From Alphaproteobacteria bacterium (GTDB taxonomy: Bacteria; Pseudomonadota; Alphaproteobacteria; Rs-D84), in NCBI GenBank assembly GCA_017629245.1, contig JAGBXO010000011.1:62001-126000 (forward strand): a stretch of 64,000 nt of DNA. The letters run 5' to 3'. Positions 1 to 64,000 of this stretch are shown here, piece by piece. Below the pieces are notes generated by a model. It was given only the letters and a program-made list of their open reading frames with translations. It did no database searches and was not told the origin of the DNA. Made by a program: the position numbers and the translations under genes. How positions within the stretch are numbered: the stretch's first letter is position 1; the number at the start of each line of letters is the position of its first letter.

Positions 1-15
1 GCATACCAAATAAAG

Positions 16-43
16 AAAAACGCCCTGTCTGGGCGTTTTTCTT
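16..43 (+). terminator. Intrinsic terminator of an upstream gene outside the window
   Basis: A 5-bp GC stem (CGCCC/GGGCG, loop TGTCT) is flanked by an A-run and followed by TTTTT. The gene it serves lies left of the window. Confidence 0.8.
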
Positions 44-71
44 AATAATTTATTTCAACGCACCTTGCTGC

Positions 72-101
72 TTGACATTTATTTAAATTTGTCTATATAT
101 A
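72..101 (+). promoter_or_regulatory. Sigma-70-type promoter of the HExxH protein
   Basis: TTGACA at 72-77 and TATATA at 96-101 with an 18-nt spacer. The start codon at 123 is preceded by GAGG, so the leader is about 15 nt. Confidence 0.7.
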
Positions 102-122
102 ACTGTGAGATTGAGGACAGTT

Positions 123-1181
123 ATGGACTATAAAAAGAGAAATTTTCTAAATGCCCCGCAGTATATTATGGACATTAAACGGAACACAAGGTATGAAAAA
201 GCGCGAAAGTTCGTAGATGCGGATGTAATGGGAATGGACAAGACAACACTAAGCGAATTAACCGCGCTGTTGCGCAATCTTATAAGCATGGCGGGCCAAC
301 TTAGCCTGATACAAGGGGTAAACATAACAAAAACCATTCAACAACAGTTGGAAAAATTGCCACAATTAATTCAACATATGATTTCTATTTGGGGAATCGA
401 AGAGTTTATCAGACGGTGTGAACATGCAGTAAAAATCGATGCATACAGACCAAAAAATATGCCGATACTGGATTTAGTAGCAGAGCCAGATTTATTCTGT
501 ATTAATGGGCCTTTTTCAACATTTGATAAAAAACTGGGCAAAAAACAAATCGCAAATAAGACAGTCGATCAGATTAAGGAATACATTAACAAAAATATAC
601 CAACAGCAAACATCTGCGCAAACACAATCGCAAACACCGCACTAAGCGTATTAAACAAAAATGCGGACCAACAAAAACACTTGATATTTGATGGTGATAT
701 ATTGACCTATAATTTACACTTTCAAAAAATCGCGAACGATATGCTAAAAGAATTAAATTTGCCAAGCGATGCACCATGGGTATATTTTGTTGAATCATGG
801 GATTTTTTACCGAATGCACCAGAAGGATTAATGGGCATATCCAGCAAGATAAAAATGACTGCCGATGGCACACCTGAAACATGCATAATAATAAATATAA
901 ACAATATAAGAAAAAAAACATCCGTACTGTCTGATGAATTTTTGCAAAATTTGGTAACATTCTGTGAAGCAGCAGCAACATTTACACATGAATTTGTTCA
1001 CTTTATTGACCGCGAACACCCAAACCACGGGGCATTAGGCGCACAACAATCACACATCTGCAACAAAATATACGACAGTAAAGAATCAGAATACAAAAAA
1101 AATCCATGCGAAATGGTACCACTGATGACAGGCGATATCGTAAAACAAGAATTAATCAGAAATGCATTAAAAATACGGTAA
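123..1181 (+). CDS. Putative zinc metallopeptidase-like protein (HExxH), unknown family
   Basis: 352-aa soluble protein without signal peptide or membrane segment. I do not recognise the family. Near residue 305 it carries HEFVH, a match to the HExxH zinc-peptidase motif, followed by DREHPNHG, and later a Glu (PCEMVP) that could be a third ligand of a gluzincin. The N-terminal two thirds are helix-rich with no motif I can name. I chose the ATG at 123 because GAGG lies 6 nt upstream; an in-frame GTG at 105 lacks such a site. It has its own promoter and a terminator right after the stop, so it is monocistronic. Peptidase activity is inferred from the motif only. Confidence 0.6.
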   Translation: MDYKKRNFLNAPQYIMDIKRNTRYEKARKFVDADVMGMDKTTLSELTALLRNLISMAGQLSLIQGVNITKTIQQQLEKLPQLIQHMISIWGIEEFIRRCEHAVKIDAYRPKNMPILDLVAEPDLFCINGPFSTFDKKLGKKQIANKTVDQIKEYINKNIPTANICANTIANTALSVLNKNADQQKHLIFDGDILTYNLHFQKIANDMLKELNLPSDAPWVYFVESWDFLPNAPEGLMGISSKIKMTADGTPETCIIININNIRKKTSVLSDEFLQNLVTFCEAAATFTHEFVHFIDREHPNHGALGAQQSHICNKIYDSKESEYKKNPCEMVPLMTGDIVKQELIRNALKIR

Positions 1182-1210
1182 AGAATGCACGCTTGGGCAT
1201 TCTTTATTTT
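1181..1210. terminator. Bidirectional terminator between convergent genes
   Basis: An 8-bp stem (AAGAATGC/GCATTCTT) followed by a T-rich tract on the plus strand. It also lies at the 3' end of the minus-strand MFS gene. Confidence 0.7.
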
Positions 1211-2394
1211 TTGCATGCAAACAATATGCGATTTGCCCCACCCCATAATATTAATGCAACGCTAATTAACAACAAATACCAACGCAACCAGGCATATCCA
1301 CCAAACACGCCGATATACATTAACCCAGTAAAACCAATCCATCGACCAATAAATAATGCAAAATCACGAAAAACAAAGTACTCTATGCGCGTATTATTCG
1401 TTATACAACGCGAACGAGATAATTTATATATACCAATGTTGTTTATCTGGTCCAAAAACACGATCGCCGTCGCGTAGATAAAATTATATATCAAGAACGA
1501 AACAGGCGTTGCCCTATACACAAACAACGACATCGACAAGAACACCAGCAAAATACATATCATCAAAATAACACGATAGGTTATATTTTTGTGAACATAA
1601 CGCAAAGCCCAACATGTTGCGACAGAGCACAGCGAAAACACCGTTGTCAGAATCCCAAGATTTAAATTAGTATGAAATATATAAACAGTGTACATTGTTA
1701 TCACCGTCCCCAGTAACCCCATACCAAACCCACGTAAAATCTCCATAAAAAACATTCTGCGAACAACAGGGAAACGCATCATACAGTGATAAAATCCAAT
1801 AAAGTCTATTTTGTCAGCCGAAGATTGAGATGTGGACGACAAGAAAAAAACCAACCCAAGTTCAACAAATGTGAACAATAATAAAACAAACGCAACATCT
1901 GTATATGACCCGGTATCAATAAAGCACCCAAGGATAACAGGAGCAATAATTTTTACCAAATACCCAATCGCATTCTTTGTTCCCAAGAATCGCCCAACAC
2001 TGTGTACATCAGTCTTGTCTGCTGTCATCGCATGCCGCGGCAAATGATACATAGCCGCACTGAGCCCATACAACAATCCCATAGGAACGACATATTCAAC
2101 CGCCCTGCCCCCCAGCAGTATTATAGTCAGCAAAACCGCAATTTTAGGCAACATACTGAGCCCAAATATCGCAACCCTGTTATACTTCTTAACCCAGTTA
2201 GCAAATAGAAAAAATCCAGCACAGGTTGCCGCATACTCAAACAATTTATACATCGAAATTGATGTAATATCGTTCATTGCAATATGCATGATATACGACA
2301 CAAAGAAAGTCCCCATAAACAGGTCCGACACAGTACGAAATGCGCCAAAAACGATTAACAACCATAAATCACGTGACATTTTCTGATGGAACAT
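1204..2394 (-). CDS. Major facilitator superfamily transporter
   Basis: 396-aa integral membrane protein with about 12 hydrophobic segments, the usual MFS length. The loop after helix 2 has a basic stretch (NWVKKYNR) where the MFS A-motif would lie, but the GxxxDRxGRR signature is poor, so the substrate cannot be named. It is convergent with the HExxH gene. Upstream on the minus strand an extended -10 (TGATATAAT) ends about 30 nt before the ATG, suggesting its own promoter. A second MFS protein of similar build is encoded at 45030-46205. Only the superfamily assignment is secure. Confidence 0.75.
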   Translation of the reverse strand: MFHQKMSRDLWLLIVFGAFRTVSDLFMGTFFVSYIMHIAMNDITSISMYKLFEYAATCAGFFLFANWVKKYNRVAIFGLSMLPKIAVLLTIILLGGRAVEYVVPMGLLYGLSAAMYHLPRHAMTADKTDVHSVGRFLGTKNAIGYLVKIIAPVILGCFIDTGSYTDVAFVLLLFTFVELGLVFFLSSTSQSSADKIDFIGFYHCMMRFPVVRRMFFMEILRGFGMGLLGTVITMYTVYIFHTNLNLGILTTVFSLCSVATCWALRYVHKNITYRVILMICILLVFLSMSLFVYRATPVSFLIYNFIYATAIVFLDQINNIGIYKLSRSRCITNNTRIEYFVFRDFALFIGRWIGFTGLMYIGVFGGYAWLRWYLLLISVALILWGGANRILFACKK

Positions 2395-2459
2395 TAGGGA
2401 AACCCGCTCGTATTTTATGCGGACAATTATATCATAAAATTCCCATTAAATAAATCAAT

Positions 2460-2489
2460 TTGACACAAATAGAATTTGCGGTATATAAT
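2460..2489 (+). promoter_or_regulatory. Promoter giving a probably leaderless mRNA
   Basis: TTGACA at 2460-2465, 18-nt spacer, TATAAT at 2484-2489. The ATG of the small lipoprotein begins 7 nt after the -10 box, where transcription would normally start. Confidence 0.75.
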
Positions 2490-2495
2490 TACCTT

Positions 2496-2615
2496 ATGAA
2501 AAAGAGTTTTTTGTTTTTTGGGTTAATTGTTGTACTGACGCTTTCCGGATGTGGTGTGAAGTCCGATTTGCAGCGTCCAGATCGATCATTCCCACGCAAT
2601 TATCCCGTATATTAA
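2496..2615 (+). CDS. Small LptM/YifL-like lipoprotein
   Basis: 39-aa protein: Lys-rich start, hydrophobic core, lipobox LSGC with the lipidated Cys at residue 19, then GVKSDLQRPDRSFPRNYPVY. The CGxKxxL..P pattern just after the lipid Cys is typical of LptM (YifL), the small lipoprotein that in enterobacteria aids LptD assembly. That role here is inference from length and motif. There is no Shine-Dalgarno site and the -10 box ends 6 nt before the ATG, so the transcript is probably leaderless. The gene converges on the GNAT gene, leaving 6 nt between stops. Confidence 0.7.
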   Translation: MKKSFLFFGLIVVLTLSGCGVKSDLQRPDRSFPRNYPVY

Positions 2616-2621
2616 TCTGTA

Positions 2622-3338
2622 TTATTTTTGGCGCGCAACAAATCTGGCCAGCACGTGGTGCATATTTTCTGCAGCCCAAGCACTGTTTGCTTTTACTATG
2701 CTGACACCATTATTTAATACACCAATCGCACGAATATTAGAATTTACATCATAGTCAACAAAAGTGGGCAGCTGTTCGTCATTTATCTGCCGGGCGGTCG
2801 GCATATCATATTTACCAAAACATAAAGCATTGCAGGCGCGCTGAAAAGATGGCGCACAGTGAAACATCGGCACAACACGACATTTTGGAACCTTTAATCC
2901 CTTGAAATAATTATTCGTTTTCATTGGCGACGTGTATCCCAGATGACAATAAAATTTTTCCGCCAAAGCTAGTGCTATAATATCTGTTTGGCGCGCACCG
3001 ACCGATGTTGCAACCTCTGCCTCATTTAACAACCTGGCACCGATATGTTGTCCTTGGTATTCAGGCAAAACATACAAATGACGTATAAAGGCAGTTTTAT
3101 TCTGAACATCGCCACTGATACAACCAACCATTCGACCACCATCATATGCACCAAAAGCAAAGTTAAAAGACAGGCGCTTCCACGATTTTTGAAATTCTGC
3201 CATCGCATCTAAAATTTCCTGGTCTGTCAATTTGACATTATAGTTGTACTGCATTGTAGCAACACGAATACGCAACATATCGTCCCAGACACCTGGGACG
3301 GCCTGATTAAATATTGGCAAGATTCTTATTTCAGTCAT
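2622..3338 (-). CDS. GNAT-family N-acetyltransferase
   Basis: 238-aa protein. The first ~150 residues have the GNAT fold signature: motif A region IRHLYVLPEYQGQHIGARLL (acetyl-CoA pyrophosphate loop QGQHIG) followed by an AEKFYCHLGY segment that matches the usual FYxxxGF element. The C-terminal ~80 residues are an unrecognised extension. The start MTEIR at 3338 is favoured: on the minus strand TTGACA, 16 nt, TATATT, then 6 nt to this ATG, with no ribosome-binding site, so again probably leaderless. The acceptor substrate is unknown. Confidence 0.7.
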   Translation of the reverse strand: MTEIRILPIFNQAVPGVWDDMLRIRVATMQYNYNVKLTDQEILDAMAEFQKSWKRLSFNFAFGAYDGGRMVGCISGDVQNKTAFIRHLYVLPEYQGQHIGARLLNEAEVATSVGARQTDIIALALAEKFYCHLGYTSPMKTNNYFKGLKVPKCRVVPMFHCAPSFQRACNALCFGKYDMPTARQINDEQLPTFVDYDVNSNIRAIGVLNNGVSIVKANSAWAAENMHHVLARFVARQK

Positions 3339-3379
3339 ACTATGAATATAGTACAAATTAATATAATGTCAATATTTCT

Positions 3380-4102
3380 TCAAAATAAATTTAAAGCTGG
3401 GAAATTGTTATGTGTCGCCCCATCTATGACGATAAGTTTTTTCCCATCCGTCCATTTACGTGATAGACTGTTTGGAACAACACGATCACCACGTGCAATG
3501 TAATGCACCTGGGGGACGTCCGGCAACCCATTCAGGTTTAGCGACATAGACAAAGGTGCATCTTTGAAATATTCCGTCCATTCAGTATGATTCAAGACAC
3601 CGGCAATTGTTATCCACTGACGCACAGTAATTTCAGGGTAATTCTGAGCAATCAGTCCTGACACCATTGCCCCACCGGAATACCCGATCAGAACAACAGG
3701 AGCATTGCCTGCAATCTGTTTTATCGCACTGGAAACAGACTTTATCATATCCTGGGAGAATCGCCCCGAGGTCCAATCAATACGACTGCAGGCAGATGAT
3801 TTTATGTACTGACATGGACGCGCCATGTAGATTACATTTGGCGAAGAATCGCGCGCCGCTAGATCACGCATAAATGTACTGCGTGGCGTCGGGTCAGACG
3901 TTGGACGACCGTGTGCATCAAAGGAATTCCCATCACCTTCGATATAAATATGAATCGGCGACACGGCATCGGTAATGCGCTGAAATGTTACGATTGTGTA
4001 TTTGCCGGCATTAATTGATGCACCTATAAAATCAGACGGCGCACGCCATGCTGGCGCACAGCCATAAAAGCAAATCAAAAAGATTAATCTAAAATATTTC
4101 AT
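3380..4102 (-). CDS. Secreted alpha/beta-hydrolase lipoprotein
   Basis: 240-aa protein with a short hydrophobic leader and Cys15 (CFYGCAP) that could be lipidated. It has the alpha/beta-hydrolase triad in order: nucleophile elbow GYSGG (about 164), Asp in ARGDRVVP (about 207), His in DGATHNNF (near the C-terminus). The segment IYIEGDGNSF resembles the oxyanion strand seen in lipoprotein hydrolases of this type. Substrate unknown (ester or peptide). Four Cys in the cap region may form disulfides in the periplasm. Start chosen for the signal peptide. Confidence 0.65.
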   Translation of the reverse strand: MKYFRLIFLICFYGCAPAWRAPSDFIGASINAGKYTIVTFQRITDAVSPIHIYIEGDGNSFDAHGRPTSDPTPRSTFMRDLAARDSSPNVIYMARPCQYIKSSACSRIDWTSGRFSQDMIKSVSSAIKQIAGNAPVVLIGYSGGAMVSGLIAQNYPEITVRQWITIAGVLNHTEWTEYFKDAPLSMSLNLNGLPDVPQVHYIARGDRVVPNSLSRKWTDGKKLIVIDGATHNNFPALNLF

Positions 4103-4202
4103 TCTGCATACTTATGTTATATAAAAACGCAATAAATTTAAAGAACAAAAAAGTTGACAAACACCCTCTTTATGATACTTTCACAAAAAAAGAGCAAACA
4201 CA

Positions 4203-4646
4203 ATGAAGTACAATTTAACATCAGAACAACAAAAGAAAGTCGAACAATTAAAACAAATGTCACCACAACAATGGGAATCAATTTGCAAAAGATGCGGAAT
4301 CTGCTGTCTGTGCAAAATACAAATAGGCCCAGAGAAACAAACATCAAATTTTTATACCAATGTATGCTGCGATGCATTTAACCCAGTCACCAGACAATGC
4401 ACAATGTACGCCAGCAGATTAACACGCATAAAGCAAGACTGTAAAAAAGTTGATCTGGATATCATTCTAGATGGCACACTGCTACCACGAACATGCGGAT
4501 ATGTCGAATATATATTTGGCCCAGCCCCATTTAAGACTTCCGTCAATTGGAAACTTGTAAAACCAGAAACATTAGTAAAATTGGATACACCTTTACAAAT
4601 AATGCAACACTTGATTTTAGATTCACAAAACTGGAACAAAAGATAA
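4203..4646 (+). CDS. YcgN/UPF0260-like cysteine-rich metal-cluster protein
   Basis: 147-aa cytosolic protein. CKRCGICCLCK near residue 28, then YTNVCCDAFNP, TRQCTMY and DCKK place conserved cysteines as in the YcgN (UPF0260)/YkgJ superfamily, whose members are thought to bind a zinc or iron-sulfur cluster; function is not established. TTGACA at 4153-4158 with a TATGAT-like -10 precedes it, and a terminator follows the stop at once, so it is monocistronic. Confidence 0.7.
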   Translation: MKYNLTSEQQKKVEQLKQMSPQQWESICKRCGICCLCKIQIGPEKQTSNFYTNVCCDAFNPVTRQCTMYASRLTRIKQDCKKVDLDIILDGTLLPRTCGYVEYIFGPAPFKTSVNWKLVKPETLVKLDTPLQIMQHLILDSQNWNKR

Positions 4647-4647
4647 A

Positions 4648-4676
4648 AAACCGACAAAACGTCGGTTTCTTTTTTG
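4648..4676 (+). terminator. Intrinsic terminator
   Basis: AAACCGAC/GTCGGTTT hairpin followed by CTTTTTT directly after the YcgN-like gene. Confidence 0.8.
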
Positions 4677-4725
4677 ACAAAATCATATTTTTTTGACAAA
4701 AAGACTTGACAAACGAATTGACAAA
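4674..4725 (+). repeat. Four iterated TTGACAAA octamers upstream of a membrane protein gene
   Basis: Exact TTGACAAA occurs at 4674, 4693, 4706 and 4718, the last three spaced 12-13 bp. Each contains a perfect -35 hexamer, so this could be overlapping promoters or an operator array for the gene at 4777. No single ideal -10 is evident. Confidence 0.5.
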
Positions 4726-4776
4726 TACTATTTTTAGGGTAACTAAACTTCAGATTCCAAACCAAGGGGGTTATAG

Positions 4777-5475
4777 ATGCAAAAGAAAAGTAAAGTAAAA
4801 AACACAAAAAAGAATAACAATCGTTCAAAATTCTGGGGACGCGTATGGAATATAATTTGCTGGCCTTTTCGTAAGGCAATGGCAATGTGCCGCCGTTTTT
4901 GGAATTGGGTATGTAAGATCGATTTAATCGGCCTGACAAATATTACATTGCTGGTTGCGATAATCGCTCTGTTTTCAATGTTGATTATTGATATCATTGG
5001 CTGTAACAGAAAGCAAGTTGTCGTCGTAGCAGAATCCGTGCCAGTGACCGCACCTGAGCAAATTACAATTACAGAAGAATCTGCAAAAAAAACGGTAACG
5101 CTGCCAATTGCAAAAAATAAGGCACAAAAAACAGCGAATGTCGTGCCAGTAAAAAAAGCAGAAGTCGCAATTGCAAAAAAACAAATCGCAAGACAGGGCA
5201 CAAAATTAATGGGAGATATTGTTATTGATAGCCGTGGCGCAGGCGCAATCCTGCAATGTGGCACACAAGTTAATGGTAATTTGTATCTGCAAAATATGCG
5301 CAAATACACTTTGCCATGCGATATTCGTATCAATGGGAATTTATTCCTGCGCGATGTGAATATGTTGCAATTTTGTGGTGACTTTGTCGTCACAGGCAAC
5401 ATTTATGTCAGCCCACGTTCGTCATTTGGACCAATTCCAAAGACTGCGCGCGTCGGCGGACATGTGGTACTGTAA
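4777..5475 (+). CDS. Single-pass membrane protein with bactofilin-like C-terminal repeats
   Basis: 232 aa: a basic, aromatic cytosolic segment (1-48), one membrane span (about 52-73), a Lys/Ala/Val-rich linker, then a C-terminal domain (about 145-232) with repeated short strands: MGDIVIDSRGAG, VNGNLYLQNM, INGNLFLRDV, VTGNIYVSP, ARVGGHVVL. The GN(L/I)(Y/F)(L/V) repeats resemble the beta-helical rungs of bactofilin or polymer-forming proteins. The repeats could build a periplasmic scaffold; that is inference. The ATG follows AAGGGGG. Confidence 0.45.
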   Translation: MQKKSKVKNTKKNNNRSKFWGRVWNIICWPFRKAMAMCRRFWNWVCKIDLIGLTNITLLVAIIALFSMLIIDIIGCNRKQVVVVAESVPVTAPEQITITEESAKKTVTLPIAKNKAQKTANVVPVKKAEVAIAKKQIARQGTKLMGDIVIDSRGAGAILQCGTQVNGNLYLQNMRKYTLPCDIRINGNLFLRDVNMLQFCGDFVVTGNIYVSPRSSFGPIPKTARVGGHVVL

Positions 5476-5513
5476 GCCATAAATTACAGAAATGTTTGTT
5501 CATATCCCCTTTG

Positions 5514-5544
5514 TGACACCGCCAATCCCAGGCGGTGTTTTTTG
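5514..5544 (+). terminator. Intrinsic terminator
   Basis: CACCGCC/GGCGGTG stem followed by TTTTTT after the bactofilin-like gene. Confidence 0.8.
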
Positions 5545-5613
5545 ATAATGACTTTGACATTTTTTATGATATAATACATCCATCCAAACTAATAAAAACC
5601 AAAGGAAGAGAAT

Positions 5614-5847
5614 ATGTTTGACAAACTGTTACATGTATTGAAAAGCAATATGGGATATACTATTATCCTGTTGGTCGCGATTATATTTTTTGGATATTTT
5701 TCAGACGGATTAATCCCAGGCCTGATTACAGCAGTTTCTGCCCTGTTGGCATACGCATGTATCATGGCGTTATATGGCGAATATAAAAAACTGCCTGCAA
5801 AAAAGGTCACTAAAACAGCCCCTACAAAAAAGAAAGCAAAAAAATAA
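5614..5847 (+). CDS. Small two-helix membrane protein with Lys-rich tail
   Basis: 77 aa. Two hydrophobic segments (about 13-30 and 35-53) and a strongly basic C-terminus (KKLPAKKVTKTAPTKKKAKK) that should lie in the cytoplasm. I do not recognise a family. A TATGATATAAT extended -10 about 40 nt upstream and AAGGAAGAG before the ATG support expression. It is followed directly by a terminator, so it is monocistronic. Confidence 0.55.
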   Translation: MFDKLLHVLKSNMGYTIILLVAIIFFGYFSDGLIPGLITAVSALLAYACIMALYGEYKKLPAKKVTKTAPTKKKAKK

Positions 5848-5852
5848 TGTAC

Positions 5853-5877
5853 AATCCGCCAATTGGCGGATTTTTTT
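5853..5877 (+). terminator. Intrinsic terminator
   Basis: AATCCGCC/GGCGGATT hairpin followed by a T7 run. Confidence 0.85.
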
Positions 5878-5915
5878 CATACATGCAGATTTTATTTTTA
5901 TCGTGCTTTATTTTA

Positions 5916-5931
5916 TGATATAATGCAAGTC
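5916..5931 (+). promoter_or_regulatory. Extended -10 promoter, probably leaderless
   Basis: TGATATAAT, with TATAAT at 5919-5924, ends 7 nt before the ATG at 5932. No Shine-Dalgarno sequence lies between. The same TTTTATGATATAAT string occurs upstream of the MFS gene on the minus strand. Confidence 0.65.
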
Positions 5932-6906
5932 ATGAGAAAAAGAAGTTTTTATATTTTATCCGTTTTGACATCGGTCTTGGGTGCGCCTGCAATGGCGAAC
6001 TGGCAATATCCGGGCACATATGTGCGCGATGGTTGGTACGAAGACGATGGTGCGCGATTTGTTATTTCTGCGCGTGGTGGCGCAGCGTTCGGCATGGCCA
6101 GCATAAAAAACGAAGCCGGCGCAATAGCGAATGAATATTTCCTGGCACCAGATGGAACACCAGTGTCCGCAACATATTATTATTCATGCGTTGAACAGGG
6201 TGGCTGTGATGACTATGAATATGCGGGCTATGGCGATTTGAACAAGCTGCCAGCGACCAAGGATTTTGAAAGCTTTTCATTTGTTGCGGGCGCCAGTATT
6301 GGTTGGACAATCCCCGACAGACCACAATGGAGAATTGAGGCGGGATATGACCACATTACAAAAAGCGAATATAACTCTTCGCCAATGTTCGAAGGGGATT
6401 TGGCGCTGGAAGGAGGAGCCGTCGCAAATGTTGTAATTCAGGCACAAAGTTCTACCGTAAATTCCAAGATTTCCAGCGATGTGTACAGCGTTATGGCATT
6501 CTATGACTTCTTTGACGGATTACAAAAGCCAACACGTACATTTATTCCATATGTTGGATTTGGTGGCGGTTATGCAGACACAAAAACAATATTAAACCTG
6601 TCTGACCCGTATGGCGATTTGTCTTCCCAGGTAGAATTACAGCAATATGGAACCGTGGACGATTATGGTGTTGTTCAATTTTATAAGTCAGAACGCAACA
6701 CGGCAAATGTTGCGGCACTGTTGGCGGCGGGATTTTCGTATGGCATAAACGAAAATATGTTTATGGATTTTGGTGCACGATTGATGTATATACCAAAGGT
6801 AAAATGGGAATTAACAAACGAGACAGGCACCCGCCATCGCGAATGGTTCAGTGCAGAAAACCTGATTTATGCAAATGTTATGTTGGGCATCAGGTTTGAA
6901 TTTTAA
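5932..6906 (+). CDS. Outer-membrane beta-barrel protein
   Basis: 324-aa exported protein: signal peptide with cleavage likely after APAMA (about residue 22). The mature part is rich in alternating hydrophobic/polar strands with aromatic girdles and ends in MLGIRFEF, the terminal Phe strand recognised by BamA. Motifs such as FVISARGGAAFG, FIPYVGFGGGY and ALLAAGFSYGI are typical of small OmpA/OmpW-like porins or surface antigens. It is larger than an 8-strand OmpA barrel. I chose the ATG at 5932 because the promoter is 7 nt upstream and the signal peptide starts there. Exact family unknown. Confidence 0.7.
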   Translation: MRKRSFYILSVLTSVLGAPAMANWQYPGTYVRDGWYEDDGARFVISARGGAAFGMASIKNEAGAIANEYFLAPDGTPVSATYYYSCVEQGGCDDYEYAGYGDLNKLPATKDFESFSFVAGASIGWTIPDRPQWRIEAGYDHITKSEYNSSPMFEGDLALEGGAVANVVIQAQSSTVNSKISSDVYSVMAFYDFFDGLQKPTRTFIPYVGFGGGYADTKTILNLSDPYGDLSSQVELQQYGTVDDYGVVQFYKSERNTANVAALLAAGFSYGINENMFMDFGARLMYIPKVKWELTNETGTRHREWFSAENLIYANVMLGIRFEF

Positions 6907-6921
6907 TCAGTTTCCTTCCTT

Positions 6922-6951
6922 GAATCCCTGGGGCAACCTGGGGATTTTTTA
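6922..6951 (+). terminator. Intrinsic terminator
   Basis: AATCCC...GGGATT stem with a GC-rich interior followed by TTTTTT, after the barrel gene. Confidence 0.6.
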
Positions 6952-6988
6952 TTGAAATTTATAAAAAAACTGATAACATAAACCCCAA

Positions 6989-7319
6989 TCAGATGCACGG
7001 GGCATGGCCGTTTATCGCAAGATAGATGGAGGAAAGTCCGGACTGCACGGGACAGCGTACTGGCCAATATACCAGGCGGGGTGACCCGACGATTAGAGCA
7101 ACAGTGACGTAAACGATTAAATTCGAGTGAAACGGGCAATCTCTGCGCGCAGCAATTTCAAATAGGCCCCCTATATGTGTCCCGCATCGGGGGCGGGTAG
7201 AAAGCTGGACATATTATAGTAATATAGTATGCAGATTAATCATGCCCTCTACCGCGGGGTGGTATCCGAAAGATACTGGCCCGATGGCAGAACAGAATCC
7301 GGCTTATATGTTCATCTGA
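6989..7319 (+). ncRNA. rnpB: RNase P RNA (bacterial type A)
   Basis: The catalytic core is recognisable: GAGGAAAGTCCGGACTGCAC near the 5' end (P3/P4-J), a GGGCAATCTC-like middle, GGGGTGGTATCCGAAAGATAC, and ACAGAATCCGGCTTA near the 3' end. The ends pair as helix P1 (TCAGATG at 6989 with CATCTGA at 7313-7319), which sets the boundaries. TTGAAA (6952-6957) and TAACAT (6974-6979) form a promoter, and a terminator follows. The RNA processes tRNA 5' ends. Confidence 0.95.
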
Positions 7320-7320
7320 A

Positions 7321-7350
7321 AACACGCGCCCAAGGGCGCGTGATTTTTTA
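7321..7350. terminator. Terminator shared by rnpB and the thioesterase operon
   Basis: CACGCGCC/GGCGCGTG hairpin with T-runs on the plus side and A-rich sequence on the other, between convergent transcripts. Confidence 0.8.
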
Positions 7351-8082
7351 TTGTTCTAAATCTGACCATTCGCAAATAACGACCGCATGCTCGGTGTCGT
7401 CAACACAAATTTTGTGGCGGGTAATCAACCCATCAATTGCGACATTGATTCGAATTTCGGGAGTATTTGGATTGATTTCTTTTTTAAAGTTAATATTAAT
7501 CCTGCGCAATTTATGACTGCAACGGTATTCATAACCAACACTTTCCGTTGCCCATACCGCATAGACTGCGTTATTGATATGCTGGTTCACATCAATATCG
7601 TCAAAGCGACACTTCATAACATGCGTCTTGTTCGTTTCAAAATCTGGGAACTTATCAAACGCACAACCATATGCACGCGTTGGCACAACAACATCTGGCG
7701 ACAGATGATTTGCCAATGGCAATGGACGACGGCGCGCCATATCAATCATAATCCACTGGGATGTGGCACGAACCATTAAACGACCATCCGCGCCATGGAT
7801 TTCAAAATCACGCGTGGCACGCAGGGCATCTTGGCATGATGGCCAGGTACTGAAAGTTAATTCTTCACCCTCACGCGGCAATTCCAGAATATCAACCAGG
7901 TAATACATTACAACCCAGCCGACACCATTTTCCATGCAATATGTACGGCCACAGCCCAAGACTTCGGCATGGCGGTCGGCAATGGATTGTAATTCGTTCA
8001 TCAAAATCAATGGACGCACATTACCATATCGATCACACTGATACGCCTGTAATTCGCGTTTTTCAATTAGCTTGTCTGCCAT
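7348..8082 (-). CDS. Acyl-ACP thioesterase (FatA/FatB family)
   Basis: 244 aa, the usual length for bacterial acyl-ACP thioesterases with two hotdog folds. Typical elements are visible: an N-terminal YQCDRYGNVRPLILMNELQ, WVVMYYLVDI, and in the second hotdog DIDVNQHINNAVYAVW, which holds the conserved Asn and His of the active site (NQHINN). The enzyme would release free fatty acids from acyl-ACP. It lies 9 nt after valS on the same strand, so it is probably co-transcribed with it. Confidence 0.85.
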   Translation of the reverse strand: MADKLIEKRELQAYQCDRYGNVRPLILMNELQSIADRHAEVLGCGRTYCMENGVGWVVMYYLVDILELPREGEELTFSTWPSCQDALRATRDFEIHGADGRLMVRATSQWIMIDMARRRPLPLANHLSPDVVVPTRAYGCAFDKFPDFETNKTHVMKCRFDDIDVNQHINNAVYAVWATESVGYEYRCSHKLRRININFKKEINPNTPEIRINVAIDGLITRHKICVDDTEHAVVICEWSDLEQ

Positions 8083-8091
8083 GATGACACC

Positions 8092-10488
8092 TTATTTCTG
8101 TTCAACAACAACGAAATCCAGCGCATCCCCCAATTCGATATTATTGGCACGTGCGGCAGACTTAATCAAACCGTGCAACACATCGGGGGTGTCAGACGGA
8201 ATTGTCAAAATTTCCAATTTTGCCCCGTTGCCGATTTTTCTGTCTGTGCGCAGACCACGGATGTTTTTCAGAATTTCCAGCGCAATGTTCATTTCTGATA
8301 CATCTGTGTCATATTCTGGTTTTACCGCCGGATATTCCGTCAGGTGCAAGGTTTCGCCACCTTCGTTTGATTTATATATCTGCTGCCATAATTCTTCGGT
8401 CAGGAATGGGATAAATGGTGCATACAGACCAATTATTGCACGTAGGACGGTGTACAATGTCCACTGGGCAGATAATTTTGATTCCGCGCTGTACTTTTCA
8501 GGCGCCCAGAAGCGGTCTTTGATGAATTCCAAATACTGGTCACAGAAGATATCCCAGAAAAACGCGTCAATGGCGGCACGCGAATTATAATTGTCGTATT
8601 TATCCAGATGCTTTCTGGTTTCCGCAATCGTTTTGTTCAATTCGTGCAACACCCATCTGTCTTCAATAAAGCGTTCGGACACCGGAATTTGTTTTGCGGT
8701 CGCTGGTTCAAAATCAGACAAATTCATCAGGGTATATTTTGACGCATTCCATAATTTCGTCAGCAGTTTTGAACCGCGCTTAACTTCGTCATCACTGTAG
8801 CGAATGTCTGTACCAATTGGTGCAGTTGAAATCCAATAACGCAATGCATCTACGCCGAATTTATCAACCGCAGTTAATGGGTCGGTACCGTTACCCTTGG
8901 TCTTGGACATTTTTTGTCCCTTGGCATCGCGGATAAGACCGTGGAAATTTACCGTTTTAAACGGAACATCGCCCATTACATAAATGCCCATCATTACCAT
9001 ACGCGCAACCCAGAAGAAGATAATGTCAGCGGCGGTGTACAGCAAATCTGTTGGATAGTATTTCTGTAATTCCAGTGTTTGTTCAGGCCAGCCCAATGTT
9101 GAAAATGGCCACAGACCAGATGAGAACCAAGTATCCAGAACATCTGGGTCACGGGTCAATGTTTTGCCGCCAGATTGTTTAATCGCGTCTTCTTCGGTTT
9201 CGGCGACATATACATTTCCATCTGCATCATACCAAGCCGGAATATGATGTCCCCACCATAACTGACGTGAAATCGTCCACGGACGAATCCCCTTCATCCA
9301 TGCCATAAACAGGTTATAACGATGTTCCGGCAGGAACTTAATTTTGCCCTCTTCCACCGCCTTAATCGCAGGAACAGCCAATTTTTCAGCATCAACAAAC
9401 CATTGGTCGGTCAGATATGGTTCAACAGGCACCTGGCCACGTTCAGAATATGGTGTTGGGATTGTACGGTCTTCTATCTTGACCAACAGGCCGGCTGCTT
9501 CTATATCAGCCACAATAGCTTCGCGCGCCTTGTACCGGTCCAGACCACGGTATTTTTCAGGCACCACCGGGTTATCGTTCATTTTTGCATCGGGCGTTAA
9601 AATACAAACCGGTGTCAGGTTATGACGAACGCCAACTTCCCAGTCGTCAAAGTCGTGTGCAGGTGTAATTTTTACAGCACCTGTACCCTTTTCTGGGTCG
9701 GCGTGTTCGTCACCGATAATTGGGATTTCAATATCGGTTAATGGAATTATCGCGTGCTGACCAATCAAGTGTTTTAATTTTTCATTTTCTGGATGAACCG
9801 CAATCGCCTGGTCGCCAAATAATGTTTCAGGACGCGTGGTAGCGATTTCAATTGTGCCACCGCCAACCAATGGATAATTAAAGTAATAGAATTTACCCTT
9901 TTCTTCACGGGTTTCAACCTCTAAATCCGATACTGATGTCATCTGCTTTGGACACCAGTTTACCAAACGCTTTTCTCGGTAAATCAAGCCTTCGTTATAC
10001 ATTTTCACAAACAGTTTGGTCACCGCACTGGACAACCCCGCATCCATGGTAAAGCGTTCACGATTCCAAACAGGCGTCACGCCCAGAATATGCAATTGGT
10101 TCATAATTTGACCGCCCTTGTCCGCTTTCCATGCCCAGGCATAATCCAATTTTTCCTGTAATGATAATGCATGCGGGTTAATGCCCCGCTTGGACAAATC
10201 ACGTTCAACCAATAACTGGGTCGCGATTGATGCGTGGTCGGTTCCCGGCTGCCACAGAACATCAAAACCAGACATGCGTTTATAGCGGCAAATAATATCT
10301 GTTAAAACATTATTCATCGCGTGTCCCATGTGTAATGACCCCGTCACATTTGGTGGTGGCATCATAATGCAAAACGCTGGCTTATCAGATTTTACATCGT
10401 TGTTCCAAAAAGAATTGTTATCCCAAAATTCTTGGATTTTAGTTTCTATTTCACGTGGGTTTATATTTTTGCCAAGTTCTATGTTCAT
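8092..10488 (-). CDS. valS: Valine--tRNA ligase
   Basis: 798-aa class I synthetase. HIGH-type motif PPPNVTGSLHMGHAMNN near residue 45, editing (CP1) domain with TTRPETLFGDQA, DPDVLDTWFSSGLWP, and KMSKTKGN near 535, then the anticodon-binding domain. The protein ends soon after that domain; the C-terminal coiled-coil tRNA arm found in many bacterial ValRS (usually 870-950 aa) appears to be missing. AGGACAG precedes the ATG. It leads the valS-thioesterase pair. Confidence 0.95.
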   Translation of the reverse strand: MNIELGKNINPREIETKIQEFWDNNSFWNNDVKSDKPAFCIMMPPPNVTGSLHMGHAMNNVLTDIICRYKRMSGFDVLWQPGTDHASIATQLLVERDLSKRGINPHALSLQEKLDYAWAWKADKGGQIMNQLHILGVTPVWNRERFTMDAGLSSAVTKLFVKMYNEGLIYREKRLVNWCPKQMTSVSDLEVETREEKGKFYYFNYPLVGGGTIEIATTRPETLFGDQAIAVHPENEKLKHLIGQHAIIPLTDIEIPIIGDEHADPEKGTGAVKITPAHDFDDWEVGVRHNLTPVCILTPDAKMNDNPVVPEKYRGLDRYKAREAIVADIEAAGLLVKIEDRTIPTPYSERGQVPVEPYLTDQWFVDAEKLAVPAIKAVEEGKIKFLPEHRYNLFMAWMKGIRPWTISRQLWWGHHIPAWYDADGNVYVAETEEDAIKQSGGKTLTRDPDVLDTWFSSGLWPFSTLGWPEQTLELQKYYPTDLLYTAADIIFFWVARMVMMGIYVMGDVPFKTVNFHGLIRDAKGQKMSKTKGNGTDPLTAVDKFGVDALRYWISTAPIGTDIRYSDDEVKRGSKLLTKLWNASKYTLMNLSDFEPATAKQIPVSERFIEDRWVLHELNKTIAETRKHLDKYDNYNSRAAIDAFFWDIFCDQYLEFIKDRFWAPEKYSAESKLSAQWTLYTVLRAIIGLYAPFIPFLTEELWQQIYKSNEGGETLHLTEYPAVKPEYDTDVSEMNIALEILKNIRGLRTDRKIGNGAKLEILTIPSDTPDVLHGLIKSAARANNIELGDALDFVVVEQK

Positions 10489-10568
10489 ATTTTCTGTCCT
10501 GTTTATGTAAATTTTTTGTTTAGGGAATCCTAGCAGGATTTATTTAAGATTTCAAGGAAAAGACCGCG

Positions 10569-11249
10569 TTATTTTTCGCCAAAAATTTCGCCAATCACAT
10601 AATTCGCCAGCATCAGTCCAAATGTGCCAGTTACTGTTATAATTGACCCCAGATTCTTGGCATGACCGATAACCGGATGTGGGGTTTGTGTTGAAAAGAC
10701 AACCGGAAAATCAGGCAGATTTTCATCACGCACCGCGCGACGAATACGACCCGCCAATGGACAAACACAAGTCTGGGATATTGGGGCAATTTTTATCTGG
10801 GTCAAATCAGTCTTAGACGCTGCGCCCATAGATGATATCAGCGGGATATTATTTTTATGCGCCCATTTGTACAGTGCAACCTTGGACGGGACAGTATCAA
10901 TTGCATCGATTATAAAATCAGGATGCGCATCAATATCCGTATGTTCATCAAAAAACAAATTTAATTCTGTCACACGAATTTCGGGATTTATATCATGGAT
11001 ACGATTGGTGGCCACAGCAACCTTAGGCAATCCAATGGTTGATTCCAATGCGAACAATTGACGATTTATGTTGGACGCTTCAACACAATCAAAATCAACA
11101 ACAACTATATGGCCAATACCGGTTCGGGCCAGCGCCTCAATCGCAAAGGAACCGACCGCGCCACAACCGACAACCATAACGGTTGCAGATTTTAACTTTT
11201 CAATTCCATCATCGCCATATAATAAACGTGTTCTGTGTAATATATCCAT
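10569..11249 (-). CDS. tcdA: tRNA threonylcarbamoyladenosine dehydratase
   Basis: 226-aa ThiF/E1-like protein. Nucleotide-binding loop GCGAVGSFAIEALARTGIG near residue 29, VVDFDCVEASNINRQLFA, and DAIDTVPSK match the TcdA (CsdL/YgdL) subgroup, which uses ATP to cyclise t6A37 to ct6A in tRNA. Cys in QTCVCPLAGRIRRAVR is at the usual place near the C-terminus. Two nt separate it from tatD upstream, so the two form an operon. Confidence 0.85.
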   Translation of the reverse strand: MDILHRTRLLYGDDGIEKLKSATVMVVGCGAVGSFAIEALARTGIGHIVVVDFDCVEASNINRQLFALESTIGLPKVAVATNRIHDINPEIRVTELNLFFDEHTDIDAHPDFIIDAIDTVPSKVALYKWAHKNNIPLISSMGAASKTDLTQIKIAPISQTCVCPLAGRIRRAVRDENLPDFPVVFSTQTPHPVIGHAKNLGSIITVTGTFGLMLANYVIGEIFGEK

Positions 11250-11251
11250 GT

Positions 11252-11965
11252 TTATAAAATCTGTTTAGTGTTTTCGTATATTATATCTGACAAAATATCA
11301 GTTTCCATATTTAATATTTCAGACATTTGCGATACCAGCGACGGAATAACTGTTGAATCTGCGCCGTCTGATTCAACCAAAATACGCGATTGTGGCGTTG
11401 CCAATATGCGCGTTGCGCCATGTTGGTGGCACAGATTGCGTGGCCCGTATGTAAAATACATATTAAATTCTGTTGCCAATCTGGCGATATCATTTTTGTT
11501 ACCAGAAAATCCGTGCGCCAATATAAAAGGCGGTAATGTGTTTTTGTTTTCTGACAAAACACGCATCACAATATCCCAACAACCAACACAGTGTAAATGC
11601 ACGCCGCGTGAATATTTATGCGCAATTTTTAATTGTTCGTTAAATACATGAACCTGATGTGGTATATCGGGCCTGTTTTTATCCAGACCGATTTCCCCGA
11701 CCATTAATTTTGGATTTTTTATAAGCAAATCTTCCAAAACTGTTATGTATTTTTGCGGCAATTCACACACGTTCCACGGATGAACACCAAGCGTACCAAA
11801 CACAAATGGATATTTATGCGTCAAATCCACAATTGCATCCCATTGCGCTGGTGTTGCGGGCGCACAAACAAATGCGGCAACGCCCTTTTCTTGGGCGTTT
11901 GATATCGCCAAATCAACATTTGGCGCATCCAGCAAATGACAATGTGCATCAATGTATTTTGACAT
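11252..11965 (-). CDS. TatD-family metal-dependent hydrolase
   Basis: 237 aa. N-terminal DAHCHL metal motif, GVHPWN, GEIGLDK, HLHCVG, AHGFSGN and LVESDGAD are the ordered metal-binding and catalytic motifs of the TatD amidohydrolase family (DNase or tRNA-processing enzymes). All ligand residues seem present. It lies 7 nt after the PBP gene and 2 nt before tcdA, in the middle of a PBP-tatD-tcdA operon. Confidence 0.85.
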   Translation of the reverse strand: MSKYIDAHCHLLDAPNVDLAISNAQEKGVAAFVCAPATPAQWDAIVDLTHKYPFVFGTLGVHPWNVCELPQKYITVLEDLLIKNPKLMVGEIGLDKNRPDIPHQVHVFNEQLKIAHKYSRGVHLHCVGCWDIVMRVLSENKNTLPPFILAHGFSGNKNDIARLATEFNMYFTYGPRNLCHQHGATRILATPQSRILVESDGADSTVIPSLVSQMSEILNMETDILSDIIYENTKQIL

Positions 11966-11972
11966 GATATAC

Positions 11973-13742
11973 CTACTCTATCACTATTTCGCGAAAGATT
12001 TCTGCCGGAATTGTACCGCCGGTTATCTTAGAGTCCATAGGCGAAAAATCATCGTTGCCAACCCATACACCGATAACCATATTGTTTGTCGCGCCTACAA
12101 ACCAGGCATCGCGGTTTTCATTACTGGTGCCGGTTTTTCCGCCCAAGACACCAGGTGCGCGGGCACGACCGCCGGTGCCACCGGGCGCAACAACATCTGC
12201 CAACAGGCGTGTCATAAATTCTGTGGTTTGGGGTTGCAAAATATCAATTGGGTCTGACGGATTGCGTTCATAAATAGTCTTGCCTGCCATATCCTTCACA
12301 CGTGTAATTGAATATGGACGAACAGATTTTCCATCGTTCCAAATTACAGCATATATGTTTGTTAAATCCAACAGTGTCATTTCGGACGCACCCAAGACCG
12401 TTGAATATTCACGGCGTAATTTTGTCCCCACACCCAAACGGCCCGCCATATCCAGAACAGAATCAATGCCATATGTTTCAGTTAATTTTAACGGTACTGA
12501 ATTTACACTTTTTGCAAAGGCGGTTGCCAATGTTATATCACCATAATAGCGTTCATTGTAATTTTTTGGATTATAGTCCCCGATTGCAAACGGTGAATCA
12601 TTTACATGTGTTTCAGGTGTCATACCATTTTCCAGCGCAACCAAGTATACAACAGGTTTAAAGGCACTGCCCGGTTGGCGCGGGGATGTTGCGCGGTTAA
12701 ACTGACTGGCCTGATAGTCTGCGCCGCCAGACATTGCGCGGATTGCGCCGTCTGGGTTCATTGCAACAACCGCGCCCTGATGTGTGCCAACTTTGTTTGG
12801 CAAAATCGCGGCAATACGGTCCTGGAAATCAGAATCCAGTGTTGTGTGGACATACATATCTGTTTGAAAAGTACCAATTCGTGACTTTAATTCATCCATT
12901 ACAAAGTCTGTCCAATAACGATACAAGTTCGTATCTGCCCTTGAAGTGGCAGGTTGCAGGGATTGGGCCGCAATTCGTGCCTGGGTTATAGTGATATAGC
13001 CCTGGCGCACCATTTCCTGTAATATCACACGTGCACGGGCGATATTCTTGTCAGGATTGCGCAAGGGGCTGTATGTTGTAGGGGCCTTTAACATTGCGGC
13101 GATTTGTGCAGATTGACCGATTGTCATTTTTGTGGCCGGTACACCAAACATTGCGCGCGATGCCGCATCAATACCACGCAGGCCGCCAACCAATGATACA
13201 CGGTTCATATATAAATCTAGTATCTGATTCTTGTTGAAGCGATTTTCCAGCCAATGCGATATTATCAGTTCTTGCACCTTGCGCGAGATTTTCTTTTTAC
13301 GCGACAGGAATATGTTTTTCGCAGTCTGTTGCGTTATTGTTGAACCACCAGATGCAACACGACCAGATGCCAGGTTAGAAAATACTGCACGCGTTATTCC
13401 GCGCATATCAATTGGTCCATGTTGAAAAAAGCGTTTGTCTTCGATTGCAACAATTGATTGCCAGACATGTGGGGGTAATGTTTCAACAGATACAGGAGTG
13501 CCCATAATGCGATTTGCACTGCGCAATTCATTGCCGTCTTGGTCCAAGAACACAATCGTTGCATCACGCGTTTCATGCAATATTGCATCCAGAGATGGCA
13601 TGGTCAGATAAATGTATGATACATACCCACATATAGCAACACAGGTAAGTAAAAATATATTAAAGCACCACACCAGCAATCGCCGTTTTAGCGAGACCTT
13701 CTGAACTTCTGGTTCTTTCTTGGGTGTACATGAACGCGGCAA
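11973..13742 (-). CDS. Class A penicillin-binding protein (bifunctional)
   Basis: About 589 aa: one N-terminal membrane span, GT51 transglycosylase domain with EDKRFFQHGPID and GGSTITQQTAKN, then a transpeptidase domain with SAFK (SxxK), SVN and KTGTS motifs in order. It is shorter than PBP1a/1b and lacks an extra C-terminal domain. It polymerises and crosslinks peptidoglycan. A longer frame to 13781 exists, but AAGGAG lies 6 nt before the TTG at 13742, giving MPRSCTPKKEP and a clean cytosolic tail, so I chose that rare start. Confidence 0.9.
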   Translation of the reverse strand: MPRSCTPKKEPEVQKVSLKRRLLVWCFNIFLLTCVAICGYVSYIYLTMPSLDAILHETRDATIVFLDQDGNELRSANRIMGTPVSVETLPPHVWQSIVAIEDKRFFQHGPIDMRGITRAVFSNLASGRVASGGSTITQQTAKNIFLSRKKKISRKVQELIISHWLENRFNKNQILDLYMNRVSLVGGLRGIDAASRAMFGVPATKMTIGQSAQIAAMLKAPTTYSPLRNPDKNIARARVILQEMVRQGYITITQARIAAQSLQPATSRADTNLYRYWTDFVMDELKSRIGTFQTDMYVHTTLDSDFQDRIAAILPNKVGTHQGAVVAMNPDGAIRAMSGGADYQASQFNRATSPRQPGSAFKPVVYLVALENGMTPETHVNDSPFAIGDYNPKNYNERYYGDITLATAFAKSVNSVPLKLTETYGIDSVLDMAGRLGVGTKLRREYSTVLGASEMTLLDLTNIYAVIWNDGKSVRPYSITRVKDMAGKTIYERNPSDPIDILQPQTTEFMTRLLADVVAPGGTGGRARAPGVLGGKTGTSNENRDAWFVGATNNMVIGVWVGNDDFSPMDSKITGGTIPAEIFREIVIE

Positions 13743-13840
13743 TGTTATCTCCTTTGACAATAGGAATACTAGCATAAACAACTTGCGTTTTACCAGTATT
13801 TATAATTATAATATAGCACATAAATCAAAGGAAAGGATAT

Positions 13841-14491
13841 ATGAAAAAAATTGCAATTATTTTGGCATGTATGTGCGCAATACCCGCGCTGGCAGAAGAG
13901 TATGTGGATGAATATGATTATTATGAATATAGCGACAATTCTGCAAAACAATATGAAACATATGCAGGTATCAGAATACATAAAAATGAAAGCATTGCGT
14001 TGAAGTACGATATTCAAGATGGTGGTAATTCAACCGTGCGTGCAGATAACTTTGGATTTGGTGCGGTTGTTGGCAATCGCCTGAACAATCATGTTAAATT
14101 AGAGTTTGAAACATCTTATGTCGGTGTTGCAGAAAGCAAGCGCGCAAATAAATATGACTTTGATGTGTGGGCGAATATGCTAAATGTCTATTTGTTCCAA
14201 GAATATGAACAAACTGTCGCACCATATGCAGGGCTGGGGATTGGATTTGCAACAATTTGGGGCGATGTAAAGGCACCATATGGCCATATATCTGACAGCG
14301 TATTTGACCTATCATACAGCATAATGGCAGGTGTGAATTTTTCATTAAATGATCGAATTGATTTGAATTTAGGGGTAAAATATCAATACTATGGCGAAGT
14401 GGAACATAAGTTACACGATAAAACATTTGCAACAACAGATGTTGATGCAACGGAATTCTATTTCGGGGCGGTATATAAATTTGGTATTTAA
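13841..14491 (+). CDS. Small outer-membrane beta-barrel (OmpA-like fold)
   Basis: 216 aa. Signal peptide MKKIAIILACMCAIPALA, then an acidic Tyr-rich segment (about 20-35), then about eight amphipathic strands (YAGIRIHK, VKLEFETSYVG, APYAGLGIGFA, IDLNLGVKYQYYG), ending FYFGAVYKFGI. The size and strand count suit an 8-strand surface-antigen barrel. AAAGGAAAGG precedes the ATG. The acidic Tyr-rich insert right after the signal peptide is unusual. It is divergent from the PBP operon. Confidence 0.7.
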   Translation: MKKIAIILACMCAIPALAEEYVDEYDYYEYSDNSAKQYETYAGIRIHKNESIALKYDIQDGGNSTVRADNFGFGAVVGNRLNNHVKLEFETSYVGVAESKRANKYDFDVWANMLNVYLFQEYEQTVAPYAGLGIGFATIWGDVKAPYGHISDSVFDLSYSIMAGVNFSLNDRIDLNLGVKYQYYGEVEHKLHDKTFATTDVDATEFYFGAVYKFGI

Positions 14492-16540
<2,049 letters not shown>

Positions 16541-16567
16541 AAAAATGCCCAAACGGGCATTTTTTAT
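16541..16567. terminator. Bidirectional terminator between ligA and the SIMPL gene
   Basis: AATGCCC/GGGCATT hairpin, loop AAAC, with A-run on the left and T-run on the right, so it can serve both converging genes. Confidence 0.85.
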
Positions 16568-17310
16568 TTCAGATAAAATGTTATTGTTGCAACAACACGA
16601 ACCTTTTTATTTATTGCCTGGCGTTCGTTGGATGACCAGGTATCGGTCGGATCGCGAGACTCAATACTGAACACCCCCTGGTTTGCACTTTTGATTTTCC
16701 CTAAACGCGCATCTGCATCTTTGGCAAATTGCTCGCCGGCGGCGGTGGCATTCTTGGTCGCCTGTTCTATCATTGAAATTTTAATATCGTTCAACCCATT
16801 GAAGATATAAATTGGGCCAGAATAGTCTTCGGTGACAGTGATACCACGGCGAACCAATTCACCCATGCGGCGCGACACGCTGTCAACCAGCTGAACATTA
16901 TTAGAACGCACCATTACACCAGTATCAATTACATAACGCCCGTCATTATTTTGCGCGCGCAATTCTGCATCGGAATAGCCGGCGTATTTATCACGCACCT
17001 GGACCCGCAGGTTCTGAATATCGGATGGAGCAAAACCAGCATCGATTAAAAACGCATGAATTTGGGCGATGTCTGTATCTATTTGTGACTGCAAAACGCC
17101 CAGGTCGCCACCAACACCGTTTATTTTGATATTCCAAACAGCCGTATCTGCAACAACATCGCGTTCGGCCAGCCCCTTGACCGTGACAGTGCGGGAAGAT
17201 ATCGCGCGGTAAATTCCATCGCCAATGAAATATCCACCCAATGCAATACCAATCGCCAATACAGAAATCCAAATACCAGGTATTGATTTTAGTTTATTAA
17301 TCATCTTCAT
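16564..17310 (-). CDS. SIMPL-domain (DUF541) periplasmic protein
   Basis: 248 aa. One N-terminal hydrophobic segment (about 12-30) as a membrane anchor, then the SIMPL/DUF541 domain: VTVKGLAERDVVADTAVW, VRDKYAGYSD, ISMIEQATKNATAAGEQFAKDADARLG, ending VRVVATITFYLK. Family members are periplasmic oligomers of uncertain role, linked to oxidative stress or nanocompartments. Start at the ATG with AGGGGG 4 nt upstream. It lies 20 nt after lrgB on the same strand. Confidence 0.8.
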   Translation of the reverse strand: MKMINKLKSIPGIWISVLAIGIALGGYFIGDGIYRAISSRTVTVKGLAERDVVADTAVWNIKINGVGGDLGVLQSQIDTDIAQIHAFLIDAGFAPSDIQNLRVQVRDKYAGYSDAELRAQNNDGRYVIDTGVMVRSNNVQLVDSVSRRMGELVRRGITVTEDYSGPIYIFNGLNDIKISMIEQATKNATAAGEQFAKDADARLGKIKSANQGVFSIESRDPTDTWSSNERQAINKKVRVVATITFYLK

Positions 17311-17330
17311 TTTCCCCCTGTTTATCTTAT

Positions 17331-18029
17331 TTATCCAAAAAATGCCCATATTGCCAATGGTGCAATTACCGCCGTCATCAATCCAGACAAAACGATGGCC
17401 AGGCTGCTTAATGCGCCTTCAATTGGGCCCATCTGCATTGCCTTGGCCGTGCCGGCAACATGTGATGCGTTCCCAATGGCCAACCCGCGCGCAATTGGAT
17501 TACGCAGACCGATTTTGCGACAAACGATATCACTGACCGACGCGCCCAGAATACCCGTCACAATCACAGATGATACAGTTATGGCAATCACACCACCCAG
17601 TTTTTCTGTAATTCCAATTGCAATCGCAGTTGTGACAGATATTGATACCAACGAACGCGCAATAATGTCCCCCAGCCCAAAGAAGATGCATATAAATATC
17701 ACCGTCAGCACAGAACAGGCAACCCCAAGTAATATTGCAAACAATATTGACAGCACATGCCGCTGTAATAGCGGCAGCTGTTTATACATAGGGACCGCAA
17801 ATGACACAGTCAACGGCACCAGAAAGTATGTTATATACTTGGCACCCGCGTTGTAATCAGAATAAGAAATACCTGTTTCCAGCAATATCAGTACTACAAA
17901 TACAGTTGCCAGGAATAAAGGCGTTGTAAATGGTGATGGCCAACGACGATTAATCAAATACGCCAATGAAAACATAGATAATGTTAACACAACCCCAAAA
18001 TAAGGGGATGCCGCCAGAAATTCTGTCAT
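17331..18029 (-). CDS. lrgB: LrgB-family membrane protein
   Basis: 232 aa, about 7 hydrophobic helices. Characteristic LrgB/CidB segments are visible: GITEKLGGVIAITVS, GILGA, and ARGLAIGNASHVAGTAKAMQMG. With LrgA it forms a membrane pair known from holin-like control of murein hydrolases and, in other bacteria, transport of small organic acids such as pyruvate or glycolate. It overlaps lrgA by 4 nt (ATGA), so the two are translationally coupled. Confidence 0.85.
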   Translation of the reverse strand: MTEFLAASPYFGVVLTLSMFSLAYLINRRWPSPFTTPLFLATVFVVLILLETGISYSDYNAGAKYITYFLVPLTVSFAVPMYKQLPLLQRHVLSILFAILLGVACSVLTVIFICIFFGLGDIIARSLVSISVTTAIAIGITEKLGGVIAITVSSVIVTGILGASVSDIVCRKIGLRNPIARGLAIGNASHVAGTAKAMQMGPIEGALSSLAIVLSGLMTAVIAPLAIWAFFG

Positions 18030-18394
18030 TTTTTGCGCCCCCGTTTTTTTTCTGAATCATGTATTAATGCATCGGCGGTTATACCCGTCATTATCATTGT
18101 GACCAGGTATGCCGAAACCATCAACAAAACCAAAATCCACCAAATATCTGCAATGTCGCCCCAGATATCAATAACCGCCACCGCAGGCGCAACAAAGAAC
18201 AAAGACATGGTGTTATGGAACCAATTTGCAACATCTTCGACCCAGTGTAATTTAACAACCCCAAATACCAACGCCAAGAATAATAAAACCAGGCCATAGA
18301 TACTGCCCGCGATTGGCAGGGGGATGAAATGTTCACACACTTCGCCCAGCAACACAAAAATCATAAGAATACAAAACTGAAAAATGTATTTCAC
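18026..18394 (-). CDS. lrgA: LrgA/CidA-family holin-like protein
   Basis: 122 aa, four hydrophobic helices. The family core ...PIAGSIYGLVLLFLAL is visible near residue 26, and WFHNTMSLFFVAPAVAVID matches the MSLLFVPAGVG segment of LrgA. First gene of an lrgA-lrgB-SIMPL operon. The C-terminus is Lys/Arg-rich. Confidence 0.85.
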   Translation of the reverse strand: MKYIFQFCILMIFVLLGEVCEHFIPLPIAGSIYGLVLLFLALVFGVVKLHWVEDVANWFHNTMSLFFVAPAVAVIDIWGDIADIWWILVLLMVSAYLVTMIMTGITADALIHDSEKKRGRKK

Positions 18395-18466
18395 GCATTG
18401 CCCCCCAATTGCAATGTAAACAATACAACAAAAACAGCTTCTATGTCAAAGTGATTTTACCGGCTT

Positions 18467-19243
18467 TTAATCATATAAAGAAATCTTTTCCACACCACCG
18501 ATTGTGTTTGATGAAAAACCAAAATCATCCAATTTTAACTGGCCAGACGCAACCAATCTGCGACGCAGATTATTACGTATTTTTTCTGTTGTTGCCTGTT
18601 GCAAATCCCAATTTTGTGTACTGATGTTATTCCCGCTTATGCGGTATTTTAATAATACCTGCATTACATTATGAAACTTGGTCAGGAAGATCATACGCGA
18701 CCATAATTCCAGGTCTTCACAGTGTTTGTAGTCGGGATTATAACGCAGATTATATTTGTCCAGTAACGCTTTGCGCATCATAACACTGGGGTGGGCAATA
18801 TAATTTTGTTTTAGCATATCAAAAACAGTCACCACCGGGATTTGAATACCTGGCGCATCCATTATGCCAAAACCATGTATTAATGTCCCCAGCACACCAA
18901 CATCAGGATTTGCATCCAGGTATGCGACCTGTTTTTCAAATCTTTGTGGCAGGCTGATATCATCAGAATCCATTCGCGCAATAAATTCACCATGCGCCAT
19001 GTCTAGTCCCTGATTCAAAACCGCGATTAAACCCTGGTTTTCTTTGTTATCAACAAATACGATACGCGAATCTGAATCTGCATAGCCGCGAATGATGTTT
19101 GGCGTATCATCTGTACTGCCATCATTTATGATGATAAATTCGTAATCCGTATAGGTTTGATTTAAAATAGATTCTATCGCTTGGGCGATATATTTTTCTG
19201 CATTGTATGCAGTCATTAAAACTGAAACACGTGGTGTGGTCAT
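18467..19243 (-). CDS. Family 2 glycosyltransferase
   Basis: 258 aa with a GT-A fold: VSVLMTAYNAEKYIAQAIES at the start, IINDGSTDDTP (nucleotide-sugar site), and RMDSDDISLPQR (the DxD-like metal motif). C-terminal part shorter than in processive enzymes. No membrane span, so a cytosolic enzyme adding one sugar to a surface glycan; donor and acceptor unknown. It is monocistronic and divergent from the ATPase gene. Confidence 0.8.
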   Translation of the reverse strand: MTTPRVSVLMTAYNAEKYIAQAIESILNQTYTDYEFIIINDGSTDDTPNIIRGYADSDSRIVFVDNKENQGLIAVLNQGLDMAHGEFIARMDSDDISLPQRFEKQVAYLDANPDVGVLGTLIHGFGIMDAPGIQIPVVTVFDMLKQNYIAHPSVMMRKALLDKYNLRYNPDYKHCEDLELWSRMIFLTKFHNVMQVLLKYRISGNNISTQNWDLQQATTEKIRNNLRRRLVASGQLKLDDFGFSSNTIGGVEKISLYD

Positions 19244-19386
19244 TGCAATTTCCTGAAAATCTTATCTTGATATTATTATTCTGTTTTATACAAAATTGTC
19301 AACAGGAGATTTGTTTTTTTAGCTCTTGTATTTATTATTCAAAATGTGTATAAAACCATTTATTGATACAAGAAAGGATAGATTAA

Positions 19387-22002
19387 ATGAATTTACGCGG
19401 CTTAACACAGGCACAGGTTTTAGAAAGTCGACAGAAATATGGTATAAACCAAATGCCACAACCAAAGTTAAAAACAGGATGGCAGTTCTTTGTAGAGGTT
19501 TTTCAAGATAAGTTGAACCTGATTTTATTATTGATGATGCTGATATTTATAGGCCTGGGGGCAAGCGGTTACGGTAGCATTTCTGAGGCAATAGGTATCG
19601 GTATTGTATTGTTGGTGGTGGCAACAACAACAGTGTGGACAAAATTAAAGACACAACGCAGTGCAGAACAATTGCGATTAAAATCTTCACAATTGTATGC
19701 GAACGTTATTCGTGATGGCATTGTGCAGCGTATGGATAGCGTTGATGTTGTTGTGGGTGATATTGTATTGATTGCCGCGGGCGAAACAATCTGTGCAGAT
19801 GGATATCTGGTTGATGGCGCCGTCAGTGTTAACAATGCAATTCTAAATGGAGAGAGTGCAGAGGCAGAAAAAACACCTGTACCTGCGAACTATAAATATA
19901 ATCGTGGTGCAGCGATAAATGCGGACAGCTATGTTGATGCACACTTGGTATTTTCTGGGACAACGGTTCTGTCAGGCGAAGGAAAAATGTGCGTAACCAA
20001 AATTGGAGCAGAAACAGAAAATGCAAAAATAATGTCGTCGTTGAATGCAATCGATGAGGTAAAGACAACACTGCAAATTCAATTGGATAACCTGGCGGCA
20101 CTGATTAGTAAAATAGGCTCGATCTGTGCAATTATAATATTTGGCGTTCTGTTGGCGGTAAATCTGCACGGGGGTGCAAGTGGTCCGGGTTTGATTTATA
20201 CAATATTTACATCGTTAACGGTTGCGCTGACCATATTTGTGGCGGCGGTGCCCGAAGGGTTGCCTTTTATCATTGGAATTATCACGGGACAAAATGTAAA
20301 CACGATGATTAAAAGCAATATATTGGCTAAAAATCCACATAAAATACCCGAAGCAGGCAATATTCAAATACTGTGCACCGATAAAACAGGCACATTGACA
20401 CGGGGATTTTTACAGCCACTGCATAACTATATCGGCGATGGAACAGACATGACTTTTGACCAGGTAACGGGAAATCATGCCAAGGATTTATTTATTAAAA
20501 ATATTGCGACGGTTGCTGGTGTCACATATGGGCCAGACGGGGATTTAATTGGCGGGAATATGACCAGTCGCGCATTGTTTGAATCAATGCGCCCATATGC
20601 GGATACAATAAACAAAATACAACAAGAAACGGTACTGACTGATAAAATCGCATTTAACAGCGCGAATAAGTTTTCAGGCGCACTGACATCAAATGGTGTT
20701 TCCTACTTTTTGGGCGCGCCAGAGGTTATTTTGACACACACAAAAACATATGTAGATGAAAATGGAGAAATTCAAAAATTAAACAAAGCGAAAATAAACA
20801 ACCTGATTAAACAAAATGCCGCACGCGCAATGCGATTGGTTGCGACGGCATATTCACCAGATGGAGCATGGAAAACGGATACCCTGCCCGATGATTTGGT
20901 GTTTGTTTCACTGGTTGCGATGCGTGACGACGTGCGCCCAGGCGTACCGGATGTTGTGCGCGCAATGAACACTTCGGGTGTTCAGGTTATGATGATAACG
21001 GGGGATATTTTAGATACTGCACGCGCAATTGCAACAGACTGTGGGATCATATCGTCTGACAAAGATATTGCGGTGACGGCGGCGGAATTGGACGTTGTTT
21101 CCGATGAAGAAGCAATAAAAATGTTGCCAAATATTCGTGTGATTGCACGCGCAACACCGGCGACTAAGTTGCGTATTGTAAAGTTGGCCCAATCACTGAA
21201 TCTGTGTATCGGTATGTGTGGCGACGGAACAAATGATGCGCCTGCATTAAAACGCGCAGATGTTGGATTTGCGATGGGAGATGGCACAGATGTATGCAAA
21301 GAATCAGGCGATATTATTATTACTGATAACAACTTTATATCGATTGCAAACAGCATACTGTTGGGGCGCACATTCGTGCATAATGTCAAGAATTTCTTGA
21401 AATTCCAATTACCGATTAATTTCTCGCTGGTGATTTTAAGTATCTTGTTCCCAATTTTGTATGGATTTGATGCGTTTACCGCTGTTCAAATTCTGATAAT
21501 CAATATTGTTATGGACAGTTTAAATTCACTGGCGTTTGGTGGGGAACCTTCACGCCCCGAATATATGACAGAACCTGCGTTGGGAAAAAATGCGCCACTG
21601 ATTTCAAAGCGCGTGTTGAGCCAGGTTATATGGACAACACTGGGGTTTGTTGCGGTATTTGGGCTGATGGAATTGCCATTTATAAACAGATACTTTGACA
21701 CAGCAACGGCATACATGTCAGCACGGTTTGCATTACTGGTTATAATGGCGATTGTAAATGGATTCTGTGTGCGCGTTGATGGGTTTAATCTGTTTACGCG
21801 GATTCGCACAAACCCAATGTTTATTATGGTGGCGATTGGTGTGGTAGCCGCAACAATGTTCTGTGTAACCTTTGGGGGCAGTATGCTGCAATTAGAACCT
21901 TTGTCCGCACAACAGTGGGCGATAGTATTTGCAATGTCGATGCTGATAATTCCAATAAACTTTATCAGAATTGCAATTTCGCGCTTTTATAAACGGGGGT
22001 AA
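19387..22002 (+). CDS. P-type ATPase, calcium-transporting type (P2)
   Basis: 871 aa. About 10 membrane helices. Actuator loop with NGESAEAEKTP (TGES-like), PEGLPF in helix 4, phosphorylation site DKTGTLTRG near 336, FLGAPE and MITGDILDTA, then GDGTNDAPALKRADVG hinge. The PEGLP and length fit the SERCA/PMCA-type Ca2+ group, but the ion is not proven. No upstream regulator is visible. GAAAGGA precedes the ATG. Its stop is 1 nt before the next glycosyltransferase ATG, so they are likely co-transcribed. Confidence 0.85.
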   Translation: MNLRGLTQAQVLESRQKYGINQMPQPKLKTGWQFFVEVFQDKLNLILLLMMLIFIGLGASGYGSISEAIGIGIVLLVVATTTVWTKLKTQRSAEQLRLKSSQLYANVIRDGIVQRMDSVDVVVGDIVLIAAGETICADGYLVDGAVSVNNAILNGESAEAEKTPVPANYKYNRGAAINADSYVDAHLVFSGTTVLSGEGKMCVTKIGAETENAKIMSSLNAIDEVKTTLQIQLDNLAALISKIGSICAIIIFGVLLAVNLHGGASGPGLIYTIFTSLTVALTIFVAAVPEGLPFIIGIITGQNVNTMIKSNILAKNPHKIPEAGNIQILCTDKTGTLTRGFLQPLHNYIGDGTDMTFDQVTGNHAKDLFIKNIATVAGVTYGPDGDLIGGNMTSRALFESMRPYADTINKIQQETVLTDKIAFNSANKFSGALTSNGVSYFLGAPEVILTHTKTYVDENGEIQKLNKAKINNLIKQNAARAMRLVATAYSPDGAWKTDTLPDDLVFVSLVAMRDDVRPGVPDVVRAMNTSGVQVMMITGDILDTARAIATDCGIISSDKDIAVTAAELDVVSDEEAIKMLPNIRVIARATPATKLRIVKLAQSLNLCIGMCGDGTNDAPALKRADVGFAMGDGTDVCKESGDIIITDNNFISIANSILLGRTFVHNVKNFLKFQLPINFSLVILSILFPILYGFDAFTAVQILIINIVMDSLNSLAFGGEPSRPEYMTEPALGKNAPLISKRVLSQVIWTTLGFVAVFGLMELPFINRYFDTATAYMSARFALLVIMAIVNGFCVRVDGFNLFTRIRTNPMFIMVAIGVVAATMFCVTFGGSMLQLEPLSAQQWAIVFAMSMLIIPINFIRIAISRFYKRG

Positions 22003-22003
22003 C

Positions 22004-22948
22004 ATGCCAAAAATATCCGTAATAGTTCCAATTTACAATGTTGAACAGTATGTTGGTGACTGTTTGCAATCACTGATTAAACAGACACTGCCGGATATCG
22101 AGATTATTTGTATTGATGACTGTGGCAAAGACAAATCTATGCAGATTGTTAAAGACTTTGCCGCGCGCGACGAACGCATACGTATTGTTAAAAACTGGTG
22201 CAATCATGGCCTGTCGTACAGTCGCAATCACGGATTAAAATACGCACATGCGCCATATATTATGTTTTGTGATTCTGACGATATGTTTATGTCGGATACA
22301 TGCGAAAAGATGTATAACGCAATTACAGAATCTGGTACAGATGTTATCGTTGGCAATATCCATGTTATTTATGAAGCAAATCATAATTTGAAAGAATCTG
22401 ATGCAAACTTCTTTCGTGTGCCAACGGTTGGCATATTTGATATACCTGAAAATAATAAATATATTTGTTATGGCAGTGCATGGGGGAAGATATATAGACG
22501 CAATGTAATTATTAATAATAAATTAAATTTCCCAAATGGATTAAAGCATGAAGATGAATTTTTCTGGCCGGCATTTTGTTCGGTTGCCAAGCGCGTTGGA
22601 TTTATTGAAAATATTGTATACCAGTACCGCAGACGCGCAGGCTCTATTATGAACGTGGCATATCAGCAAAATAAATTAAACATCGACCCATTGAAAATAC
22701 TGGAAAAATATTTCAAATACACAAACAAACACAATGTCTTCTGGGGACAAAGAAATTGGTTCTGGGGAATAATGATGCCCGCCATGCTTAATGCCTCTAT
22801 AAATTATTCAGGACATGATAAAAAGTCCGAATGCTTAAAATTTCTGTATAAATTTATAAAACGTAACTGGTCATCATATGGCATTAATACAGATGTTCAA
22901 AATAAAGTGCAGAATATTATAAGCCATGCAGAAAGCGTGATACATTAA
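22004..22948 (+). CDS. Family 2 glycosyltransferase
   Basis: 314 aa. GT-A signature: KISVIVPIYNVEQYVGDCLQ, IICIDDCGKDKS, and MFCDSDDMF (DxD). The C-terminal half resembles bacterial capsule or LPS glycosyltransferases (KIYRR and KHEDEFFWP). Chosen start is the ATG 1 nt after the ATPase stop, preceded by GGGGG inside that gene. It is a distinct paralogue of the enzyme at 18467, not a close copy. Confidence 0.8.
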   Translation: MPKISVIVPIYNVEQYVGDCLQSLIKQTLPDIEIICIDDCGKDKSMQIVKDFAARDERIRIVKNWCNHGLSYSRNHGLKYAHAPYIMFCDSDDMFMSDTCEKMYNAITESGTDVIVGNIHVIYEANHNLKESDANFFRVPTVGIFDIPENNKYICYGSAWGKIYRRNVIINNKLNFPNGLKHEDEFFWPAFCSVAKRVGFIENIVYQYRRRAGSIMNVAYQQNKLNIDPLKILEKYFKYTNKHNVFWGQRNWFWGIMMPAMLNASINYSGHDKKSECLKFLYKFIKRNWSSYGINTDVQNKVQNIISHAESVIH

Positions 22949-22992
22949 CAAGTTTTATTCGGCAACACAAACTTGTATTATACTTGTTTTTT

Positions 22993-23022
22993 AAGCACAG
23001 GAAGCAATTCCTGTGCTTTTAT
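22993..23022 (+). terminator. Intrinsic terminator
   Basis: AAGCACAGGA/TCCTGTGCTT 10-bp stem followed by a T-rich tract, 45 nt after the glycosyltransferase. Confidence 0.8.
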
Positions 23023-23108
23023 TCTGATTGTTGTATAATTTGAAAAGAGTTATAATCGTCTTGTCTTAACATTAAGACACAGTAAACCTTGAAAAGGAGA
23101 AAAAAGAG

Positions 23109-23321
23109 ATGAGAGGACTTACGAACTATGTTCTGATTCCATTGACATTTATCGGTGCCCTGAACTGGGGATTGATTGGTATCTTTGGTTTTGACTTGGT
23201 TGCATTTTTGTTTGGGCCGGCAACATTGGCCAGCAATATCGTATATGCAATAATCGGTATCGCCGCATTGATATGGTTGATCTGGATGTTTATTGACAGA
23301 CCTGTATCACGCGATAGATAA
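23109..23321 (+). CDS. DUF378 family small membrane protein
   Basis: 70 aa with two hydrophobic helices. The pattern LTFIGALNWGLIGIFGFDLVA followed by YAIIGIAALIWLIW is the whole DUF378 domain. Function unknown in the family. AAAAGGAG lies upstream and a terminator downstream, so it is a single-gene unit. Confidence 0.85.
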   Translation: MRGLTNYVLIPLTFIGALNWGLIGIFGFDLVAFLFGPATLASNIVYAIIGIAALIWLIWMFIDRPVSRDR

Positions 23322-23347
23322 GAAAACACGTAATTTAGTTTCATGTC

Positions 23348-23375
23348 TGCGCCCCAAAAAACAGGGGCGTTTTTG
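23348..23375 (+). terminator. Intrinsic terminator
   Basis: GCGCCCC/GGGGCGT stem followed by TTTTT after the DUF378 gene. Confidence 0.75.
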
Positions 23376-23443
23376 CATTTTGATTTTTGGGTTTGCTTTT
23401 TTTTCTGATATCAGTAGAATATTATGCTTGTAAAAGGATTTAT

Positions 23444-24466
23444 ATGTCAGTCAAGGCAAAGCGCCTGATAAAAAAAGTTATCAGTTATTCAGGCATCTTC
23501 TTTTTTATATTAGCCGCAGGGATGCTGTGGTGGCAGTTGCGCGAATATAGTTTGGGTGATATTGCACGGGCAATATTGAATATACCTTTTATGAATCTGA
23601 TGTTGGCCTGTGTATCATGTTTTGCGGGTTATTTAGCATTATCACTGTATGATTTTCTGGCGTTGAACTATGTCGGGGGAAAAGTGACATGGTGGAAATG
23701 GATGCTGGCAGGGATGTTAGGGTTTGCAATTAGTAATAATGCTGGGCACGCAGTGGTAAGCGGTGGCGCAATTCGATATCGTTTGTATACACGGTGGCGA
23801 ATTCGTGGTGGCGACATCTTAAAGATGCTGACGATATCAGGCTTTACATATTTCCTGGGAGCATCAGCGATTGTTGTAATAAGTTATTTCCTGATTCCGC
23901 GCGAATTGTTTAATAATTCAATCGGTGCCAGCGTTGGCATGAATGCACTGTTTATATTCTGTATAACAACACTGTTGGCTTATTTTGCGACCACTATCAT
24001 TTTTCACAAGAAAAGTATAAAAATAGGACAAATTAAATTCCAAATACCGTCAACAAAAATGGCAACGGCACAAACCCTGTTAGGCATAACGGACAGTGTG
24101 TTAGCAGGACTGGTGTTGTATTTCTGTATGACGCCATTCGTTGAAATTCCATTTGTTGTGTTTATGGGATTGTTTGCTATCGCACAGACAACCGGTGTAT
24201 TCAGCCAGGTACCAGGCGGAATCGGTGTGTTCGAAAGCGTCTTTCTGCTGGCCTTGCCAGATACAGTCGATAAGGCCAGCATATTTGGTGCATTATTGGC
24301 ATATCGCATTATTTACTATGTTTTGCCTTTGATTGGGGTGGGCAGTTTATTCTTTATCTATGAACGTTGGTTGCGCAGTCGCATGAAAAGATGGCTGGCA
24401 GAGGCAAAAGAAAAAATCCCAGCAAAAATCAGCAAAATAAAATCTGAAATAAAAATCAGAAAATAA
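23444..24466 (+). CDS. YbhN/UPF0104-like membrane protein (lysyl-PG synthase TM domain type)
   Basis: 340 aa with about 8 membrane helices. The motif NNAGHAVVSGGAIRYRLY and the later FSQVPGGIGVFESVFLLALP are the conserved signatures of the lysylphosphatidylglycerol synthetase TM domain (YbhN/AglD). Homologues flip lipids or lipid-linked sugars. There is no aminoacyl-transferase domain attached. The ATG at 23444 follows AAAGGA; an in-frame ATG at 23387 has no such site. The C-terminal tail is Lys-rich. Confidence 0.75.
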   Translation: MSVKAKRLIKKVISYSGIFFFILAAGMLWWQLREYSLGDIARAILNIPFMNLMLACVSCFAGYLALSLYDFLALNYVGGKVTWWKWMLAGMLGFAISNNAGHAVVSGGAIRYRLYTRWRIRGGDILKMLTISGFTYFLGASAIVVISYFLIPRELFNNSIGASVGMNALFIFCITTLLAYFATTIIFHKKSIKIGQIKFQIPSTKMATAQTLLGITDSVLAGLVLYFCMTPFVEIPFVVFMGLFAIAQTTGVFSQVPGGIGVFESVFLLALPDTVDKASIFGALLAYRIIYYVLPLIGVGSLFFIYERWLRSRMKRWLAEAKEKIPAKISKIKSEIKIRK

Positions 24467-24471
24467 ATACC

Positions 24472-24672
24472 TTGCCAAGTTGTATATTTGCATGTTAGAA
24501 TAGCCCCGTGTATGAAAATGGGGCTATAATTAAGTGTTTGTATTGTCACTGTTTTTAACATTCCGATTGGCGCTGATGATTATCGTGGCGCAATCCCTTG
24601 GCATGGGCATGGACGCCCCATGGGGACGGTTTGTTGCCATTGCATACACCGCCAAAACAAAAGGATTATTGA
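24472..24672 (+). promoter_or_regulatory. RNase E/G promoter and about 170-nt 5' leader
   Basis: TTGCCA near 24472 and TAGAAT 18 nt later form a promoter. Immediately downstream is an inverted repeat TAGCCCC/GGGGCTA with a TATAAT embedded at its right side, which could be a second promoter or a leader hairpin. The long leader before an RNase E/G gene recalls the autoregulated 5' UTR of E. coli rne, but that is inference. Confidence 0.45.
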
Positions 24673-26466
24673 ATGTCAAAAAAAATATATGTGGATGCAG
24701 TCCACCCGGAAGAAACGCGTGTTGTTGTTGTTGATACCGCAACAAATCGTGTTTCTGACTTTGACGTAGAAACGACAACGAAGCCACAGATAAAAGGTAA
24801 CATCTATCTGGCCAAGGTTATTCGTGTTGAACCGTCATTACAGGCGGCGTTCGTTGATTATGGAACAGGTAAGAATGGGTTCTTGCCATTTTCGGAAATT
24901 CATCCGGACTATTATCAGGTGACGCCAGAACAAAAAAAGAAATTATTAGAATTGGCACATGCCAATATTGTTGACGACGACGACGATCCAAATGATGAAG
25001 AAGACGAAGTCGCAGAATACGATGATCACAGCGCAGGTGAAGATAACAACGAATTTACAAAACGCGCACGCGAATTTAAAATTCAAGATGTTATTAAACC
25101 AAAACAAATCTTACTGATTCAGGGCGTTAAGGAAGAACGTGGTCAGAAAGGCGCGTCTATGACGACATACTTGTCGTTGGCGGGGCGTTTCGCGGTTCTG
25201 ATGCCAAATTCACGCAAGCGCAACAGTTATGGTATTTCAAAAAAGATTTCAGATAAATCAGAACGCGCGCGTCTGCGTGAAGTTTTGCACGGTCTGAAAA
25301 TCCCCAAGGGAATGACCGTTGTTCTGCGTACAGCCGCCATGGGTGCAACACCTGCGGAAATTGCGGCGGACTATGATTACCTGGTAAATCTGTGGAATGA
25401 AATTCGCAAGACAACATTGGCGTCTGTTGCGCCGGTGACAATTCATACCGAAGATTCACTGTTGCGTCGTGTCGTACGCGATTTCCTGAGCGATAAGGAA
25501 GATGTTCTGGTCATCCAGGGCGAAGAAGCATTTGATGCGGCAAAACAATATTTCCAACAGATGTATGGTCGTGCACCACGCAAACAGTTGGTTCAATATA
25601 AAGATGTCGCCGTTCCATTAATGGTCAAGGCCGGTGTGGAAAAACAACTGGAAGGATTGCATGGTCCATATGTTACATTGCCATCGGGCGGTTCATTGGT
25701 TATCAATCAGACCGAAGCAATGGTGACAATTGATGTGAATTCTTCGCGCGCAATTAAAGAAAAAGATATTGAACAGACCGCATTGAACACTAATTTAGAA
25801 GCGGCGGAAGAAATCGCCCTGCAATTGCGCCTGCGTGATTTGGCAGGGATTGTTGCGATTGACTTTATCGACATGGAAGAAGAAAAGAACAATCGCAAAT
25901 TGGAACTGAAAATGCGCGAAGTTATGAAACGCGATCGTGCACGCACACAGGTTGCGAAAATTAATAACTTTGGGGTTCTGATGCTGTCGCGTCAGCGTCT
26001 GCGCAGCAGTTTTATGGAATCGTCTTATGTGGCGTGTCCGCACTGTATGGGCGCGGGGGTTGTGCCATCTATTCAGACGGCGGCAATTATTCTGTTCCGC
26101 CACCTGCAGGAAAAACTGTTGGCCAAGGCTGCACAAAAAATCATTATGACCGTGCCAACAGATGTGGCGGTATATCTGTTAAATCACAAGCGCGCTGAAT
26201 TAGCCAAGATGGAGGCTGAATTTGACACAGAAATTGTGATTGTTGGCGATGACAGCCTGATGAATATCGACCAATATTCAATTCAGCGTGTCGCACCAGA
26301 ACAGAACAAGACCGAAGAACTGTTGGGCGCGTATGCACCATCAACTGATGCAAAAAAGAAAAATGCACAGCATATTGATGCAAAAAAGACAACGGTTAAT
26401 GCACAACGCCGTAAACGCAAAAAACAAAACAAGAAAAAGACGTTGTGGCAGAAAATTATTGGTTAA
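24673..26466 (+). CDS. Ribonuclease E/G family endoribonuclease
   Basis: 597 aa. N-terminal S1-like domain (KGNIYLAKVIRVEPSLQAAFVDYG) is split by an acidic insert (DDDDDPNDEEDE, about 98-120). RNase H-like and catalytic core follow with TVVLRTAA, TIDVNSSRA and IVAIDFIDME (catalytic Asp), and the Zn-link CPHCMG. The C-terminus is only a short Lys-rich tail, so the long degradosome scaffold of E. coli RNase E is missing. Either RNase E or RNase G is possible; the acidic insert and basic tail favour a reduced RNase E. Confidence 0.9.
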   Translation: MSKKIYVDAVHPEETRVVVVDTATNRVSDFDVETTTKPQIKGNIYLAKVIRVEPSLQAAFVDYGTGKNGFLPFSEIHPDYYQVTPEQKKKLLELAHANIVDDDDDPNDEEDEVAEYDDHSAGEDNNEFTKRAREFKIQDVIKPKQILLIQGVKEERGQKGASMTTYLSLAGRFAVLMPNSRKRNSYGISKKISDKSERARLREVLHGLKIPKGMTVVLRTAAMGATPAEIAADYDYLVNLWNEIRKTTLASVAPVTIHTEDSLLRRVVRDFLSDKEDVLVIQGEEAFDAAKQYFQQMYGRAPRKQLVQYKDVAVPLMVKAGVEKQLEGLHGPYVTLPSGGSLVINQTEAMVTIDVNSSRAIKEKDIEQTALNTNLEAAEEIALQLRLRDLAGIVAIDFIDMEEEKNNRKLELKMREVMKRDRARTQVAKINNFGVLMLSRQRLRSSFMESSYVACPHCMGAGVVPSIQTAAIILFRHLQEKLLAKAAQKIIMTVPTDVAVYLLNHKRAELAKMEAEFDTEIVIVGDDSLMNIDQYSIQRVAPEQNKTEELLGAYAPSTDAKKKNAQHIDAKKTTVNAQRRKRKKQNKKKTLWQKIIG

Positions 26467-26467
26467 T

Positions 26468-26498
26468 CAAATCCCCCAAATTTGGGGGATTTTTTTTA
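26468..26498. terminator. Bidirectional terminator separating rne from the phage cluster
   Basis: AATCCCCC/GGGGGATT hairpin with a T8 run on the plus side and an A-rich left arm. It marks the left edge of the phage-derived minus-strand cluster. Confidence 0.85.
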
Positions 26499-26732
26499 TT
26501 TAATTACTGCGCCTTTGATAAGGGTCAGGTCTTCTTTGATATCGTCTATTTTTATTTGAATTTGCCCGATTCCGGTTTCCAGTATTGTTGTTCGGTTTTC
26601 CAGTGATGTTATACGCGTGTCAAATGTTTCATGTTCGGCGACAGACAAATCTTGGCGGGCTGCCCAATAAATCAACCCGCCAATGAAGACAACTAAAAAC
26701 CAACTGTTGCGCAGAAATTCTATTGACTTCAT
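26496..26732 (-). CDS. Membrane-anchored coiled-coil phage protein
   Basis: 78 aa: one hydrophobic helix (about 9-27) then a heptad coiled coil (HETFDTRITSLENRTTILETGIGQIQIKIDDIKEDL). This build is common for small phage lysis or holin-linked proteins in podovirus clusters, but no family is certain. It overlaps the Bbp19-like gene by 4 nt, so it is the last gene of the portal operon. Confidence 0.5.
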   Translation of the reverse strand: MKSIEFLRNSWFLVVFIGGLIYWAARQDLSVAEHETFDTRITSLENRTTILETGIGQIQIKIDDIKEDLTLIKGAVIK

Positions 26733-26932
26733 GATTTATCCCCCTTGCCCCGCGCAACCAGTGATAATATCTGGCGCAGGAATGCGCGTTGGGCTTCGGC
26801 CCAGCGCAATTCATTATCACTTGCATTTACCCCCAGGGTGCGTTCAATTGTTATTGTGCGCAGGTATTCCAGCACACGCGCACCGGCAGGCGTTGAAAAG
26901 CAACGGGCAAAATCTGGTGCAATGTCTGTCAT
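26729..26932 (-). CDS. Bbp19-like phage protein
   Basis: 67 aa. FARCFSTPAGARVLEYLRTITIERTLG and LRWAEAQRAFLRQI match the pattern of the small Bbp19-type protein encoded after the portal in Bordetella phage BPP-1 and related podoviruses. Role unknown. It starts 3 nt after the portal stop and overlaps the next gene by 4 nt. Confidence 0.65.
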   Translation of the reverse strand: MTDIAPDFARCFSTPAGARVLEYLRTITIERTLGVNASDNELRWAEAQRAFLRQILSLVARGKGDKS

Positions 26933-26935
26933 AGG

Positions 26936-28165
26936 TCACCCCCCCAGCACCGTTTCAGTTGCCGTCATCTGTGCAATTGGTGCAATGTATTTTAATTCGG
27001 CGTCACTGTTTAACTGGATTGGCGCAATCAATCCACGACGCGCCAAAATCTGTAATCCGCGGTCACACAGCGGGCGGATAAATTCATGCAACAGGCGGCC
27101 ATATGTCGCCCCCAGAATGCGCATCATGTCGGCATTGCGCGCCATGATTTCGGTTGCGGTCATTTCTTTGTCCGACAACAGGCCCAAACGGTCTGCCAAC
27201 AGCGCATGACGAATGCGTTCGCGCAGGTCTTTTAATATCAACTGGGATACATCAAAGTCTGCACCACTGGTCAATGGGGTCAGGCCTGATGAGCCGACAG
27301 CCTTAGGGATAATTGCGCCAGGGGTCAGGTTAATGTTCTGCAGGTTTATAACGCCATCGTCGTCCGCCATCCAAATTCCAGAAACCGCAATTGTCGCGTT
27401 TTTCAGAACCAGTTCAACGACCTTGTTCGCGGTTTTAATATCAGGCAACGCGCGCAAGACCGGACCACGGCCGTATAATTCGCCACTGGATACAGACCAA
27501 CGGAAAATGATATAAGGATTTGTTTCAAATGTACCCGTTGACACAATATTATTTTCAATGTCACCCCCAACATCCAACCAGGCGGTAAATTCGGTACCAA
27601 CCAGACTTTGCACCAATTTCAATGGTGTTTCTGGGTCGCGTTTAATTGTATCGCGCAAATTTGCAGGCGGTGTCCATGTTGGATATTTTTCCAGGACTTC
27701 ACACGCAGGCATTGACGTGGTATGAAAAACGGCGTTTGGTAAAATTGCAATGTCTGACATTGGAATTGCAGTAAATGTAAATGCAGACGATGCACCGATT
27801 GGTGTCTCTGCCATAAACAGGCATGCCGTCCCCAATATGACCAGGTCCATATAACACTGATGTATTGTGGTGTAAAAATTTGAATCGTTCAGATTTGCGC
27901 GCAAAACCGTGGTGGCATAATCTGCGTTTTGTGATAATTCGCTTTCGCCGACCAGTTGCAGCCACATTGATTCAGGAGGTGTCAACAATGTATAAATAGA
28001 TGCCGCCAGGTTATCTGCTGCGTCGGCCGCGGTTGCATCGTATAATGTTGCCGCATCGTCGTCTGCAGATGGTATGGTATAACGACGTGCCGCATCCCAA
28101 CGGGCAATCCAAGGACTGCGCGTATTCAAGGCGCGTTTATATAGGCTTTGTAAATTCTTTTGCAT
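26936..28165 (-). CDS. Portal (head-to-tail connector) protein, podovirus type
   Basis: 409 aa. The start (YKRALNTRSPWIARWDAARRYTIPS), LAASIYTLLTPPESMWLQL, and FRWSVSSGELYGRGPVLRALPDIKTANK are typical of the T7 gp8-like connector family. It would form the dodecameric ring through which the terminase drives DNA. It is shorter than the ~500-550 aa usual for the family, with the shortening apparently at the C-terminus. The leader contains TTAACCAAAAGGA before the ATG and an intrinsic terminator just upstream. Confidence 0.85.
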   Translation of the reverse strand: MQKNLQSLYKRALNTRSPWIARWDAARRYTIPSADDDAATLYDATAADAADNLAASIYTLLTPPESMWLQLVGESELSQNADYATTVLRANLNDSNFYTTIHQCYMDLVILGTACLFMAETPIGASSAFTFTAIPMSDIAILPNAVFHTTSMPACEVLEKYPTWTPPANLRDTIKRDPETPLKLVQSLVGTEFTAWLDVGGDIENNIVSTGTFETNPYIIFRWSVSSGELYGRGPVLRALPDIKTANKVVELVLKNATIAVSGIWMADDDGVINLQNINLTPGAIIPKAVGSSGLTPLTSGADFDVSQLILKDLRERIRHALLADRLGLLSDKEMTATEIMARNADMMRILGATYGRLLHEFIRPLCDRGLQILARRGLIAPIQLNSDAELKYIAPIAQMTATETVLGG

Positions 28166-28185
28166 TTATTTTGTCCTTTTGGTTA

Positions 28186-28215
28186 ATTAAAAAATCCCGC
28201 AAATGCGGGATTTTT
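28186..28215 (-). terminator. Intrinsic terminator just upstream of the portal gene
   Basis: ATCCCGC/GCGGGAT hairpin with T6 on the minus strand, between the lipoprotein stop and the portal ribosome-binding site. If it works, portal expression needs readthrough or antitermination. Confidence 0.75.
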
Positions 28216-28216
28216 G

Positions 28217-28519
28217 TTAATTTTGCTCTACATCCACTTTTAGTGGTGGCCGTTCATTTATAACAGGCACACCATTATATGGCGTTTTATGAATACTATC
28301 TTTTAATTCTTCTTTGATTATCGTTTCGCATTTCACGCCTGCATAATTAACATGCAGATCTGAATCGCGTGCACCAAAATAATCCAGCAACCAACGCTTG
28401 GGCCTGTATATTTCTGAATAATCACACCCGCCGTCCAATGTATTTTCATATTTTATGTTCATAACACTACTGCATCCACAAATGGATAACAACAAAAGCA
28501 AACATCCAAATCGTTTCAT
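28217..28519 (-). CDS. Small lipoprotein of unknown function in the phage cluster
   Basis: 100 aa. Signal MKRFGCLLLLLSICGC with lipobox SICGC, then CSSVMNIKYENTLDGGCDYSE. CSSVM after the lipid site and VNYAGVKCE are loosely reminiscent of YceK/YidQ lipoproteins. In phage cassettes a small lipoprotein can be an Rz1-type spanin, but this one is not Pro-rich and stands alone. Start MKRFG is chosen for the signal peptide. Flanked on both sides by terminators. Confidence 0.5.
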   Translation of the reverse strand: MKRFGCLLLLLSICGCSSVMNIKYENTLDGGCDYSEIYRPKRWLLDYFGARDSDLHVNYAGVKCETIIKEELKDSIHKTPYNGVPVINERPPLKVDVEQN

Positions 28520-28537
28520 TTCTAATCCTTTATCTAA

Positions 28538-28567
28538 ATAAAAAACAACCACAAAAAGTGGTTGGGG
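28538..28567 (-). terminator. Terminator of the structured RNA
   Basis: CAACCAC/GTGGTTG hairpin, loop AAAAA, with T6 on the minus strand. It ends the candidate ncRNA and precedes the lipoprotein gene. Confidence 0.8.
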
Positions 28568-28701
28568 GTTAGAAACTATGAACAGTATAGTGTGGCTTAT
28601 TCTGTATATTCACCACCCTCAAACCTGAATGTTGGAGGTGTTTTTTGTCCCCACGGACACTGTTCAGGAGTTTCTACACTCCATATCAGCATTGCCAATA
28701 C
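28540..28701 (-). ncRNA. Candidate structured RNA between terminase nuclease and portal
   Basis: A promoter on the minus strand (TTGTAT at 28736-28731, 17-nt spacer, perfect TATAAT at 28713-28708) starts a transcript of about 160 nt ending at an intrinsic terminator. Segments 28571-28587 and 28659-28676 pair as two 8-bp helices separated by a small bulge, enclosing internal hairpins (GTCC/GGAC at 28647-28658 and CACC/AGGTG). No ORF fits. I cannot place it in a known family; a 6S-like architecture or a packaging RNA are possibilities. Confidence 0.55.
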
Positions 28702-28707
28702 AGATAC

Positions 28708-28736
28708 ATTATAGACTGGATTAGGTAAAAATACAA
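28708..28736 (-). promoter_or_regulatory. Promoter of the structured RNA
   Basis: On the minus strand TTGTAT, exactly 17 nt, TATAAT, in the short gap before the terminase nuclease stop at 28744. Confidence 0.65.
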
Positions 28737-28743
28737 ATTTTAT

Positions 28744-29613
28744 TTAAACAGAAAAATTTGTATTTGCAGAAAATGTTTGCATGCCCATACCCAATGCGCG
28801 CACAGGCATTGGCGTTTGGGCAATTGCACCGGCAACTGCGTCCAGACCATCGTCGTGTGTACCATACGCCCCAACCGGTGACCACCCCAGCATTTCAGAC
28901 ATCAGTGGCGTGGCGCGTGTGCGTTCGTGCGCATACAGACGCCCAGTTGATAACAGGGGTTCAACAGCGTCCAGGATTCGTTCGTTTTTTGATTTACTGT
29001 TCTGGATGCGACAAACATGTATACGCATGCCTTGACGGGTGGCGCAATCACGCATAATTTCAGGCAGCCCGCCACCAATTCCATTCGTTTCAATACAGAT
29101 TGTGTGCAAATTCCGCACACGCATAAATTCCAGAACCATATCACACTGGCGCGATAATGGGAACTGTTCACCATCAGATACAGTCAGATACAAAACATCA
29201 TGAACAAAGGCGCGCCGGTTTTTATCGTCACGATACAACAAGACACACGCACTGCAATCGCGTTTGCGTTTGCCACTGGATGGGTCCCAATACAATGTGA
29301 CACCTGTTATCAGATGTTCGCCAATTTTCGCACTGCGCGGTTCAAATTCTGTGTCGTAAAAATGCAGACCGCCGGGGTCCAGGCGCGCGCGTTCGGGTGA
29401 TACAAATTCCAGCATCATTTGCGACATAAAATGGCGTGAACCTACAATTTGACGCAAACTATCTATCTTATCTGGTGGAAATAATTCGGGCCACGCAGGT
29501 TCGCCGAACGCATTAACTATCGGAATTTTCAACAATTTATACCCCTGCAAAAAAGGCGTTGAAAAAGCATTTTTTTCATATACCATTGGCATAGAAGTAA
29601 AGGAATTTGACAT
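28744..29613 (-). CDS. Large terminase, nuclease half (split gene)
   Basis: 289 aa. It starts at the point where an intact large terminase leaves the ATPase domain: FLQGYKLLKIPIVNAFGEP then WPELFPPDKIDSLRQ, followed by the RNase H-fold nuclease with its acidic residues in order: DPSSGK (first Asp), IETNG (Glu) and HDDGLDA (last Asp). The whole ATPase part is absent and lies separately at 32928-33557. The ATG at 29613 overlaps the dnaB ATG in the palindrome CATG; GGGGG upstream on the minus strand serves as ribosome-binding site. Active-site residues look intact, so the half could work in trans. Confidence 0.8.
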   Translation of the reverse strand: MSNSFTSMPMVYEKNAFSTPFLQGYKLLKIPIVNAFGEPAWPELFPPDKIDSLRQIVGSRHFMSQMMLEFVSPERARLDPGGLHFYDTEFEPRSAKIGEHLITGVTLYWDPSSGKRKRDCSACVLLYRDDKNRRAFVHDVLYLTVSDGEQFPLSRQCDMVLEFMRVRNLHTICIETNGIGGGLPEIMRDCATRQGMRIHVCRIQNSKSKNERILDAVEPLLSTGRLYAHERTRATPLMSEMLGWSPVGAYGTHDDGLDAVAGAIAQTPMPVRALGMGMQTFSANTNFSV

Positions 29614-31177
29614 GGATTTTACCCCCAAAACATTACCCACAAATCTGGAAGCCGAACAGGCCGTGTTGGCCGCGGTGTTGATGAATAATCGTGCACTGGA
29701 ACGCGTGGGCGAATTCCTGAACTACACACATTTTTCACATCCTGCGCACCAGGAAATCTATAAACTGGCCGAGCGTCAATTTGCAGCCGGGATTCCATTT
29801 GATATTATTACTGCGAAAAACTATCTGGACCAACAAGGTGTCTTGGAATCGGTTGGTGGCGTTGACTATCTGACACAGCTATCTGGTGCAGGTGCAACGG
29901 TTGTTAATGTTGAACAATATGGGCGTATTGTTTATGAACACGCACTGCGTCGCGATCTGATTGCACTGGGCCAGGAAATTACAGACAAGGCATTCATCGA
30001 AGACCTGGACAATCCGCCATCACGACAAATTGAAATTGCCGAACAGAAACTGTTTGATATGGCGACAACGGGTTCGTCTGAACGCGAAGTGACACCAATT
30101 GCCGCTGCGTTGCAGACCGCATTGAACGAAGCAGAAATCGCATACAAGGCAGACGGTCAATTGTCTGGTTTGACAACGGGACTGGACGCGTTGGATAAAT
30201 CAATCAGTGGTTTGCACCATTCGGATTTAATTATTATTGCAGGTCGTCCTGCGATGGGTAAGACCACGTTGGCAATGAACATTGCATTTAATGCTGCAAA
30301 CGCGATTGCATACGGACGCGCAAACCAAAATTACAAGGGCGCAGTTGTATTTTTCAGTTTGGAAATGTCTGCATCCCAGTTGGCGGCGCGTGTGCTGTCT
30401 TCGCAGTCCAAGGTTCCGGCCAGCGCGATGCGCGAAGGAAATTTGACCGACGAAGATTTCTTGAAAATGTCACAGTATTCTGCCGCAATCGGCAAGGTAC
30501 CACTGTTCATTGACGATACACCCGGTATGTCGGTTCCAATGATGCGTACGCGCGCACGACGTCTGGCACGAAAACATGGTGGAATTGCGCTGATTGTTAT
30601 TGACTATCTACAGTTGATGACATCACCTGGTGGCAAACACAGCGATAACCGTGTTCAGGAAATTTCTGAAATTACAAGAGGTCTTAAAATGTTGGCCAAG
30701 GAATTGGATGTACCAGTAATTTCACTGTCACAGTTGTCACGTAGTGTGGAATCGCGTGACGATAAACGACCAATGCTGTCAGATTTACGTGAATCTGGGT
30801 CTATTGAACAGGACGCGGACATTGTTATGTTTACATATCGTGAAGAATACTATCTGCAAAATCGTGACCCGTCTGAACGCCTGTCAAATACCACAAATAA
30901 CGCAATGGTTGAATCATGGCAAAAACGGTATGAACGCGCCAAGGGCAAGGCTGATATTATCATTGGTAAAAACCGTCATGGCCGACCTGAAACAGTACGC
31001 ACCGCGTTCTTTGGCGATTACAGTTTGTTTGACAATCTGCCAGAATTTGAATCACAGGGCGACAATGAATTTGCACAGCCTGCGCCAACAATGTCGGCCA
31101 GCAGTCTGAACAATGATGCTGATTTTGCGCCGACTGCAATTAATCCAGACGACATCCCGGACGATATGCCGTTGTAA
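29612..31177 (+). CDS. dnaB: Replicative DNA helicase
   Basis: 521 aa with the full bacterial DnaB layout: N-terminal domain (NLEAEQAVLAAVLMNNRALE), linker, and RecA-like domain with Walker A GRPAMGKTT near 210, Walker B LIVIDYLQLM, and DLRESGSIEQDAD (arginine finger region). It reads as the host chromosomal helicase, not a small phage enzyme, but phage origin is not excluded. It is the first gene of the plus-strand cassette inserted in the terminase gene; AAAGGA lies before the ATG. No strong promoter is evident upstream. Confidence 0.9.
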   Translation: MDFTPKTLPTNLEAEQAVLAAVLMNNRALERVGEFLNYTHFSHPAHQEIYKLAERQFAAGIPFDIITAKNYLDQQGVLESVGGVDYLTQLSGAGATVVNVEQYGRIVYEHALRRDLIALGQEITDKAFIEDLDNPPSRQIEIAEQKLFDMATTGSSEREVTPIAAALQTALNEAEIAYKADGQLSGLTTGLDALDKSISGLHHSDLIIIAGRPAMGKTTLAMNIAFNAANAIAYGRANQNYKGAVVFFSLEMSASQLAARVLSSQSKVPASAMREGNLTDEDFLKMSQYSAAIGKVPLFIDDTPGMSVPMMRTRARRLARKHGGIALIVIDYLQLMTSPGGKHSDNRVQEISEITRGLKMLAKELDVPVISLSQLSRSVESRDDKRPMLSDLRESGSIEQDADIVMFTYREEYYLQNRDPSERLSNTTNNAMVESWQKRYERAKGKADIIIGKNRHGRPETVRTAFFGDYSLFDNLPEFESQGDNEFAQPAPTMSASSLNNDADFAPTAINPDDIPDDMPL

Positions 31178-31203
31178 TGGTCAATTATTTTCTTGCACCG
31201 CAC

Positions 31204-31239
31204 AACTAAATTGACTATTATTTTGTCAAGAAATAGTTA
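31204..31239 (+). promoter_or_regulatory. Palindromic operator overlapping the promoter of the double-HTH gene
   Basis: TTGAC-N9-GTCAA at 31211-31229 sits inside a wider imperfect palindrome (AACTA ... TAGTT). TTGACT serves as -35 and TAGTTA (31234-31239, 17-nt spacer) as -10. An inverted repeat on the promoter of a repressor-like gene suggests autoregulation. Confidence 0.5.
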
Positions 31240-31254
31240 TTTAGGAGTTTGCAC

Positions 31255-32262
31255 ATGGCCCAAGAAGAAATTATTTTTCCAAATAATATACGCAACATTC
31301 GTTTGGCAAATGGTATGAAAATGACCGAACTGTCACGTCGGGCAGGATTGTCCTTGTCTGCAGTGTCCAAAATTGAAAAGGGTGTGCGTCGCCTGAACCA
31401 GAAACAATTGCTGAATATATGCAATATCTTGGGTTGCAAATTGTCGGACATTTTTATCAAGGAATCTGATGATGTTGCAAACCAATGGCAAAGCGAGATT
31501 AAGCGCCGTCTGAACGATAATGAAAACAGTGGCCTGAAGGTATTTGGCAGCGGATTGCGCAAAATCCGCCAACAGTCGGGCAAAACAATAGCCCAGGCAG
31601 CAAAAGATGCAGGTATGACACTGTCTGTTTATCACAAGATAGAGGTTGGACAGCGCGAAATCTATAAAAATGAAATCGAACCGTTGGCAAAGTCTTTTGC
31701 AATGGGCGCCGAAGATATGTTTGATAAAATTGCAAACCTGTATAAATCAGGCGAACTGAACAAACATATCAACAAAGTCAAAGAACGCGTTAAATCCGTA
31801 CTGGTACCAGGGAATCCATTGTCCGGCATCGACATGCACGGCAGTTTGTATGGTGCTAAGCTGTATGACAGTGCGCGCAAAAAACTGGTTCCTGTATTTG
31901 GAACACCGGCTGGCAAATCGATTGCATTTAAGAAATCTGATAAAACAATGATTGTTGCACCAATGACACTGGAAGGACGCGGTGGCATATATGCTGTTAT
32001 GCCAAACACAAAGCGTTTGGGTGGTTTTGTACCAGAAAATTCTTATGTTTTTGCAGATGCGATGACCCCTGCAAAGCCGGGTGATTTGGCGGTTTGCATT
32101 GATGTAGACTTTGATGCGTTGGATAATGACACATCTGTTGATGCACAAATTGTCAGCGTTCGCCAGGATTCCAAAGGTAAGATTTATGGTCATATTTCAG
32201 GCCCAGATGAAAAGGTGACAGGTCAGACAATGCACAAGGTTGTTATGATTGTTATGGAATAA
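31255..32262 (+). CDS. Double-HTH regulator with S24-like C-terminal domain
   Basis: 335 aa. Two XRE-type HTH domains: residues about 8-62 (MTELSRRAGLSLSAVSKIEKG) and about 97-150 (TIAQAAKDAGMTLSVYHKIEVG). The C-terminal ~110 residues (ENSYVFADAMTPAKPGDLAV ... SVRQDSKGKIYGHI) have the layout of LexA/CI-type S24 domains, but the Ser/Lys dyad is not evident, so it may not self-cleave. It lies between dnaB and an unknown gene inside the terminase, and is a candidate regulator of the phage-derived genes. TAGGAG precedes the ATG at 31255. Confidence 0.7.
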   Translation: MAQEEIIFPNNIRNIRLANGMKMTELSRRAGLSLSAVSKIEKGVRRLNQKQLLNICNILGCKLSDIFIKESDDVANQWQSEIKRRLNDNENSGLKVFGSGLRKIRQQSGKTIAQAAKDAGMTLSVYHKIEVGQREIYKNEIEPLAKSFAMGAEDMFDKIANLYKSGELNKHINKVKERVKSVLVPGNPLSGIDMHGSLYGAKLYDSARKKLVPVFGTPAGKSIAFKKSDKTMIVAPMTLEGRGGIYAVMPNTKRLGGFVPENSYVFADAMTPAKPGDLAVCIDVDFDALDNDTSVDAQIVSVRQDSKGKIYGHISGPDEKVTGQTMHKVVMIVME

Positions 32263-32292
32263 TCACCACACCAACCCGGAGAGAGCAAAACC

Positions 32293-32931
32293 ATGAAAGC
32301 AAAAATCAAAACAACTGCACAAAGATTGTTGAACCTGTATCGCCAGGAACATGTTATTGTTGGCGGTTGGGCAACCGTTAACCCGGTATTCGTTGACGAA
32401 GCCACTGATGATGTTATCGCGGAACTGCGCGATATGCCGGCAGGAAAAACCTTGGTGCAGCATATTGAAAATCTGCGCAGTGGAAAAACACCAATGGATT
32501 CAATCGAACGCGAATTGTTGCCGTATGGCGGTATGATGAATGATGCAATTCCATCTATAACGCTGACAAACAATGAATGGCAAGAATTACAGAATGCGAT
32601 TGAACGATTTACCCCAGACCAACCAGGCTTAGATCAACTGATATCAATGCCTGTCGTGCGCAAGTTTGGCGAGGAATGGCAGATTGCAATTCGTTCTATA
32701 TTAGGTAAACATCCACATCTGTTGCCAAAGTGGGATATTATCAAACAAACATACGATGCGTACAGGCTGTGGAATACTGCGAATGAAATTATCGCAACCC
32801 CACTGTCCGAACGGTCACGCGCCCAGGTTCAAGCAGACATGCCAGAATATGAAACATACCTGCCAAAATTCGGAGTTCATGGTATTGAATTGCTGGAAAA
32901 GTTGCGTACTGTTATCAGCAGTTTGAATTAA
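32293..32931 (+). CDS. Hypothetical protein, last gene of the inserted cassette
   Basis: 212 aa, soluble, helical, with no signal peptide or membrane span. I do not recognise it. CCCGGAGAG precedes the ATG. Its TAA overlaps the TAA of the convergent terminase ATPase half inside TTAA (32928-32931). It is 30 nt downstream of the double-HTH gene on the same strand, so it is likely co-transcribed with it and may act with it. Confidence 0.55.
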   Translation: MKAKIKTTAQRLLNLYRQEHVIVGGWATVNPVFVDEATDDVIAELRDMPAGKTLVQHIENLRSGKTPMDSIERELLPYGGMMNDAIPSITLTNNEWQELQNAIERFTPDQPGLDQLISMPVVRKFGEEWQIAIRSILGKHPHLLPKWDIIKQTYDAYRLWNTANEIIATPLSERSRAQVQADMPEYETYLPKFGVHGIELLEKLRTVISSLN

Positions 32932-33557
32932 TCTTCTGCGCTGGTACGGTATATCGTATCATGTGTGTGGGGTGTGCCGATATAAATCATTGTACCAGCG
33001 GGCGATAAAATAAAGTCCAGTTCACGCAATCTTTCACGCAAACTTTCGCGTTTTTGTGCGGTGTTGGTTGTATTTGGCACCTCTATATCATCACAGATTA
33101 TTAAATCTGCGCGCATACCGGTTATGTTGCCATGTATTCCCTGGCATATAACAGATGGTTCACGAATCCCAATGGGACGATTAATCGTTATACGACCAGA
33201 TGCCCATTCTTTTTTATTTGTGGGAACCATGTCCGTACACCATGGATGATTTTCCAGGATATGGCGCACATGTGCAACCATACGCGATGCCAGACCATTT
33301 TCCGCCGACAGTACTAATATACGATATTCTGGATGCAGATATAAAACACATGCAACAAACACGCCGACGACGGTTGACTTGCCAGAATGCCGAAAAGCCA
33401 TCAGTAAACCGCGATGTGGCGCGCCATGCAATACTTCGACCAGAAATGCCATTATTTTACGATGATGTGCGGGCGTTTTATAGCCCAGAACACGATTCCA
33501 TTCGTCCAGAAAACTATAAAACGCCGAAGTCGTCAATGTTGTCGTCTGTTGTGGCAT
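32928..33557 (-). CDS. Large terminase, ATPase half (split gene)
   Basis: 209 aa. Walker A FRHSGKST near residue 57, Walker B ADLIICDDIE near 153, and coupling motif YIGTPHT near 194; then RTSAED and stop. These are the ATPase motifs of a large terminase, in order, and the polypeptide ends where the nuclease domain should begin. The missing part is the gene at 28744-29613. It overlaps the fibre gene by 44 nt at its 5' end. No strong ribosome-binding site is visible, so coupling to the fibre gene is likely. Confidence 0.8.
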   Translation of the reverse strand: MPQQTTTLTTSAFYSFLDEWNRVLGYKTPAHHRKIMAFLVEVLHGAPHRGLLMAFRHSGKSTVVGVFVACVLYLHPEYRILVLSAENGLASRMVAHVRHILENHPWCTDMVPTNKKEWASGRITINRPIGIREPSVICQGIHGNITGMRADLIICDDIEVPNTTNTAQKRESLRERLRELDFILSPAGTMIYIGTPHTHDTIYRTSAED

Positions 33558-34065
33558 CTGCTATGTACCCATAATCGTTTATCAAATTTGGCAGTGCGCA
33601 TTCCAACACAGTCAATAAATTACGATATAACCCCATAACACCGCCACCGGATAATTTATCAGATATGACAGAGTTGGTATAATCCATTAAGGACTTTATT
33701 TCGTCATGGCGATTTGCCCATTCAGATAAATCTGTATCAACAGCACGCAAATCTTGGAATGCCGCCAACAGAAAATTAAAATCCATATTCAGGTGTTCTG
33801 GGTCTATGTTCTGGGTTGGTTGATAGTCAATGGTTCGCGACAGCGATATTTGACGAAAGATATCTATTTTAGTATCCGCAATTGGCGCATCATCAAAAAC
33901 GATATTGCCACCAGAAAAGTCTTCGTTTGGCGCAACCGAATAATTATACAGCACATCATCCGCACCGTCATTTATCACAACACGAACATCCGCAATCTGA
34001 AAATATGGAAAAGCAAATGCAAATTCTGTTGTTGCACCGTCCGCAATATAAGAAATTTTATACAT
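33514..34065 (-). CDS. Tail fibre anchor, T7 gp17-like N-terminal domain
   Basis: 183 aa. MYKISYIADGATTEFAFAFPYFQIADVRVVIN and VFDDAPIADTKIDIFRQISLSRTIDYQPTQ match the N-terminal domain by which T7-like fibres attach to the tail. The long shaft and receptor-binding tip are absent; only a helical segment follows. A separate fibre-type gene at 48856 may supply the tip. GGGGGG lies before the ATG. Confidence 0.75.
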   Translation of the reverse strand: MYKISYIADGATTEFAFAFPYFQIADVRVVINDGADDVLYNYSVAPNEDFSGGNIVFDDAPIADTKIDIFRQISLSRTIDYQPTQNIDPEHLNMDFNFLLAAFQDLRAVDTDLSEWANRHDEIKSLMDYTNSVISDKLSGGGVMGLYRNLLTVLECALPNLINDYGYIADATTDDNIDDFGVL

Positions 34066-34086
34066 ATTTACCCCCCTGCCCCGATT

Positions 34087-34434
34087 TTAGCCAACTAAAC
34101 TGTCAAAACGTGATAACAGCGATTTTAACAAATTTGGTTTCTTGGCGCGTGCCTGTTTTAGTTTTTGCAAATTTTCACGACGCTTTTTTTCATATGGTGC
34201 AACGGTTTCTGATTTTATGCGTTTTAAGACAGCCCCTTCGGTCATGCCAGAATTTGACATTCCAGACGCGCCGTATTTGGCACGTTGGGATGCCAGTACT
34301 TTTTTTACCAGGTTTGTTTTTTCTGCGTCTTCGGCCGCCATTTGTGCCAGTATTTCTTTGCGTTGCGTTTTTGCATGTTTTTTATTATCTTTGTAATCCA
34401 GAATTTCTGTGACATCAGATACGATTTGTCCCAT
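34087..34434 (-). CDS. Small basic phage virion-associated protein
   Basis: 115 aa, Lys/Ala/Glu-rich and helical. ILAQMAAEDAEKTNLVKKVLASQRAKYGASGMSNSG resembles small internal proteins encoded between tail tube and fibre genes in podoviruses of alphaproteobacteria; family not certain. AAAGGAAG precedes the ATG. Confidence 0.55.
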   Translation of the reverse strand: MGQIVSDVTEILDYKDNKKHAKTQRKEILAQMAAEDAEKTNLVKKVLASQRAKYGASGMSNSGMTEGAVLKRIKSETVAPYEKKRRENLQKLKQARAKKPNLLKSLLSRFDSLVG

Positions 34435-34461
34435 TTTATCTTCCTTTATTTGTTTTAATTA

Positions 34462-36177
34462 TTATACGGTGTACCAACCATGCATTGTCACAGACAATAC
34501 TGTTATTGGATGGGTTGATATGCCACTGATTGTCCATAACGGTTTTATTCCATCAGATTCCGTGCCCAACAGATTTATAGACACATCACCATTAAAGCCG
34601 GTTGAATCAGGCGTATAAATTTCGTTTGGTAATGTTATGCGATGCGAATTTATATCTATTGATTTTGTATCTATCAAACGAGTAACAATCTTGCGCAGTT
34701 TAATACGCGTTGCGTTATGCCCAGATGCACGCAATGGCAATCCTGATGCGGTAATTGAAAAATCATATTGCCCACAATCCTGGGTTGCGGTGGTGGTAAA
34801 ACGTTCCAAGAACACACCATTAATACGATGTGTCACAATATATGTTGTGTTATCAGATACCGCAACCGATAAAACATCGCCCTCTGTCGTATATGTTCCC
34901 CAGGCAGATATACCCAATGCAGAATTTTTATTTAATACTGCCATCTTCCCATCTGAACGAACGACAAATAACTGGCGCGTGGCGGGATTATATGCCATGT
35001 CAATTGGGTTTGTCAGTAAATGCTTGGACATGGGACATAAATCATTTGCATTATAATTTTCCCCCAGTTCATCCAGTCCCAGTTCACGAATATCATGCCC
35101 AGACGCAGATACAAAAACAGTTGCGTTTTCTATTTTTTGTGGTGTCAGACAGCCTAATGAATAAGAACCGACCGATGTGTGTTGTTTTATATCCACGGAC
35201 GATGGGGTCAAGGGATTGCTGGAAATTGCCCATTCCCCGACATTTGTTAATATTTGCAGGTTATCACTGCTGACGACGGCGCAAATCTGTTGGCGTTGTT
35301 GTGACAGTAATGACACGAAAATTGCTTCGTCATCCAGACCAGTGCCAATATTAAAATTATTATGCCGACCAACCTGTGACATCCATATGCCACCAGGCCA
35401 ATCACGTGTGCCACCGAAAATCAATCTGTCTTGGTGGAATGTTATGCTGCATGGCCATCCGCGACGCGTGCCAAATGCGCATTCGCGCCAATCAGACACA
35501 CTGGCGGACGGGACAGAATATGTACCGTTCGTATATGCGACGATTTGTGTCGGGCTGATATATTCATGGATATACCACTGTTTATCTAACAGGTGCAGAT
35601 GACCTCCAACATTTTCTGGGTTCCAGAAATCTGCACTGGTTGTAAATGTTGCATAATTATTACCATTTGAATTTGTTGTGACCGTTATCTTTATATCAGC
35701 GGCATCATCAAAGCGAACAAATGGCACATTTAATGTCATATCTGAATCATTGCGCGAAAATGCGAATTCAGACAATGTGAAATGGTCGCCTGATTTACGC
35801 AAAACCTGGGGTGGAAAATTTGGATGAACAAAAATCATTGTTCCAAAGCGTTGGGCGTATTGAATCTTTGCTAGGTCTGATATTCCCCAGGGCGCGATAA
35901 TACTTTGCATGCGATTACCGTTATGAAAGATTTGCATTCGCATATCTGTTAAGGTGATAATATACTGATGCGTATCAGATTCTGAAAATGATATCAGGCG
36001 CGCAGGCCCGTCCAATTTACAAACAGATTCCAAACCACCACGGCGCGACAGACCACCACCAGATAACACATCCATATTTTCCAATTTGGACAGTCCATTG
36101 ATATTATCCAGGGCGTAAAATTCAGGGGCAACTTCGCCATCTGCGAATGAGTTTTGTGTTTTTATAAATTCAGCCAT
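34462..36177 (-). CDS. Tail tubular protein B (T7 gp12-like nozzle)
   Basis: 571 aa. N-terminal TQNSFADGEVAPEFYAL, GGLSRRGGLE and later PCSITFHQDRLIFGGTRDWP, ISSNPLTPSSVDIKQHTSVG are the hallmark segments of podoviral tail nozzle proteins. Shorter than T7 gp12 (794 aa) but similar to many small podoviruses. Start at 36177 is favoured because GGGGGA lies 5 nt upstream; the ATG at 36189 would overlap that site. Confidence 0.8.
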   Translation of the reverse strand: MAEFIKTQNSFADGEVAPEFYALDNINGLSKLENMDVLSGGGLSRRGGLESVCKLDGPARLISFSESDTHQYIITLTDMRMQIFHNGNRMQSIIAPWGISDLAKIQYAQRFGTMIFVHPNFPPQVLRKSGDHFTLSEFAFSRNDSDMTLNVPFVRFDDAADIKITVTTNSNGNNYATFTTSADFWNPENVGGHLHLLDKQWYIHEYISPTQIVAYTNGTYSVPSASVSDWRECAFGTRRGWPCSITFHQDRLIFGGTRDWPGGIWMSQVGRHNNFNIGTGLDDEAIFVSLLSQQRQQICAVVSSDNLQILTNVGEWAISSNPLTPSSVDIKQHTSVGSYSLGCLTPQKIENATVFVSASGHDIRELGLDELGENYNANDLCPMSKHLLTNPIDMAYNPATRQLFVVRSDGKMAVLNKNSALGISAWGTYTTEGDVLSVAVSDNTTYIVTHRINGVFLERFTTTATQDCGQYDFSITASGLPLRASGHNATRIKLRKIVTRLIDTKSIDINSHRITLPNEIYTPDSTGFNGDVSINLLGTESDGIKPLWTISGISTHPITVLSVTMHGWYTV

Positions 36178-36192
36178 AAATTCCCCCATGCT

Positions 36193-36711
36193 CTAAAACC
36201 GCGTGTTAATCAAAGAAAAGTCTGATATAGAGTCATTTAACGTTGTTGTGCTGTCTATGAATTTCGCGGTCTGTAATTCTGTTTCATATAATGCAACCAG
36301 CATGCGAAATACCGTTTGATCGCCCAGTAATGGTATACAGAACTCCATCGCCAAACGTGTTGCCGCCAGTGATATAAAATATGGTGGATATTTATCAACC
36401 GATGTACGCACAATGGCGGTAATGCGAAGCATTTCTGTGTCGGACAGAATTCTGTCGCCCGCAATTCGCCCGGATGTTTTTATTACACGCAATACATTTG
36501 ATGGAATCAAAAAATCTGCGTCTGTATTTTTAGTTAAGTTTAATTCAGATATCGCAAAACGCCATGGATGCGATGCAATCAATGTGTCCATAACAGGGTC
36601 AAATAATGTCCGCGATAACTTGGCCGATGCACTGTCATCTGTTAATGACTGGATTGGTTTTTCCCCCAGTTTTAGCAGTGCCATAGAACATAAATCTATT
36701 TTTGTTAGCAT
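36193..36711 (-). CDS. Tail tubular protein A (T7 gp11-like adaptor)
   Basis: 172 aa, helical. LTKIDLCSMALLKLGEKPIQSL and HPWRFAISELNLT are characteristic of the gp11 adaptor ring that connects portal to nozzle. Length close to family norm (~190). It lies 15 nt before the nozzle gene. AAAGGGAA precedes the ATG. Confidence 0.8.
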   Translation of the reverse strand: MLTKIDLCSMALLKLGEKPIQSLTDDSASAKLSRTLFDPVMDTLIASHPWRFAISELNLTKNTDADFLIPSNVLRVIKTSGRIAGDRILSDTEMLRITAIVRTSVDKYPPYFISLAATRLAMEFCIPLLGDQTVFRMLVALYETELQTAKFIDSTTTLNDSISDFSLINTRF

Positions 36712-36731
36712 TTTGTTCCCTTTGTATTTTA

Positions 36732-36766
36732 ATAATAAAACAAAGGCCGGTATTAATAACCGGCCA
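36732..36766 (-). terminator. Terminator-like hairpin between decoration and adaptor genes
   Basis: GGCCGGT/ACCGGCC 7-bp stem followed by a T-rich stretch on the minus strand. T7 has a partial terminator right after its capsid gene; this may serve the same dosage purpose. Confidence 0.65.
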
Positions 36767-36780
36767 ATTAATTTCTTAAA

Positions 36781-37014
36781 TTACGCCAATGTAACGGTTG
36801 TCACATTCAATTCTGTGATATTAATTTTTTTAATCGCAGTATTATCTGATGCGTTTATGATAACAATATCACCAATATTCATTAATGTTTTGACATTGTT
36901 AAAGTATCCGTTGGCGGTAATTGTTGCCAATGTTTCTGACGCACTGCTGTAATGCCACAATGTAAATCCGTTTGCATACGCGATAACAGACAAGTTTTTA
37001 TTCTGAAAAGCCAT
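36781..37014 (-). CDS. Small decoration-like phage protein
   Basis: 77 aa, beta-rich: MAFQNKNLSVIAYANGFTLWHY, then INASDNTAIKKINIT. Position right after the capsid gene and size fit small capsid-associated proteins, but I cannot name a family. The leader has TTAACCAAAAGGA before the ATG, as at the capsid and portal genes. Confidence 0.55.
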   Translation of the reverse strand: MAFQNKNLSVIAYANGFTLWHYSSASETLATITANGYFNNVKTLMNIGDIVIINASDNTAIKKINITELNVTTVTLA

Positions 37015-37053
37015 ATTTTTCCTTTTGGTTAAAATATTTATATTGTGAATTTA

Positions 37054-37878
37054 TTAAGCAGACGCAACATCTGAACACTTAACACGAACAATGCCATCAC
37101 CATCAATCAAGACCGCACCCTGGGACATGCTGTTGCTGATAAAGTGCGCAGCGCGTTCGCCATGCCATGAAATATCAGTTTTAACTTCCTGGCCACAGGC
37201 ATGACCAATGCTGGACGCATGATAGATAAAGCAATCGCGATTGTCATTTGTCACAGGCAGCCCGTTGTGTAATACCCATGTGATACCCAACCATTTACGT
37301 GATTCAAACCCATTTACCAATGGCGAATCAGACACATAATCTGCAGATACAAATTCATCCATCGCCAACAGTTCATTCCACTGGTGTACACCAACAACCG
37401 CAAAGCGACGACCATCATCTGGAACATCGTTTGTATTTAATACCTCTAGCGCCGACAAAACTAAATCCTTGGTCAGGCCGGTTGTATAATCACCAACATT
37501 TGCAGTGGCTGTGTTCATTGCAGAAATAATCAATTCATCGGTTTTGCGCCCTAATGCATATGCACCAGCAGACGCAACAACACGGCGTTCATCAATATTT
37601 GTTTTCAGTTCATCCAGGCTATCAACCCAATCACCGGCGTAATAATCCATCAACAAACATTCAACAGGTTCATGGTTTAAATTCATTACAGGTACAATAC
37701 CATGACGTGACTTGGTACTGGCCGTGCCGCGACCAACCTTTTGGAATGTGGTTGAAGCACCAATAACACCAGATTTGCTGCGAACTGTGGAACGCAGTTT
37801 TGTACCCATTTGCTGATACGCCAAATGAACATCGGCTTCGAATTGTTTCACAAATACATTGTCTATGGAAACAGACAT
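37054..37878 (-). CDS. Major capsid protein (HK97-fold, podovirus type)
   Basis: 274 aa. FVKQFEADVHLAYQQMGTKLR, RHGIVPVMNLNH, DWVDSLDELKTNIDERR and VGVHQWNELLAMDEFVSADYV are typical of the phage capsid protein family found with T7-like scaffolds. It would form the icosahedral shell. TTAACCAAAGGA lies before the ATG. Two terminators stand between it and the upstream H1-like gene, so it needs readthrough or its own weak promoter. Confidence 0.8.
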   Translation of the reverse strand: MSVSIDNVFVKQFEADVHLAYQQMGTKLRSTVRSKSGVIGASTTFQKVGRGTASTKSRHGIVPVMNLNHEPVECLLMDYYAGDWVDSLDELKTNIDERRVVASAGAYALGRKTDELIISAMNTATANVGDYTTGLTKDLVLSALEVLNTNDVPDDGRRFAVVGVHQWNELLAMDEFVSADYVSDSPLVNGFESRKWLGITWVLHNGLPVTNDNRDCFIYHASSIGHACGQEVKTDISWHGERAAHFISNSMSQGAVLIDGDGIVRVKCSDVASA

Positions 37879-38012
37879 ACAAAAATCCTTTGGTTAAAAA
37901 ATTTAAATAATGATGCAAACGCATCACACATCAGATTTTGTGTTTTGGTTGTGCAATTTAATGCGCCATAAAAACAAAATAAAAACTGGGTCTGTAAAAA
38001 AACAGATTGTCC

Positions 38013-38056
38013 ATAAAAAAATATCAGTCAGACTGTGCACAAATCTGACTGATACT
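38013..38056 (-). terminator. Second terminator upstream of the capsid gene
   Basis: Perfect 11-bp stem TATCAGTCAGA/TCTGACTGATA, loop of 11 nt, with T7 on the minus strand. Confidence 0.8.
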
Positions 38057-38062
38057 GTCTTA

Positions 38063-38090
38063 AGAAAAATCCCCGCGATGCGGGGATTTA
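38063..38090 (-). terminator. First terminator after the H1-like gene
   Basis: AATCCCCGC/GCGGGGATT hairpin with a T5 run on the minus strand, immediately downstream of the H1-like stop codon. Confidence 0.8.
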
Positions 38091-38092
38091 TA

Positions 38093-38539
38093 TTATTTTT
38101 TCTTGCAAACTTTCTTTGCACACACCTTCTTTGCACATGCTTTTTTTGCAACTGGTTTCACAGCAACTTTTTTAACTGCTACTTTTTTAACCGCAACTTT
38201 TTTTTCAGCTGCCGCTTTCTTTGCAACTGGTTTTACGGCGACTTTTTTCACCGCGACTTTTTTTGCAGCAGGTTTTGCAGTTGCTTTTTTCGCAACAGGT
38301 TTCGCAACAACTTTTTTCACTGCAACTTTTTTTGCCGCAGGTTTTGCAGCTACTTTTTTTGCAGCAGGTTTCGCAGCAACTTTTTTAACAACAACTTTTT
38401 TCACTGCAACTTTTTTTGCAGCAGGTTTTGCAACTGCTTTTTTTGCAGCAGGTTTCGCAGCAACTTTTTTTGCAGCAGGCTTTGCAACTGGCTTTGCTGC
38501 TTCTACTTTCTTGGCAGATTTTCTAAAGAAAAATCCCAT
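38093..38539 (-). CDS. Histone H1-like Lys/Ala/Pro-repeat protein
   Basis: 148 aa built almost wholly of AAKPAAKKV-type repeats after a short start MGFFFRKSAKK, ending in ACAKKVCAKKVCKKK. This is the composition of bacterial H1-like, DNA-condensing proteins. No globular domain. It sits between scaffold and capsid genes on the same strand, with AAAGGAGAG before the ATG. It may be a host nucleoid protein or help compact packaged DNA; neither is shown. The three terminal Cys are unusual. Confidence 0.75.
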   Translation of the reverse strand: MGFFFRKSAKKVEAAKPVAKPAAKKVAAKPAAKKAVAKPAAKKVAVKKVVVKKVAAKPAAKKVAAKPAAKKVAVKKVVAKPVAKKATAKPAAKKVAVKKVAVKPVAKKAAAEKKVAVKKVAVKKVAVKPVAKKACAKKVCAKKVCKKK

Positions 38540-38568
38540 TACTTCTCTCCTTTAACTAGTTTTTGGAT

Positions 38569-38589
38569 AGAACAAATCCGTTTTGTTCT
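38569..38589 (-). promoter_or_regulatory. Palindromic operator candidate in the H1-like gene leader
   Basis: AGAACAAA-N5-TTTGTTCT, a perfect 8-bp inverted repeat about 30 nt before the ATG. Its spacing suits a dimeric repressor or a small leader hairpin. Confidence 0.45.
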
Positions 38590-38648
38590 TACTTTATATT
38601 TTATCATGAAATATGAATATTAGTAAAGAAGAAAAAGTGATTTTTTAT

Positions 38649-39305
38649 CTATGAATATAATTTTTTAAAACCGTTTTCTATTTTTCGAATATATTCTGCA
38701 TCGCCATCACGCCAATATTTTGGATCACGCATCATACGACGCAAATCGGAATCTGTTAAATTTTTTGTTTCATTTTTTTCTGTTTGAACATCAGGTTCCA
38801 TTGATTGCATCATCTTGTAGATACCTTGGATTCCCTGGGCTGTAGTACACAATTCATCAAACGCAGCACGTGGCAGGAAACGCGTTCCAAATTCATTTAT
38901 TGCATGTAATGCATCATTCATTTTTTGCGTATCACCAAAAAATTTTTTTAATTCATTTATTGCGCTAGTCTCAGTTTGCAAAGAAAATAAATCAGAAACC
39001 AACGGTGATAAAAATTCGTTCGCAATATCATATATTTTTTCAACCTGATTTTTTGTTAGACCAATTTCAAAAAATTTTTCACGCAGATTTTCTTCATCAT
39101 ATAATTCATGTACTGGATATTCAGATGCAGATAATGGCACACCTATCGCACGATTAAACTTTTCACGCGTCGCATCATCAGAATCTTTATTTGGTACACT
39201 AATCATTGTGCCAATCTTTTTTTCTAATTCAGTGTATGATTTTATTAATGCAGATGTGTTTAATGTTCCATCTGTGTTCAGAAATTTTTCTGGTATGTTA
39301 TCCAT
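38649..39305 (-). CDS. Capsid scaffold protein, podovirus type
   Basis: 218 aa, acidic and helical. IPEKFLNTDGTLNTSALIKSYTELEKKIG is the usual opening of T7-like scaffolding proteins, followed by YPVHELYDEENLREKFFEIGLTKNQVEKIYD. Such proteins shape the procapsid and leave before DNA packaging. The start overlaps the holin-like gene by 8 nt. Confidence 0.75.
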   Translation of the reverse strand: MDNIPEKFLNTDGTLNTSALIKSYTELEKKIGTMISVPNKDSDDATREKFNRAIGVPLSASEYPVHELYDEENLREKFFEIGLTKNQVEKIYDIANEFLSPLVSDLFSLQTETSAINELKKFFGDTQKMNDALHAINEFGTRFLPRAAFDELCTTAQGIQGIYKMMQSMEPDVQTEKNETKNLTDSDLRRMMRDPKYWRDGDAEYIRKIENGFKKLYS

Positions 39306-39495
39306 TTTCTTTCCCTTTGTTTTCTGTTGATTTGCGCAAGAAGAAAATTCCTGCCAGTGTAAAAACTGATTGCAATGTTATAAACAAATCTGTGTCTCCG
39401 ACTAAATATGCACCAACTGCAGACATTATACCCGTTACAGAAATAATGTATGTGCGATAACCCGTCAGATATCCACCATGTACTATTCGCTTCAT
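39298..39495 (-). CDS. Holin-like small membrane protein
   Basis: 65 aa with two hydrophobic helices (YIISVTGIMSAVGAYLVG and LFITLQSVFTLAGIFFL) and a charged tail. Size, topology and place between a cell-wall hydrolase and the scaffold gene suit a phage holin. I chose the ATG at 39495; the longer frame to 39630 is not credible. Overlaps the scaffold start. Confidence 0.6.
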   Translation of the reverse strand: MKRIVHGGYLTGYRTYIISVTGIMSAVGAYLVGDTDLFITLQSVFTLAGIFFLRKSTENKGKENG

Positions 39496-39508
39496 TTTCA
39501 AATCCCTG

Positions 39509-39919
39509 TTATAAATAAAACAACATTCCATCAATATCCGCGATATACCCGCGGGCGCGTGCCCATTCGGGCATTGAGTCAGAGTGATGAAATCGTGTTG
39601 CACCATAACAACAGTCGGGCAATCCGCCACGCAACATGCGTCTTGCTATACGCAGACACATTTGAAAACCCCGATCGGTTGGCAAAACCTGAGTACGCGA
39701 ATGTCGTGGTGATGCATCTGACAATGCATCAAATATCGTTTTATCAGATATTATGTCCGCAATAGAAATACCAGATGTATTGGACAGATTTTTTATCATG
39801 CTGGTTAAAGCCTCAACCCCGGGCAGCGATGCTGCACCTGTTTGTGCGTAAACCAAGCGCGCAATTTTGTATGCTAAACCTGCGGACATGTCCGTGTTTT
39901 GTATCAGTGCAAAATTCAT
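39509..39919 (-). CDS. SleB-like cell-wall hydrolase (Hydrolase_2 family)
   Basis: 136 aa. GLPDCCYGATRFHHSDSMPEWA followed by a short DGMLFY is the C-terminal signature of SleB/CwlJ-type peptidoglycan hydrolases (GATHFYNP ... P.WA ... H.FY); MLRGGLPD and VYAQTGAASLPGVEALTSMI occupy the expected places before it. Such enzymes occur near phage and GTA clusters of alphaproteobacteria. The catalytic Glu of SleB (in the region before the GATHF block) is not obvious here. GGGGGA lies 4 nt before the ATG at 39919. Confidence 0.65.
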   Translation of the reverse strand: MNFALIQNTDMSAGLAYKIARLVYAQTGAASLPGVEALTSMIKNLSNTSGISIADIISDKTIFDALSDASPRHSRTQVLPTDRGFQMCLRIARRMLRGGLPDCCYGATRFHHSDSMPEWARARGYIADIDGMLFYL

Positions 39920-39933
39920 TATTTCCCCCAGAC

Positions 39934-39960
39934 AAAAAATCCCCATGCATCTGCATGGGG
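39934..39960 (-). terminator. Second intrinsic terminator in the SleB-cluster leader
   Basis: CCCCATGC/GCATGGGG stem followed by T6 on the minus strand. Its T-run ends right at the SleB ribosome-binding site. Confidence 0.8.
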
Positions 39961-39961
39961 G

Positions 39962-39990
39962 TAAAAAAAATTCCACATCTGAATGTGGAT
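39962..39990 (-). terminator. First intrinsic terminator in the SleB-cluster leader
   Basis: TCCACAT/ATGTGGA stem, tetraloop, followed by T8 on the minus strand, about 20 nt after the predicted transcription start. Confidence 0.75.
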
Positions 39991-40015
39991 ATAATCTGTG
40001 CTGTTTATGTTTTGT

Positions 40016-40044
40016 ATACTAGCATATTTTCACAAAAAAGTCAA
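40016..40044 (-). promoter_or_regulatory. Strong promoter for the phage cluster
   Basis: On the minus strand TTGACT (40044-40039), 17 nt, TAGTAT (40021-40016). It points into the phage cluster and directly into two terminators, after the birA stop. Confidence 0.7.
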
Positions 40045-40079
40045 GCAAAAATTTACAAACCGCAGAAAACCAGGATATT

Positions 40080-40760
40080 TCACACGCTTATTTCATCGCC
40101 ATAAACCAGAATATATCGTGAATCACGACGCAAAACCAGCGCACCATTTTCATTTATTCCAACCAATGTTGCCATTTGTCCCTGGTACTTTACCGGACAG
40201 TTTAAACACGCAGCCAAATCCAACCAACGTTCACGCACATAGCGAAAATCGACAGCCATCCATTTGTCCAGATTTCGCATTAAACGCTTTAACAATATTT
40301 CCAATGGGACATCTGAATAGTTATCCATCTTGGTTGTTTTGTATTTATCAACTGTTGGGTTTGACATTACATTAATACCAATGCCAACTATTACAAAGTG
40401 CCCATAATATTCAATCAAACAACCAGAAATCTTGTTTCCATCGACAAGAATATCATTTGGCCACTTAATTGTCGGATGTATCCCAAACGATGCGATTGTT
40501 TCAGCAATTGCAACCGCGACTGAATAGGACAGGCGTGCATCACGCTCTGAACAATCAAAAATAAAACTGACATATAAATTGCCATGGTGCGACACCCATG
40601 GGCGACGAAAACGCCCGCGACCCGCCGACTGGGCCAATGCCCAGATGACTGTGTGATCAGATGCCCCGCCCTGCGCAATTAATTCATGCGCATAATCTTG
40701 GGTGCTGGGGATTTTATCAAAAGATATCAGTTTATAATTTGCCAAGTCTGTATACCCCAT
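40080..40760 (-). CDS. birA: Biotin--[acetyl-CoA-carboxylase] ligase
   Basis: 226 aa. STQDYAHELIAQGG, SAGRGRFRRPWVSHHGNLYVSF (biotinyl-AMP loop GRGRRG), IKWPNDILVDGNKISGCLIE and GIGINVMSN are in the right order for the BirA catalytic domain. The N-terminal DNA-binding domain is missing, so it is a plain ligase. It overlaps the upstream winged-helix gene by 29 nt. Confidence 0.9.
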   Translation of the reverse strand: MGYTDLANYKLISFDKIPSTQDYAHELIAQGGASDHTVIWALAQSAGRGRFRRPWVSHHGNLYVSFIFDCSERDARLSYSVAVAIAETIASFGIHPTIKWPNDILVDGNKISGCLIEYYGHFVIVGIGINVMSNPTVDKYKTTKMDNYSDVPLEILLKRLMRNLDKWMAVDFRYVRERWLDLAACLNCPVKYQGQMATLVGINENGALVLRRDSRYILVYGDEISV

Positions 40761-41151
40761 TTATGTTTTGAATGATATCACGCCCATATTTCTGGCGCAG
40801 CTGATAAATTGCGGTATCAATTGTGTGCGTTGCAACATCAGGCGCAAACCCCATGGCGGTGCGCAAATCCTGATATGATAGGCCACCTGCTTTATGCAAC
40901 AAGGCAATAATTTGTGTCTGCAGCGCCGATAGTGACACGCGACGACCAAATATCTGGGTTATTATGTTTGTATTATCTGTCGCCGATAATATTAATGACT
41001 TTAATTGCATTGGGGAAACAATATCTGACAGTTCCAAGGTATCAAAATTCAAGCAAGTAATTGTCGGCGCATCCAGAACAGTCGCACCAAAATCCGCCAA
41101 GATTTGTCGCCATATTCTATCAGACGTATAAACGCGAACACCATTTAGCAT
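40732..41151 (-). CDS. Winged-helix-like protein upstream of birA
   Basis: 139 aa. The C-terminal ~75 residues (LQTQIIALLHKAGGLSYQDLRTAMGF ... IYQLRQKYGRDIIQNINGVYRL) have the build of an OmpR/PhoB-type winged helix. The N-terminal ~60 residues are short and unlike a receiver (no Asp pocket). It overlaps birA by 29 nt and could be a regulator coupled to it. It might have a leaderless transcript: a TATCAT box ends 7 nt before the ATG. Confidence 0.5.
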   Translation of the reverse strand: MLNGVRVYTSDRIWRQILADFGATVLDAPTITCLNFDTLELSDIVSPMQLKSLILSATDNTNIITQIFGRRVSLSALQTQIIALLHKAGGLSYQDLRTAMGFAPDVATHTIDTAIYQLRQKYGRDIIQNINGVYRLGKL

Positions 41152-41246
41152 GATTTATATGATAATCTATATTAATACTGTTGTCCAACAAAAACCGCAT
41201 CGGTTTATACCGGTGCGGTTTTGGGGTGTCGAAATCCAAATTTAAT

Positions 41247-41492
41247 TTATTCGCGTGTCGCGTTTGGCACGTCAATGAATTTTGTAAAATCCTGAATCTT
41301 GGCACCGGTCGATGCCAAAATCTTGGAAATACTGTTTGTTGATGGCCAACGAGGTTGGCCTTCTTTTGACCAACGTTTACTTTTATTAAATGTGGTTGGA
41401 TCCAGACCACTGCACTTTGCCAGACCAGAACAGGACATACCATGTTCAGTCGCAAAACGTTCTATGGCGCGCCAAACCTCTTCATGTGTCAT
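41247..41492 (-). CDS. Small HTH regulator (paralogue A)
   Basis: 81 aa. EEVWRAIERFATEHGMSCSGLAKCSGLDPTTFNKSKRW is a helix-turn-helix with the form of XRE-like regulators; then SKILASTGAKIQDFTKFID. The core SGLDxTTFNKSKR and the following phrase (RWPS/RYPS) are shared with the gene at 43615, so they are paralogues. AGAGGGAG lies before the ATG. Target unknown. Confidence 0.65.
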   Translation of the reverse strand: MTHEEVWRAIERFATEHGMSCSGLAKCSGLDPTTFNKSKRWSKEGQPRWPSTNSISKILASTGAKIQDFTKFIDVPNATRE

Positions 41493-41641
41493 TTTTATCT
41501 CCCTCTCTTGGTTATACAGGTCAATACAATTTTTATTTGACCTGAAGCGATTTTATTCCAGAAATCCAGGCCATACAACAAGTTGCATTTCCTAGGAAAC
41601 GCCTACTAAAAGCATAAAAAAACACAATACTAAATTTTTTT

Positions 41642-41661
41642 TTGACAAAACTCTTGACAAA
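41642..41661 (+). repeat. Pair of TTGACAAA octamers upstream of the structured RNA
   Basis: Exact TTGACAAA at 41642 and 41654, 12 bp apart, the same octamer and spacing as upstream of the gene at 4777. The second serves as -35 for the RNA below. Confidence 0.5.
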
Positions 41662-41688
41662 TCGTTTTTTGTATACTATATTTCGATT

Positions 41689-41880
41689 CGTCAGAGGGGA
41701 CAAATCCCGATGACCAGGTGCGAAAGCAACTGTGGGGACCAGAGGTTCAGACTCCCTCCTACATTCTCTCTCCTCTGGACTCTGGGCCCCAGCATAAGTT
41801 TAGAGTGCCCAATTTCTTTTTCTCCTTTCCTTCCTTTCGGGGCACTCGGAAATACCGCCGGCAACGGCGGTATTTTTTTC
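41689..41880 (+). ncRNA. Candidate structured RNA of about 190 nt, unknown family
   Basis: Promoter TTGACA (41654-41659), 17 nt, TATATT (41677-41682... see 41677-41682) and an intrinsic terminator (AATACCGCCG/CGGCGGTATT, 41851-41879) bound the transcript. The interior folds well: GTCA-GA-GGG/CCC-GA-TGAC at 41690-41714 with tandem GA/GA mismatches, a CAGGTGC-GAAA-GCAACTG tetraloop hairpin, a long imperfect helix between GGGGACCAGAGG and CCTCTGGACTCTGGGCCCC, and GAGTGCCC/GGGCACTC. No plausible ORF. 6S RNA is one option; SRP RNA and tmRNA hallmarks are missing. Confidence 0.6.
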
Positions 41881-41885
41881 AATTA

Positions 41886-41912
41886 AAAATCCCCCAATGT
41901 TGGGGGATTGAT
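41886..41912 (-). terminator. glyS terminator
   Basis: AATCCCCCAA/TTGGGGGATT hairpin with T-rich tail on the minus strand, immediately after glyS. Confidence 0.8.
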
Positions 41913-41916
41913 TATA

Positions 41917-43278
41917 TTAACCGTTTATAATTTCCAGCACACGAGACGGAACATCCGCAATTGCAACGCGTTCCTGGGCCATCGTGTCACGGTGCCGTAA
42001 TGTGACAGTGCCGTCTTCCATCGTCTGATGATCAACTGTTATACATACAGGTGTACCAATTTCATCATGACGACGATAATTCTTGCCAATATTGCCAGAA
42101 TTTTCTAATTCTATACGACCCACTGCCATCTTACGCAAAGTCGCAACAATATCATTTGAAATATTTAATAATTCAGGGACATTACGCGCCAATGGGATAA
42201 CTGCAGCCTTGACTGGGGACAACGATGGCTTTAATTTCAAAACCGTACGTGTTTTGCCGTCGCCCAGGTCTTCTTCTTCGTACGCCTGAATCATTACAGC
42301 CAACATTGCACGATTTACCCCCATCGCGGTTTCAATCACATATGGCAGGAAGTTCTGACCGCTTTGCGGATCGCTGTATGATAGTTTTGTTGTACTATCC
42401 TTGTTTTCTAAGACAGTTGCATTAATTTTAAAGTCGCCCTGTGCCTTGGTATGAGAACCTAGGTCAAAATCCTGGCGGTTATGAATGCCTTCTACTTCGT
42501 CAAAGCCATCAGGGAATTCATATTCAATATCAACGGCGGCCTTGGCATAGTGAGCCAATTTTTCGTGTGGCATAAAGCGCAGTTTTTCCGCAGGTATTCC
42601 CAATTCATTTATCCACCAAGACATACGCGCATCCATCCACATTTTGTGTTGCACCTCATCATCAGAAGGGTTTACAAAATACTGCATTTCAGCCTGTTCG
42701 AATTCGCGCATACGGAACACAAAGCCACGCGGAGAGATTTCATTACGAAAAGCCTTGCCAATTTGGGCGATACCAAATGGCAACTTATGTGGTTTAGCAT
42801 CCAAGACATTTTTAAAATTCGTATATGTTGTTGTTGCAGTTTCTGGGCGCAAATACGCATTAACTGCGCCATCGGCCGTTGCACCGATTGACAACCCCAT
42901 CATCAATTGGTATGCGCGTGGTTCAGTGATATCTGTGCTGCCACAATTATCGCACTTTGACGCATCCTTCATTTTATCCTGACGCATGCGAGTACCGCAC
43001 TTTTTACATTCTACCAACGGGTCTGAAAATCCCGCTTCGTGACCAGAATATTTCCACAACAAACGATTAGATATTAATGCCGCATCCAATCCCTCGATAT
43101 CATCACGAGAGTAAATCATAGAATTCCACCAAGCATTGCGAATATTCTTCATCAATTCAACACCATATGGACCATAGTCGTACGCCCCGCCCAGACCACC
43201 ATAAATTTCAGATCCGGTAAATATAAAACCACGACGCTTGCACAAGGCAACGATATCATTTACTGTTTTTGCAGGCAT
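41917..43278 (-). CDS. glyS: Glycine--tRNA ligase, single-chain (alpha2) type
   Basis: 453-aa class II synthetase. It opens IVALCKRRGFIFTGSEIYGGLGGAYDYGP and has a four-Cys zinc site (CKKCGTRMR ... CDNCGS), motif 2 FRNEISPRGFVFRMREFEQAE, and an anticodon-binding domain at the C-terminus. This is the homodimeric type of Thermus/Staphylococcus/eukaryotes, not the alpha2beta2 enzyme (glyQ and glyS) usual in Alphaproteobacteria. TAGGGGA precedes the ATG. The upstream intergenic stretch 43279-43614 is AT-rich and shows no gene. Confidence 0.9.
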   Translation of the reverse strand: MPAKTVNDIVALCKRRGFIFTGSEIYGGLGGAYDYGPYGVELMKNIRNAWWNSMIYSRDDIEGLDAALISNRLLWKYSGHEAGFSDPLVECKKCGTRMRQDKMKDASKCDNCGSTDITEPRAYQLMMGLSIGATADGAVNAYLRPETATTTYTNFKNVLDAKPHKLPFGIAQIGKAFRNEISPRGFVFRMREFEQAEMQYFVNPSDDEVQHKMWMDARMSWWINELGIPAEKLRFMPHEKLAHYAKAAVDIEYEFPDGFDEVEGIHNRQDFDLGSHTKAQGDFKINATVLENKDSTTKLSYSDPQSGQNFLPYVIETAMGVNRAMLAVMIQAYEEEDLGDGKTRTVLKLKPSLSPVKAAVIPLARNVPELLNISNDIVATLRKMAVGRIELENSGNIGKNYRRHDEIGTPVCITVDHQTMEDGTVTLRHRDTMAQERVAIADVPSRVLEIING

Positions 43279-43614
43279 ATTTATTCCCCTATGGTTAATG
43301 TTTTCTAATTTGAGTCTATTATATTAACTGTATTTTACACTTTTGCAACAGGGAATTTGAATCAGATTTTATTTTATCATTGACTAATTTTATGAATGTT
43401 TGCTAGGTTCCTTTTATGATGAATTAGACAGAAAGATACAAAGACTTTATTTACATAAAACCATAAGACAGCACAAAATACACACGAGTTTTTCACACTA
43501 ATATCGCGCACAAGTTGATTTTAAACCGCCCAAAATAAGAAAACCAACCTATTGCGACCTTTTAGGATTTATTGCATAATAGAGAACATATGAAATAAAT
43601 TAAAGGGGACGATA

Positions 43615-43878
43615 ATGATTAGCCAGCACGATGTATGGGATGCAATAGACGAATTGGCAGCACGACAAAAAACATCTCCTTCGCGAATGGCAATAAATAG
43701 TGGATTAGACGCAACAACATTTAATAAAAGCAAACGAAATGATGAATACGGCAAATCTAGATACCCATCATTTAGAACTGTTATCAAGGTTCTGGATTCT
43801 TTGAATATGAGCATGGCGGAATTTGGAACAATTTGTGATAAATATCACAAAAAATCGCAGGAAAAGAAAAAACAGTGA
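43615..43878 (+). CDS. Small HTH regulator (paralogue B)
   Basis: 87 aa. HDVWDAIDELAARQKTSPSRMAINSGLDATTFNKSKR, then SRYPSFRTVIKVLDSLNMSMAEFG and a Lys-rich tail. Same fold and shared SGLDxTTFNKSKR core as the gene at 41247. AAAGGGG precedes the ATG. The 335 nt upstream are AT-rich with nothing else visible. Confidence 0.65.
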   Translation: MISQHDVWDAIDELAARQKTSPSRMAINSGLDATTFNKSKRNDEYGKSRYPSFRTVIKVLDSLNMSMAEFGTICDKYHKKSQEKKKQ

Positions 43879-43899
43879 TGTTTTCCACCCGCAGTTAAT

Positions 43900-43930
43900 A
43901 AAAAACCACCATGCGGTGGTTTTATTATTT
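43900..43930. terminator. Terminator between the HTH gene and the tRNA-Lys repeat
   Basis: AAACCACC/GGTGGTTT hairpin with A-run on one side and T-rich tail on the other. Confidence 0.7.
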
Positions 43931-43950
43931 CTGGTGGGGACACAGGGACT
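43927..43950. repeat. 24-bp exact copy of the tRNA-Lys 3' end
   Basis: Identical to 44111-44134, which covers the T-arm, acceptor and CCA end of tRNA-Lys plus 5 nt beyond. Homology stops inside the T-loop. It looks like an attachment-site half or the remnant of a duplicated tRNA. Confidence 0.7.
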
Positions 43951-44088
43951 GTAAATCCCCATCTGCGCCGCATCGGCGCGATGGGCCCCATTCACTGCGT
44001 AAGGTTCAAACGGCGCATACGCTTGTTTTCACCAACTAACGTTCCGAACCCTTTTTGGGTTCTCGTCCGTGCCCCATACAAAAATTAA

Positions 44089-44110
44089 ACGACCGGCAAG
44101 CGGTCGTTAA
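44089..44110 (-). terminator. tRNA-Lys terminator
   Basis: ACGACCG/CGGTCGT hairpin followed by a T-rich tract on the minus strand, right after the tRNA. Confidence 0.75.
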
Positions 44111-44115
44111 ATTTC

Positions 44116-44191
44116 TGGTGGGGACACAGGGACTCGAACCCTGGACCCAATGATTAAAAGTCATTTGCTCTACCAACTGAGCTATGTCCCC
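44116..44191 (-). tRNA. tRNA-Lys (anticodon TTT)
   Basis: Acceptor stem GGGGACA/TGTCCCC, D-arm AGCTCAGTTGGTAGAGC, anticodon loop CTTTTAA (TTT), T-arm with GGTTCGAGTCC, and encoded CCA. Confidence 0.95.
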
Positions 44192-44300
44192 AAAACCGGA
44201 CCTGGAAGAAAGAATTTTGCAATTCTTTTTCCATGGGTCGGGGGCAATTTTGACATAAAAAAAAACAAATTGCAAGAAAAAATGCAATAAAATTACATTT

Positions 44301-44981
44301 TTATTTTTTTTGCATTGATGTAGCACCCTGCTGGCCGTCAGATATATGATGTGCCAAGTTCAGTGCCGCAACACTGTCTATGTCCAGCCAATCCAGGATA
44401 TGCGACATTATGTTTTCAATATATTTTGCAGAAACACGACGACGCTTGTGAAATTTATTTTCATTTATCAGACGACTAATGTCACGCGCCAAGGCAAACA
44501 ATATCTGGGTTTGATCCGAATCCAGAATATTTGTTTGGCCATTACGATACAGCAATGTATCCAAATCATTGTGGTATGTGTGCAGGTTATCTATTATGCG
44601 CGCGGTCAATTTTAGACGGCGTGAAATTTCGTCGGCCCGCCAGGTCAGCATTTTATTTAAACCATCCAGATTCAATTTACTACGCACCCCCATAGATTCA
44701 CGCAAGGCCACAATTAAATTCAGTATTAGCGTATTTAACTTGTCCGACATCGAATTTACCAGCGTACGCTTCATCTGGGAAGATACGCGATAGTTCGTAT
44801 AGTCATACAATAAGAACACTAACGGAATCGACAATAATGATGCGGATACATTTATAACTAAATCGCGAATATTTGCATTCGGTGCATTATCTATGGCACC
44901 GGTATATAATATTATACCACCCGCAATGGACATTAGATATGGGATAGACTTAAAAAGAAAGGTACGAAAATTGAATTTCAT
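44301..44981 (-). CDS. Two-helix membrane protein of unknown function
   Basis: 226 aa. Two N-terminal membrane spans (about 12-29 and 43-61), then a long helical cytosolic part (residues 65-226) with possible coiled coil. No family recognised. It ends 110 nt from tRNA-Lys. Six nt separate a TAATAT box from the ATG, so this gene too may be leaderless, although no good -35 is visible. Confidence 0.5.
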   Translation of the reverse strand: MKFNFRTFLFKSIPYLMSIAGGIILYTGAIDNAPNANIRDLVINVSASLLSIPLVFLLYDYTNYRVSSQMKRTLVNSMSDKLNTLILNLIVALRESMGVRSKLNLDGLNKMLTWRADEISRRLKLTARIIDNLHTYHNDLDTLLYRNGQTNILDSDQTQILFALARDISRLINENKFHKRRRVSAKYIENIMSHILDWLDIDSVAALNLAHHISDGQQGATSMQKK

Positions 44982-45029
44982 ACCCTAATATTACACAAAT
45001 ATAGCGGCAATATGTACAGGAACGAAAGC

Positions 45030-46205
45030 CTAAACCAATTCTTTGCCATGCGCTGTACAAGAACGACGCAGAAACAGCATCGCCCATGCAAAAACACACA
45101 GTTCCAGAATGCCCAGTATCAGTATACTGTATCGCCAACTGCCCAGCATAGAGCCCAGGCCGATTACACCACAGACCGCCATATAGACCAAATATGTCAA
45201 TGTTGTATACAGCGACAATACAATTGAACGGCTTGCCGTTGGTGTCATATCTTGGAATCGTGAATACAATAATGTAAACAGTCCCCACAGCACCATATAT
45301 GACACACCCATTATCCATAATGCGCCGGTGGTATATATCAGCGAAAACGCGACATACCCTGCCCCAACAGCCGCGATTAACCAATACAGAACCGTGTCTG
45401 ACAGGTGCGTAAATTTATATGCAAACCGCTGGCCCAATGTTGCACACCCCAGTAAAAAGAATGATAAAATACCGACATATTCTGTTGGAATGCCAATATT
45501 CAAGGCAATAGGGCTGAGAAAATCATCCAAAAAAGGAATATTTATAACCAATATCGTTAAAATCATAACCGACATTAAACATGGCGTCTTTAAGACAACC
45601 CGCATGCCTGTTCGCATCAGTTTTCTTAATTTCAATCCAGACACCTGGGGCGCGGGCACAACTGGGTGATATGGCAGCACAACCAAACAAATCATCGATA
45701 TTAAAATTGCAACAACGGACGCCCATGTCACCCAATTGTACCCCAGGAACATTAACAGTGAACCGCACGCAGACAACGCGACGGCAATAGATTCAAATGT
45801 GGATTTACGCCCCAAAATACGCGGATATTGTTTTGCGCCACCTGCCGCCGAGACAGCATCATAAACCAACCCTTCGAATGCAACACTGCGAAAGCCGGCC
45901 TGGGCACCCCATAACAACATGCCAATAATAAAACCAATATAGTTTGGCATTACCAACCACAGCAATATCGCGAACATCTTTAGGGATTGTCCCACAATCA
46001 TTGACCAACGTTGTCCAATATGGTTTGTCAAATACGCAACAGGAACTTGTGCCAGAATGGTTCCAATGGCAGATACAATAAACATCATAGACAACTGAAA
46101 ATCAGTCAGACCATTTTGCTGCATAAAAATTGCGTAAACCGGGGTTAATAATAAAAACTTGTTAAAAAATGCAAAACCATACAGCGAGAATAACAAACGC
46201 TTCAT
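45030..46205 (-). CDS. Major facilitator superfamily transporter
   Basis: 391 aa, about 12 hydrophobic helices, N-half with AYLTNHIGQRWSMIVG matching the MFS loop 2-3 motif (G-x-x-D-R-x-G). Likely sugar/drug efflux class; substrate unknown. The frame extends to 46292, but AAAAAGGGATGGG stands before the ATG at 46205 so that start is used. It is a distant relative of the transporter at 1204. Confidence 0.75.
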   Translation of the reverse strand: MKRLLFSLYGFAFFNKFLLLTPVYAIFMQQNGLTDFQLSMMFIVSAIGTILAQVPVAYLTNHIGQRWSMIVGQSLKMFAILLWLVMPNYIGFIIGMLLWGAQAGFRSVAFEGLVYDAVSAAGGAKQYPRILGRKSTFESIAVALSACGSLLMFLGYNWVTWASVVAILISMICLVVLPYHPVVPAPQVSGLKLRKLMRTGMRVVLKTPCLMSVMILTILVINIPFLDDFLSPIALNIGIPTEYVGILSFFLLGCATLGQRFAYKFTHLSDTVLYWLIAAVGAGYVAFSLIYTTGALWIMGVSYMVLWGLFTLLYSRFQDMTPTASRSIVLSLYTTLTYLVYMAVCGVIGLGSMLGSWRYSILILGILELCVFAWAMLFLRRSCTAHGKELV

Positions 46206-46327
46206 TTTCCCATCCCTTTTTCCTGCGTTACTAGTATACACGTTCTGCAACAAAAAAGTACAGAAAATATTGAAAATCTGATATTTTTGCACTATAATAG
46301 GAGAGATAGGAATAAGGTGTTATAGAT

Positions 46328-48730
46328 ATGGCCATTAAGATGGATGATTTTTTATTGCAGTACTTTATGCAGTTGCGTTTTAACAACATGCCTGCAGAGG
46401 TTATGGCACAATTTAAAGACTATGCAAAAAGGGATGATTTTAGTGGCAACATGAAGCACTGGAAATCACACCTGATGGAAAATGGCCAGCCAAAGCCGAT
46501 GCCGGACCCAACACAAAATGGGGGACCTTATTTTCTGGAAGATGAAGAATGGAAAAAACTGTTCCGTGAATTCCAAAACGCATTTCGCAAGATGGATTCA
46601 AATCGCAATAAATTTACCAGCAGCATTGACTTTGGCATAAACAATGATAAATTTAATGAATTTTTGAATGAATACTTTGGCCAAGGCCGCCTGTTTGACA
46701 AGGCCACAGCCTCTGCAGATGCAGAAATAGAAATCGCAAACCTGAAACAACTGTTGGAAAGCAATTCTAATTTGTTTAGTGTAAAATTAAGTGAATGGGG
46801 GATTATTTCGCATAAGGACCTGTTAGAAGGGATTAACAAGAAGAAGTATAATACAGACACGGAATTTCAAGATAAACTGAAGAATGTTGCACGCTATGTA
46901 TCGTATTATGCCAGTGACCTGGGGTTGCAGTTTAACGATGACCAATCAGCAAAAATTATAGAAGGATTTGATGACCCGCAAATAGATCCGCAAAAATTAA
47001 ACAACTTTAAATTAGAATATGATATTTTGTTGCGCAGATTGGCCGGCGACGATAAATTACGTGCACAATTTCCATCTGATAAAATCAAATCGTCATTTGA
47101 TACAGCCAAACAATATGTCGCATACGATGACCCAAATAGCAAGGATTATGTCCCCCCAAAACGCGAGGATGAGTTAACACCGTGGCAAAGCCTGAAAAAG
47201 CATGCAGGTGATACATATGCCGATGTTTTTGAAAAATATATTAAATTTACAGGTGATAGACTTTACTTCTCGGACCAGGCAAAGCAAATTGTTGCAGGGA
47301 TTCATAAGGCAAAGATTAAACCAACAGACGGAATTGATGCTGTTTTAAGCAAGGCAGGAGACATAAAAAAAGCACTAAAATACAAATCGCCACAAGCATC
47401 AGAACATTTTGATTGGTTTGCCAAGACAATGGGCGAATTAAAAGACACCATGCCAAAAGCATTTGAAGGCGCACTAAAGAACGGCCGACAAATGCGTGTA
47501 ATTATTGAAGAAATGATTATGAAGGCAGTCCGCGAAGGCAAAGACAAGGAAGCCAAGTCAGCAATGGAAGTCTTGTCTGTCATCAAATACGGTTATACAA
47601 CCAGTAAAATTATGGACGCCTTGGGCAAAGAGGAATTGAGCATATTTTCAGACAAAGGTTTGTCTTGGAACAAGAACGAGGGCGTACAATTCGTCACAAA
47701 AGCATTGGACAAGAGTATCAAATGGGCATTTATGGGTATTGGATACGGCATTACAATAGCGGGCAATGCATACAAATTATCTGGTAGCAAATTTAAAGGT
47801 AATCGCGACCGTATGAAGGGCGCACAACAAAATTGGGCAAATGAAAATGCGCAAAAAAAACAAAACGCACAACAACTGACCACAAACCTGAACAACCAAG
47901 ACCGACAATCAATCCAGGTAGAGCAACAAAATCGCGCGAGTGTAAACCAGGGGCAGCAAGGCGCAAATATAATAACAGATGCTAATTTACAGCAGCACAA
48001 AAATGCTTTGACCCAGGCAAAAAACGCAGATACTGCGGAAAGAACACGTCTGGACACATTTGCTGAAACGCAACAATACAAGGATGCAAAAACTGCTGTT
48101 GACAGCCACGCGGAACTTTCAAGCAATGTTCAACAATTAAATCAAGAAATCCAACAAATAAATGCTGATTTAACCAGAATACGAAATGATTTAGCGGCAC
48201 TGCAGACAAATACGACTATGTCTGATCCAGAAAAGAATGCGCGCGCAACAATCCTGGTTCAGCAAGAACAGCAAAAAAATGCGGACCTGACTGACAAGCA
48301 ACAAGCATTAAATGATGCCAATACACAACTGAACAACATACAAAACAATCCCCAATGGCAACAGCAGCAACAAATTGTACAGACACATGAACAGCAGGAA
48401 CAAGCATACACACAACAAGTAGCACAAACCAATGTATTAGACACCAGAATAACCCAGTGGGAAAACGCAACAAACAGCATTGCTGAACTTAACCATCGCA
48501 TAGACGAGCGAAATGAAGAAATGCGCAAATGGGACAACAACCACAAAGACAAATATATGGAACTGATGGCGTATTGGGATATGTTGGAATCTGGTCGCGA
48601 TTCTCATGCAGGAAAAATGTATAACTGGGGCGGACGCGGCCTTAGCGCGAAAAAAGCCCAACAAAAATTCAACACACAAAGACAAGGATATATTGATAAC
48701 TATCTGAATGGGTATTCTTATACCGCTTGA
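46328..48730 (+). CDS. Large coiled-coil, Gln-rich protein of unknown function
   Basis: 800 aa. Residues 1-480 are a helical soluble region with repeated Lys/Asp-rich segments and one hydrophobic stretch (IKWAFMGIGYGITIAGNAYKL, about 468-488). Residues 500-760 are Gln/Asn-rich coiled coil. No signal peptide. The C-terminus (WGGRGLSAKKAQQKFNTQRQG) is basic. I do not recognise a family. A TATAAT box and AGGAGA lie upstream. It ends where the promoter of the next phage-type gene begins, so a phage ejection protein is possible but not shown. Confidence 0.5.
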   Translation: MAIKMDDFLLQYFMQLRFNNMPAEVMAQFKDYAKRDDFSGNMKHWKSHLMENGQPKPMPDPTQNGGPYFLEDEEWKKLFREFQNAFRKMDSNRNKFTSSIDFGINNDKFNEFLNEYFGQGRLFDKATASADAEIEIANLKQLLESNSNLFSVKLSEWGIISHKDLLEGINKKKYNTDTEFQDKLKNVARYVSYYASDLGLQFNDDQSAKIIEGFDDPQIDPQKLNNFKLEYDILLRRLAGDDKLRAQFPSDKIKSSFDTAKQYVAYDDPNSKDYVPPKREDELTPWQSLKKHAGDTYADVFEKYIKFTGDRLYFSDQAKQIVAGIHKAKIKPTDGIDAVLSKAGDIKKALKYKSPQASEHFDWFAKTMGELKDTMPKAFEGALKNGRQMRVIIEEMIMKAVREGKDKEAKSAMEVLSVIKYGYTTSKIMDALGKEELSIFSDKGLSWNKNEGVQFVTKALDKSIKWAFMGIGYGITIAGNAYKLSGSKFKGNRDRMKGAQQNWANENAQKKQNAQQLTTNLNNQDRQSIQVEQQNRASVNQGQQGANIITDANLQQHKNALTQAKNADTAERTRLDTFAETQQYKDAKTAVDSHAELSSNVQQLNQEIQQINADLTRIRNDLAALQTNTTMSDPEKNARATILVQQEQQKNADLTDKQQALNDANTQLNNIQNNPQWQQQQQIVQTHEQQEQAYTQQVAQTNVLDTRITQWENATNSIAELNHRIDERNEEMRKWDNNHKDKYMELMAYWDMLESGRDSHAGKMYNWGGRGLSAKKAQQKFNTQRQGYIDNYLNGYSYTA

Positions 48731-48755
48731 TTTTTTTGTGATTTTGTGCTATAAT
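48727..48755 (+). promoter_or_regulatory. Promoter upstream of the fibre gene
   Basis: TTGATT at 48727-48732, 17-nt spacer, TATAAT at 48750-48755, overlapping the stop codon of the 800-aa gene. Confidence 0.6.
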
Positions 48756-48762
48756 TCGAATG

Positions 48763-48795
48763 AACACCATCCCGCCGATGGTGTTTGTTTTTTTG
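48763..48795 (+). terminator. First terminator in the fibre-gene leader
   Basis: 9-bp stem AACACCATC/GATGGTGTT, loop CCGCC, followed by a T-rich run. It begins just at the predicted transcription start; it may also end the 800-aa gene. Confidence 0.8.
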
Positions 48796-48801
48796 TGCCC
48801 T

Positions 48802-48832
48802 GCCCCGGATTGGTGGTGGGGATTTTTTATTT
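48802..48832 (+). terminator. Second terminator-like hairpin in the fibre-gene leader
   Basis: CCCC/GGGG stem with a long loop, then ATTTTTTATTT, 25 nt before the fibre ATG. Confidence 0.45.
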
Positions 48833-48855
48833 CAATTGAATAAAGGATTAATCTT

Positions 48856-49422
48856 ATGACACGTGTATTACAACTGCGGCGTGGTACGACCGCAAATAAT
48901 GATGCTTTTACCGGGATGCCTGGCGAAATCACAATGGATATGGATGCCAAAACACTGCGTATTCATGACGGTGAAACACTGGGCGGATTTGAAATTGCGC
49001 GCCGCGACGACATTAAGAAAAGTGATTTTAACATTGAAAATATATCTGATGAAGTATGGGCAGAAATTATCACACGATGTGCGCCAGCACCAATCAAAAT
49101 GACCGAAACAAAACCAGTACCAATTAACAGCCAATGCAGCGCATTAAACTATGTTGTTGGGATTGACGCAATGCCGTTTGCGGTTCAAACAATATTACTG
49201 TGTAAAAATGCCCAGGCAGGATATATCCCAGGTGACGAAGTAATGGCATTTGGCATTGGCGACAGATGCAACCCGGCCCCGAATATCGTTATGGAACAAG
49301 GAGGATTGAACCTGTATCTGATGGTTGGAAATGAAGCATACTGGGTCAGCCACAAAACAACAGGCACAACAACCCAAATAACAGATGAAAATTGGTATAT
49401 TTTATTCCGAGTTTACTGTTGA
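48856..49422 (+). CDS. Phage fibre-type protein with Mtd-N-like domain
   Basis: 188 aa. VLQLRRGTTANNDAFTGMPGEITMDMDAKTLRIHDGETLGGFEIAR is the small beta domain common at the N-terminus of phage tropism determinants and tail fibres (Mtd-N type). The C-terminal ~110 residues are beta-rich and unrecognised. It lies 9 kb from the main structural cluster. AAAGGA precedes the ATG. Confidence 0.75.
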   Translation: MTRVLQLRRGTTANNDAFTGMPGEITMDMDAKTLRIHDGETLGGFEIARRDDIKKSDFNIENISDEVWAEIITRCAPAPIKMTETKPVPINSQCSALNYVVGIDAMPFAVQTILLCKNAQAGYIPGDEVMAFGIGDRCNPAPNIVMEQGGLNLYLMVGNEAYWVSHKTTGTTTQITDENWYILFRVYC

Positions 49423-49476
49423 AAATAAGAAAAACCTTTGCTATGGTTGGGGGCGAAGAAGAAAAAAGGATTTCAT

Positions 49477-50718
49477 ATGTATATACTTGCACTGAATTGT
49501 GGTTCTTCGTCCCTGAAATACCAGGTATTTGACGTAGATTCAAAACAGCCAATCGTTGGTGGAAATGTTGAAAAAATCGGACTGCCGGATTCTTTTGTGA
49601 CCCAGAAATATCCAGATGGCACAAAACAAAAGAAAGAAACATCTATGAAAAATCATGACGAGGCGTTAAATGTCGTTTTGTTCATGTTGCGCGAGGCATC
49701 TATTGACCTGAATGAAATCAAGGGCGTTGGTCATCGCGTTGTTATGGGTGGTGATAAATTTGCTTCTTCGGTTGAAATCACAGATGACGTTATCAAAACA
49801 ATTGATGATTTGTCTGCGTTGGCACCATTACACAACCCACCTGCACTGATGGGGATTGTAACAGCACAGCAGTTATTACCAAACGCAAAACAGGTTGCTG
49901 TATTTGATACCGCATTTCACCAGACAATGCCAGATTATGCGTATCGCTATGCGGTGCCAAGTGCGTGGTATCGCGAATTAGGCGTTCGTCGCTATGGATT
50001 CCACGGGACTAGCCATCTGTATGTATCAAAACGCGCAGCAAAAATGTTGGGAAAGCCAGCCAGTGAATGCAACCTGATTACACTGCACATTGGTTCAGGC
50101 GCATCTGCCACAGCAATTCGCCATGGAAAATCTGTTGATACCTCGCTGGGTATGACACCACTGTCTGGGTTGACAATGGGTACACGCCCAGGCGATTTAG
50201 ACCCAGGTGTTGTTTTGTATGTAATGGGCCGATTGGGATTGACACCAGATCAGATGCAAAAGCATTTGAACAAGGACTCGGGTCTGATGGGAATTACAGA
50301 ATGCTTTGCCGATCGTCGCGATGTAGAAGGCAATAAAGACGAAAACGATTTGTGTCGTCTGGCCATTGATACGGAAGTTCACAATGTGAAAAAGTACATC
50401 GGTGCATATATGGCAGAATTGGGGCATGTTGATGCACTGGTGTTCACAGCGGGGGTTGGTGAAAATGACGACTATCTGCGTGAAAAGTTCTGTGAAGGAT
50501 TGGAAGAATTGGGCATTAAATTGGACAAAGAAAAAAACAAAGCTGCCTTGGCACGCAAAGGCATTGACGAAGCAGTTATCAGCACAGATGACAGTCGCAT
50601 CAAAATATTGATGGTGGCAACAAATGAGGAACTGGTTATCGTAGAAGATACACTGGCCATTATGAACGGCACATATAATCCAAACCATCTGGAAATGGAA
50701 TATTCGTTCGTAAAATAA
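49477..50718 (+). CDS. ackA: Acetate kinase
   Basis: 413 aa. LALNCGSSSLKYQVFD (ATPase phosphate 1), GHRVVMGG, FDTAFHQTMP, FHGTSHLYVS, LHIGSGAS and GVGENDDYLRE are ordered motifs of AckA. Makes ATP from acetyl phosphate. No pta lies adjacent. The ATG at 49477 follows AAAAGGA. A terminator follows. The upstream 54 nt hold no other gene. Confidence 0.95.
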   Translation: MYILALNCGSSSLKYQVFDVDSKQPIVGGNVEKIGLPDSFVTQKYPDGTKQKKETSMKNHDEALNVVLFMLREASIDLNEIKGVGHRVVMGGDKFASSVEITDDVIKTIDDLSALAPLHNPPALMGIVTAQQLLPNAKQVAVFDTAFHQTMPDYAYRYAVPSAWYRELGVRRYGFHGTSHLYVSKRAAKMLGKPASECNLITLHIGSGASATAIRHGKSVDTSLGMTPLSGLTMGTRPGDLDPGVVLYVMGRLGLTPDQMQKHLNKDSGLMGITECFADRRDVEGNKDENDLCRLAIDTEVHNVKKYIGAYMAELGHVDALVFTAGVGENDDYLREKFCEGLEELGIKLDKEKNKAALARKGIDEAVISTDDSRIKILMVATNEELVIVEDTLAIMNGTYNPNHLEMEYSFVK

Positions 50719-50723
50719 TAAAA

Positions 50724-50756
50724 TCTGCCCCGCCCAAGTGGCGGGGATATTTTTTA
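50724..50756 (+). terminator. ackA terminator
   Basis: CCCCGCC/GGCGGGG hairpin and T6. Confidence 0.8.
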
Positions 50757-50820
50757 CGCCTGTTTGTTGACAATATATTTTTTCGTTTATACAATACTAA
50801 TCAAACTAGATGGTATTATT

Positions 50821-51225
50821 ATGAGCATACAAAGAAAAACAATTAGAGAAATTAGCGATATCGCCATAGCATTTATCGCAGATAAAAAAACATGTGTAAT
50901 TACACAGTACGAGACATATGGTATAACATATAAATTTACCAGATATGGACTGGCTGATTTTCCATATGTATTAGAGCTGCTTGATTATGGTTCATCGGGC
51001 AGCATGCTTACTATGTATCGTGGAACAACACCAGGCCAGAATGATAAACGCGCATTATTTAAAAGTATCCTGATAAACAAAAATAAAGATATAAGTAAAA
51101 ATATTTTTGAAATGCGCAATTTGTTAGAGATGGCACGTTTGCGAGCGAACAATACAATTTGCACTGCAGACAACTCAAAATTACTTGGTGAAAAATTACA
51201 GGAATTAACGCAAAATTCACGATAA
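50821..51225 (+). CDS. Hypothetical soluble protein
   Basis: 134 aa. The first 90 residues are beta-rich (TCVITQYETYGITYKFTRYGLADFPY), followed by helices. No family recognised. TTGACA, 17 nt, TACAAT lies about 25 nt upstream; the ATG at 50821 is the start that fits this. It is monocistronic. Confidence 0.5.
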   Translation: MSIQRKTIREISDIAIAFIADKKTCVITQYETYGITYKFTRYGLADFPYVLELLDYGSSGSMLTMYRGTTPGQNDKRALFKSILINKNKDISKNIFEMRNLLEMARLRANNTICTADNSKLLGEKLQELTQNSR

Positions 51226-51334
51226 AAAATATTTACTAAATATTTTTCTTTTTTATATTATTTTCTGCTTGCACGAATCGCATAAATGTTACTAGTATGC
51301 CATATCAAACAACACCGATATAGGGAGTCTGTCC

Positions 51335-51712
51335 GTGATAATAGGGATTGGAATTGATTTGGTTGAATGTGGACGTTTCTTGGATTGGTCTGCATTTAAG
51401 AAACAACGTATATTTACCAAAAAAGAATTGGAATATGCAGATAATGATAATGCAAATTCTGAACGTCATCTGGCAAATTTCTGGGCTGCACGCGAAGCGT
51501 GTTTAAAGGCACTGGGGACTGGTTTTGGAGACGATATTGCATTTTCAGATGTATCGGTTGTACATAATGATTTAGGCAAACCTGAAATTTTGATTGCAGG
51601 TGGCGCTAAGGCTGTTTTAAAAGATTTGGCAGGTGGCGATGCAAAAATACATCTGTCCATTACAGACCAGGACGATTATTGCGCGGCAATGGTTGTGATT
51701 GAGTCTAAATAG
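51335..51712 (+). CDS. acpS: Holo-[acyl-carrier-protein] synthase
   Basis: 125 aa. GIGIDLVECGRF at the start (metal-binding Asp), FTKKELEYA, and NFWAAREACLKALGTGF (Glu in the WAxKEA-like motif) define AcpS. It transfers phosphopantetheine to ACP. The start is GTG, with GGGAG upstream and TTGCAC/TAGTAT farther up. A terminator follows. Confidence 0.9.
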   Translation: MIIGIGIDLVECGRFLDWSAFKKQRIFTKKELEYADNDNANSERHLANFWAAREACLKALGTGFGDDIAFSDVSVVHNDLGKPEILIAGGAKAVLKDLAGGDAKIHLSITDQDDYCAAMVVIESK

Positions 51713-51732
51713 TTTTCGTGAAGGAGAAGAAA

Positions 51733-51760
51733 AACACCCAGACCACTGGGTGTTTTTTTT
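51733..51760 (+). terminator. acpS terminator
   Basis: AACACCCA/TGGGTGTT hairpin followed by T8. Confidence 0.85.
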
Positions 51761-51827
51761 GGACAAATCAGAAAGTGCCCGAACAAATATTTATTTGTAT
51801 GTACTGTCAACTGTATTCAGCTGTAAA

Positions 51828-51861
51828 AAAACGCCCCAGATGGGGTGCTTTATAATGGGGC
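51828..51861. repeat. Imperfect copy of tRNA-His 3' end plus its terminator
   Basis: The last 13 bp (TTTATAATGGGGC, 51849-51861) exactly match 53478-53490, i.e. the tRNA-His CCA end and downstream sequence. To its left an AACGCCCC...GGGG hairpin parallels the tRNA-His terminator at 53455-53480. The two copies are in direct orientation, 1.63 kb apart. Confidence 0.6.
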
Positions 51862-51864
51862 CCC

Positions 51865-51960
51865 GAATTTGACACAGTTCTACCCGAAAATATACAACAA
51901 GTGCTTGATTTAGGTCCATTGTTGAACGAGATATTAGCGGAAATTGAAAAAGCACGTTAG
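51865..51960 (+). pseudogene. C-terminal gene fragment without start codon
   Basis: A short open frame reads EFDTVLPENIQQVLDLGP then LLNEILAEIEKAR and stops at 51960. It has no ATG and the frame is closed by TAA upstream, so it looks like the tail of a truncated gene. Its stop overlaps the stop of the convergent GH108-like gene. Origin unknown. Confidence 0.4.
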
Positions 51961-52454
51961 TACTTTACTTCATTTAATATTTTCCAAAATTCTGGGACGT
52001 TCTTTGGCACCATACCGTTTAACAACTGAACTGATGCGATTGATCCAAAGGGTGCATAAAAACCATCATCAAAATCATAGTATTTGCGGATACAGTTGTT
52101 TATTGCAATATCTAAATCCGCCATTGACATGTGTATCATCAAATCCCATACCTGTTCCAGTATCTCGTCATACTTGTAATCACTAAATCTGTAATTATCC
52201 CAGAAATAATACAATATTTGTTCTGCCTGTTGTTCCGTTAAATCCTTGATATGTTCTGGGAAATTAAACCGTGGATGCGCCGCCCGATACATATCCAGTT
52301 TTTCCTGATTCACGGCATATGCATTTATAAGTGCAGGGTTAGTTCTTTTATTAGCTGTTTCATATTCAATGATTTTATCAATCCAAGTGTCGATTGGATG
52401 CCCCCATGAAGCCACAGGAATCAATAAAGTCAATAAAATCATCATCTTTTTCAT
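51957..52454 (-). CDS. Secreted GH108-like (divergent muramidase) protein
   Basis: 165 aa. Signal peptide MKKMMILLTLLIPVASWG. The mature part aligns by eye with the muramidase domain of the neighbour at 52487: VNQEKLDMYRAAHPRFNFPEHI vs VTQPTLDKYNADHPNFNFPETV, then IKDLTEQQAEQILYY and DLMIHMS. The family's EGGY glutamate region is changed to IIEYETANKRTNP, so activity is uncertain. On the minus strand TTGATT, 18 nt, CATAAT ends 6 nt before the ATG with no ribosome-binding site, so it is likely leaderless. Confidence 0.6.
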   Translation of the reverse strand: MKKMMILLTLLIPVASWGHPIDTWIDKIIEYETANKRTNPALINAYAVNQEKLDMYRAAHPRFNFPEHIKDLTEQQAEQILYYFWDNYRFSDYKYDEILEQVWDLMIHMSMADLDIAINNCIRKYYDFDDGFYAPFGSIASVQLLNGMVPKNVPEFWKILNEVKY

Positions 52455-52486
52455 GCAAACATTATGACAAATCAGATAATAAAAAA

Positions 52487-53344
52487 TCAATATCTATTTG
52501 TACGATTTGTCCAACCATCACCATATTTTCCCCAATCCGGCAGTCTCTGCAAATATTCTAATCTGTTTTCTTTTAAGTCATCCATAAATTTATCGACTTT
52601 ATTTTCTGGAATATTATTTAGCGCCCCAATTGTATTATTTCCAATATTTCCGTCCACTTTCAAACTTTCACCCATTGAATCATTTAATGTTTCTTGAACC
52701 ATTTTTCCTACGTTTCTAAAATTACTCATAAGTCCCATATCAAATATCGCCATTGCAATTCTTTCGTTTTTAATTTCTCCTATACGGCGTTCATCATAAT
52801 AATCCTCCATATATATCTGTTGCACTTGTTCAGGGCTTAAATCTTTTACTGTTTCTGGGAAATTAAAATTTGGGTGGTCAGCATTATATTTATCCAATGT
52901 GGGTTGTGTTACACCTATGTTTGTTGGTTGGTCTATTAAATCAGGATCATCAACATATCCGCCCTCGTTTTTCATTCCCTGGCGGACTATTCTAGTTCGT
53001 CTTTCATCACTATATAGCTCATCACTATCATCTAATTCTATTTCTTCTATCCAACAACGACAGTTTTTATGATGTGGATTTTTTGGGACTTCTTCCAAAT
53101 TTTCATATACTTTGTTAGAAAAGCTGCGACATATATCACATGTTTTGTCATCAATTACTGTATGCCACCGCCATGCGGTTCTGACTGTAATATTACGCCC
53201 CGTTGCATCTGTACGACTGTTACCATATTTATTTTCAAAGTAATCTTGTACCTGTTTGGCGACCGCTGCATGATTGGGGTTGTTGCTGTTTAAATATGCG
53301 TCGCTGCGCATAAGGTTTAGTATATTGTTTGATAATTTGTTCAT
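52487..53344 (-). CDS. Fusion of MuF-like domain and GH108 muramidase
   Basis: 285 aa. Residues ~55-110 (RTAWRWHTVIDDKTCDICRSFSN, then HHKNCRCWIEEIEL) have the Cys/His pattern of phage Mu F-like minor head proteins. Residues ~125-285 are a GH108 endolysin: NEGGYVDDPDLIDQPTNIGVTQ, with the catalytic Glu of the EGGYV motif present, LDKYNADHPNFNFP, IAMAIFDMGL. Holin-independent secretion activator enzymes belong here. TTACCAAAAGGA precedes the ATG at 53344, a motif shared with portal and capsid genes. The longer frame to 53527 runs through terminators and tRNA-His and is not used. Confidence 0.75.
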   Translation of the reverse strand: MNKLSNNILNLMRSDAYLNSNNPNHAAVAKQVQDYFENKYGNSRTDATGRNITVRTAWRWHTVIDDKTCDICRSFSNKVYENLEEVPKNPHHKNCRCWIEEIELDDSDELYSDERRTRIVRQGMKNEGGYVDDPDLIDQPTNIGVTQPTLDKYNADHPNFNFPETVKDLSPEQVQQIYMEDYYDERRIGEIKNERIAMAIFDMGLMSNFRNVGKMVQETLNDSMGESLKVDGNIGNNTIGALNNIPENKVDKFMDDLKENRLEYLQRLPDWGKYGDGWTNRTNRY

Positions 53345-53362
53345 TTTTAATCCTTTTGGTAA

Positions 53363-53387
53363 TAAAAAACGCCCGCGTGAGCGGGAA
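53363..53387 (-). terminator. Second terminator in the endolysin-gene leader
   Basis: CCCGC/GCGGG hairpin, loop TCAC on the minus strand, followed by CGTTTTTT, just before the ribosome-binding site. Confidence 0.75.
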
Positions 53388-53412
53388 ATAAAAAAACGGC
53401 ACAACGCCGTCA
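53388..53412 (-). terminator. First terminator in the endolysin-gene leader
   Basis: ACGGC/GCCGT hairpin, loop GTTGT, with T7 on the minus strand, about 7 nt after the predicted transcription start. Confidence 0.75.
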
Positions 53413-53425
53413 TTTGTTGTTGTCT

Positions 53426-53454
53426 ATTATACCAGAAAATGCAAATTTTTTCAA
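53426..53454 (-). promoter_or_regulatory. Strong promoter of the MuF-GH108 gene
   Basis: On the minus strand TTGAAA (53454-53449), 17 nt, TATAAT (53431-53426). No gene lies between it and the two following terminators. Confidence 0.75.
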
Positions 53455-53480
53455 GAAAAAACGCCCCGACGGGACGTTTT
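53455..53480 (-). terminator. tRNA-His terminator
   Basis: AACG(T)CCC/GGG(G)CGTT hairpin followed by T6 on the minus strand. Confidence 0.7.
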
Positions 53481-53484
53481 ATAA

Positions 53485-53562
53485 TGGGGCGGATAACCGG
53501 ACTCGAACCGGCGACATTTGGTACCACAAACCAACGCTCTAACCAACTGAGCTATATCCGCC
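53485..53562 (-). tRNA. tRNA-His (anticodon GTG)
   Basis: Acceptor GCGGATA/TATCCGC with the His-specific extra G(-1) opposite C73, D-arm AGCTCAGTTGGTTAGAGC, anticodon loop TTGTGGT, T-loop TTCGAGT, encoded CCA. Confidence 0.95.
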
Positions 53563-53599
53563 ATACTGTGTGCGCAGAATGCGCGATAATTAAAATTTT

Positions 53600-53675
53600 T
53601 GGTGGAGCTGATCGGACTCGAACCGACGACCCCTTGCATGCCATGCAAGTGCTCTACCAACTGAGCTACAACCCC
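53600..53675 (-). tRNA. tRNA-Ala (anticodon GGC)
   Basis: Acceptor GGGGTTG/CAGCTCC with the Ala-identity G3:U70 pair, anticodon loop ATGGCAT in a CTTGC/GCAAG stem, T-loop TTCGAGT, encoded CCA. Confidence 0.95.
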
Positions 53676-53775
53676 TTGCGCCGATACATTTTATATTTCT
53701 TAATACAAAAAGTCAAATTAAAATACACACAAATCGTGTTTTTATGAAAAAATCCCCAACCAAAGGGATTTTTAG

Positions 53776-54123
53776 TTATATTAAAATGCCTGCCTGGACA
53801 GCCTGGGCCATATCCTTGACATTGTTAACGCCACGACTGCCAATTCCAGAACGCATTTTACCAATGCCGTCCAATAAATGTTGCAGTTTGTTTTCACTGT
53901 TGGTCTTGGCATGTTCCAAGTGCGTATTTCTTTGGCGCAAAATACTGTTTTCACGATTTAAATCTTGATTAAGTGCCAGGGCATCTGCCAATGTTTGTTT
54001 TAAGCCAGCCAGTTCACGTTGCAGGCGCTGAATTTCAGCATCCTTTTCTTTTATAATTTGCGAATCCTGGGGCGCAGGACTAAATACAGGCTCAAAAATA
54101 ATTTCTTCATTATTTTGTGGCAT
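53776..54123 (-). CDS. Small coiled-coil protein of unknown function
   Basis: 115 aa. Residues 22-85 form a heptad coiled coil (KEKDAEIQRLQRELAGLKQTLAD ... HLEHAKTNSENKLQHLLDG). The C-terminus (RGVNNVKDMAQAVQAGILI) is short and hydrophobic. No family known to me. AAAGGGAG stands before the ATG. It may be a small cytoskeletal or septum-associated protein; this is guesswork. Confidence 0.5.
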   Translation of the reverse strand: MPQNNEEIIFEPVFSPAPQDSQIIKEKDAEIQRLQRELAGLKQTLADALALNQDLNRENSILRQRNTHLEHAKTNSENKLQHLLDGIGKMRSGIGSRGVNNVKDMAQAVQAGILI

Positions 54124-54259
54124 TGTGCTCCCTTTGTCTTTTGCAAAGATTTTATCATAATTTGCACAATTTTACCAAAGAATTTTATTTGTATATTTAT
54201 CCTTGCCAAATATCAAATCAATTTGCTAATCTCTGTCTTGAGACACTAAGGAGTTTATT

Positions 54260-54820
54260 ATGGATTATCAAGTTTTAAAGGCAGAAGTTGAACAAAAAAC
54301 TGCACAAACACTGGAAGTTTTAAAGGGCGAGTATGCAGGATTGCGTACAGGGCGCGCATCTGTGCATTTATTGGATGCAGTACGCGTGCCAGTATATGGT
54401 TCTGAAATGCCAATTAACCAGGTTGCAACCGTTTCAACGCCAGATAACCAAACATTGTCTGTGACGGTGTGGGATATTACAAATGCACCGGCTGTTGAAA
54501 AGGCGATTCGTGATTCTGGACTGGGGCTGAACCCAATGACTGCGGGTGGTGTTATTCGTTTAAATATGCCGCCATTGACTGAAGAACGCCGTCGTGAATT
54601 GACCAAAGTTGCCGGTAAATACGCCGAAGAAGCAAAAATTTCTATGCGCAATATTCGCCAAGACGCAATGGGTAAAATAAAACGCGCAGTGACTGACAAA
54701 GAAATTTCCGAAGACGATCAGCGCAAATACGAAGATGATTTGCAGAAAGTGTTTGATAAACGCGGCACCGAGGTTGATGCCATGGCGAAAGAAAAAGAAG
54801 CAGATATTATGTCTGTTTAA
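54260..54820 (+). CDS. frr: Ribosome recycling factor
   Basis: 186 aa, exact family length. AGLRTGRASVHLLD, PIYG-like PVYGSEMPINQVATVSTPDNQ, INLPPLTEERRRE-type LNMPPLTEERRREL and VRNIRRD-like MRNIRQDAMGKIKR are the RRF motifs. With EF-G it splits post-termination ribosomes. It starts the frr-uppS-cdsA-rseP-bamA run, with AAGGAG before the ATG. Confidence 0.97.
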   Translation: MDYQVLKAEVEQKTAQTLEVLKGEYAGLRTGRASVHLLDAVRVPVYGSEMPINQVATVSTPDNQTLSVTVWDITNAPAVEKAIRDSGLGLNPMTAGGVIRLNMPPLTEERRRELTKVAGKYAEEAKISMRNIRQDAMGKIKRAVTDKEISEDDQRKYEDDLQKVFDKRGTEVDAMAKEKEADIMSV

Positions 54821-54862
54821 TCCCAATCAAACAACACAAATCAAATTCAGGATACGATAAAT

Positions 54863-55618
54863 ATGTTAAAACTGTTTAAAAAGAAATCAGTCAATACGAC
54901 GGACAAAACATCCGTGCCGCAACATATCGCTTTTATTTGTGACGGGAACAGACGTTGGGCAGAAATGCGTGGCTTACCACCGTTGATGGGGCATCAGGCC
55001 GGGATTGCAAACTTTGAAACCCTGGTCGATTGGTTTTTTGCGCGCGGTGTCACAACAATTACTTTCTTTATATTTTCCAGTGAAAATTGGAACCGTTCCC
55101 AGGATGAAGTGGATTTCTTGATGGAACTGTTCTATACAGAACTGAAAAAGAACATGAAGAATGCGTTGGAAAAAAATCTGCGTTATCGCGTGATTGGCTC
55201 GCGTGAAAAACTGCCTCAAAAATTGGCGGACATGTGCGATGAATTGGAACAGGCATCTGCTGAAAACACTGGGGGGACAGTTGCATTCGCACTGAACTAT
55301 GGTGGTCAACAAGAAATTGTTGATGCGGTAAATGCCGCCATCGTTGCGGGTGAACCCGTCACAAAAGAGACATTTGAAACATATCTGGATACCGGCGATC
55401 TGTTGCCAATTGATTTGATGGTGCGCACCAGCAACGAAAATAGAATTTCAAACTTTCTGCTGTGGAAATTGGCATACGCAGAATTGTTGTTCTTGCCAGA
55501 ACATTGGCCAGATTTGGTAAAAAATGAAAAACTGTGGCAACATGTTTTGGATGAATTTTCAAAACGTAATCGTCGCTTTGGTGGTGGTAAAAAGGCAAAT
55601 TATACAGGTAAAAAATAA
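54863..55618 (+). CDS. uppS: Undecaprenyl diphosphate synthase
   Basis: 251 aa. HIAFICDGNRRWAEMRGLPPLMGHQAG carries the catalytic Asp and P-loop-like motif; TFFIFSSENWNR and DLMVRTSNENRISNFLLWKLAYAELLFLPEHWPD complete the family signature (the R-S/T-x-x-E-R-I-S-N-F motif). Makes the lipid carrier for cell wall. About 40 nt after frr. Confidence 0.95.
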   Translation: MLKLFKKKSVNTTDKTSVPQHIAFICDGNRRWAEMRGLPPLMGHQAGIANFETLVDWFFARGVTTITFFIFSSENWNRSQDEVDFLMELFYTELKKNMKNALEKNLRYRVIGSREKLPQKLADMCDELEQASAENTGGTVAFALNYGGQQEIVDAVNAAIVAGEPVTKETFETYLDTGDLLPIDLMVRTSNENRISNFLLWKLAYAELLFLPEHWPDLVKNEKLWQHVLDEFSKRNRRFGGGKKANYTGKK

Positions 55619-55636
55619 AAATTAAGGAAAGGAACA

Positions 55637-56281
55637 ATGTCGAATACAACCAAAAGAATTATTGCAGCAATCGTTATGGGGGTTATTGCAGTTGGTGTTG
55701 GCGTGTTGCAACACTGGGGCTACGATGCCGTTAAATGGACCGGCGTGGCAATTGTTATTGCAATGATTGCAGAATATTTGTTGTGCCTGCGTCGCGCAGA
55801 TCGCGCAACCGTTCGGGGTGGCAAATGGGTGTTTGGCGGATTCTTGGCATGGTTATTCGTGATGCTGGCTGCGATTTGGGCGGTTGGGACACGACCATGG
55901 ATTGTATTGCTGTTGTTACTGATTATATGCAGTGCCGATATTGGCGCATGGTTCTTTGGACGACGAATTGGTGGCGACAAAATGTGGGAACGCATGTCAG
56001 CTGGTAAAACATGGTCGGGTCAAATCGCAGGGATTCTGTGCGGTACATTTGCAGGCGTGATGTATGGTTTGTTGGGCGCAGATATATTTATGCCACAACT
56101 GATGTGGATTGGTATCAGTGTATCGTTAATGTCACAGTATGGTGATATTACCGCCAGTTGGATTAAACGCAAACTGGGCATCAAAGACTTTGGCACAATT
56201 TTGCCGGGGCATGGTGGAATACTGGACAGATTTGATGGTTGGATTTATGCGTTGCCGATTGTTTGGCTGGTGATGTTGTAA
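55637..56281 (+). CDS. cdsA: Phosphatidate cytidylyltransferase
   Basis: 214 aa, about 6 helices. ICSADIGAWFFGRRIGGDK and SAGKTWSGQIAGILCGT ... QYGDITASWIKRKLGIKDFGTILPGHGGILDRFDGW is the CdsA signature, with the catalytic-metal Asp/His region intact. Slightly short at the N-terminus compared with E. coli (285 aa). Makes CDP-diacylglycerol for phospholipids. Confidence 0.9.
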   Translation: MSNTTKRIIAAIVMGVIAVGVGVLQHWGYDAVKWTGVAIVIAMIAEYLLCLRRADRATVRGGKWVFGGFLAWLFVMLAAIWAVGTRPWIVLLLLLIICSADIGAWFFGRRIGGDKMWERMSAGKTWSGQIAGILCGTFAGVMYGLLGADIFMPQLMWIGISVSLMSQYGDITASWIKRKLGIKDFGTILPGHGGILDRFDGWIYALPIVWLVML

Positions 56282-56310
56282 GATTTTTTTTATAAAGGAA
56301 AGGCAAAGGT

Positions 56311-57378
56311 ATGCAGATTTTGTTGACTATTGTTGCATTATTGGTTGTTCTGGGGATTGTTGTGTTTGTGCATGAACTGGGGCATTTTTTGGCGGCACGA
56401 TGGGCCGGAGTTCGTGTTGATACTTTTTCCATTGGGTTTGGACCTGCGATTGTAAAGTGGCACGATAAACGCGGTACATTGTGGAAAATCGCATGTCTGC
56501 CGTTGGGAGGATATGTTTCTATCTATGGCCAAGAAGATATGTTCAATCGCAAAAAGTATGCAGAACTGTCTGCGGAAAAGAAAAAAGGGCATTATTTATC
56601 TGCACCTGCGTGGAAACAGTTTATTATTATTGGTGCGGGCGTATTTATGAACTTTATTCTGGCGTGGGCAATTTATACATCATTGTTTATGTTCCAGCCG
56701 CGTTTGGTCGCCAATTCCCAATTACCTGTTATCGGCCAGGTTATTCAAGAATCGGTCGCGTTCAAGGCCGGTGTTAAACCAGGTGACACAATCGTTCGTA
56801 TTGATGATGAAAAAATCACAAACTGGGGCGAAGTTATTTTGGCCAAAGAATTAGCATCAAATCGCGATGCAGATGTAATAATTGTTCGCGAAGATAAACT
56901 GGTAAATGTAAAACTGAGTCCTGCGGAACGGTGGGGAATGGTTGCCGATGGCAGTAAAAAGGCCGACCCAGAACGCCAGGGGCTGTTCCGTGCAATGTAT
57001 TCAGGTGCACGCAAGACATATTATGAATCAAAAACATTGTTGGTTGTGCTGAAACAAATTGTGACGGGTGAACGCTCGTCAAAACAGTTGGGTTCATTTA
57101 TCACAATTGCAGAATATTCAGGCGCAGCAATGGCAGCGGGGTTCTTTACACTGCTTAGTTTAATCGCATTGTTGTCAGTTAATTTAGGAATATTGAATTT
57201 ATTACCGTTGCCAGTGTTAGATGGTGGATATTTGTTGATTCTGATAATAGAAGGTATCACACGCCGTAAATTGCAAGGTCGTGCAATGGAGGTTGCGATT
57301 ATGGTTGGATGGCTGTTTATATTTGGGCTGTTTATACTGACCATGTGGAATGATTTGGCGCGCGTATTTGGTTTATAA
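56311..57378 (+). CDS. rseP: RseP-type site-2 zinc protease
   Basis: 355 aa. HELGHFLAARWAGVRVDTFSIGFGPAI has the HExxH zinc motif in helix 1, then a PDZ domain (GVKPGDTIVRIDDEKITNW), and NLLPLPVLDGG, the NxxPxPxLDGG motif with the third ligand. It cleaves membrane anti-sigma factors and signal peptide remnants. One PDZ only, whereas E. coli has two. In the usual order cdsA-dxr-rseP the dxr gene is absent here. Confidence 0.93.
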   Translation: MQILLTIVALLVVLGIVVFVHELGHFLAARWAGVRVDTFSIGFGPAIVKWHDKRGTLWKIACLPLGGYVSIYGQEDMFNRKKYAELSAEKKKGHYLSAPAWKQFIIIGAGVFMNFILAWAIYTSLFMFQPRLVANSQLPVIGQVIQESVAFKAGVKPGDTIVRIDDEKITNWGEVILAKELASNRDADVIIVREDKLVNVKLSPAERWGMVADGSKKADPERQGLFRAMYSGARKTYYESKTLLVVLKQIVTGERSSKQLGSFITIAEYSGAAMAAGFFTLLSLIALLSVNLGILNLLPLPVLDGGYLLILIIEGITRRKLQGRAMEVAIMVGWLFIFGLFILTMWNDLARVFGL

Positions 57379-57393
57379 TTGGATAAGGTTAAT

Positions 57394-59679
57394 ATGAAAA
57401 AAGTTTCATTATTTGCATGTTTGTTTGCAACAACCCCCCTGCCCGTGATGGCGGCGGTGGTTTCGCGTATTGATGTGGATGGAAATCAGCGTATGGATGC
57501 TGAATCAATTCGCATATTGTCTGATGTGAAAATTGGCGACAATGTCGGCGAAGTACGCAGTAATGAAATTGCAAAAAAGTTGGAACAAAGTGGGTATTTT
57601 TCAAAAATCAGCGTTCGTATGTCGGGCAACACACTGAAAATCAATGTGACCGAGGCACCAATTGTAAACATGGTGACAATTGAAGGCAACGACGAAGTTT
57701 CAACTGATGATTTGAAAAAAGAAATAAAAACCAAAGAACGCACATCATTTGATGCGTCTGTTATTGGGGCGGATGTGCAGCGCATGCTGACCATATACCA
57801 GCGCAAGGGGTTCTTTGGTACAAAAATTGAGCCACAAAAAATTGAATTGGATGATAATCGTGTAAATGTTGTCTATGAAATTACCGAAGGGCATCCAACA
57901 TGGATAAGCGATATTAAATTTGAAGGCAATAAAAAGTTCAGTGACCGGACACTGCGTGGGGAAATTTTGTCCCAGGAACATGCCTGGTGGCGTTTTATGT
58001 CACAGTTTGACACATTTGACGAAGACCGTATTCAATACGACGGTCAAATGTTGCGCCAGTTTTATTTGCGCAATGGCTATGTTGATTTTCAGGTAAAAAA
58101 TACCGCCGGCACATTTACGCCAGACCGCGAATACTATTCGGTTGTATTTACCGTGGACGAAGGCAACAAATACGATTTTGGCAAACTGACCGTCGAGAAT
58201 CCATTCCCAGATGTACCAACAGATGTGTTAGAAGACGCGATTGTTATGCGTGATGGGGACACATATAATGTGGACTTGGTCGAAGAAACTATGTCTGCCC
58301 TGCGCAGTGCGGTTGCAGAATACGGATACGCATTTATAAATGTTGAACCTGTTCCAACAAAAAATGACGATGATAAAACAATTGATTTGGTATTCAAAAT
58401 TCAGAAAACAAATCGTATCTATCTGAATACTATTAATATATTGGGCAATGTTCGCACATTTGACAGTGTGATTGAACAATTAATACCAATGCGCGCAGGT
58501 GACCCTTTTTCTTTACAGACCATCGAAGAAGGCCGTCAGAAATTAATGCGTACGCGTTATTTTAAAGATGTTCAAATGGTTCCAACACGCGTTGCAGAAA
58601 CTAATATGATGAACCTGGATATCAAGGTAGAAGAACAACCAACAGGCGAACTGTCGGGCGGGTTTGGTTGGTCAAACATCAATGGGTTTATGATTGATGC
58701 CGGAATTACGGAAAATAACTTTATGGGACGTGGCCAGGTTGTGCAATTGCGTGGTTCAATCGCGGAATATCAAAAACAGGCCTTGTTTAGTTTTACAGAA
58801 CCATATTTGTTTGGTCGCCAATTGTCGGGTGGTGTTGATGTGTCGTATACAATGTACGACTATTCTTCGCTGGGCAGTTTTGGATATGACCGCGACAGTT
58901 TAATGATTGCAGGTCGCATGGGATGGCGATTGACAGACCATTGGACACAGAATGTTAGATTGTCGGCGTCATTTGACCAGAACTATGATATTCAGGTGGA
59001 TTCAGGCTGGCAAAAGGCGAACCTGTACACATTGGGAACATATTTTAGATATCATAATCTGGATACTAATTTCCAACAGAATACGCATACCGGTGTGGTT
59101 GCAAATCTGGGGATTGCGTATACAGGATTTGGTGGTACAGAAACATTTATGCGATACAGCGCGGATATTATCGGAATGGTTAATTTCTGGGATGACAGGT
59201 GGCAGTTGCGTTCATCGCTGGATTTCGGGTATATCCAGCCACTGGATGGGGATTATGTATCGCGTGTTTACCGATATTTCCTGGGCGGGGAAACGTTGCG
59301 CGGATTTGATGTGGCGGGTGTTGGGTCACGCAACTGGCTGTATAAGACGTATGCTTTGGGGGGATTGTGGAAGCTGAACGGTTCAACACAATTAAATTTC
59401 CCAATATTTATCCCAGATGAATATCAGATTAAGGGATTTGTATTTATGGACTATGGCGTGTTGGGTAAGCCACCGGCCCAGGAAGATTATTATCCAGCAA
59501 ATATGCATGAAGAAAAATACAGAAATGATATCGATGACAATATCAGAACATCTGCAGGGGTTGGCATTTATTGGAATACGCCAATGGGGCCAATGAATTT
59601 CAGTTGGGGTTGGCCGTTGAAAATGAATGACTATGACCGTGAACAAAGATTCTTGCTGTCGTTTGAGACCCAGTTTTAA
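57394..59679 (+). CDS. bamA: BamA outer membrane assembly factor
   Basis: 761 aa. Signal peptide, five POTRA domains (e.g. VEGN-type VDGNQRMDAESIRILSDVKIGD) then a 16-strand barrel with SGGFGWSNINGFMIDAGITENNFMGRGQVV, the VRGF-like LRGFDVAGVG motif, and final Phe (LLSFETQF). It inserts beta-barrels, such as the two in this window, in the outer membrane. The ATG at 57394 follows AAGG. No skp, lpxD or fabZ follow. Confidence 0.95.
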   Translation: MKKVSLFACLFATTPLPVMAAVVSRIDVDGNQRMDAESIRILSDVKIGDNVGEVRSNEIAKKLEQSGYFSKISVRMSGNTLKINVTEAPIVNMVTIEGNDEVSTDDLKKEIKTKERTSFDASVIGADVQRMLTIYQRKGFFGTKIEPQKIELDDNRVNVVYEITEGHPTWISDIKFEGNKKFSDRTLRGEILSQEHAWWRFMSQFDTFDEDRIQYDGQMLRQFYLRNGYVDFQVKNTAGTFTPDREYYSVVFTVDEGNKYDFGKLTVENPFPDVPTDVLEDAIVMRDGDTYNVDLVEETMSALRSAVAEYGYAFINVEPVPTKNDDDKTIDLVFKIQKTNRIYLNTINILGNVRTFDSVIEQLIPMRAGDPFSLQTIEEGRQKLMRTRYFKDVQMVPTRVAETNMMNLDIKVEEQPTGELSGGFGWSNINGFMIDAGITENNFMGRGQVVQLRGSIAEYQKQALFSFTEPYLFGRQLSGGVDVSYTMYDYSSLGSFGYDRDSLMIAGRMGWRLTDHWTQNVRLSASFDQNYDIQVDSGWQKANLYTLGTYFRYHNLDTNFQQNTHTGVVANLGIAYTGFGGTETFMRYSADIIGMVNFWDDRWQLRSSLDFGYIQPLDGDYVSRVYRYFLGGETLRGFDVAGVGSRNWLYKTYALGGLWKLNGSTQLNFPIFIPDEYQIKGFVFMDYGVLGKPPAQEDYYPANMHEEKYRNDIDDNIRTSAGVGIYWNTPMGPMNFSWGWPLKMNDYDREQRFLLSFETQF

Positions 59680-59736
59680 CCTTGACGGGGGTAATGGAAA
59701 TTTTTTATAATTAATCAAAGCGGAAGGAGTATGTAG

Positions 59737-59883
59737 ATGAAAAAAGTATTCTTAGGTTTATTCGTTGCGTTATGTTTAGCAGGCTGTGGCCAGGTTTATG
59801 ACCGCGAACCGGTTGGTGTTGGCTTTGATAACAATGAATTGAAATTAAGCCCATGCGCATGCATCATGGTATATCAGGCATAA
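59737..59883 (+). CDS. Small VirB7-like lipoprotein
   Basis: 48 aa. Signal MKKVFLGLFVALCLAGC with lipobox LAGC, then GQVYDREPVGVGFDNNELKL. The size, the lipid Cys and its place before a VirB8-like gene match VirB7, the small outer-membrane lipoprotein of type IV secretion. That role is inferred from context and length. CGGAAGGAG precedes the ATG. Confidence 0.55.
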   Translation: MKKVFLGLFVALCLAGCGQVYDREPVGVGFDNNELKLSPCACIMVYQA

Positions 59884-59910
59884 TAAAATCCAGGATTGGA
59901 GGGATTTTAA

Positions 59911-60606
59911 TTGGACTATCCAGACGGATTTGAAGTACCAGCATTCCCAGCGGGAAAACGGATTGTCGTTTCCCGGTTTGTGTCTGTGGCGATTATGGTG
60001 GTATTTTTGTTGATTATGTTCGTATGTGGAATGATACTGTGGACACAACGGTCGGTGACGGTTCACCCGTTCTTGGTTTCTGTAAATAATTTGACGGGGC
60101 AATGGGAAATCGTTGGGCATCAACATGATGAAATCAAAGAAGTTTCTGCAACGCGCACATTACAGGAATCTGTTATTGCAAAGTTTATGCGAAATTGGTT
60201 CCTGGTCACGACCGAAGAGGTAAATTCAGCGTTATGGCAATCGTGTGATCGAGTGACGGAATGTAACCCAAAAAATAAAACAGGTATTGATACGGGTAAG
60301 TGCGCAATTTACTGTATTGCAAGCGATGAAATATTTAACAGATTTATTCAAGATGTTGTACCAAACTATCAGATTTCAGTGACGGCAGGTGAAATGTTGG
60401 GACTGCGTATGAATTCATTGCAGATTATGCCGATTGGTACAATTGGCGAAAATGGCGGAATGTGGCAAATTCGTGCAGTCGTGGAATCTAGTATTGCACG
60501 GCCGATTAATATTTTGGCATATGCACAAATTGGGCGAAATCCGGATTTATATCCGCAGACTTTGGGATATTATGTGGCAGACTTTAATGCATATAAGATG
60601 AATTGA
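59911..60606 (+). CDS. VirB8/IcmL-like periplasmic protein
   Basis: 231 aa. One membrane helix (about 22-45), then a periplasmic domain with TVHPFLVSVNNLTGQWEIV and an RNWF/IPNY pattern typical of the VirB8/DotI NTF2-like fold. Starts at TTG, with GGAGGG 8 nt upstream. Two Cys-rich spots (CDRVTECN, KCAIYCI) may form disulfides. It would be part of an inner-membrane T4SS scaffold. No VirB4, VirB10 or VirD4 gene is in the window. Confidence 0.55.
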   Translation: MDYPDGFEVPAFPAGKRIVVSRFVSVAIMVVFLLIMFVCGMILWTQRSVTVHPFLVSVNNLTGQWEIVGHQHDEIKEVSATRTLQESVIAKFMRNWFLVTTEEVNSALWQSCDRVTECNPKNKTGIDTGKCAIYCIASDEIFNRFIQDVVPNYQISVTAGEMLGLRMNSLQIMPIGTIGENGGMWQIRAVVESSIARPINILAYAQIGRNPDLYPQTLGYYVADFNAYKMN

Positions 60607-61253
60607 TGAAAAAGTTGATAATGTTTTTGGCTGGATTAATATTGGTCGCACTGATGTTCGGGGCGTTGCTTTTGTCGGGTGCGATTTATGATACCGGCAA
60701 CAAAGTAACGGTTGACACTTTCTTTTTTCAACCCAACAATTTATTTTATCAGCGCCCTGGCGATTTGAAATCAATTAATGATTTAAGTGCAGATCAATTG
60801 CGCAATATGTTGTTGAATAAATATATTACAGAATATTTCTATGTGACACCGGATGTGGAAGAACTGACCAACCGAATGGAAGGGAAAACAGCCCTGAGAA
60901 AAATGTCGGCAAGAAAAGTATTTACATATTGGTTTGAAAATGTTGCACCAGAGATTGAGGAAATGACAAATCAGCGCATGTTGCGCACGGCATCACTGGT
61001 TAGTGTGACACCCGTGCCGGGCAGTGATAAATACTGGCGTGTGGAATATGAATTAAAAACATGGGAAAAGCCAAACAATCTGGCGTTGAGTCCGGTGGTC
61101 AGACGTGGCGTGTTGAATATGGAAATTGTTTTCAGACAAAAATTAAAAGAAGAAATTAATGGCCGACCAATTGAATACTATCTGGAATCAGGACAGGATC
61201 CAGTGGCGGTGTTCGGATTTGGTATTCAAGACATAACTATACAGGAAGAGTAA
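60606..61253 (+). CDS. Second VirB8-like single-pass periplasmic protein
   Basis: 215 aa. One membrane span (about 5-27) and a periplasmic domain with VTVDTFFFQPNNLFYQRPGDL then DLSADQLRNMLLNKYITEYFYV and a late VEYELKTWE; the layout is again that of a VirB8-like fold. Its ATG overlaps the previous stop (TGATG), so it is coupled. Paralogy with the previous gene is not certain from sequence alone. Confidence 0.45.
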   Translation: MKKLIMFLAGLILVALMFGALLLSGAIYDTGNKVTVDTFFFQPNNLFYQRPGDLKSINDLSADQLRNMLLNKYITEYFYVTPDVEELTNRMEGKTALRKMSARKVFTYWFENVAPEIEEMTNQRMLRTASLVSVTPVPGSDKYWRVEYELKTWEKPNNLALSPVVRRGVLNMEIVFRQKLKEEINGRPIEYYLESGQDPVAVFGFGIQDITIQEE

Positions 61254-61255
61254 TT

Positions 61256-62026
61256 GTGTTAAGAAAACTGATATTTTTTTGTATGTGTTTAATTATTGTA
61301 AATGTGACAGTTTGCAGCGCAGCAGACTTTAATGATTTTGCAATTGTTGATAGCGAAACACCAGATGTCATGGTCGAAGATGTTGAACTGAATGCAGATG
61401 CGGAACCGGTAGCAGTATCTGGGTTTGATTTGGCTGGTGTTATGCTGGGGATGTCATATGATGATGTACATCATTTGTTCTATAAAAATGGTGGGCTGTA
61501 TACCCCGCGTGAAAAAAACAGCGTAATTTACACAATGCACCAAGATTGGAAATATAATCTGGACTATGAATGCAGACAACAGGGTATTGTTATTCCGCAC
61601 GAATTGCTAAATTGTGTTAACAGCTTGGCAAAAAGCCGTGGGTTGATGTATGCATCTGAAATGCATCTGGAACGCGAAAACACAGGGGAAACATTGGTTG
61701 TGTATTTTACCAGCAATGCAACAGATAATCGTGTATGGCGTGTTGTTTATAACAACGATGTTAATGAACAAGAAGGCGCAGGTGATAAATTTGCCAAACA
61801 ACGTGAAAATAAAATATTAGTGTTTTGGCAAAATGTTTTGGATAAATATGGCGCGCCAAATTCTGGGACAGACCGCTGGATTTCCAGCACAAATTCATAC
61901 GACCCAATGCTGATTGCGTATTATGGCGCGCTGGATTTGGTTGATAATGGACGCAATGCCAGTGACCAGGTACAGAATATTCAATCTGCGCGCGAAAACT
62001 TTAAGGCAAAGCCATATGCGTTCTGA
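61256..62026 (+). CDS. Exported protein of unknown function in the VirB8-like operon
   Basis: 256 aa. GTG start, signal peptide ending near SAADF, then a mature periplasmic domain with DLAGVMLGMSYDDVHHLF and many charged and aromatic residues. No family recognised. It begins 2 nt after the previous gene and overlaps yraN by 11 nt, so all four are one operon. Confidence 0.5.
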   Translation: MLRKLIFFCMCLIIVNVTVCSAADFNDFAIVDSETPDVMVEDVELNADAEPVAVSGFDLAGVMLGMSYDDVHHLFYKNGGLYTPREKNSVIYTMHQDWKYNLDYECRQQGIVIPHELLNCVNSLAKSRGLMYASEMHLERENTGETLVVYFTSNATDNRVWRVVYNNDVNEQEGAGDKFAKQRENKILVFWQNVLDKYGAPNSGTDRWISSTNSYDPMLIAYYGALDLVDNGRNASDQVQNIQSARENFKAKPYAF

Positions 62027-62366
62027 TACTTCTTATACGCGTGGCCTGTTTGCAGAATTTCTGGCGCGGATGTATTTGCGCCTGCATGGATATAAAATCA
62101 TTAAAACACGATATATTACGGGTCGGCATACAAACCGCGCGGAAATTGACATTATTGCAAAACGCCGTAATGTTATAGTGTTTATTGAGGTTAAAAACAG
62201 AAAAAGTATAGAATTGGCATGTGATGCAATTACCCCGCGCCAGGTGGCGCGCCTGCGACGGGCGGCAGAAACATTTATTGCGCAAACCAATTGGCGGGGC
62301 GATGCGCGATTTGATGTTATTGCAGTATGTGGGCGAAAAATTCACCAGATAAAAAACGCTATATAA
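62016..62366 (+). CDS. YraN family (UPF0102) nuclease-like protein
   Basis: 116 aa. GLFAEFLARMYLRLHGYKIIKTRY, NRAEIDIIAKRRNVIVFIEVKNRK and ARFDVIAVCGRKIHQIKNAI match the UPF0102/YraN fold with the E-D-EVK catalytic-like triad of restriction-type nucleases. Cellular role unclear. Start at the ATG overlapping the previous gene; an earlier in-frame ATG is not needed. Confidence 0.8.
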   Translation: MRSDTSYTRGLFAEFLARMYLRLHGYKIIKTRYITGRHTNRAEIDIIAKRRNVIVFIEVKNRKSIELACDAITPRQVARLRRAAETFIAQTNWRGDARFDVIAVCGRKIHQIKNAI

Positions 62367-62431
62367 ATATTGAAATATTGATTTTATTCCTGTATAATTT
62401 TTTATGTTGAATAACCCAAAAAGGAGAAAAC

Positions 62432-62581
62432 ATGAAAAAAATTATGTTGGCTTTGTTTGCTGTTTTGACATTAGCAGCATGTACTGGTTCTTATAAATCT
62501 GGAAATTGTGAATACGATTTCTTGTTGCACAAAGATATTTCTGTTTCAAAAATCATCGGCAATATGACAGGTGGTTGCTAA
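62432..62581 (+). CDS. Small lipoprotein, unknown function
   Basis: 49 aa. Signal MKKIMLALFAVLTLAAC with lipobox LAAC, then TGSYKSGNCEYDFLLHKDISVSKIIG. Resembles the small lipoprotein at 59737 in size and signal, but not in its mature sequence. AAGGAG precedes the ATG. Too short to assign; a terminator follows. Confidence 0.6.
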   Translation: MKKIMLALFAVLTLAACTGSYKSGNCEYDFLLHKDISVSKIIGNMTGGC

Positions 62582-62587
62582 GCAAAA

Positions 62588-62613
62588 AAATCCGACAATT
62601 GTCGGATTTTTTG
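62588..62613 (+). terminator. Intrinsic terminator
   Basis: AATCCGAC/GTCGGATT hairpin then T6 after the small lipoprotein. Confidence 0.85.
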
Positions 62614-62757
62614 TTTACTTTTAAAAATAAATTGATATTATTTATATGTGGTATGAATTCCACAAAATAAAACTTTCCATAAAATAAAAAACTTTGCGCG
62701 CAATAATGTGTTTATAGCGTGGTTGTTGCGTGCGTGTAACCAGCAAAGAGGTAAAAT

Positions 62758-63306
62758 ATGTCAGACAAAATATTTTCAGCATTGCAATTTGCAATGAATG
62801 CGCACAGTGGCCAGTACAGAAAATCAACAAAAATTCCATATATTGTGCATCCAATTGAAGTTATGCAACATCTAATTAGGCATAATGCCAGCGAGAATGC
62901 AATTGTGGCAGGAATTTTACACGATACATTGGAAGATACAAAGACAAAAGAACAAGAATTGTGTCAGACATTTGGGAACCGTGTTACAAATTTAGTAGTT
63001 GGTGCATCTGAACCCGACAAAAGCCTGACCTGGGAAGAACGAAAGCGACACACAATGAACACATTAAACGCATCAAATGATATTGATCTATTAATGGTTG
63101 TTTGCGCAGATAAACTGAGTAATATTTCCAGCATTGCATCTGATCTGAAAAATTTGGGCGATGCCACATGGGCATGTTTTAATCGGGGGCGCGAACAACA
63201 AAAATGGTACTATTGTAGTTTGGCGGAAATTTTTGCCAAACATAAAAACAAATCAAAAATTTTTGAGGAATACCTGCTTAAAATCAGCCATGTTTTCGGC
63301 AAATAA
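62758..63306 (+). CDS. HD-domain hydrolase, small alarmone hydrolase-like
   Basis: 182 aa. KIPYIVHPIEVMQHL, GILHDTLEDTKTKEQEL and VCADKLSN carry the H...HD...D metal ligands of the RelA/SpoT N-terminal HD domain (as in Mesh1/SAH). There is no synthetase, TGS or ACT domain, so it would only degrade (p)ppGpp or a related nucleotide. Substrate is inferred. GAGG lies before the ATG. Single gene. Confidence 0.7.
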   Translation: MSDKIFSALQFAMNAHSGQYRKSTKIPYIVHPIEVMQHLIRHNASENAIVAGILHDTLEDTKTKEQELCQTFGNRVTNLVVGASEPDKSLTWEERKRHTMNTLNASNDIDLLMVVCADKLSNISSIASDLKNLGDATWACFNRGREQQKWYYCSLAEIFAKHKNKSKIFEEYLLKISHVFGK

Positions 63307-63342
63307 AATATCCCATGCAGAATTAATTTGCATGGGATACGG
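63303..63342 (-). terminator. Terminator of the repeat-rich protein gene
   Basis: ATCCCATGCA/TGCATGGGAT 10-bp stem with a T-rich tail on the minus strand. Confidence 0.7.
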
Positions 63343-63362
63343 TTAATTAAAATCGTGCGATT

Positions 63363-64000
63363 TTAATGTCCCACTGTGCTGCTTGCCGCGTCAACTATGC
63401 GTTGTGCAAACATCTGCTTTTCCGCAGCGTTTAATCCGGCATCCTGTTCCAACTGCATCAGTTGTTCTAATGCCTCGTGCCAGGCAGCTTTGTTTTCTTG
63501 CTTTTTCGCGCGCTGTTCTTTCTGTCTAACCGTTTCTATCATTTGCGACAGATTTTGTATTTGTGCGGTGCCTGCTTCAAACTGCGTGCGTTTGTTCTTT
63601 TTTTTCTTCTTTTTGTCACCCTGGGGAGGTGTGTCACCCGTGCCGGAATCCGTCCCAGAATCAGTTCCGGGTGCGGCCCCCTGGTCCTGGGGCGCGTTGG
63701 ATGCAGGTGCTGTGTCACCCGTGTCTGCGTCCGTTCCAGAATCAGTTCCGGTTGTGGCACCCTGGTCCTGGGGCGCGTTGGATGCAGGTGGCGTGTCACC
63801 CGTACCTGCGTCCGTTCCTGATCCAGTTCCAGGTGTCGCCCCCTGGTCCTGGGGCGCGTTGGATGCGCCACCGTTATTCTGTTCAGGCGCCACTGGTGTT
63901 CTTTTAAACCGCGTTTTCTTGGTTATTGTTTCGGTATGTTCGGTTTTGTTTTCGTCCTGAACGTACTGGAAGTACAATTTATAGCGTCCTTTGTCCTTGA
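63363..64000 (-). CDS. C-terminal part of a repeat-rich protein (partial)
   Basis: The frame stays open to the window edge, so the start lies outside. The visible part has a basic segment, three 27-aa tandem repeats (SNAPQDQGA..GT.SGTD..TGDT.P), a KKKKKKNKR stretch and a C-terminal helix (QMIETVRQKEQRAKKQENKAAWHE). No enzyme domain seen. The repeats look like a flexible stalk; the basic patch may bind nucleic acid or membrane. Function unknown. Confidence 0.6.
   Translation of the reverse strand, partial: KDKGRYKLYFQYVQDENKTEHTETITKKTRFKRTPVAPEQNNGGASNAPQDQGATPGTGSGTDAGTGDTPPASNAPQDQGATTGTDSGTDADTGDTAPASNAPQDQGAAPGTDSGTDSGTGDTPPQGDKKKKKKNKRTQFEAGTAQIQNLSQMIETVRQKEQRAKKQENKAAWHEALEQLMQLEQDAGLNAAEKQMFAQRIVDAASSTVGH
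63672..63870 (-). repeat. 81-bp tandem repeats
   Basis: CTGGTCCTGGGGCGCGTTGG recurs at 63681, 63762 and 63843, exactly 81 bp apart, encoding the 27-aa repeats. Confidence 0.8.

Follow-up and report, generated by a model that had tools for sequence, protein, structure and literature searches.

A conserved promoter–terminator–terminator leader heads a T7-like virion cluster in Rs-D84 Alphaproteobacteria and probably marks an antitermination regulon

The late switch of phage lambda consists of a constitutive late promoter, PR', followed by a terminator, tR', and is opened by the promoter-loaded antiterminator Q (discussed in PMC7969949). The leader described here shares this layout of a promoter followed by a terminator. 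Whereas lambda has one late phage promoter, here there are several dispersed chromosomal promoters, with tandem terminators ~20 nt from the start site. The Q, AlpA and GafZ elements all sit between −35 and −10 (PMC7969949, PMC11150451). In the AlpA regulon of Pseudomonas aeruginosa (alpBCDE and PA0807–PA0829) a promoter is likewise followed by intrinsic terminators just before the first open reading frame, one at alpB and two at PA0807 (PMC7969949). As here, that regulon comprises more than one locus, has its element between −10 and −35 and controls lysis genes (PMC7969949). It differs in its spacer sequence, GGGACGN5GGTA as against TTGAYTTTT..TTTRTG here, and in its extent, since the present leaders serve a virion cluster and dispersed loci across a genus, with traces across an order.

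Two gene transfer agents (GTAs) are also close. The GafYZ-controlled CcGTA of Caulobacter is, like the element described here, an alphaproteobacterial domesticated phage cluster with terminators that need read-through, a loading element between −35 and −10 (predicted in our case) and dispersed accessory genes (PMC11150451). GafZ, however, acts at one promoter only, and the terminator there comes after the first gene; here every locus has its terminators ahead of the first gene, and the cluster is podovirus-like and not RcGTA-like. FpGTA of Faecalibacterium (PMC12946183) shares a podovirus-type, GTA-like character and a gut bacterial host with our element but belongs to another phylum, and the Rs-D84 element is vertically conserved across its genus and largely across its order. 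Within the literature searched there is no prophage or GTA report for this bacterial group.

The leader and its conservation

The window, the whole stretch of 64,000 nucleotides that was analysed, comes from a genome assigned to Ca. Enterousia or its immediate neighbourhood (order Rs-D84, Alphaproteobacteria), a group with genomes near or below 1 Mb. We inspected the letters of its minus strand directly from 40044 to 39919, where an extended −10 promoter is followed by hairpin 1, hairpin 2, an SD sequence and the ATG (at 39919) of a SleB-like gene. The promoter (TTGACT-17-TAGTAT with the TG of an extended −10; 40016–40044, minus strand) lies after the birA stop at 40080 and is aimed into both hairpins, as the first-pass annotation had described; its −10 is weaker here than in most relatives. 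Hairpin 1 (39972–39989; TCCACAT/ATGTGGA, −7.3 kcal/mol), about 20 nt past the inferred start site, carries a T8 tail to 39964. Hairpin 2 (39941–39960; CCCCATGC/GCATGGGG, −14.5 kcal/mol) carries a T6 tail to 39934; the tandem terminators lie 21 nt before the gene. Both hairpins and their tails had been recognized in that first reading, which counted the U tails within the hairpin coordinates. The leader folds much more stably than shuffled sequences (z −4.5).

All promoters and terminators in this work are predicted, with conservation as their support. Across 71 distinct relatives' loci, the cluster-head leader has two terminators in 64 and one in six, with a promoter within reach in 67. Hairpin 1 covaries: six of its eight pairs have compensatory changes on both sides, compensatory cells number 36 against 11 in shuffles, and the covariation score of 0.311 (0.160 in shuffles) was reached by none of 500 shuffles. 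Cluster-head leaders also conserve a short segment ahead of hairpin 1. At two loci (L110 and L111) birA has moved ~1.6–1.9 kb off and the leader has stayed with the SleB gene, which contradicts the suggestion that hairpin 1 merely ends birA. Fibre-gene leaders are conserved within the genus in the same way, and promoter–terminator leaders resembling these are present in further families of the order (L182, L190, L116 and L369). Some leaders have a single terminator, and several members of the order have none at the orthologous gene.

A T7-like virion cluster with internal terminators

The genes behind the leader, all on the minus strand, encode T7-like virion parts: scaffold, major capsid protein, gp11- and gp12-like tail proteins, fibre, portal and a split terminase. 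The first gene product is the SleB-like cell-wall hydrolase (39509–39919; PF07486 at E 3e-5, just below the cut-off; phrog_938 endolysin). It is followed by a scaffold or T7 capsid assembly protein (38649–39305; PF05396 above the cut-off), the major capsid protein (37054–37878; PF19821, E 5e-71), which is 79–94% identical within the genus, and T7-like tail tube proteins (34462–36711), one gp11-like (36193–36711; phrog_394) and one gp12- or nozzle-like (34462–36189; phrog_376). Beyond these lie a T7-type tail fibre N-terminal protein (33514–34065; phrog_1640, with a sub-threshold match to PF03906), the ATPase half (32928–33557; positions 272–459 of phrog_38) and the nuclease half (28744–29640; positions 483–703 of phrog_38, and PF22530) of the terminase large subunit, and the portal or head–tail connector (26936–28165; PF12236, E 3e-82). 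No phage replication or integration genes were found among the cluster proteins scanned. The terminase halves are separated by dnaB, an HTH gene and an opposite-strand gene of no assigned family, a split that is conserved in the genus. Adjoining the capsid gene, inside the cluster, is a Lys/Ala-rich, histone-like repeat protein (38093–38539, minus strand).

The cluster is conserved in place across the genus and is under strong purifying selection. Its capsid gene occurs in 33 of 35 genus genomes and in 50 of 59 relatives, and in most of the order, with the absence calls for G021 and G024 affected by the incompleteness of metagenome-assembled genomes. Cluster gene order is retained in nearly all genus loci examined, at the same chromosomal place by synteny. 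The capsid protein has diverged more slowly than DnaB (mean amino-acid distance 0.146 against 0.201), its pN/pS is ~0.15 and its distances track those of dnaB (rho 0.73). Its nearest relative in a named isolate phage, a Pelagibacter phage, is 44% identical, and a 5-kb faecal record is 63% identical. A vertically inherited virion cluster in a fixed chromosomal place is one mark of a GTA; the spread of genes over several loci, here with cluster, fibres and endolysins separate, is another. As judged from its genes, the cluster is thus a domesticated, GTA-like element of T7-like podovirus type. IMG/VR lists it as 'viral' contigs of ~4–21 kb (L370–L425), many of them cut exactly at the start of the capsid gene, although the cluster itself appears to be a fixed part of the chromosome.

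Terminators also occur inside the cluster. Two lie upstream of the major capsid gene on the minus strand, terminator A at 38069–38087 (−13.3 kcal/mol) and terminator B at 38020–38056 (−17.8 kcal/mol; arms TCAGTCAGA/TCTGACTGA), and together they fold far more stably than shuffles (z −7.7). The capsid gene has a terminator within 330 nt upstream in 92 of 97 loci, in tandem in 59, and here it stands behind four terminators in series. A promoter scoring at least 10 follows the last pre-capsid terminator at two of the 97 loci only. With no recognisable promoter after these terminators, the capsid gene, the one most needed for the particle, seems within reach only of a terminator-resistant polymerase; a promoter of low strength or atypical sequence directly before the gene, past its terminators, is possible. 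A further terminator (36745–36765, minus strand) precedes the gp11-like tail gene, a place at which one is found in 69 of 98 loci, as against 0–4 loci before the other genes tested. Unlike the leader hairpins, terminator B keeps its arm sequence in many relatives, and it may double as a site for a protein or for processing.

Dispersed loci and their shared promoter spacer

We reassembled the whole 934,506-bp genome from stretches and called its genes, with simple gene calling and promoter scoring. Six gene starts have at least two terminators within 130 nt upstream, and at three of these only is a promoter aimed into both hairpins. These are the cluster head and the loci at 48.7 and 53.4 kb, exactly those that the first-pass annotation had named as sharing one leader layout, and all three precede phage-derived genes. 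The second locus, on the plus strand, has an extended −10 promoter that is conserved in relatives (TTGATT-17-TATAAT; 48727–48755), two tandem terminators (48758–48790 and 48798–48821, by scan and fold) and an Mtd_N phage tail/tropism protein (48856–49422; PF18454 above the cut-off). At the third, on the minus strand, an extended −10 promoter (TTGAAA-17-TATAAT; 53426–53454) and two tandem terminators (53411–53395 and 53385–53372, again by scan and fold) precede an endolysin with a Mu-F-like region, glycosyl hydrolase 108 and a PG-binding domain (52487–53344; PF05838 and PF09374 above the cut-off, PF04233 sub-threshold). A fourth locus (C4:8271, plus strand) has a full-consensus promoter and one terminator before a second Mtd_N phage tail gene. 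No close DNA copy of the head leader exists elsewhere in the genome, so these promoter–terminator–terminator (P-T-T) loci are not recent duplicates. Terminator-like matches are enriched in the region (42 vs 17), but promoter-like matches alone are at the level of chance (58 vs 54 expected), such that the promoter call rests on conservation in relatives.

Residues 6–40 of the endolysin at the third locus match the C terminus of phrog_3742, to which the scaffold protein of the cluster belongs, and Mu-F/lysozyme proteins of relatives start similarly to its N terminus. From this likeness, the N-terminal segment could serve to direct lytic cargo to the capsid.

We searched the 35 genus genomes with a gene-blind pattern (TTGA, 16 nt, TGNTANNNT, then T6, then T6), taking the reversed pattern as control. 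The search returned, by hand count from the site list, ~80 distinct sites in 33 of the 35 genomes, against one for the reversed pattern, with one to four P-T-T sites per genome. Of the genus sites examined, all that had hairpins and a readable open reading frame stood before one of SleB/cluster head, Mtd_N, T7-type fibres, phage lysozymes, GH108/Mu-F endolysins, EcoRI-type or C5 DNA methyltransferases and DuOB, some of these names coming from reading of the translation and not from a family search, and sites without retrieved sequence being assigned by their position beside known matches. None of these sites had a housekeeping gene behind its leader; the layout is therefore not equally common before housekeeping genes, either in the genome of the window or in the 35 genus genomes. 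Matches at G014:C38 and G019:C2 look like chance, as do most matches outside the genus.

The proposal of one regulon of phage-derived loci holds for the shared layout, but the set is not purely phage-derived, including as it does methyltransferases and DuOB. A regulon of phage genes only was rejected, because one genome (G003) has two P-T-T loci before non-phage genes, DuOB and an EcoRI-type methylase. In relatives, DNA methyltransferases of two types carry a P-T-T leader (L350, L353, L359, L366 and G003:C2:349577), and these possibly mark DNA during particle production. The DuOB protein does so at L333, L351, L360, L367 and G003:C2:12120, in G003 with a DUF488-like open reading frame next. 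The P-T-T signature picks out the late regulon of a domesticated phage with no annotation beforehand, and these last members had been unsuspected.

A comparison of leaders for a shared antitermination element, as the first reading had advised, located a shared sequence element in the promoter spacer and not in the RNA leader. From locus to locus the RNA leaders show little resemblance, and their hairpin sequences differ freely. Between −35 and −10, however, the loci share the consensus TTGAYTTTT-N7-TTTRTGATATAAT (also written TTGAYTTTT..TTTRTG), which takes the form TTGATTTTTtt-N5-tTTTrTGaTATAAT at accessory P-T-T promoters and TTGACTTTt..ttTrTGaTAttAT at cluster heads. Among accessory P-T-T promoters 80% have TTGATTTT; TTGAYTTTT occurs at two of 50 tRNA promoters and three of 41 generic promoters, and TTT one base before the −10 TG at none of the 50 tRNA promoters. 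Because TTGA and TG were built into the search pattern, independent evidence comes only from the other spacer positions. As at Q and AlpA targets, then, a promoter is followed by one or more terminators before the first gene, with a shared predicted element between −35 and −10.

A probable antitermination switch and its alternatives

We consider the leader likely to be the control region of a processive antitermination regulon of the Q/AlpA/GafZ type, belonging to a domesticated, GTA-like T7-like podovirus. The idea of a shared antitermination regulon is supported by anatomy, conservation and specificity; antitermination itself we still infer, namely that the hairpins terminate in vivo and that a factor, loaded at the promoter, overrides them. 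Housekeeping RNA polymerase would start at a near-consensus extended −10 promoter and stop within ~40–75 nt at one or two intrinsic terminators, so that the default state of the genes would be off. Under certain conditions a dedicated factor, which probably loads through the element between −35 and −10, would make the polymerase terminator-resistant. Such a polymerase would pass the leader terminators and the internal ones ahead of the capsid and tail genes, and read-through would co-activate the cluster, fibres, endolysins and methyltransferases.

The hairpins might instead be plain insulators against read-through into costly or lethal phage genes, with weak, spurious or leaky promoters. The genes upstream (birA, tRNA-His) do run in the same direction, two of the promoters lie directly behind an upstream terminator, and terminators are common in the region. 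We nevertheless find this unlikely, as an insulator has no need of a near-consensus promoter aimed into it, and such a promoter is kept between the upstream gene and the hairpins in 67 of 71 loci, even with birA displaced; the pre-capsid terminators with no recognisable promoter after them also speak against it. We hold equally improbable an attenuation that dispenses with a dedicated factor, whereby strong promoters and leaky tandem terminators give low, noisy expression, with particles in rare cells. Two serial terminators would yield a low, steady leak, and few cells express GTA-like systems (PMC11150451). Yet producing cells need capsid protein at high output and its gene lies here behind four serial terminators, and a mere leak leaves the shared spacer consensus unexplained.

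Conditional folding of the leader, in which termination would depend on a riboswitch, a T-box, ribosome-mediated attenuation or an RNA-binding protein, is the least probable account, and we regard it as very unlikely indeed. The hairpins are covarying RNA elements in a 5' leader and the stretch before hairpin 1 at the cluster head is conserved, which would suit such a device. However, hairpin 1 begins at about +1 to +20, with no space at the fibre loci for a sensor or a nut-like site, hairpin sequences vary freely between loci, and the predicted structures contain no competing antiterminator fold. Rfam searches gave no riboswitch or leader match, and tRNAs only.

For the preferred antitermination reading, we searched for the factor. 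GafA/GafZ-type DUF6456 proteins (PF20057; for the link to GafA see PMC9638019) had no significant match in any Rs-D84 genome, with one sub-threshold hit (E 0.08, in G033), whereas the Caulobacter control was positive; this, too, sets the element apart from CcGTA. A NusG paralogue of the RfaH/LoaP type was not seen in the 32 genomes, each of which has one PF02357 match and never two. T7-type single-subunit RNA polymerase (PF00940) had no match in the genome of the window (G000), in a search for which control genomes also gave none.

Two adjoining plus-strand genes between the terminase halves, present order-wide, are weak candidates. One encodes a dual HTH (XRE-type) protein (31255–32262; PF01381), a possible regulator, and the other an all-helical protein of 212 residues (32293–32931), a possible antiterminator. 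The latter has no relative in Pfam, NCBIfam, PHROG or the PDB, and its AlphaFold model (pLDDT 84, pTM 0.55) gave no fold match with E below 0.7; with no informative relative in fold or sequence, it stays a weak candidate. The pair recalls gafY–gafZ in gene order only. Its linkage to the element is weak, since outside the genus it is not near the capsid gene and in one genome (G024) it is present with no capsid gene detected.

To the broadest reading we give an even chance: an order-wide, podovirus-derived GTA of Rs-D84, switched on by a new family of promoter-loaded antiterminators, with dispersed terminator-gated loci and with lytic cargo, possibly capsid-targeted, plus DNA methyltransferases. 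Our findings suggest that antitermination control of a GTA-like element has been kept by a whole lineage in genomes stripped of most other functions, and they open the way to a direct reporter-based search for a new antiterminator. Separately, two related small HTH proteins are encoded near the cluster, at 41247–41492 and 43615–43878, of which the former is unusually conserved (85–95% identical across the genus).
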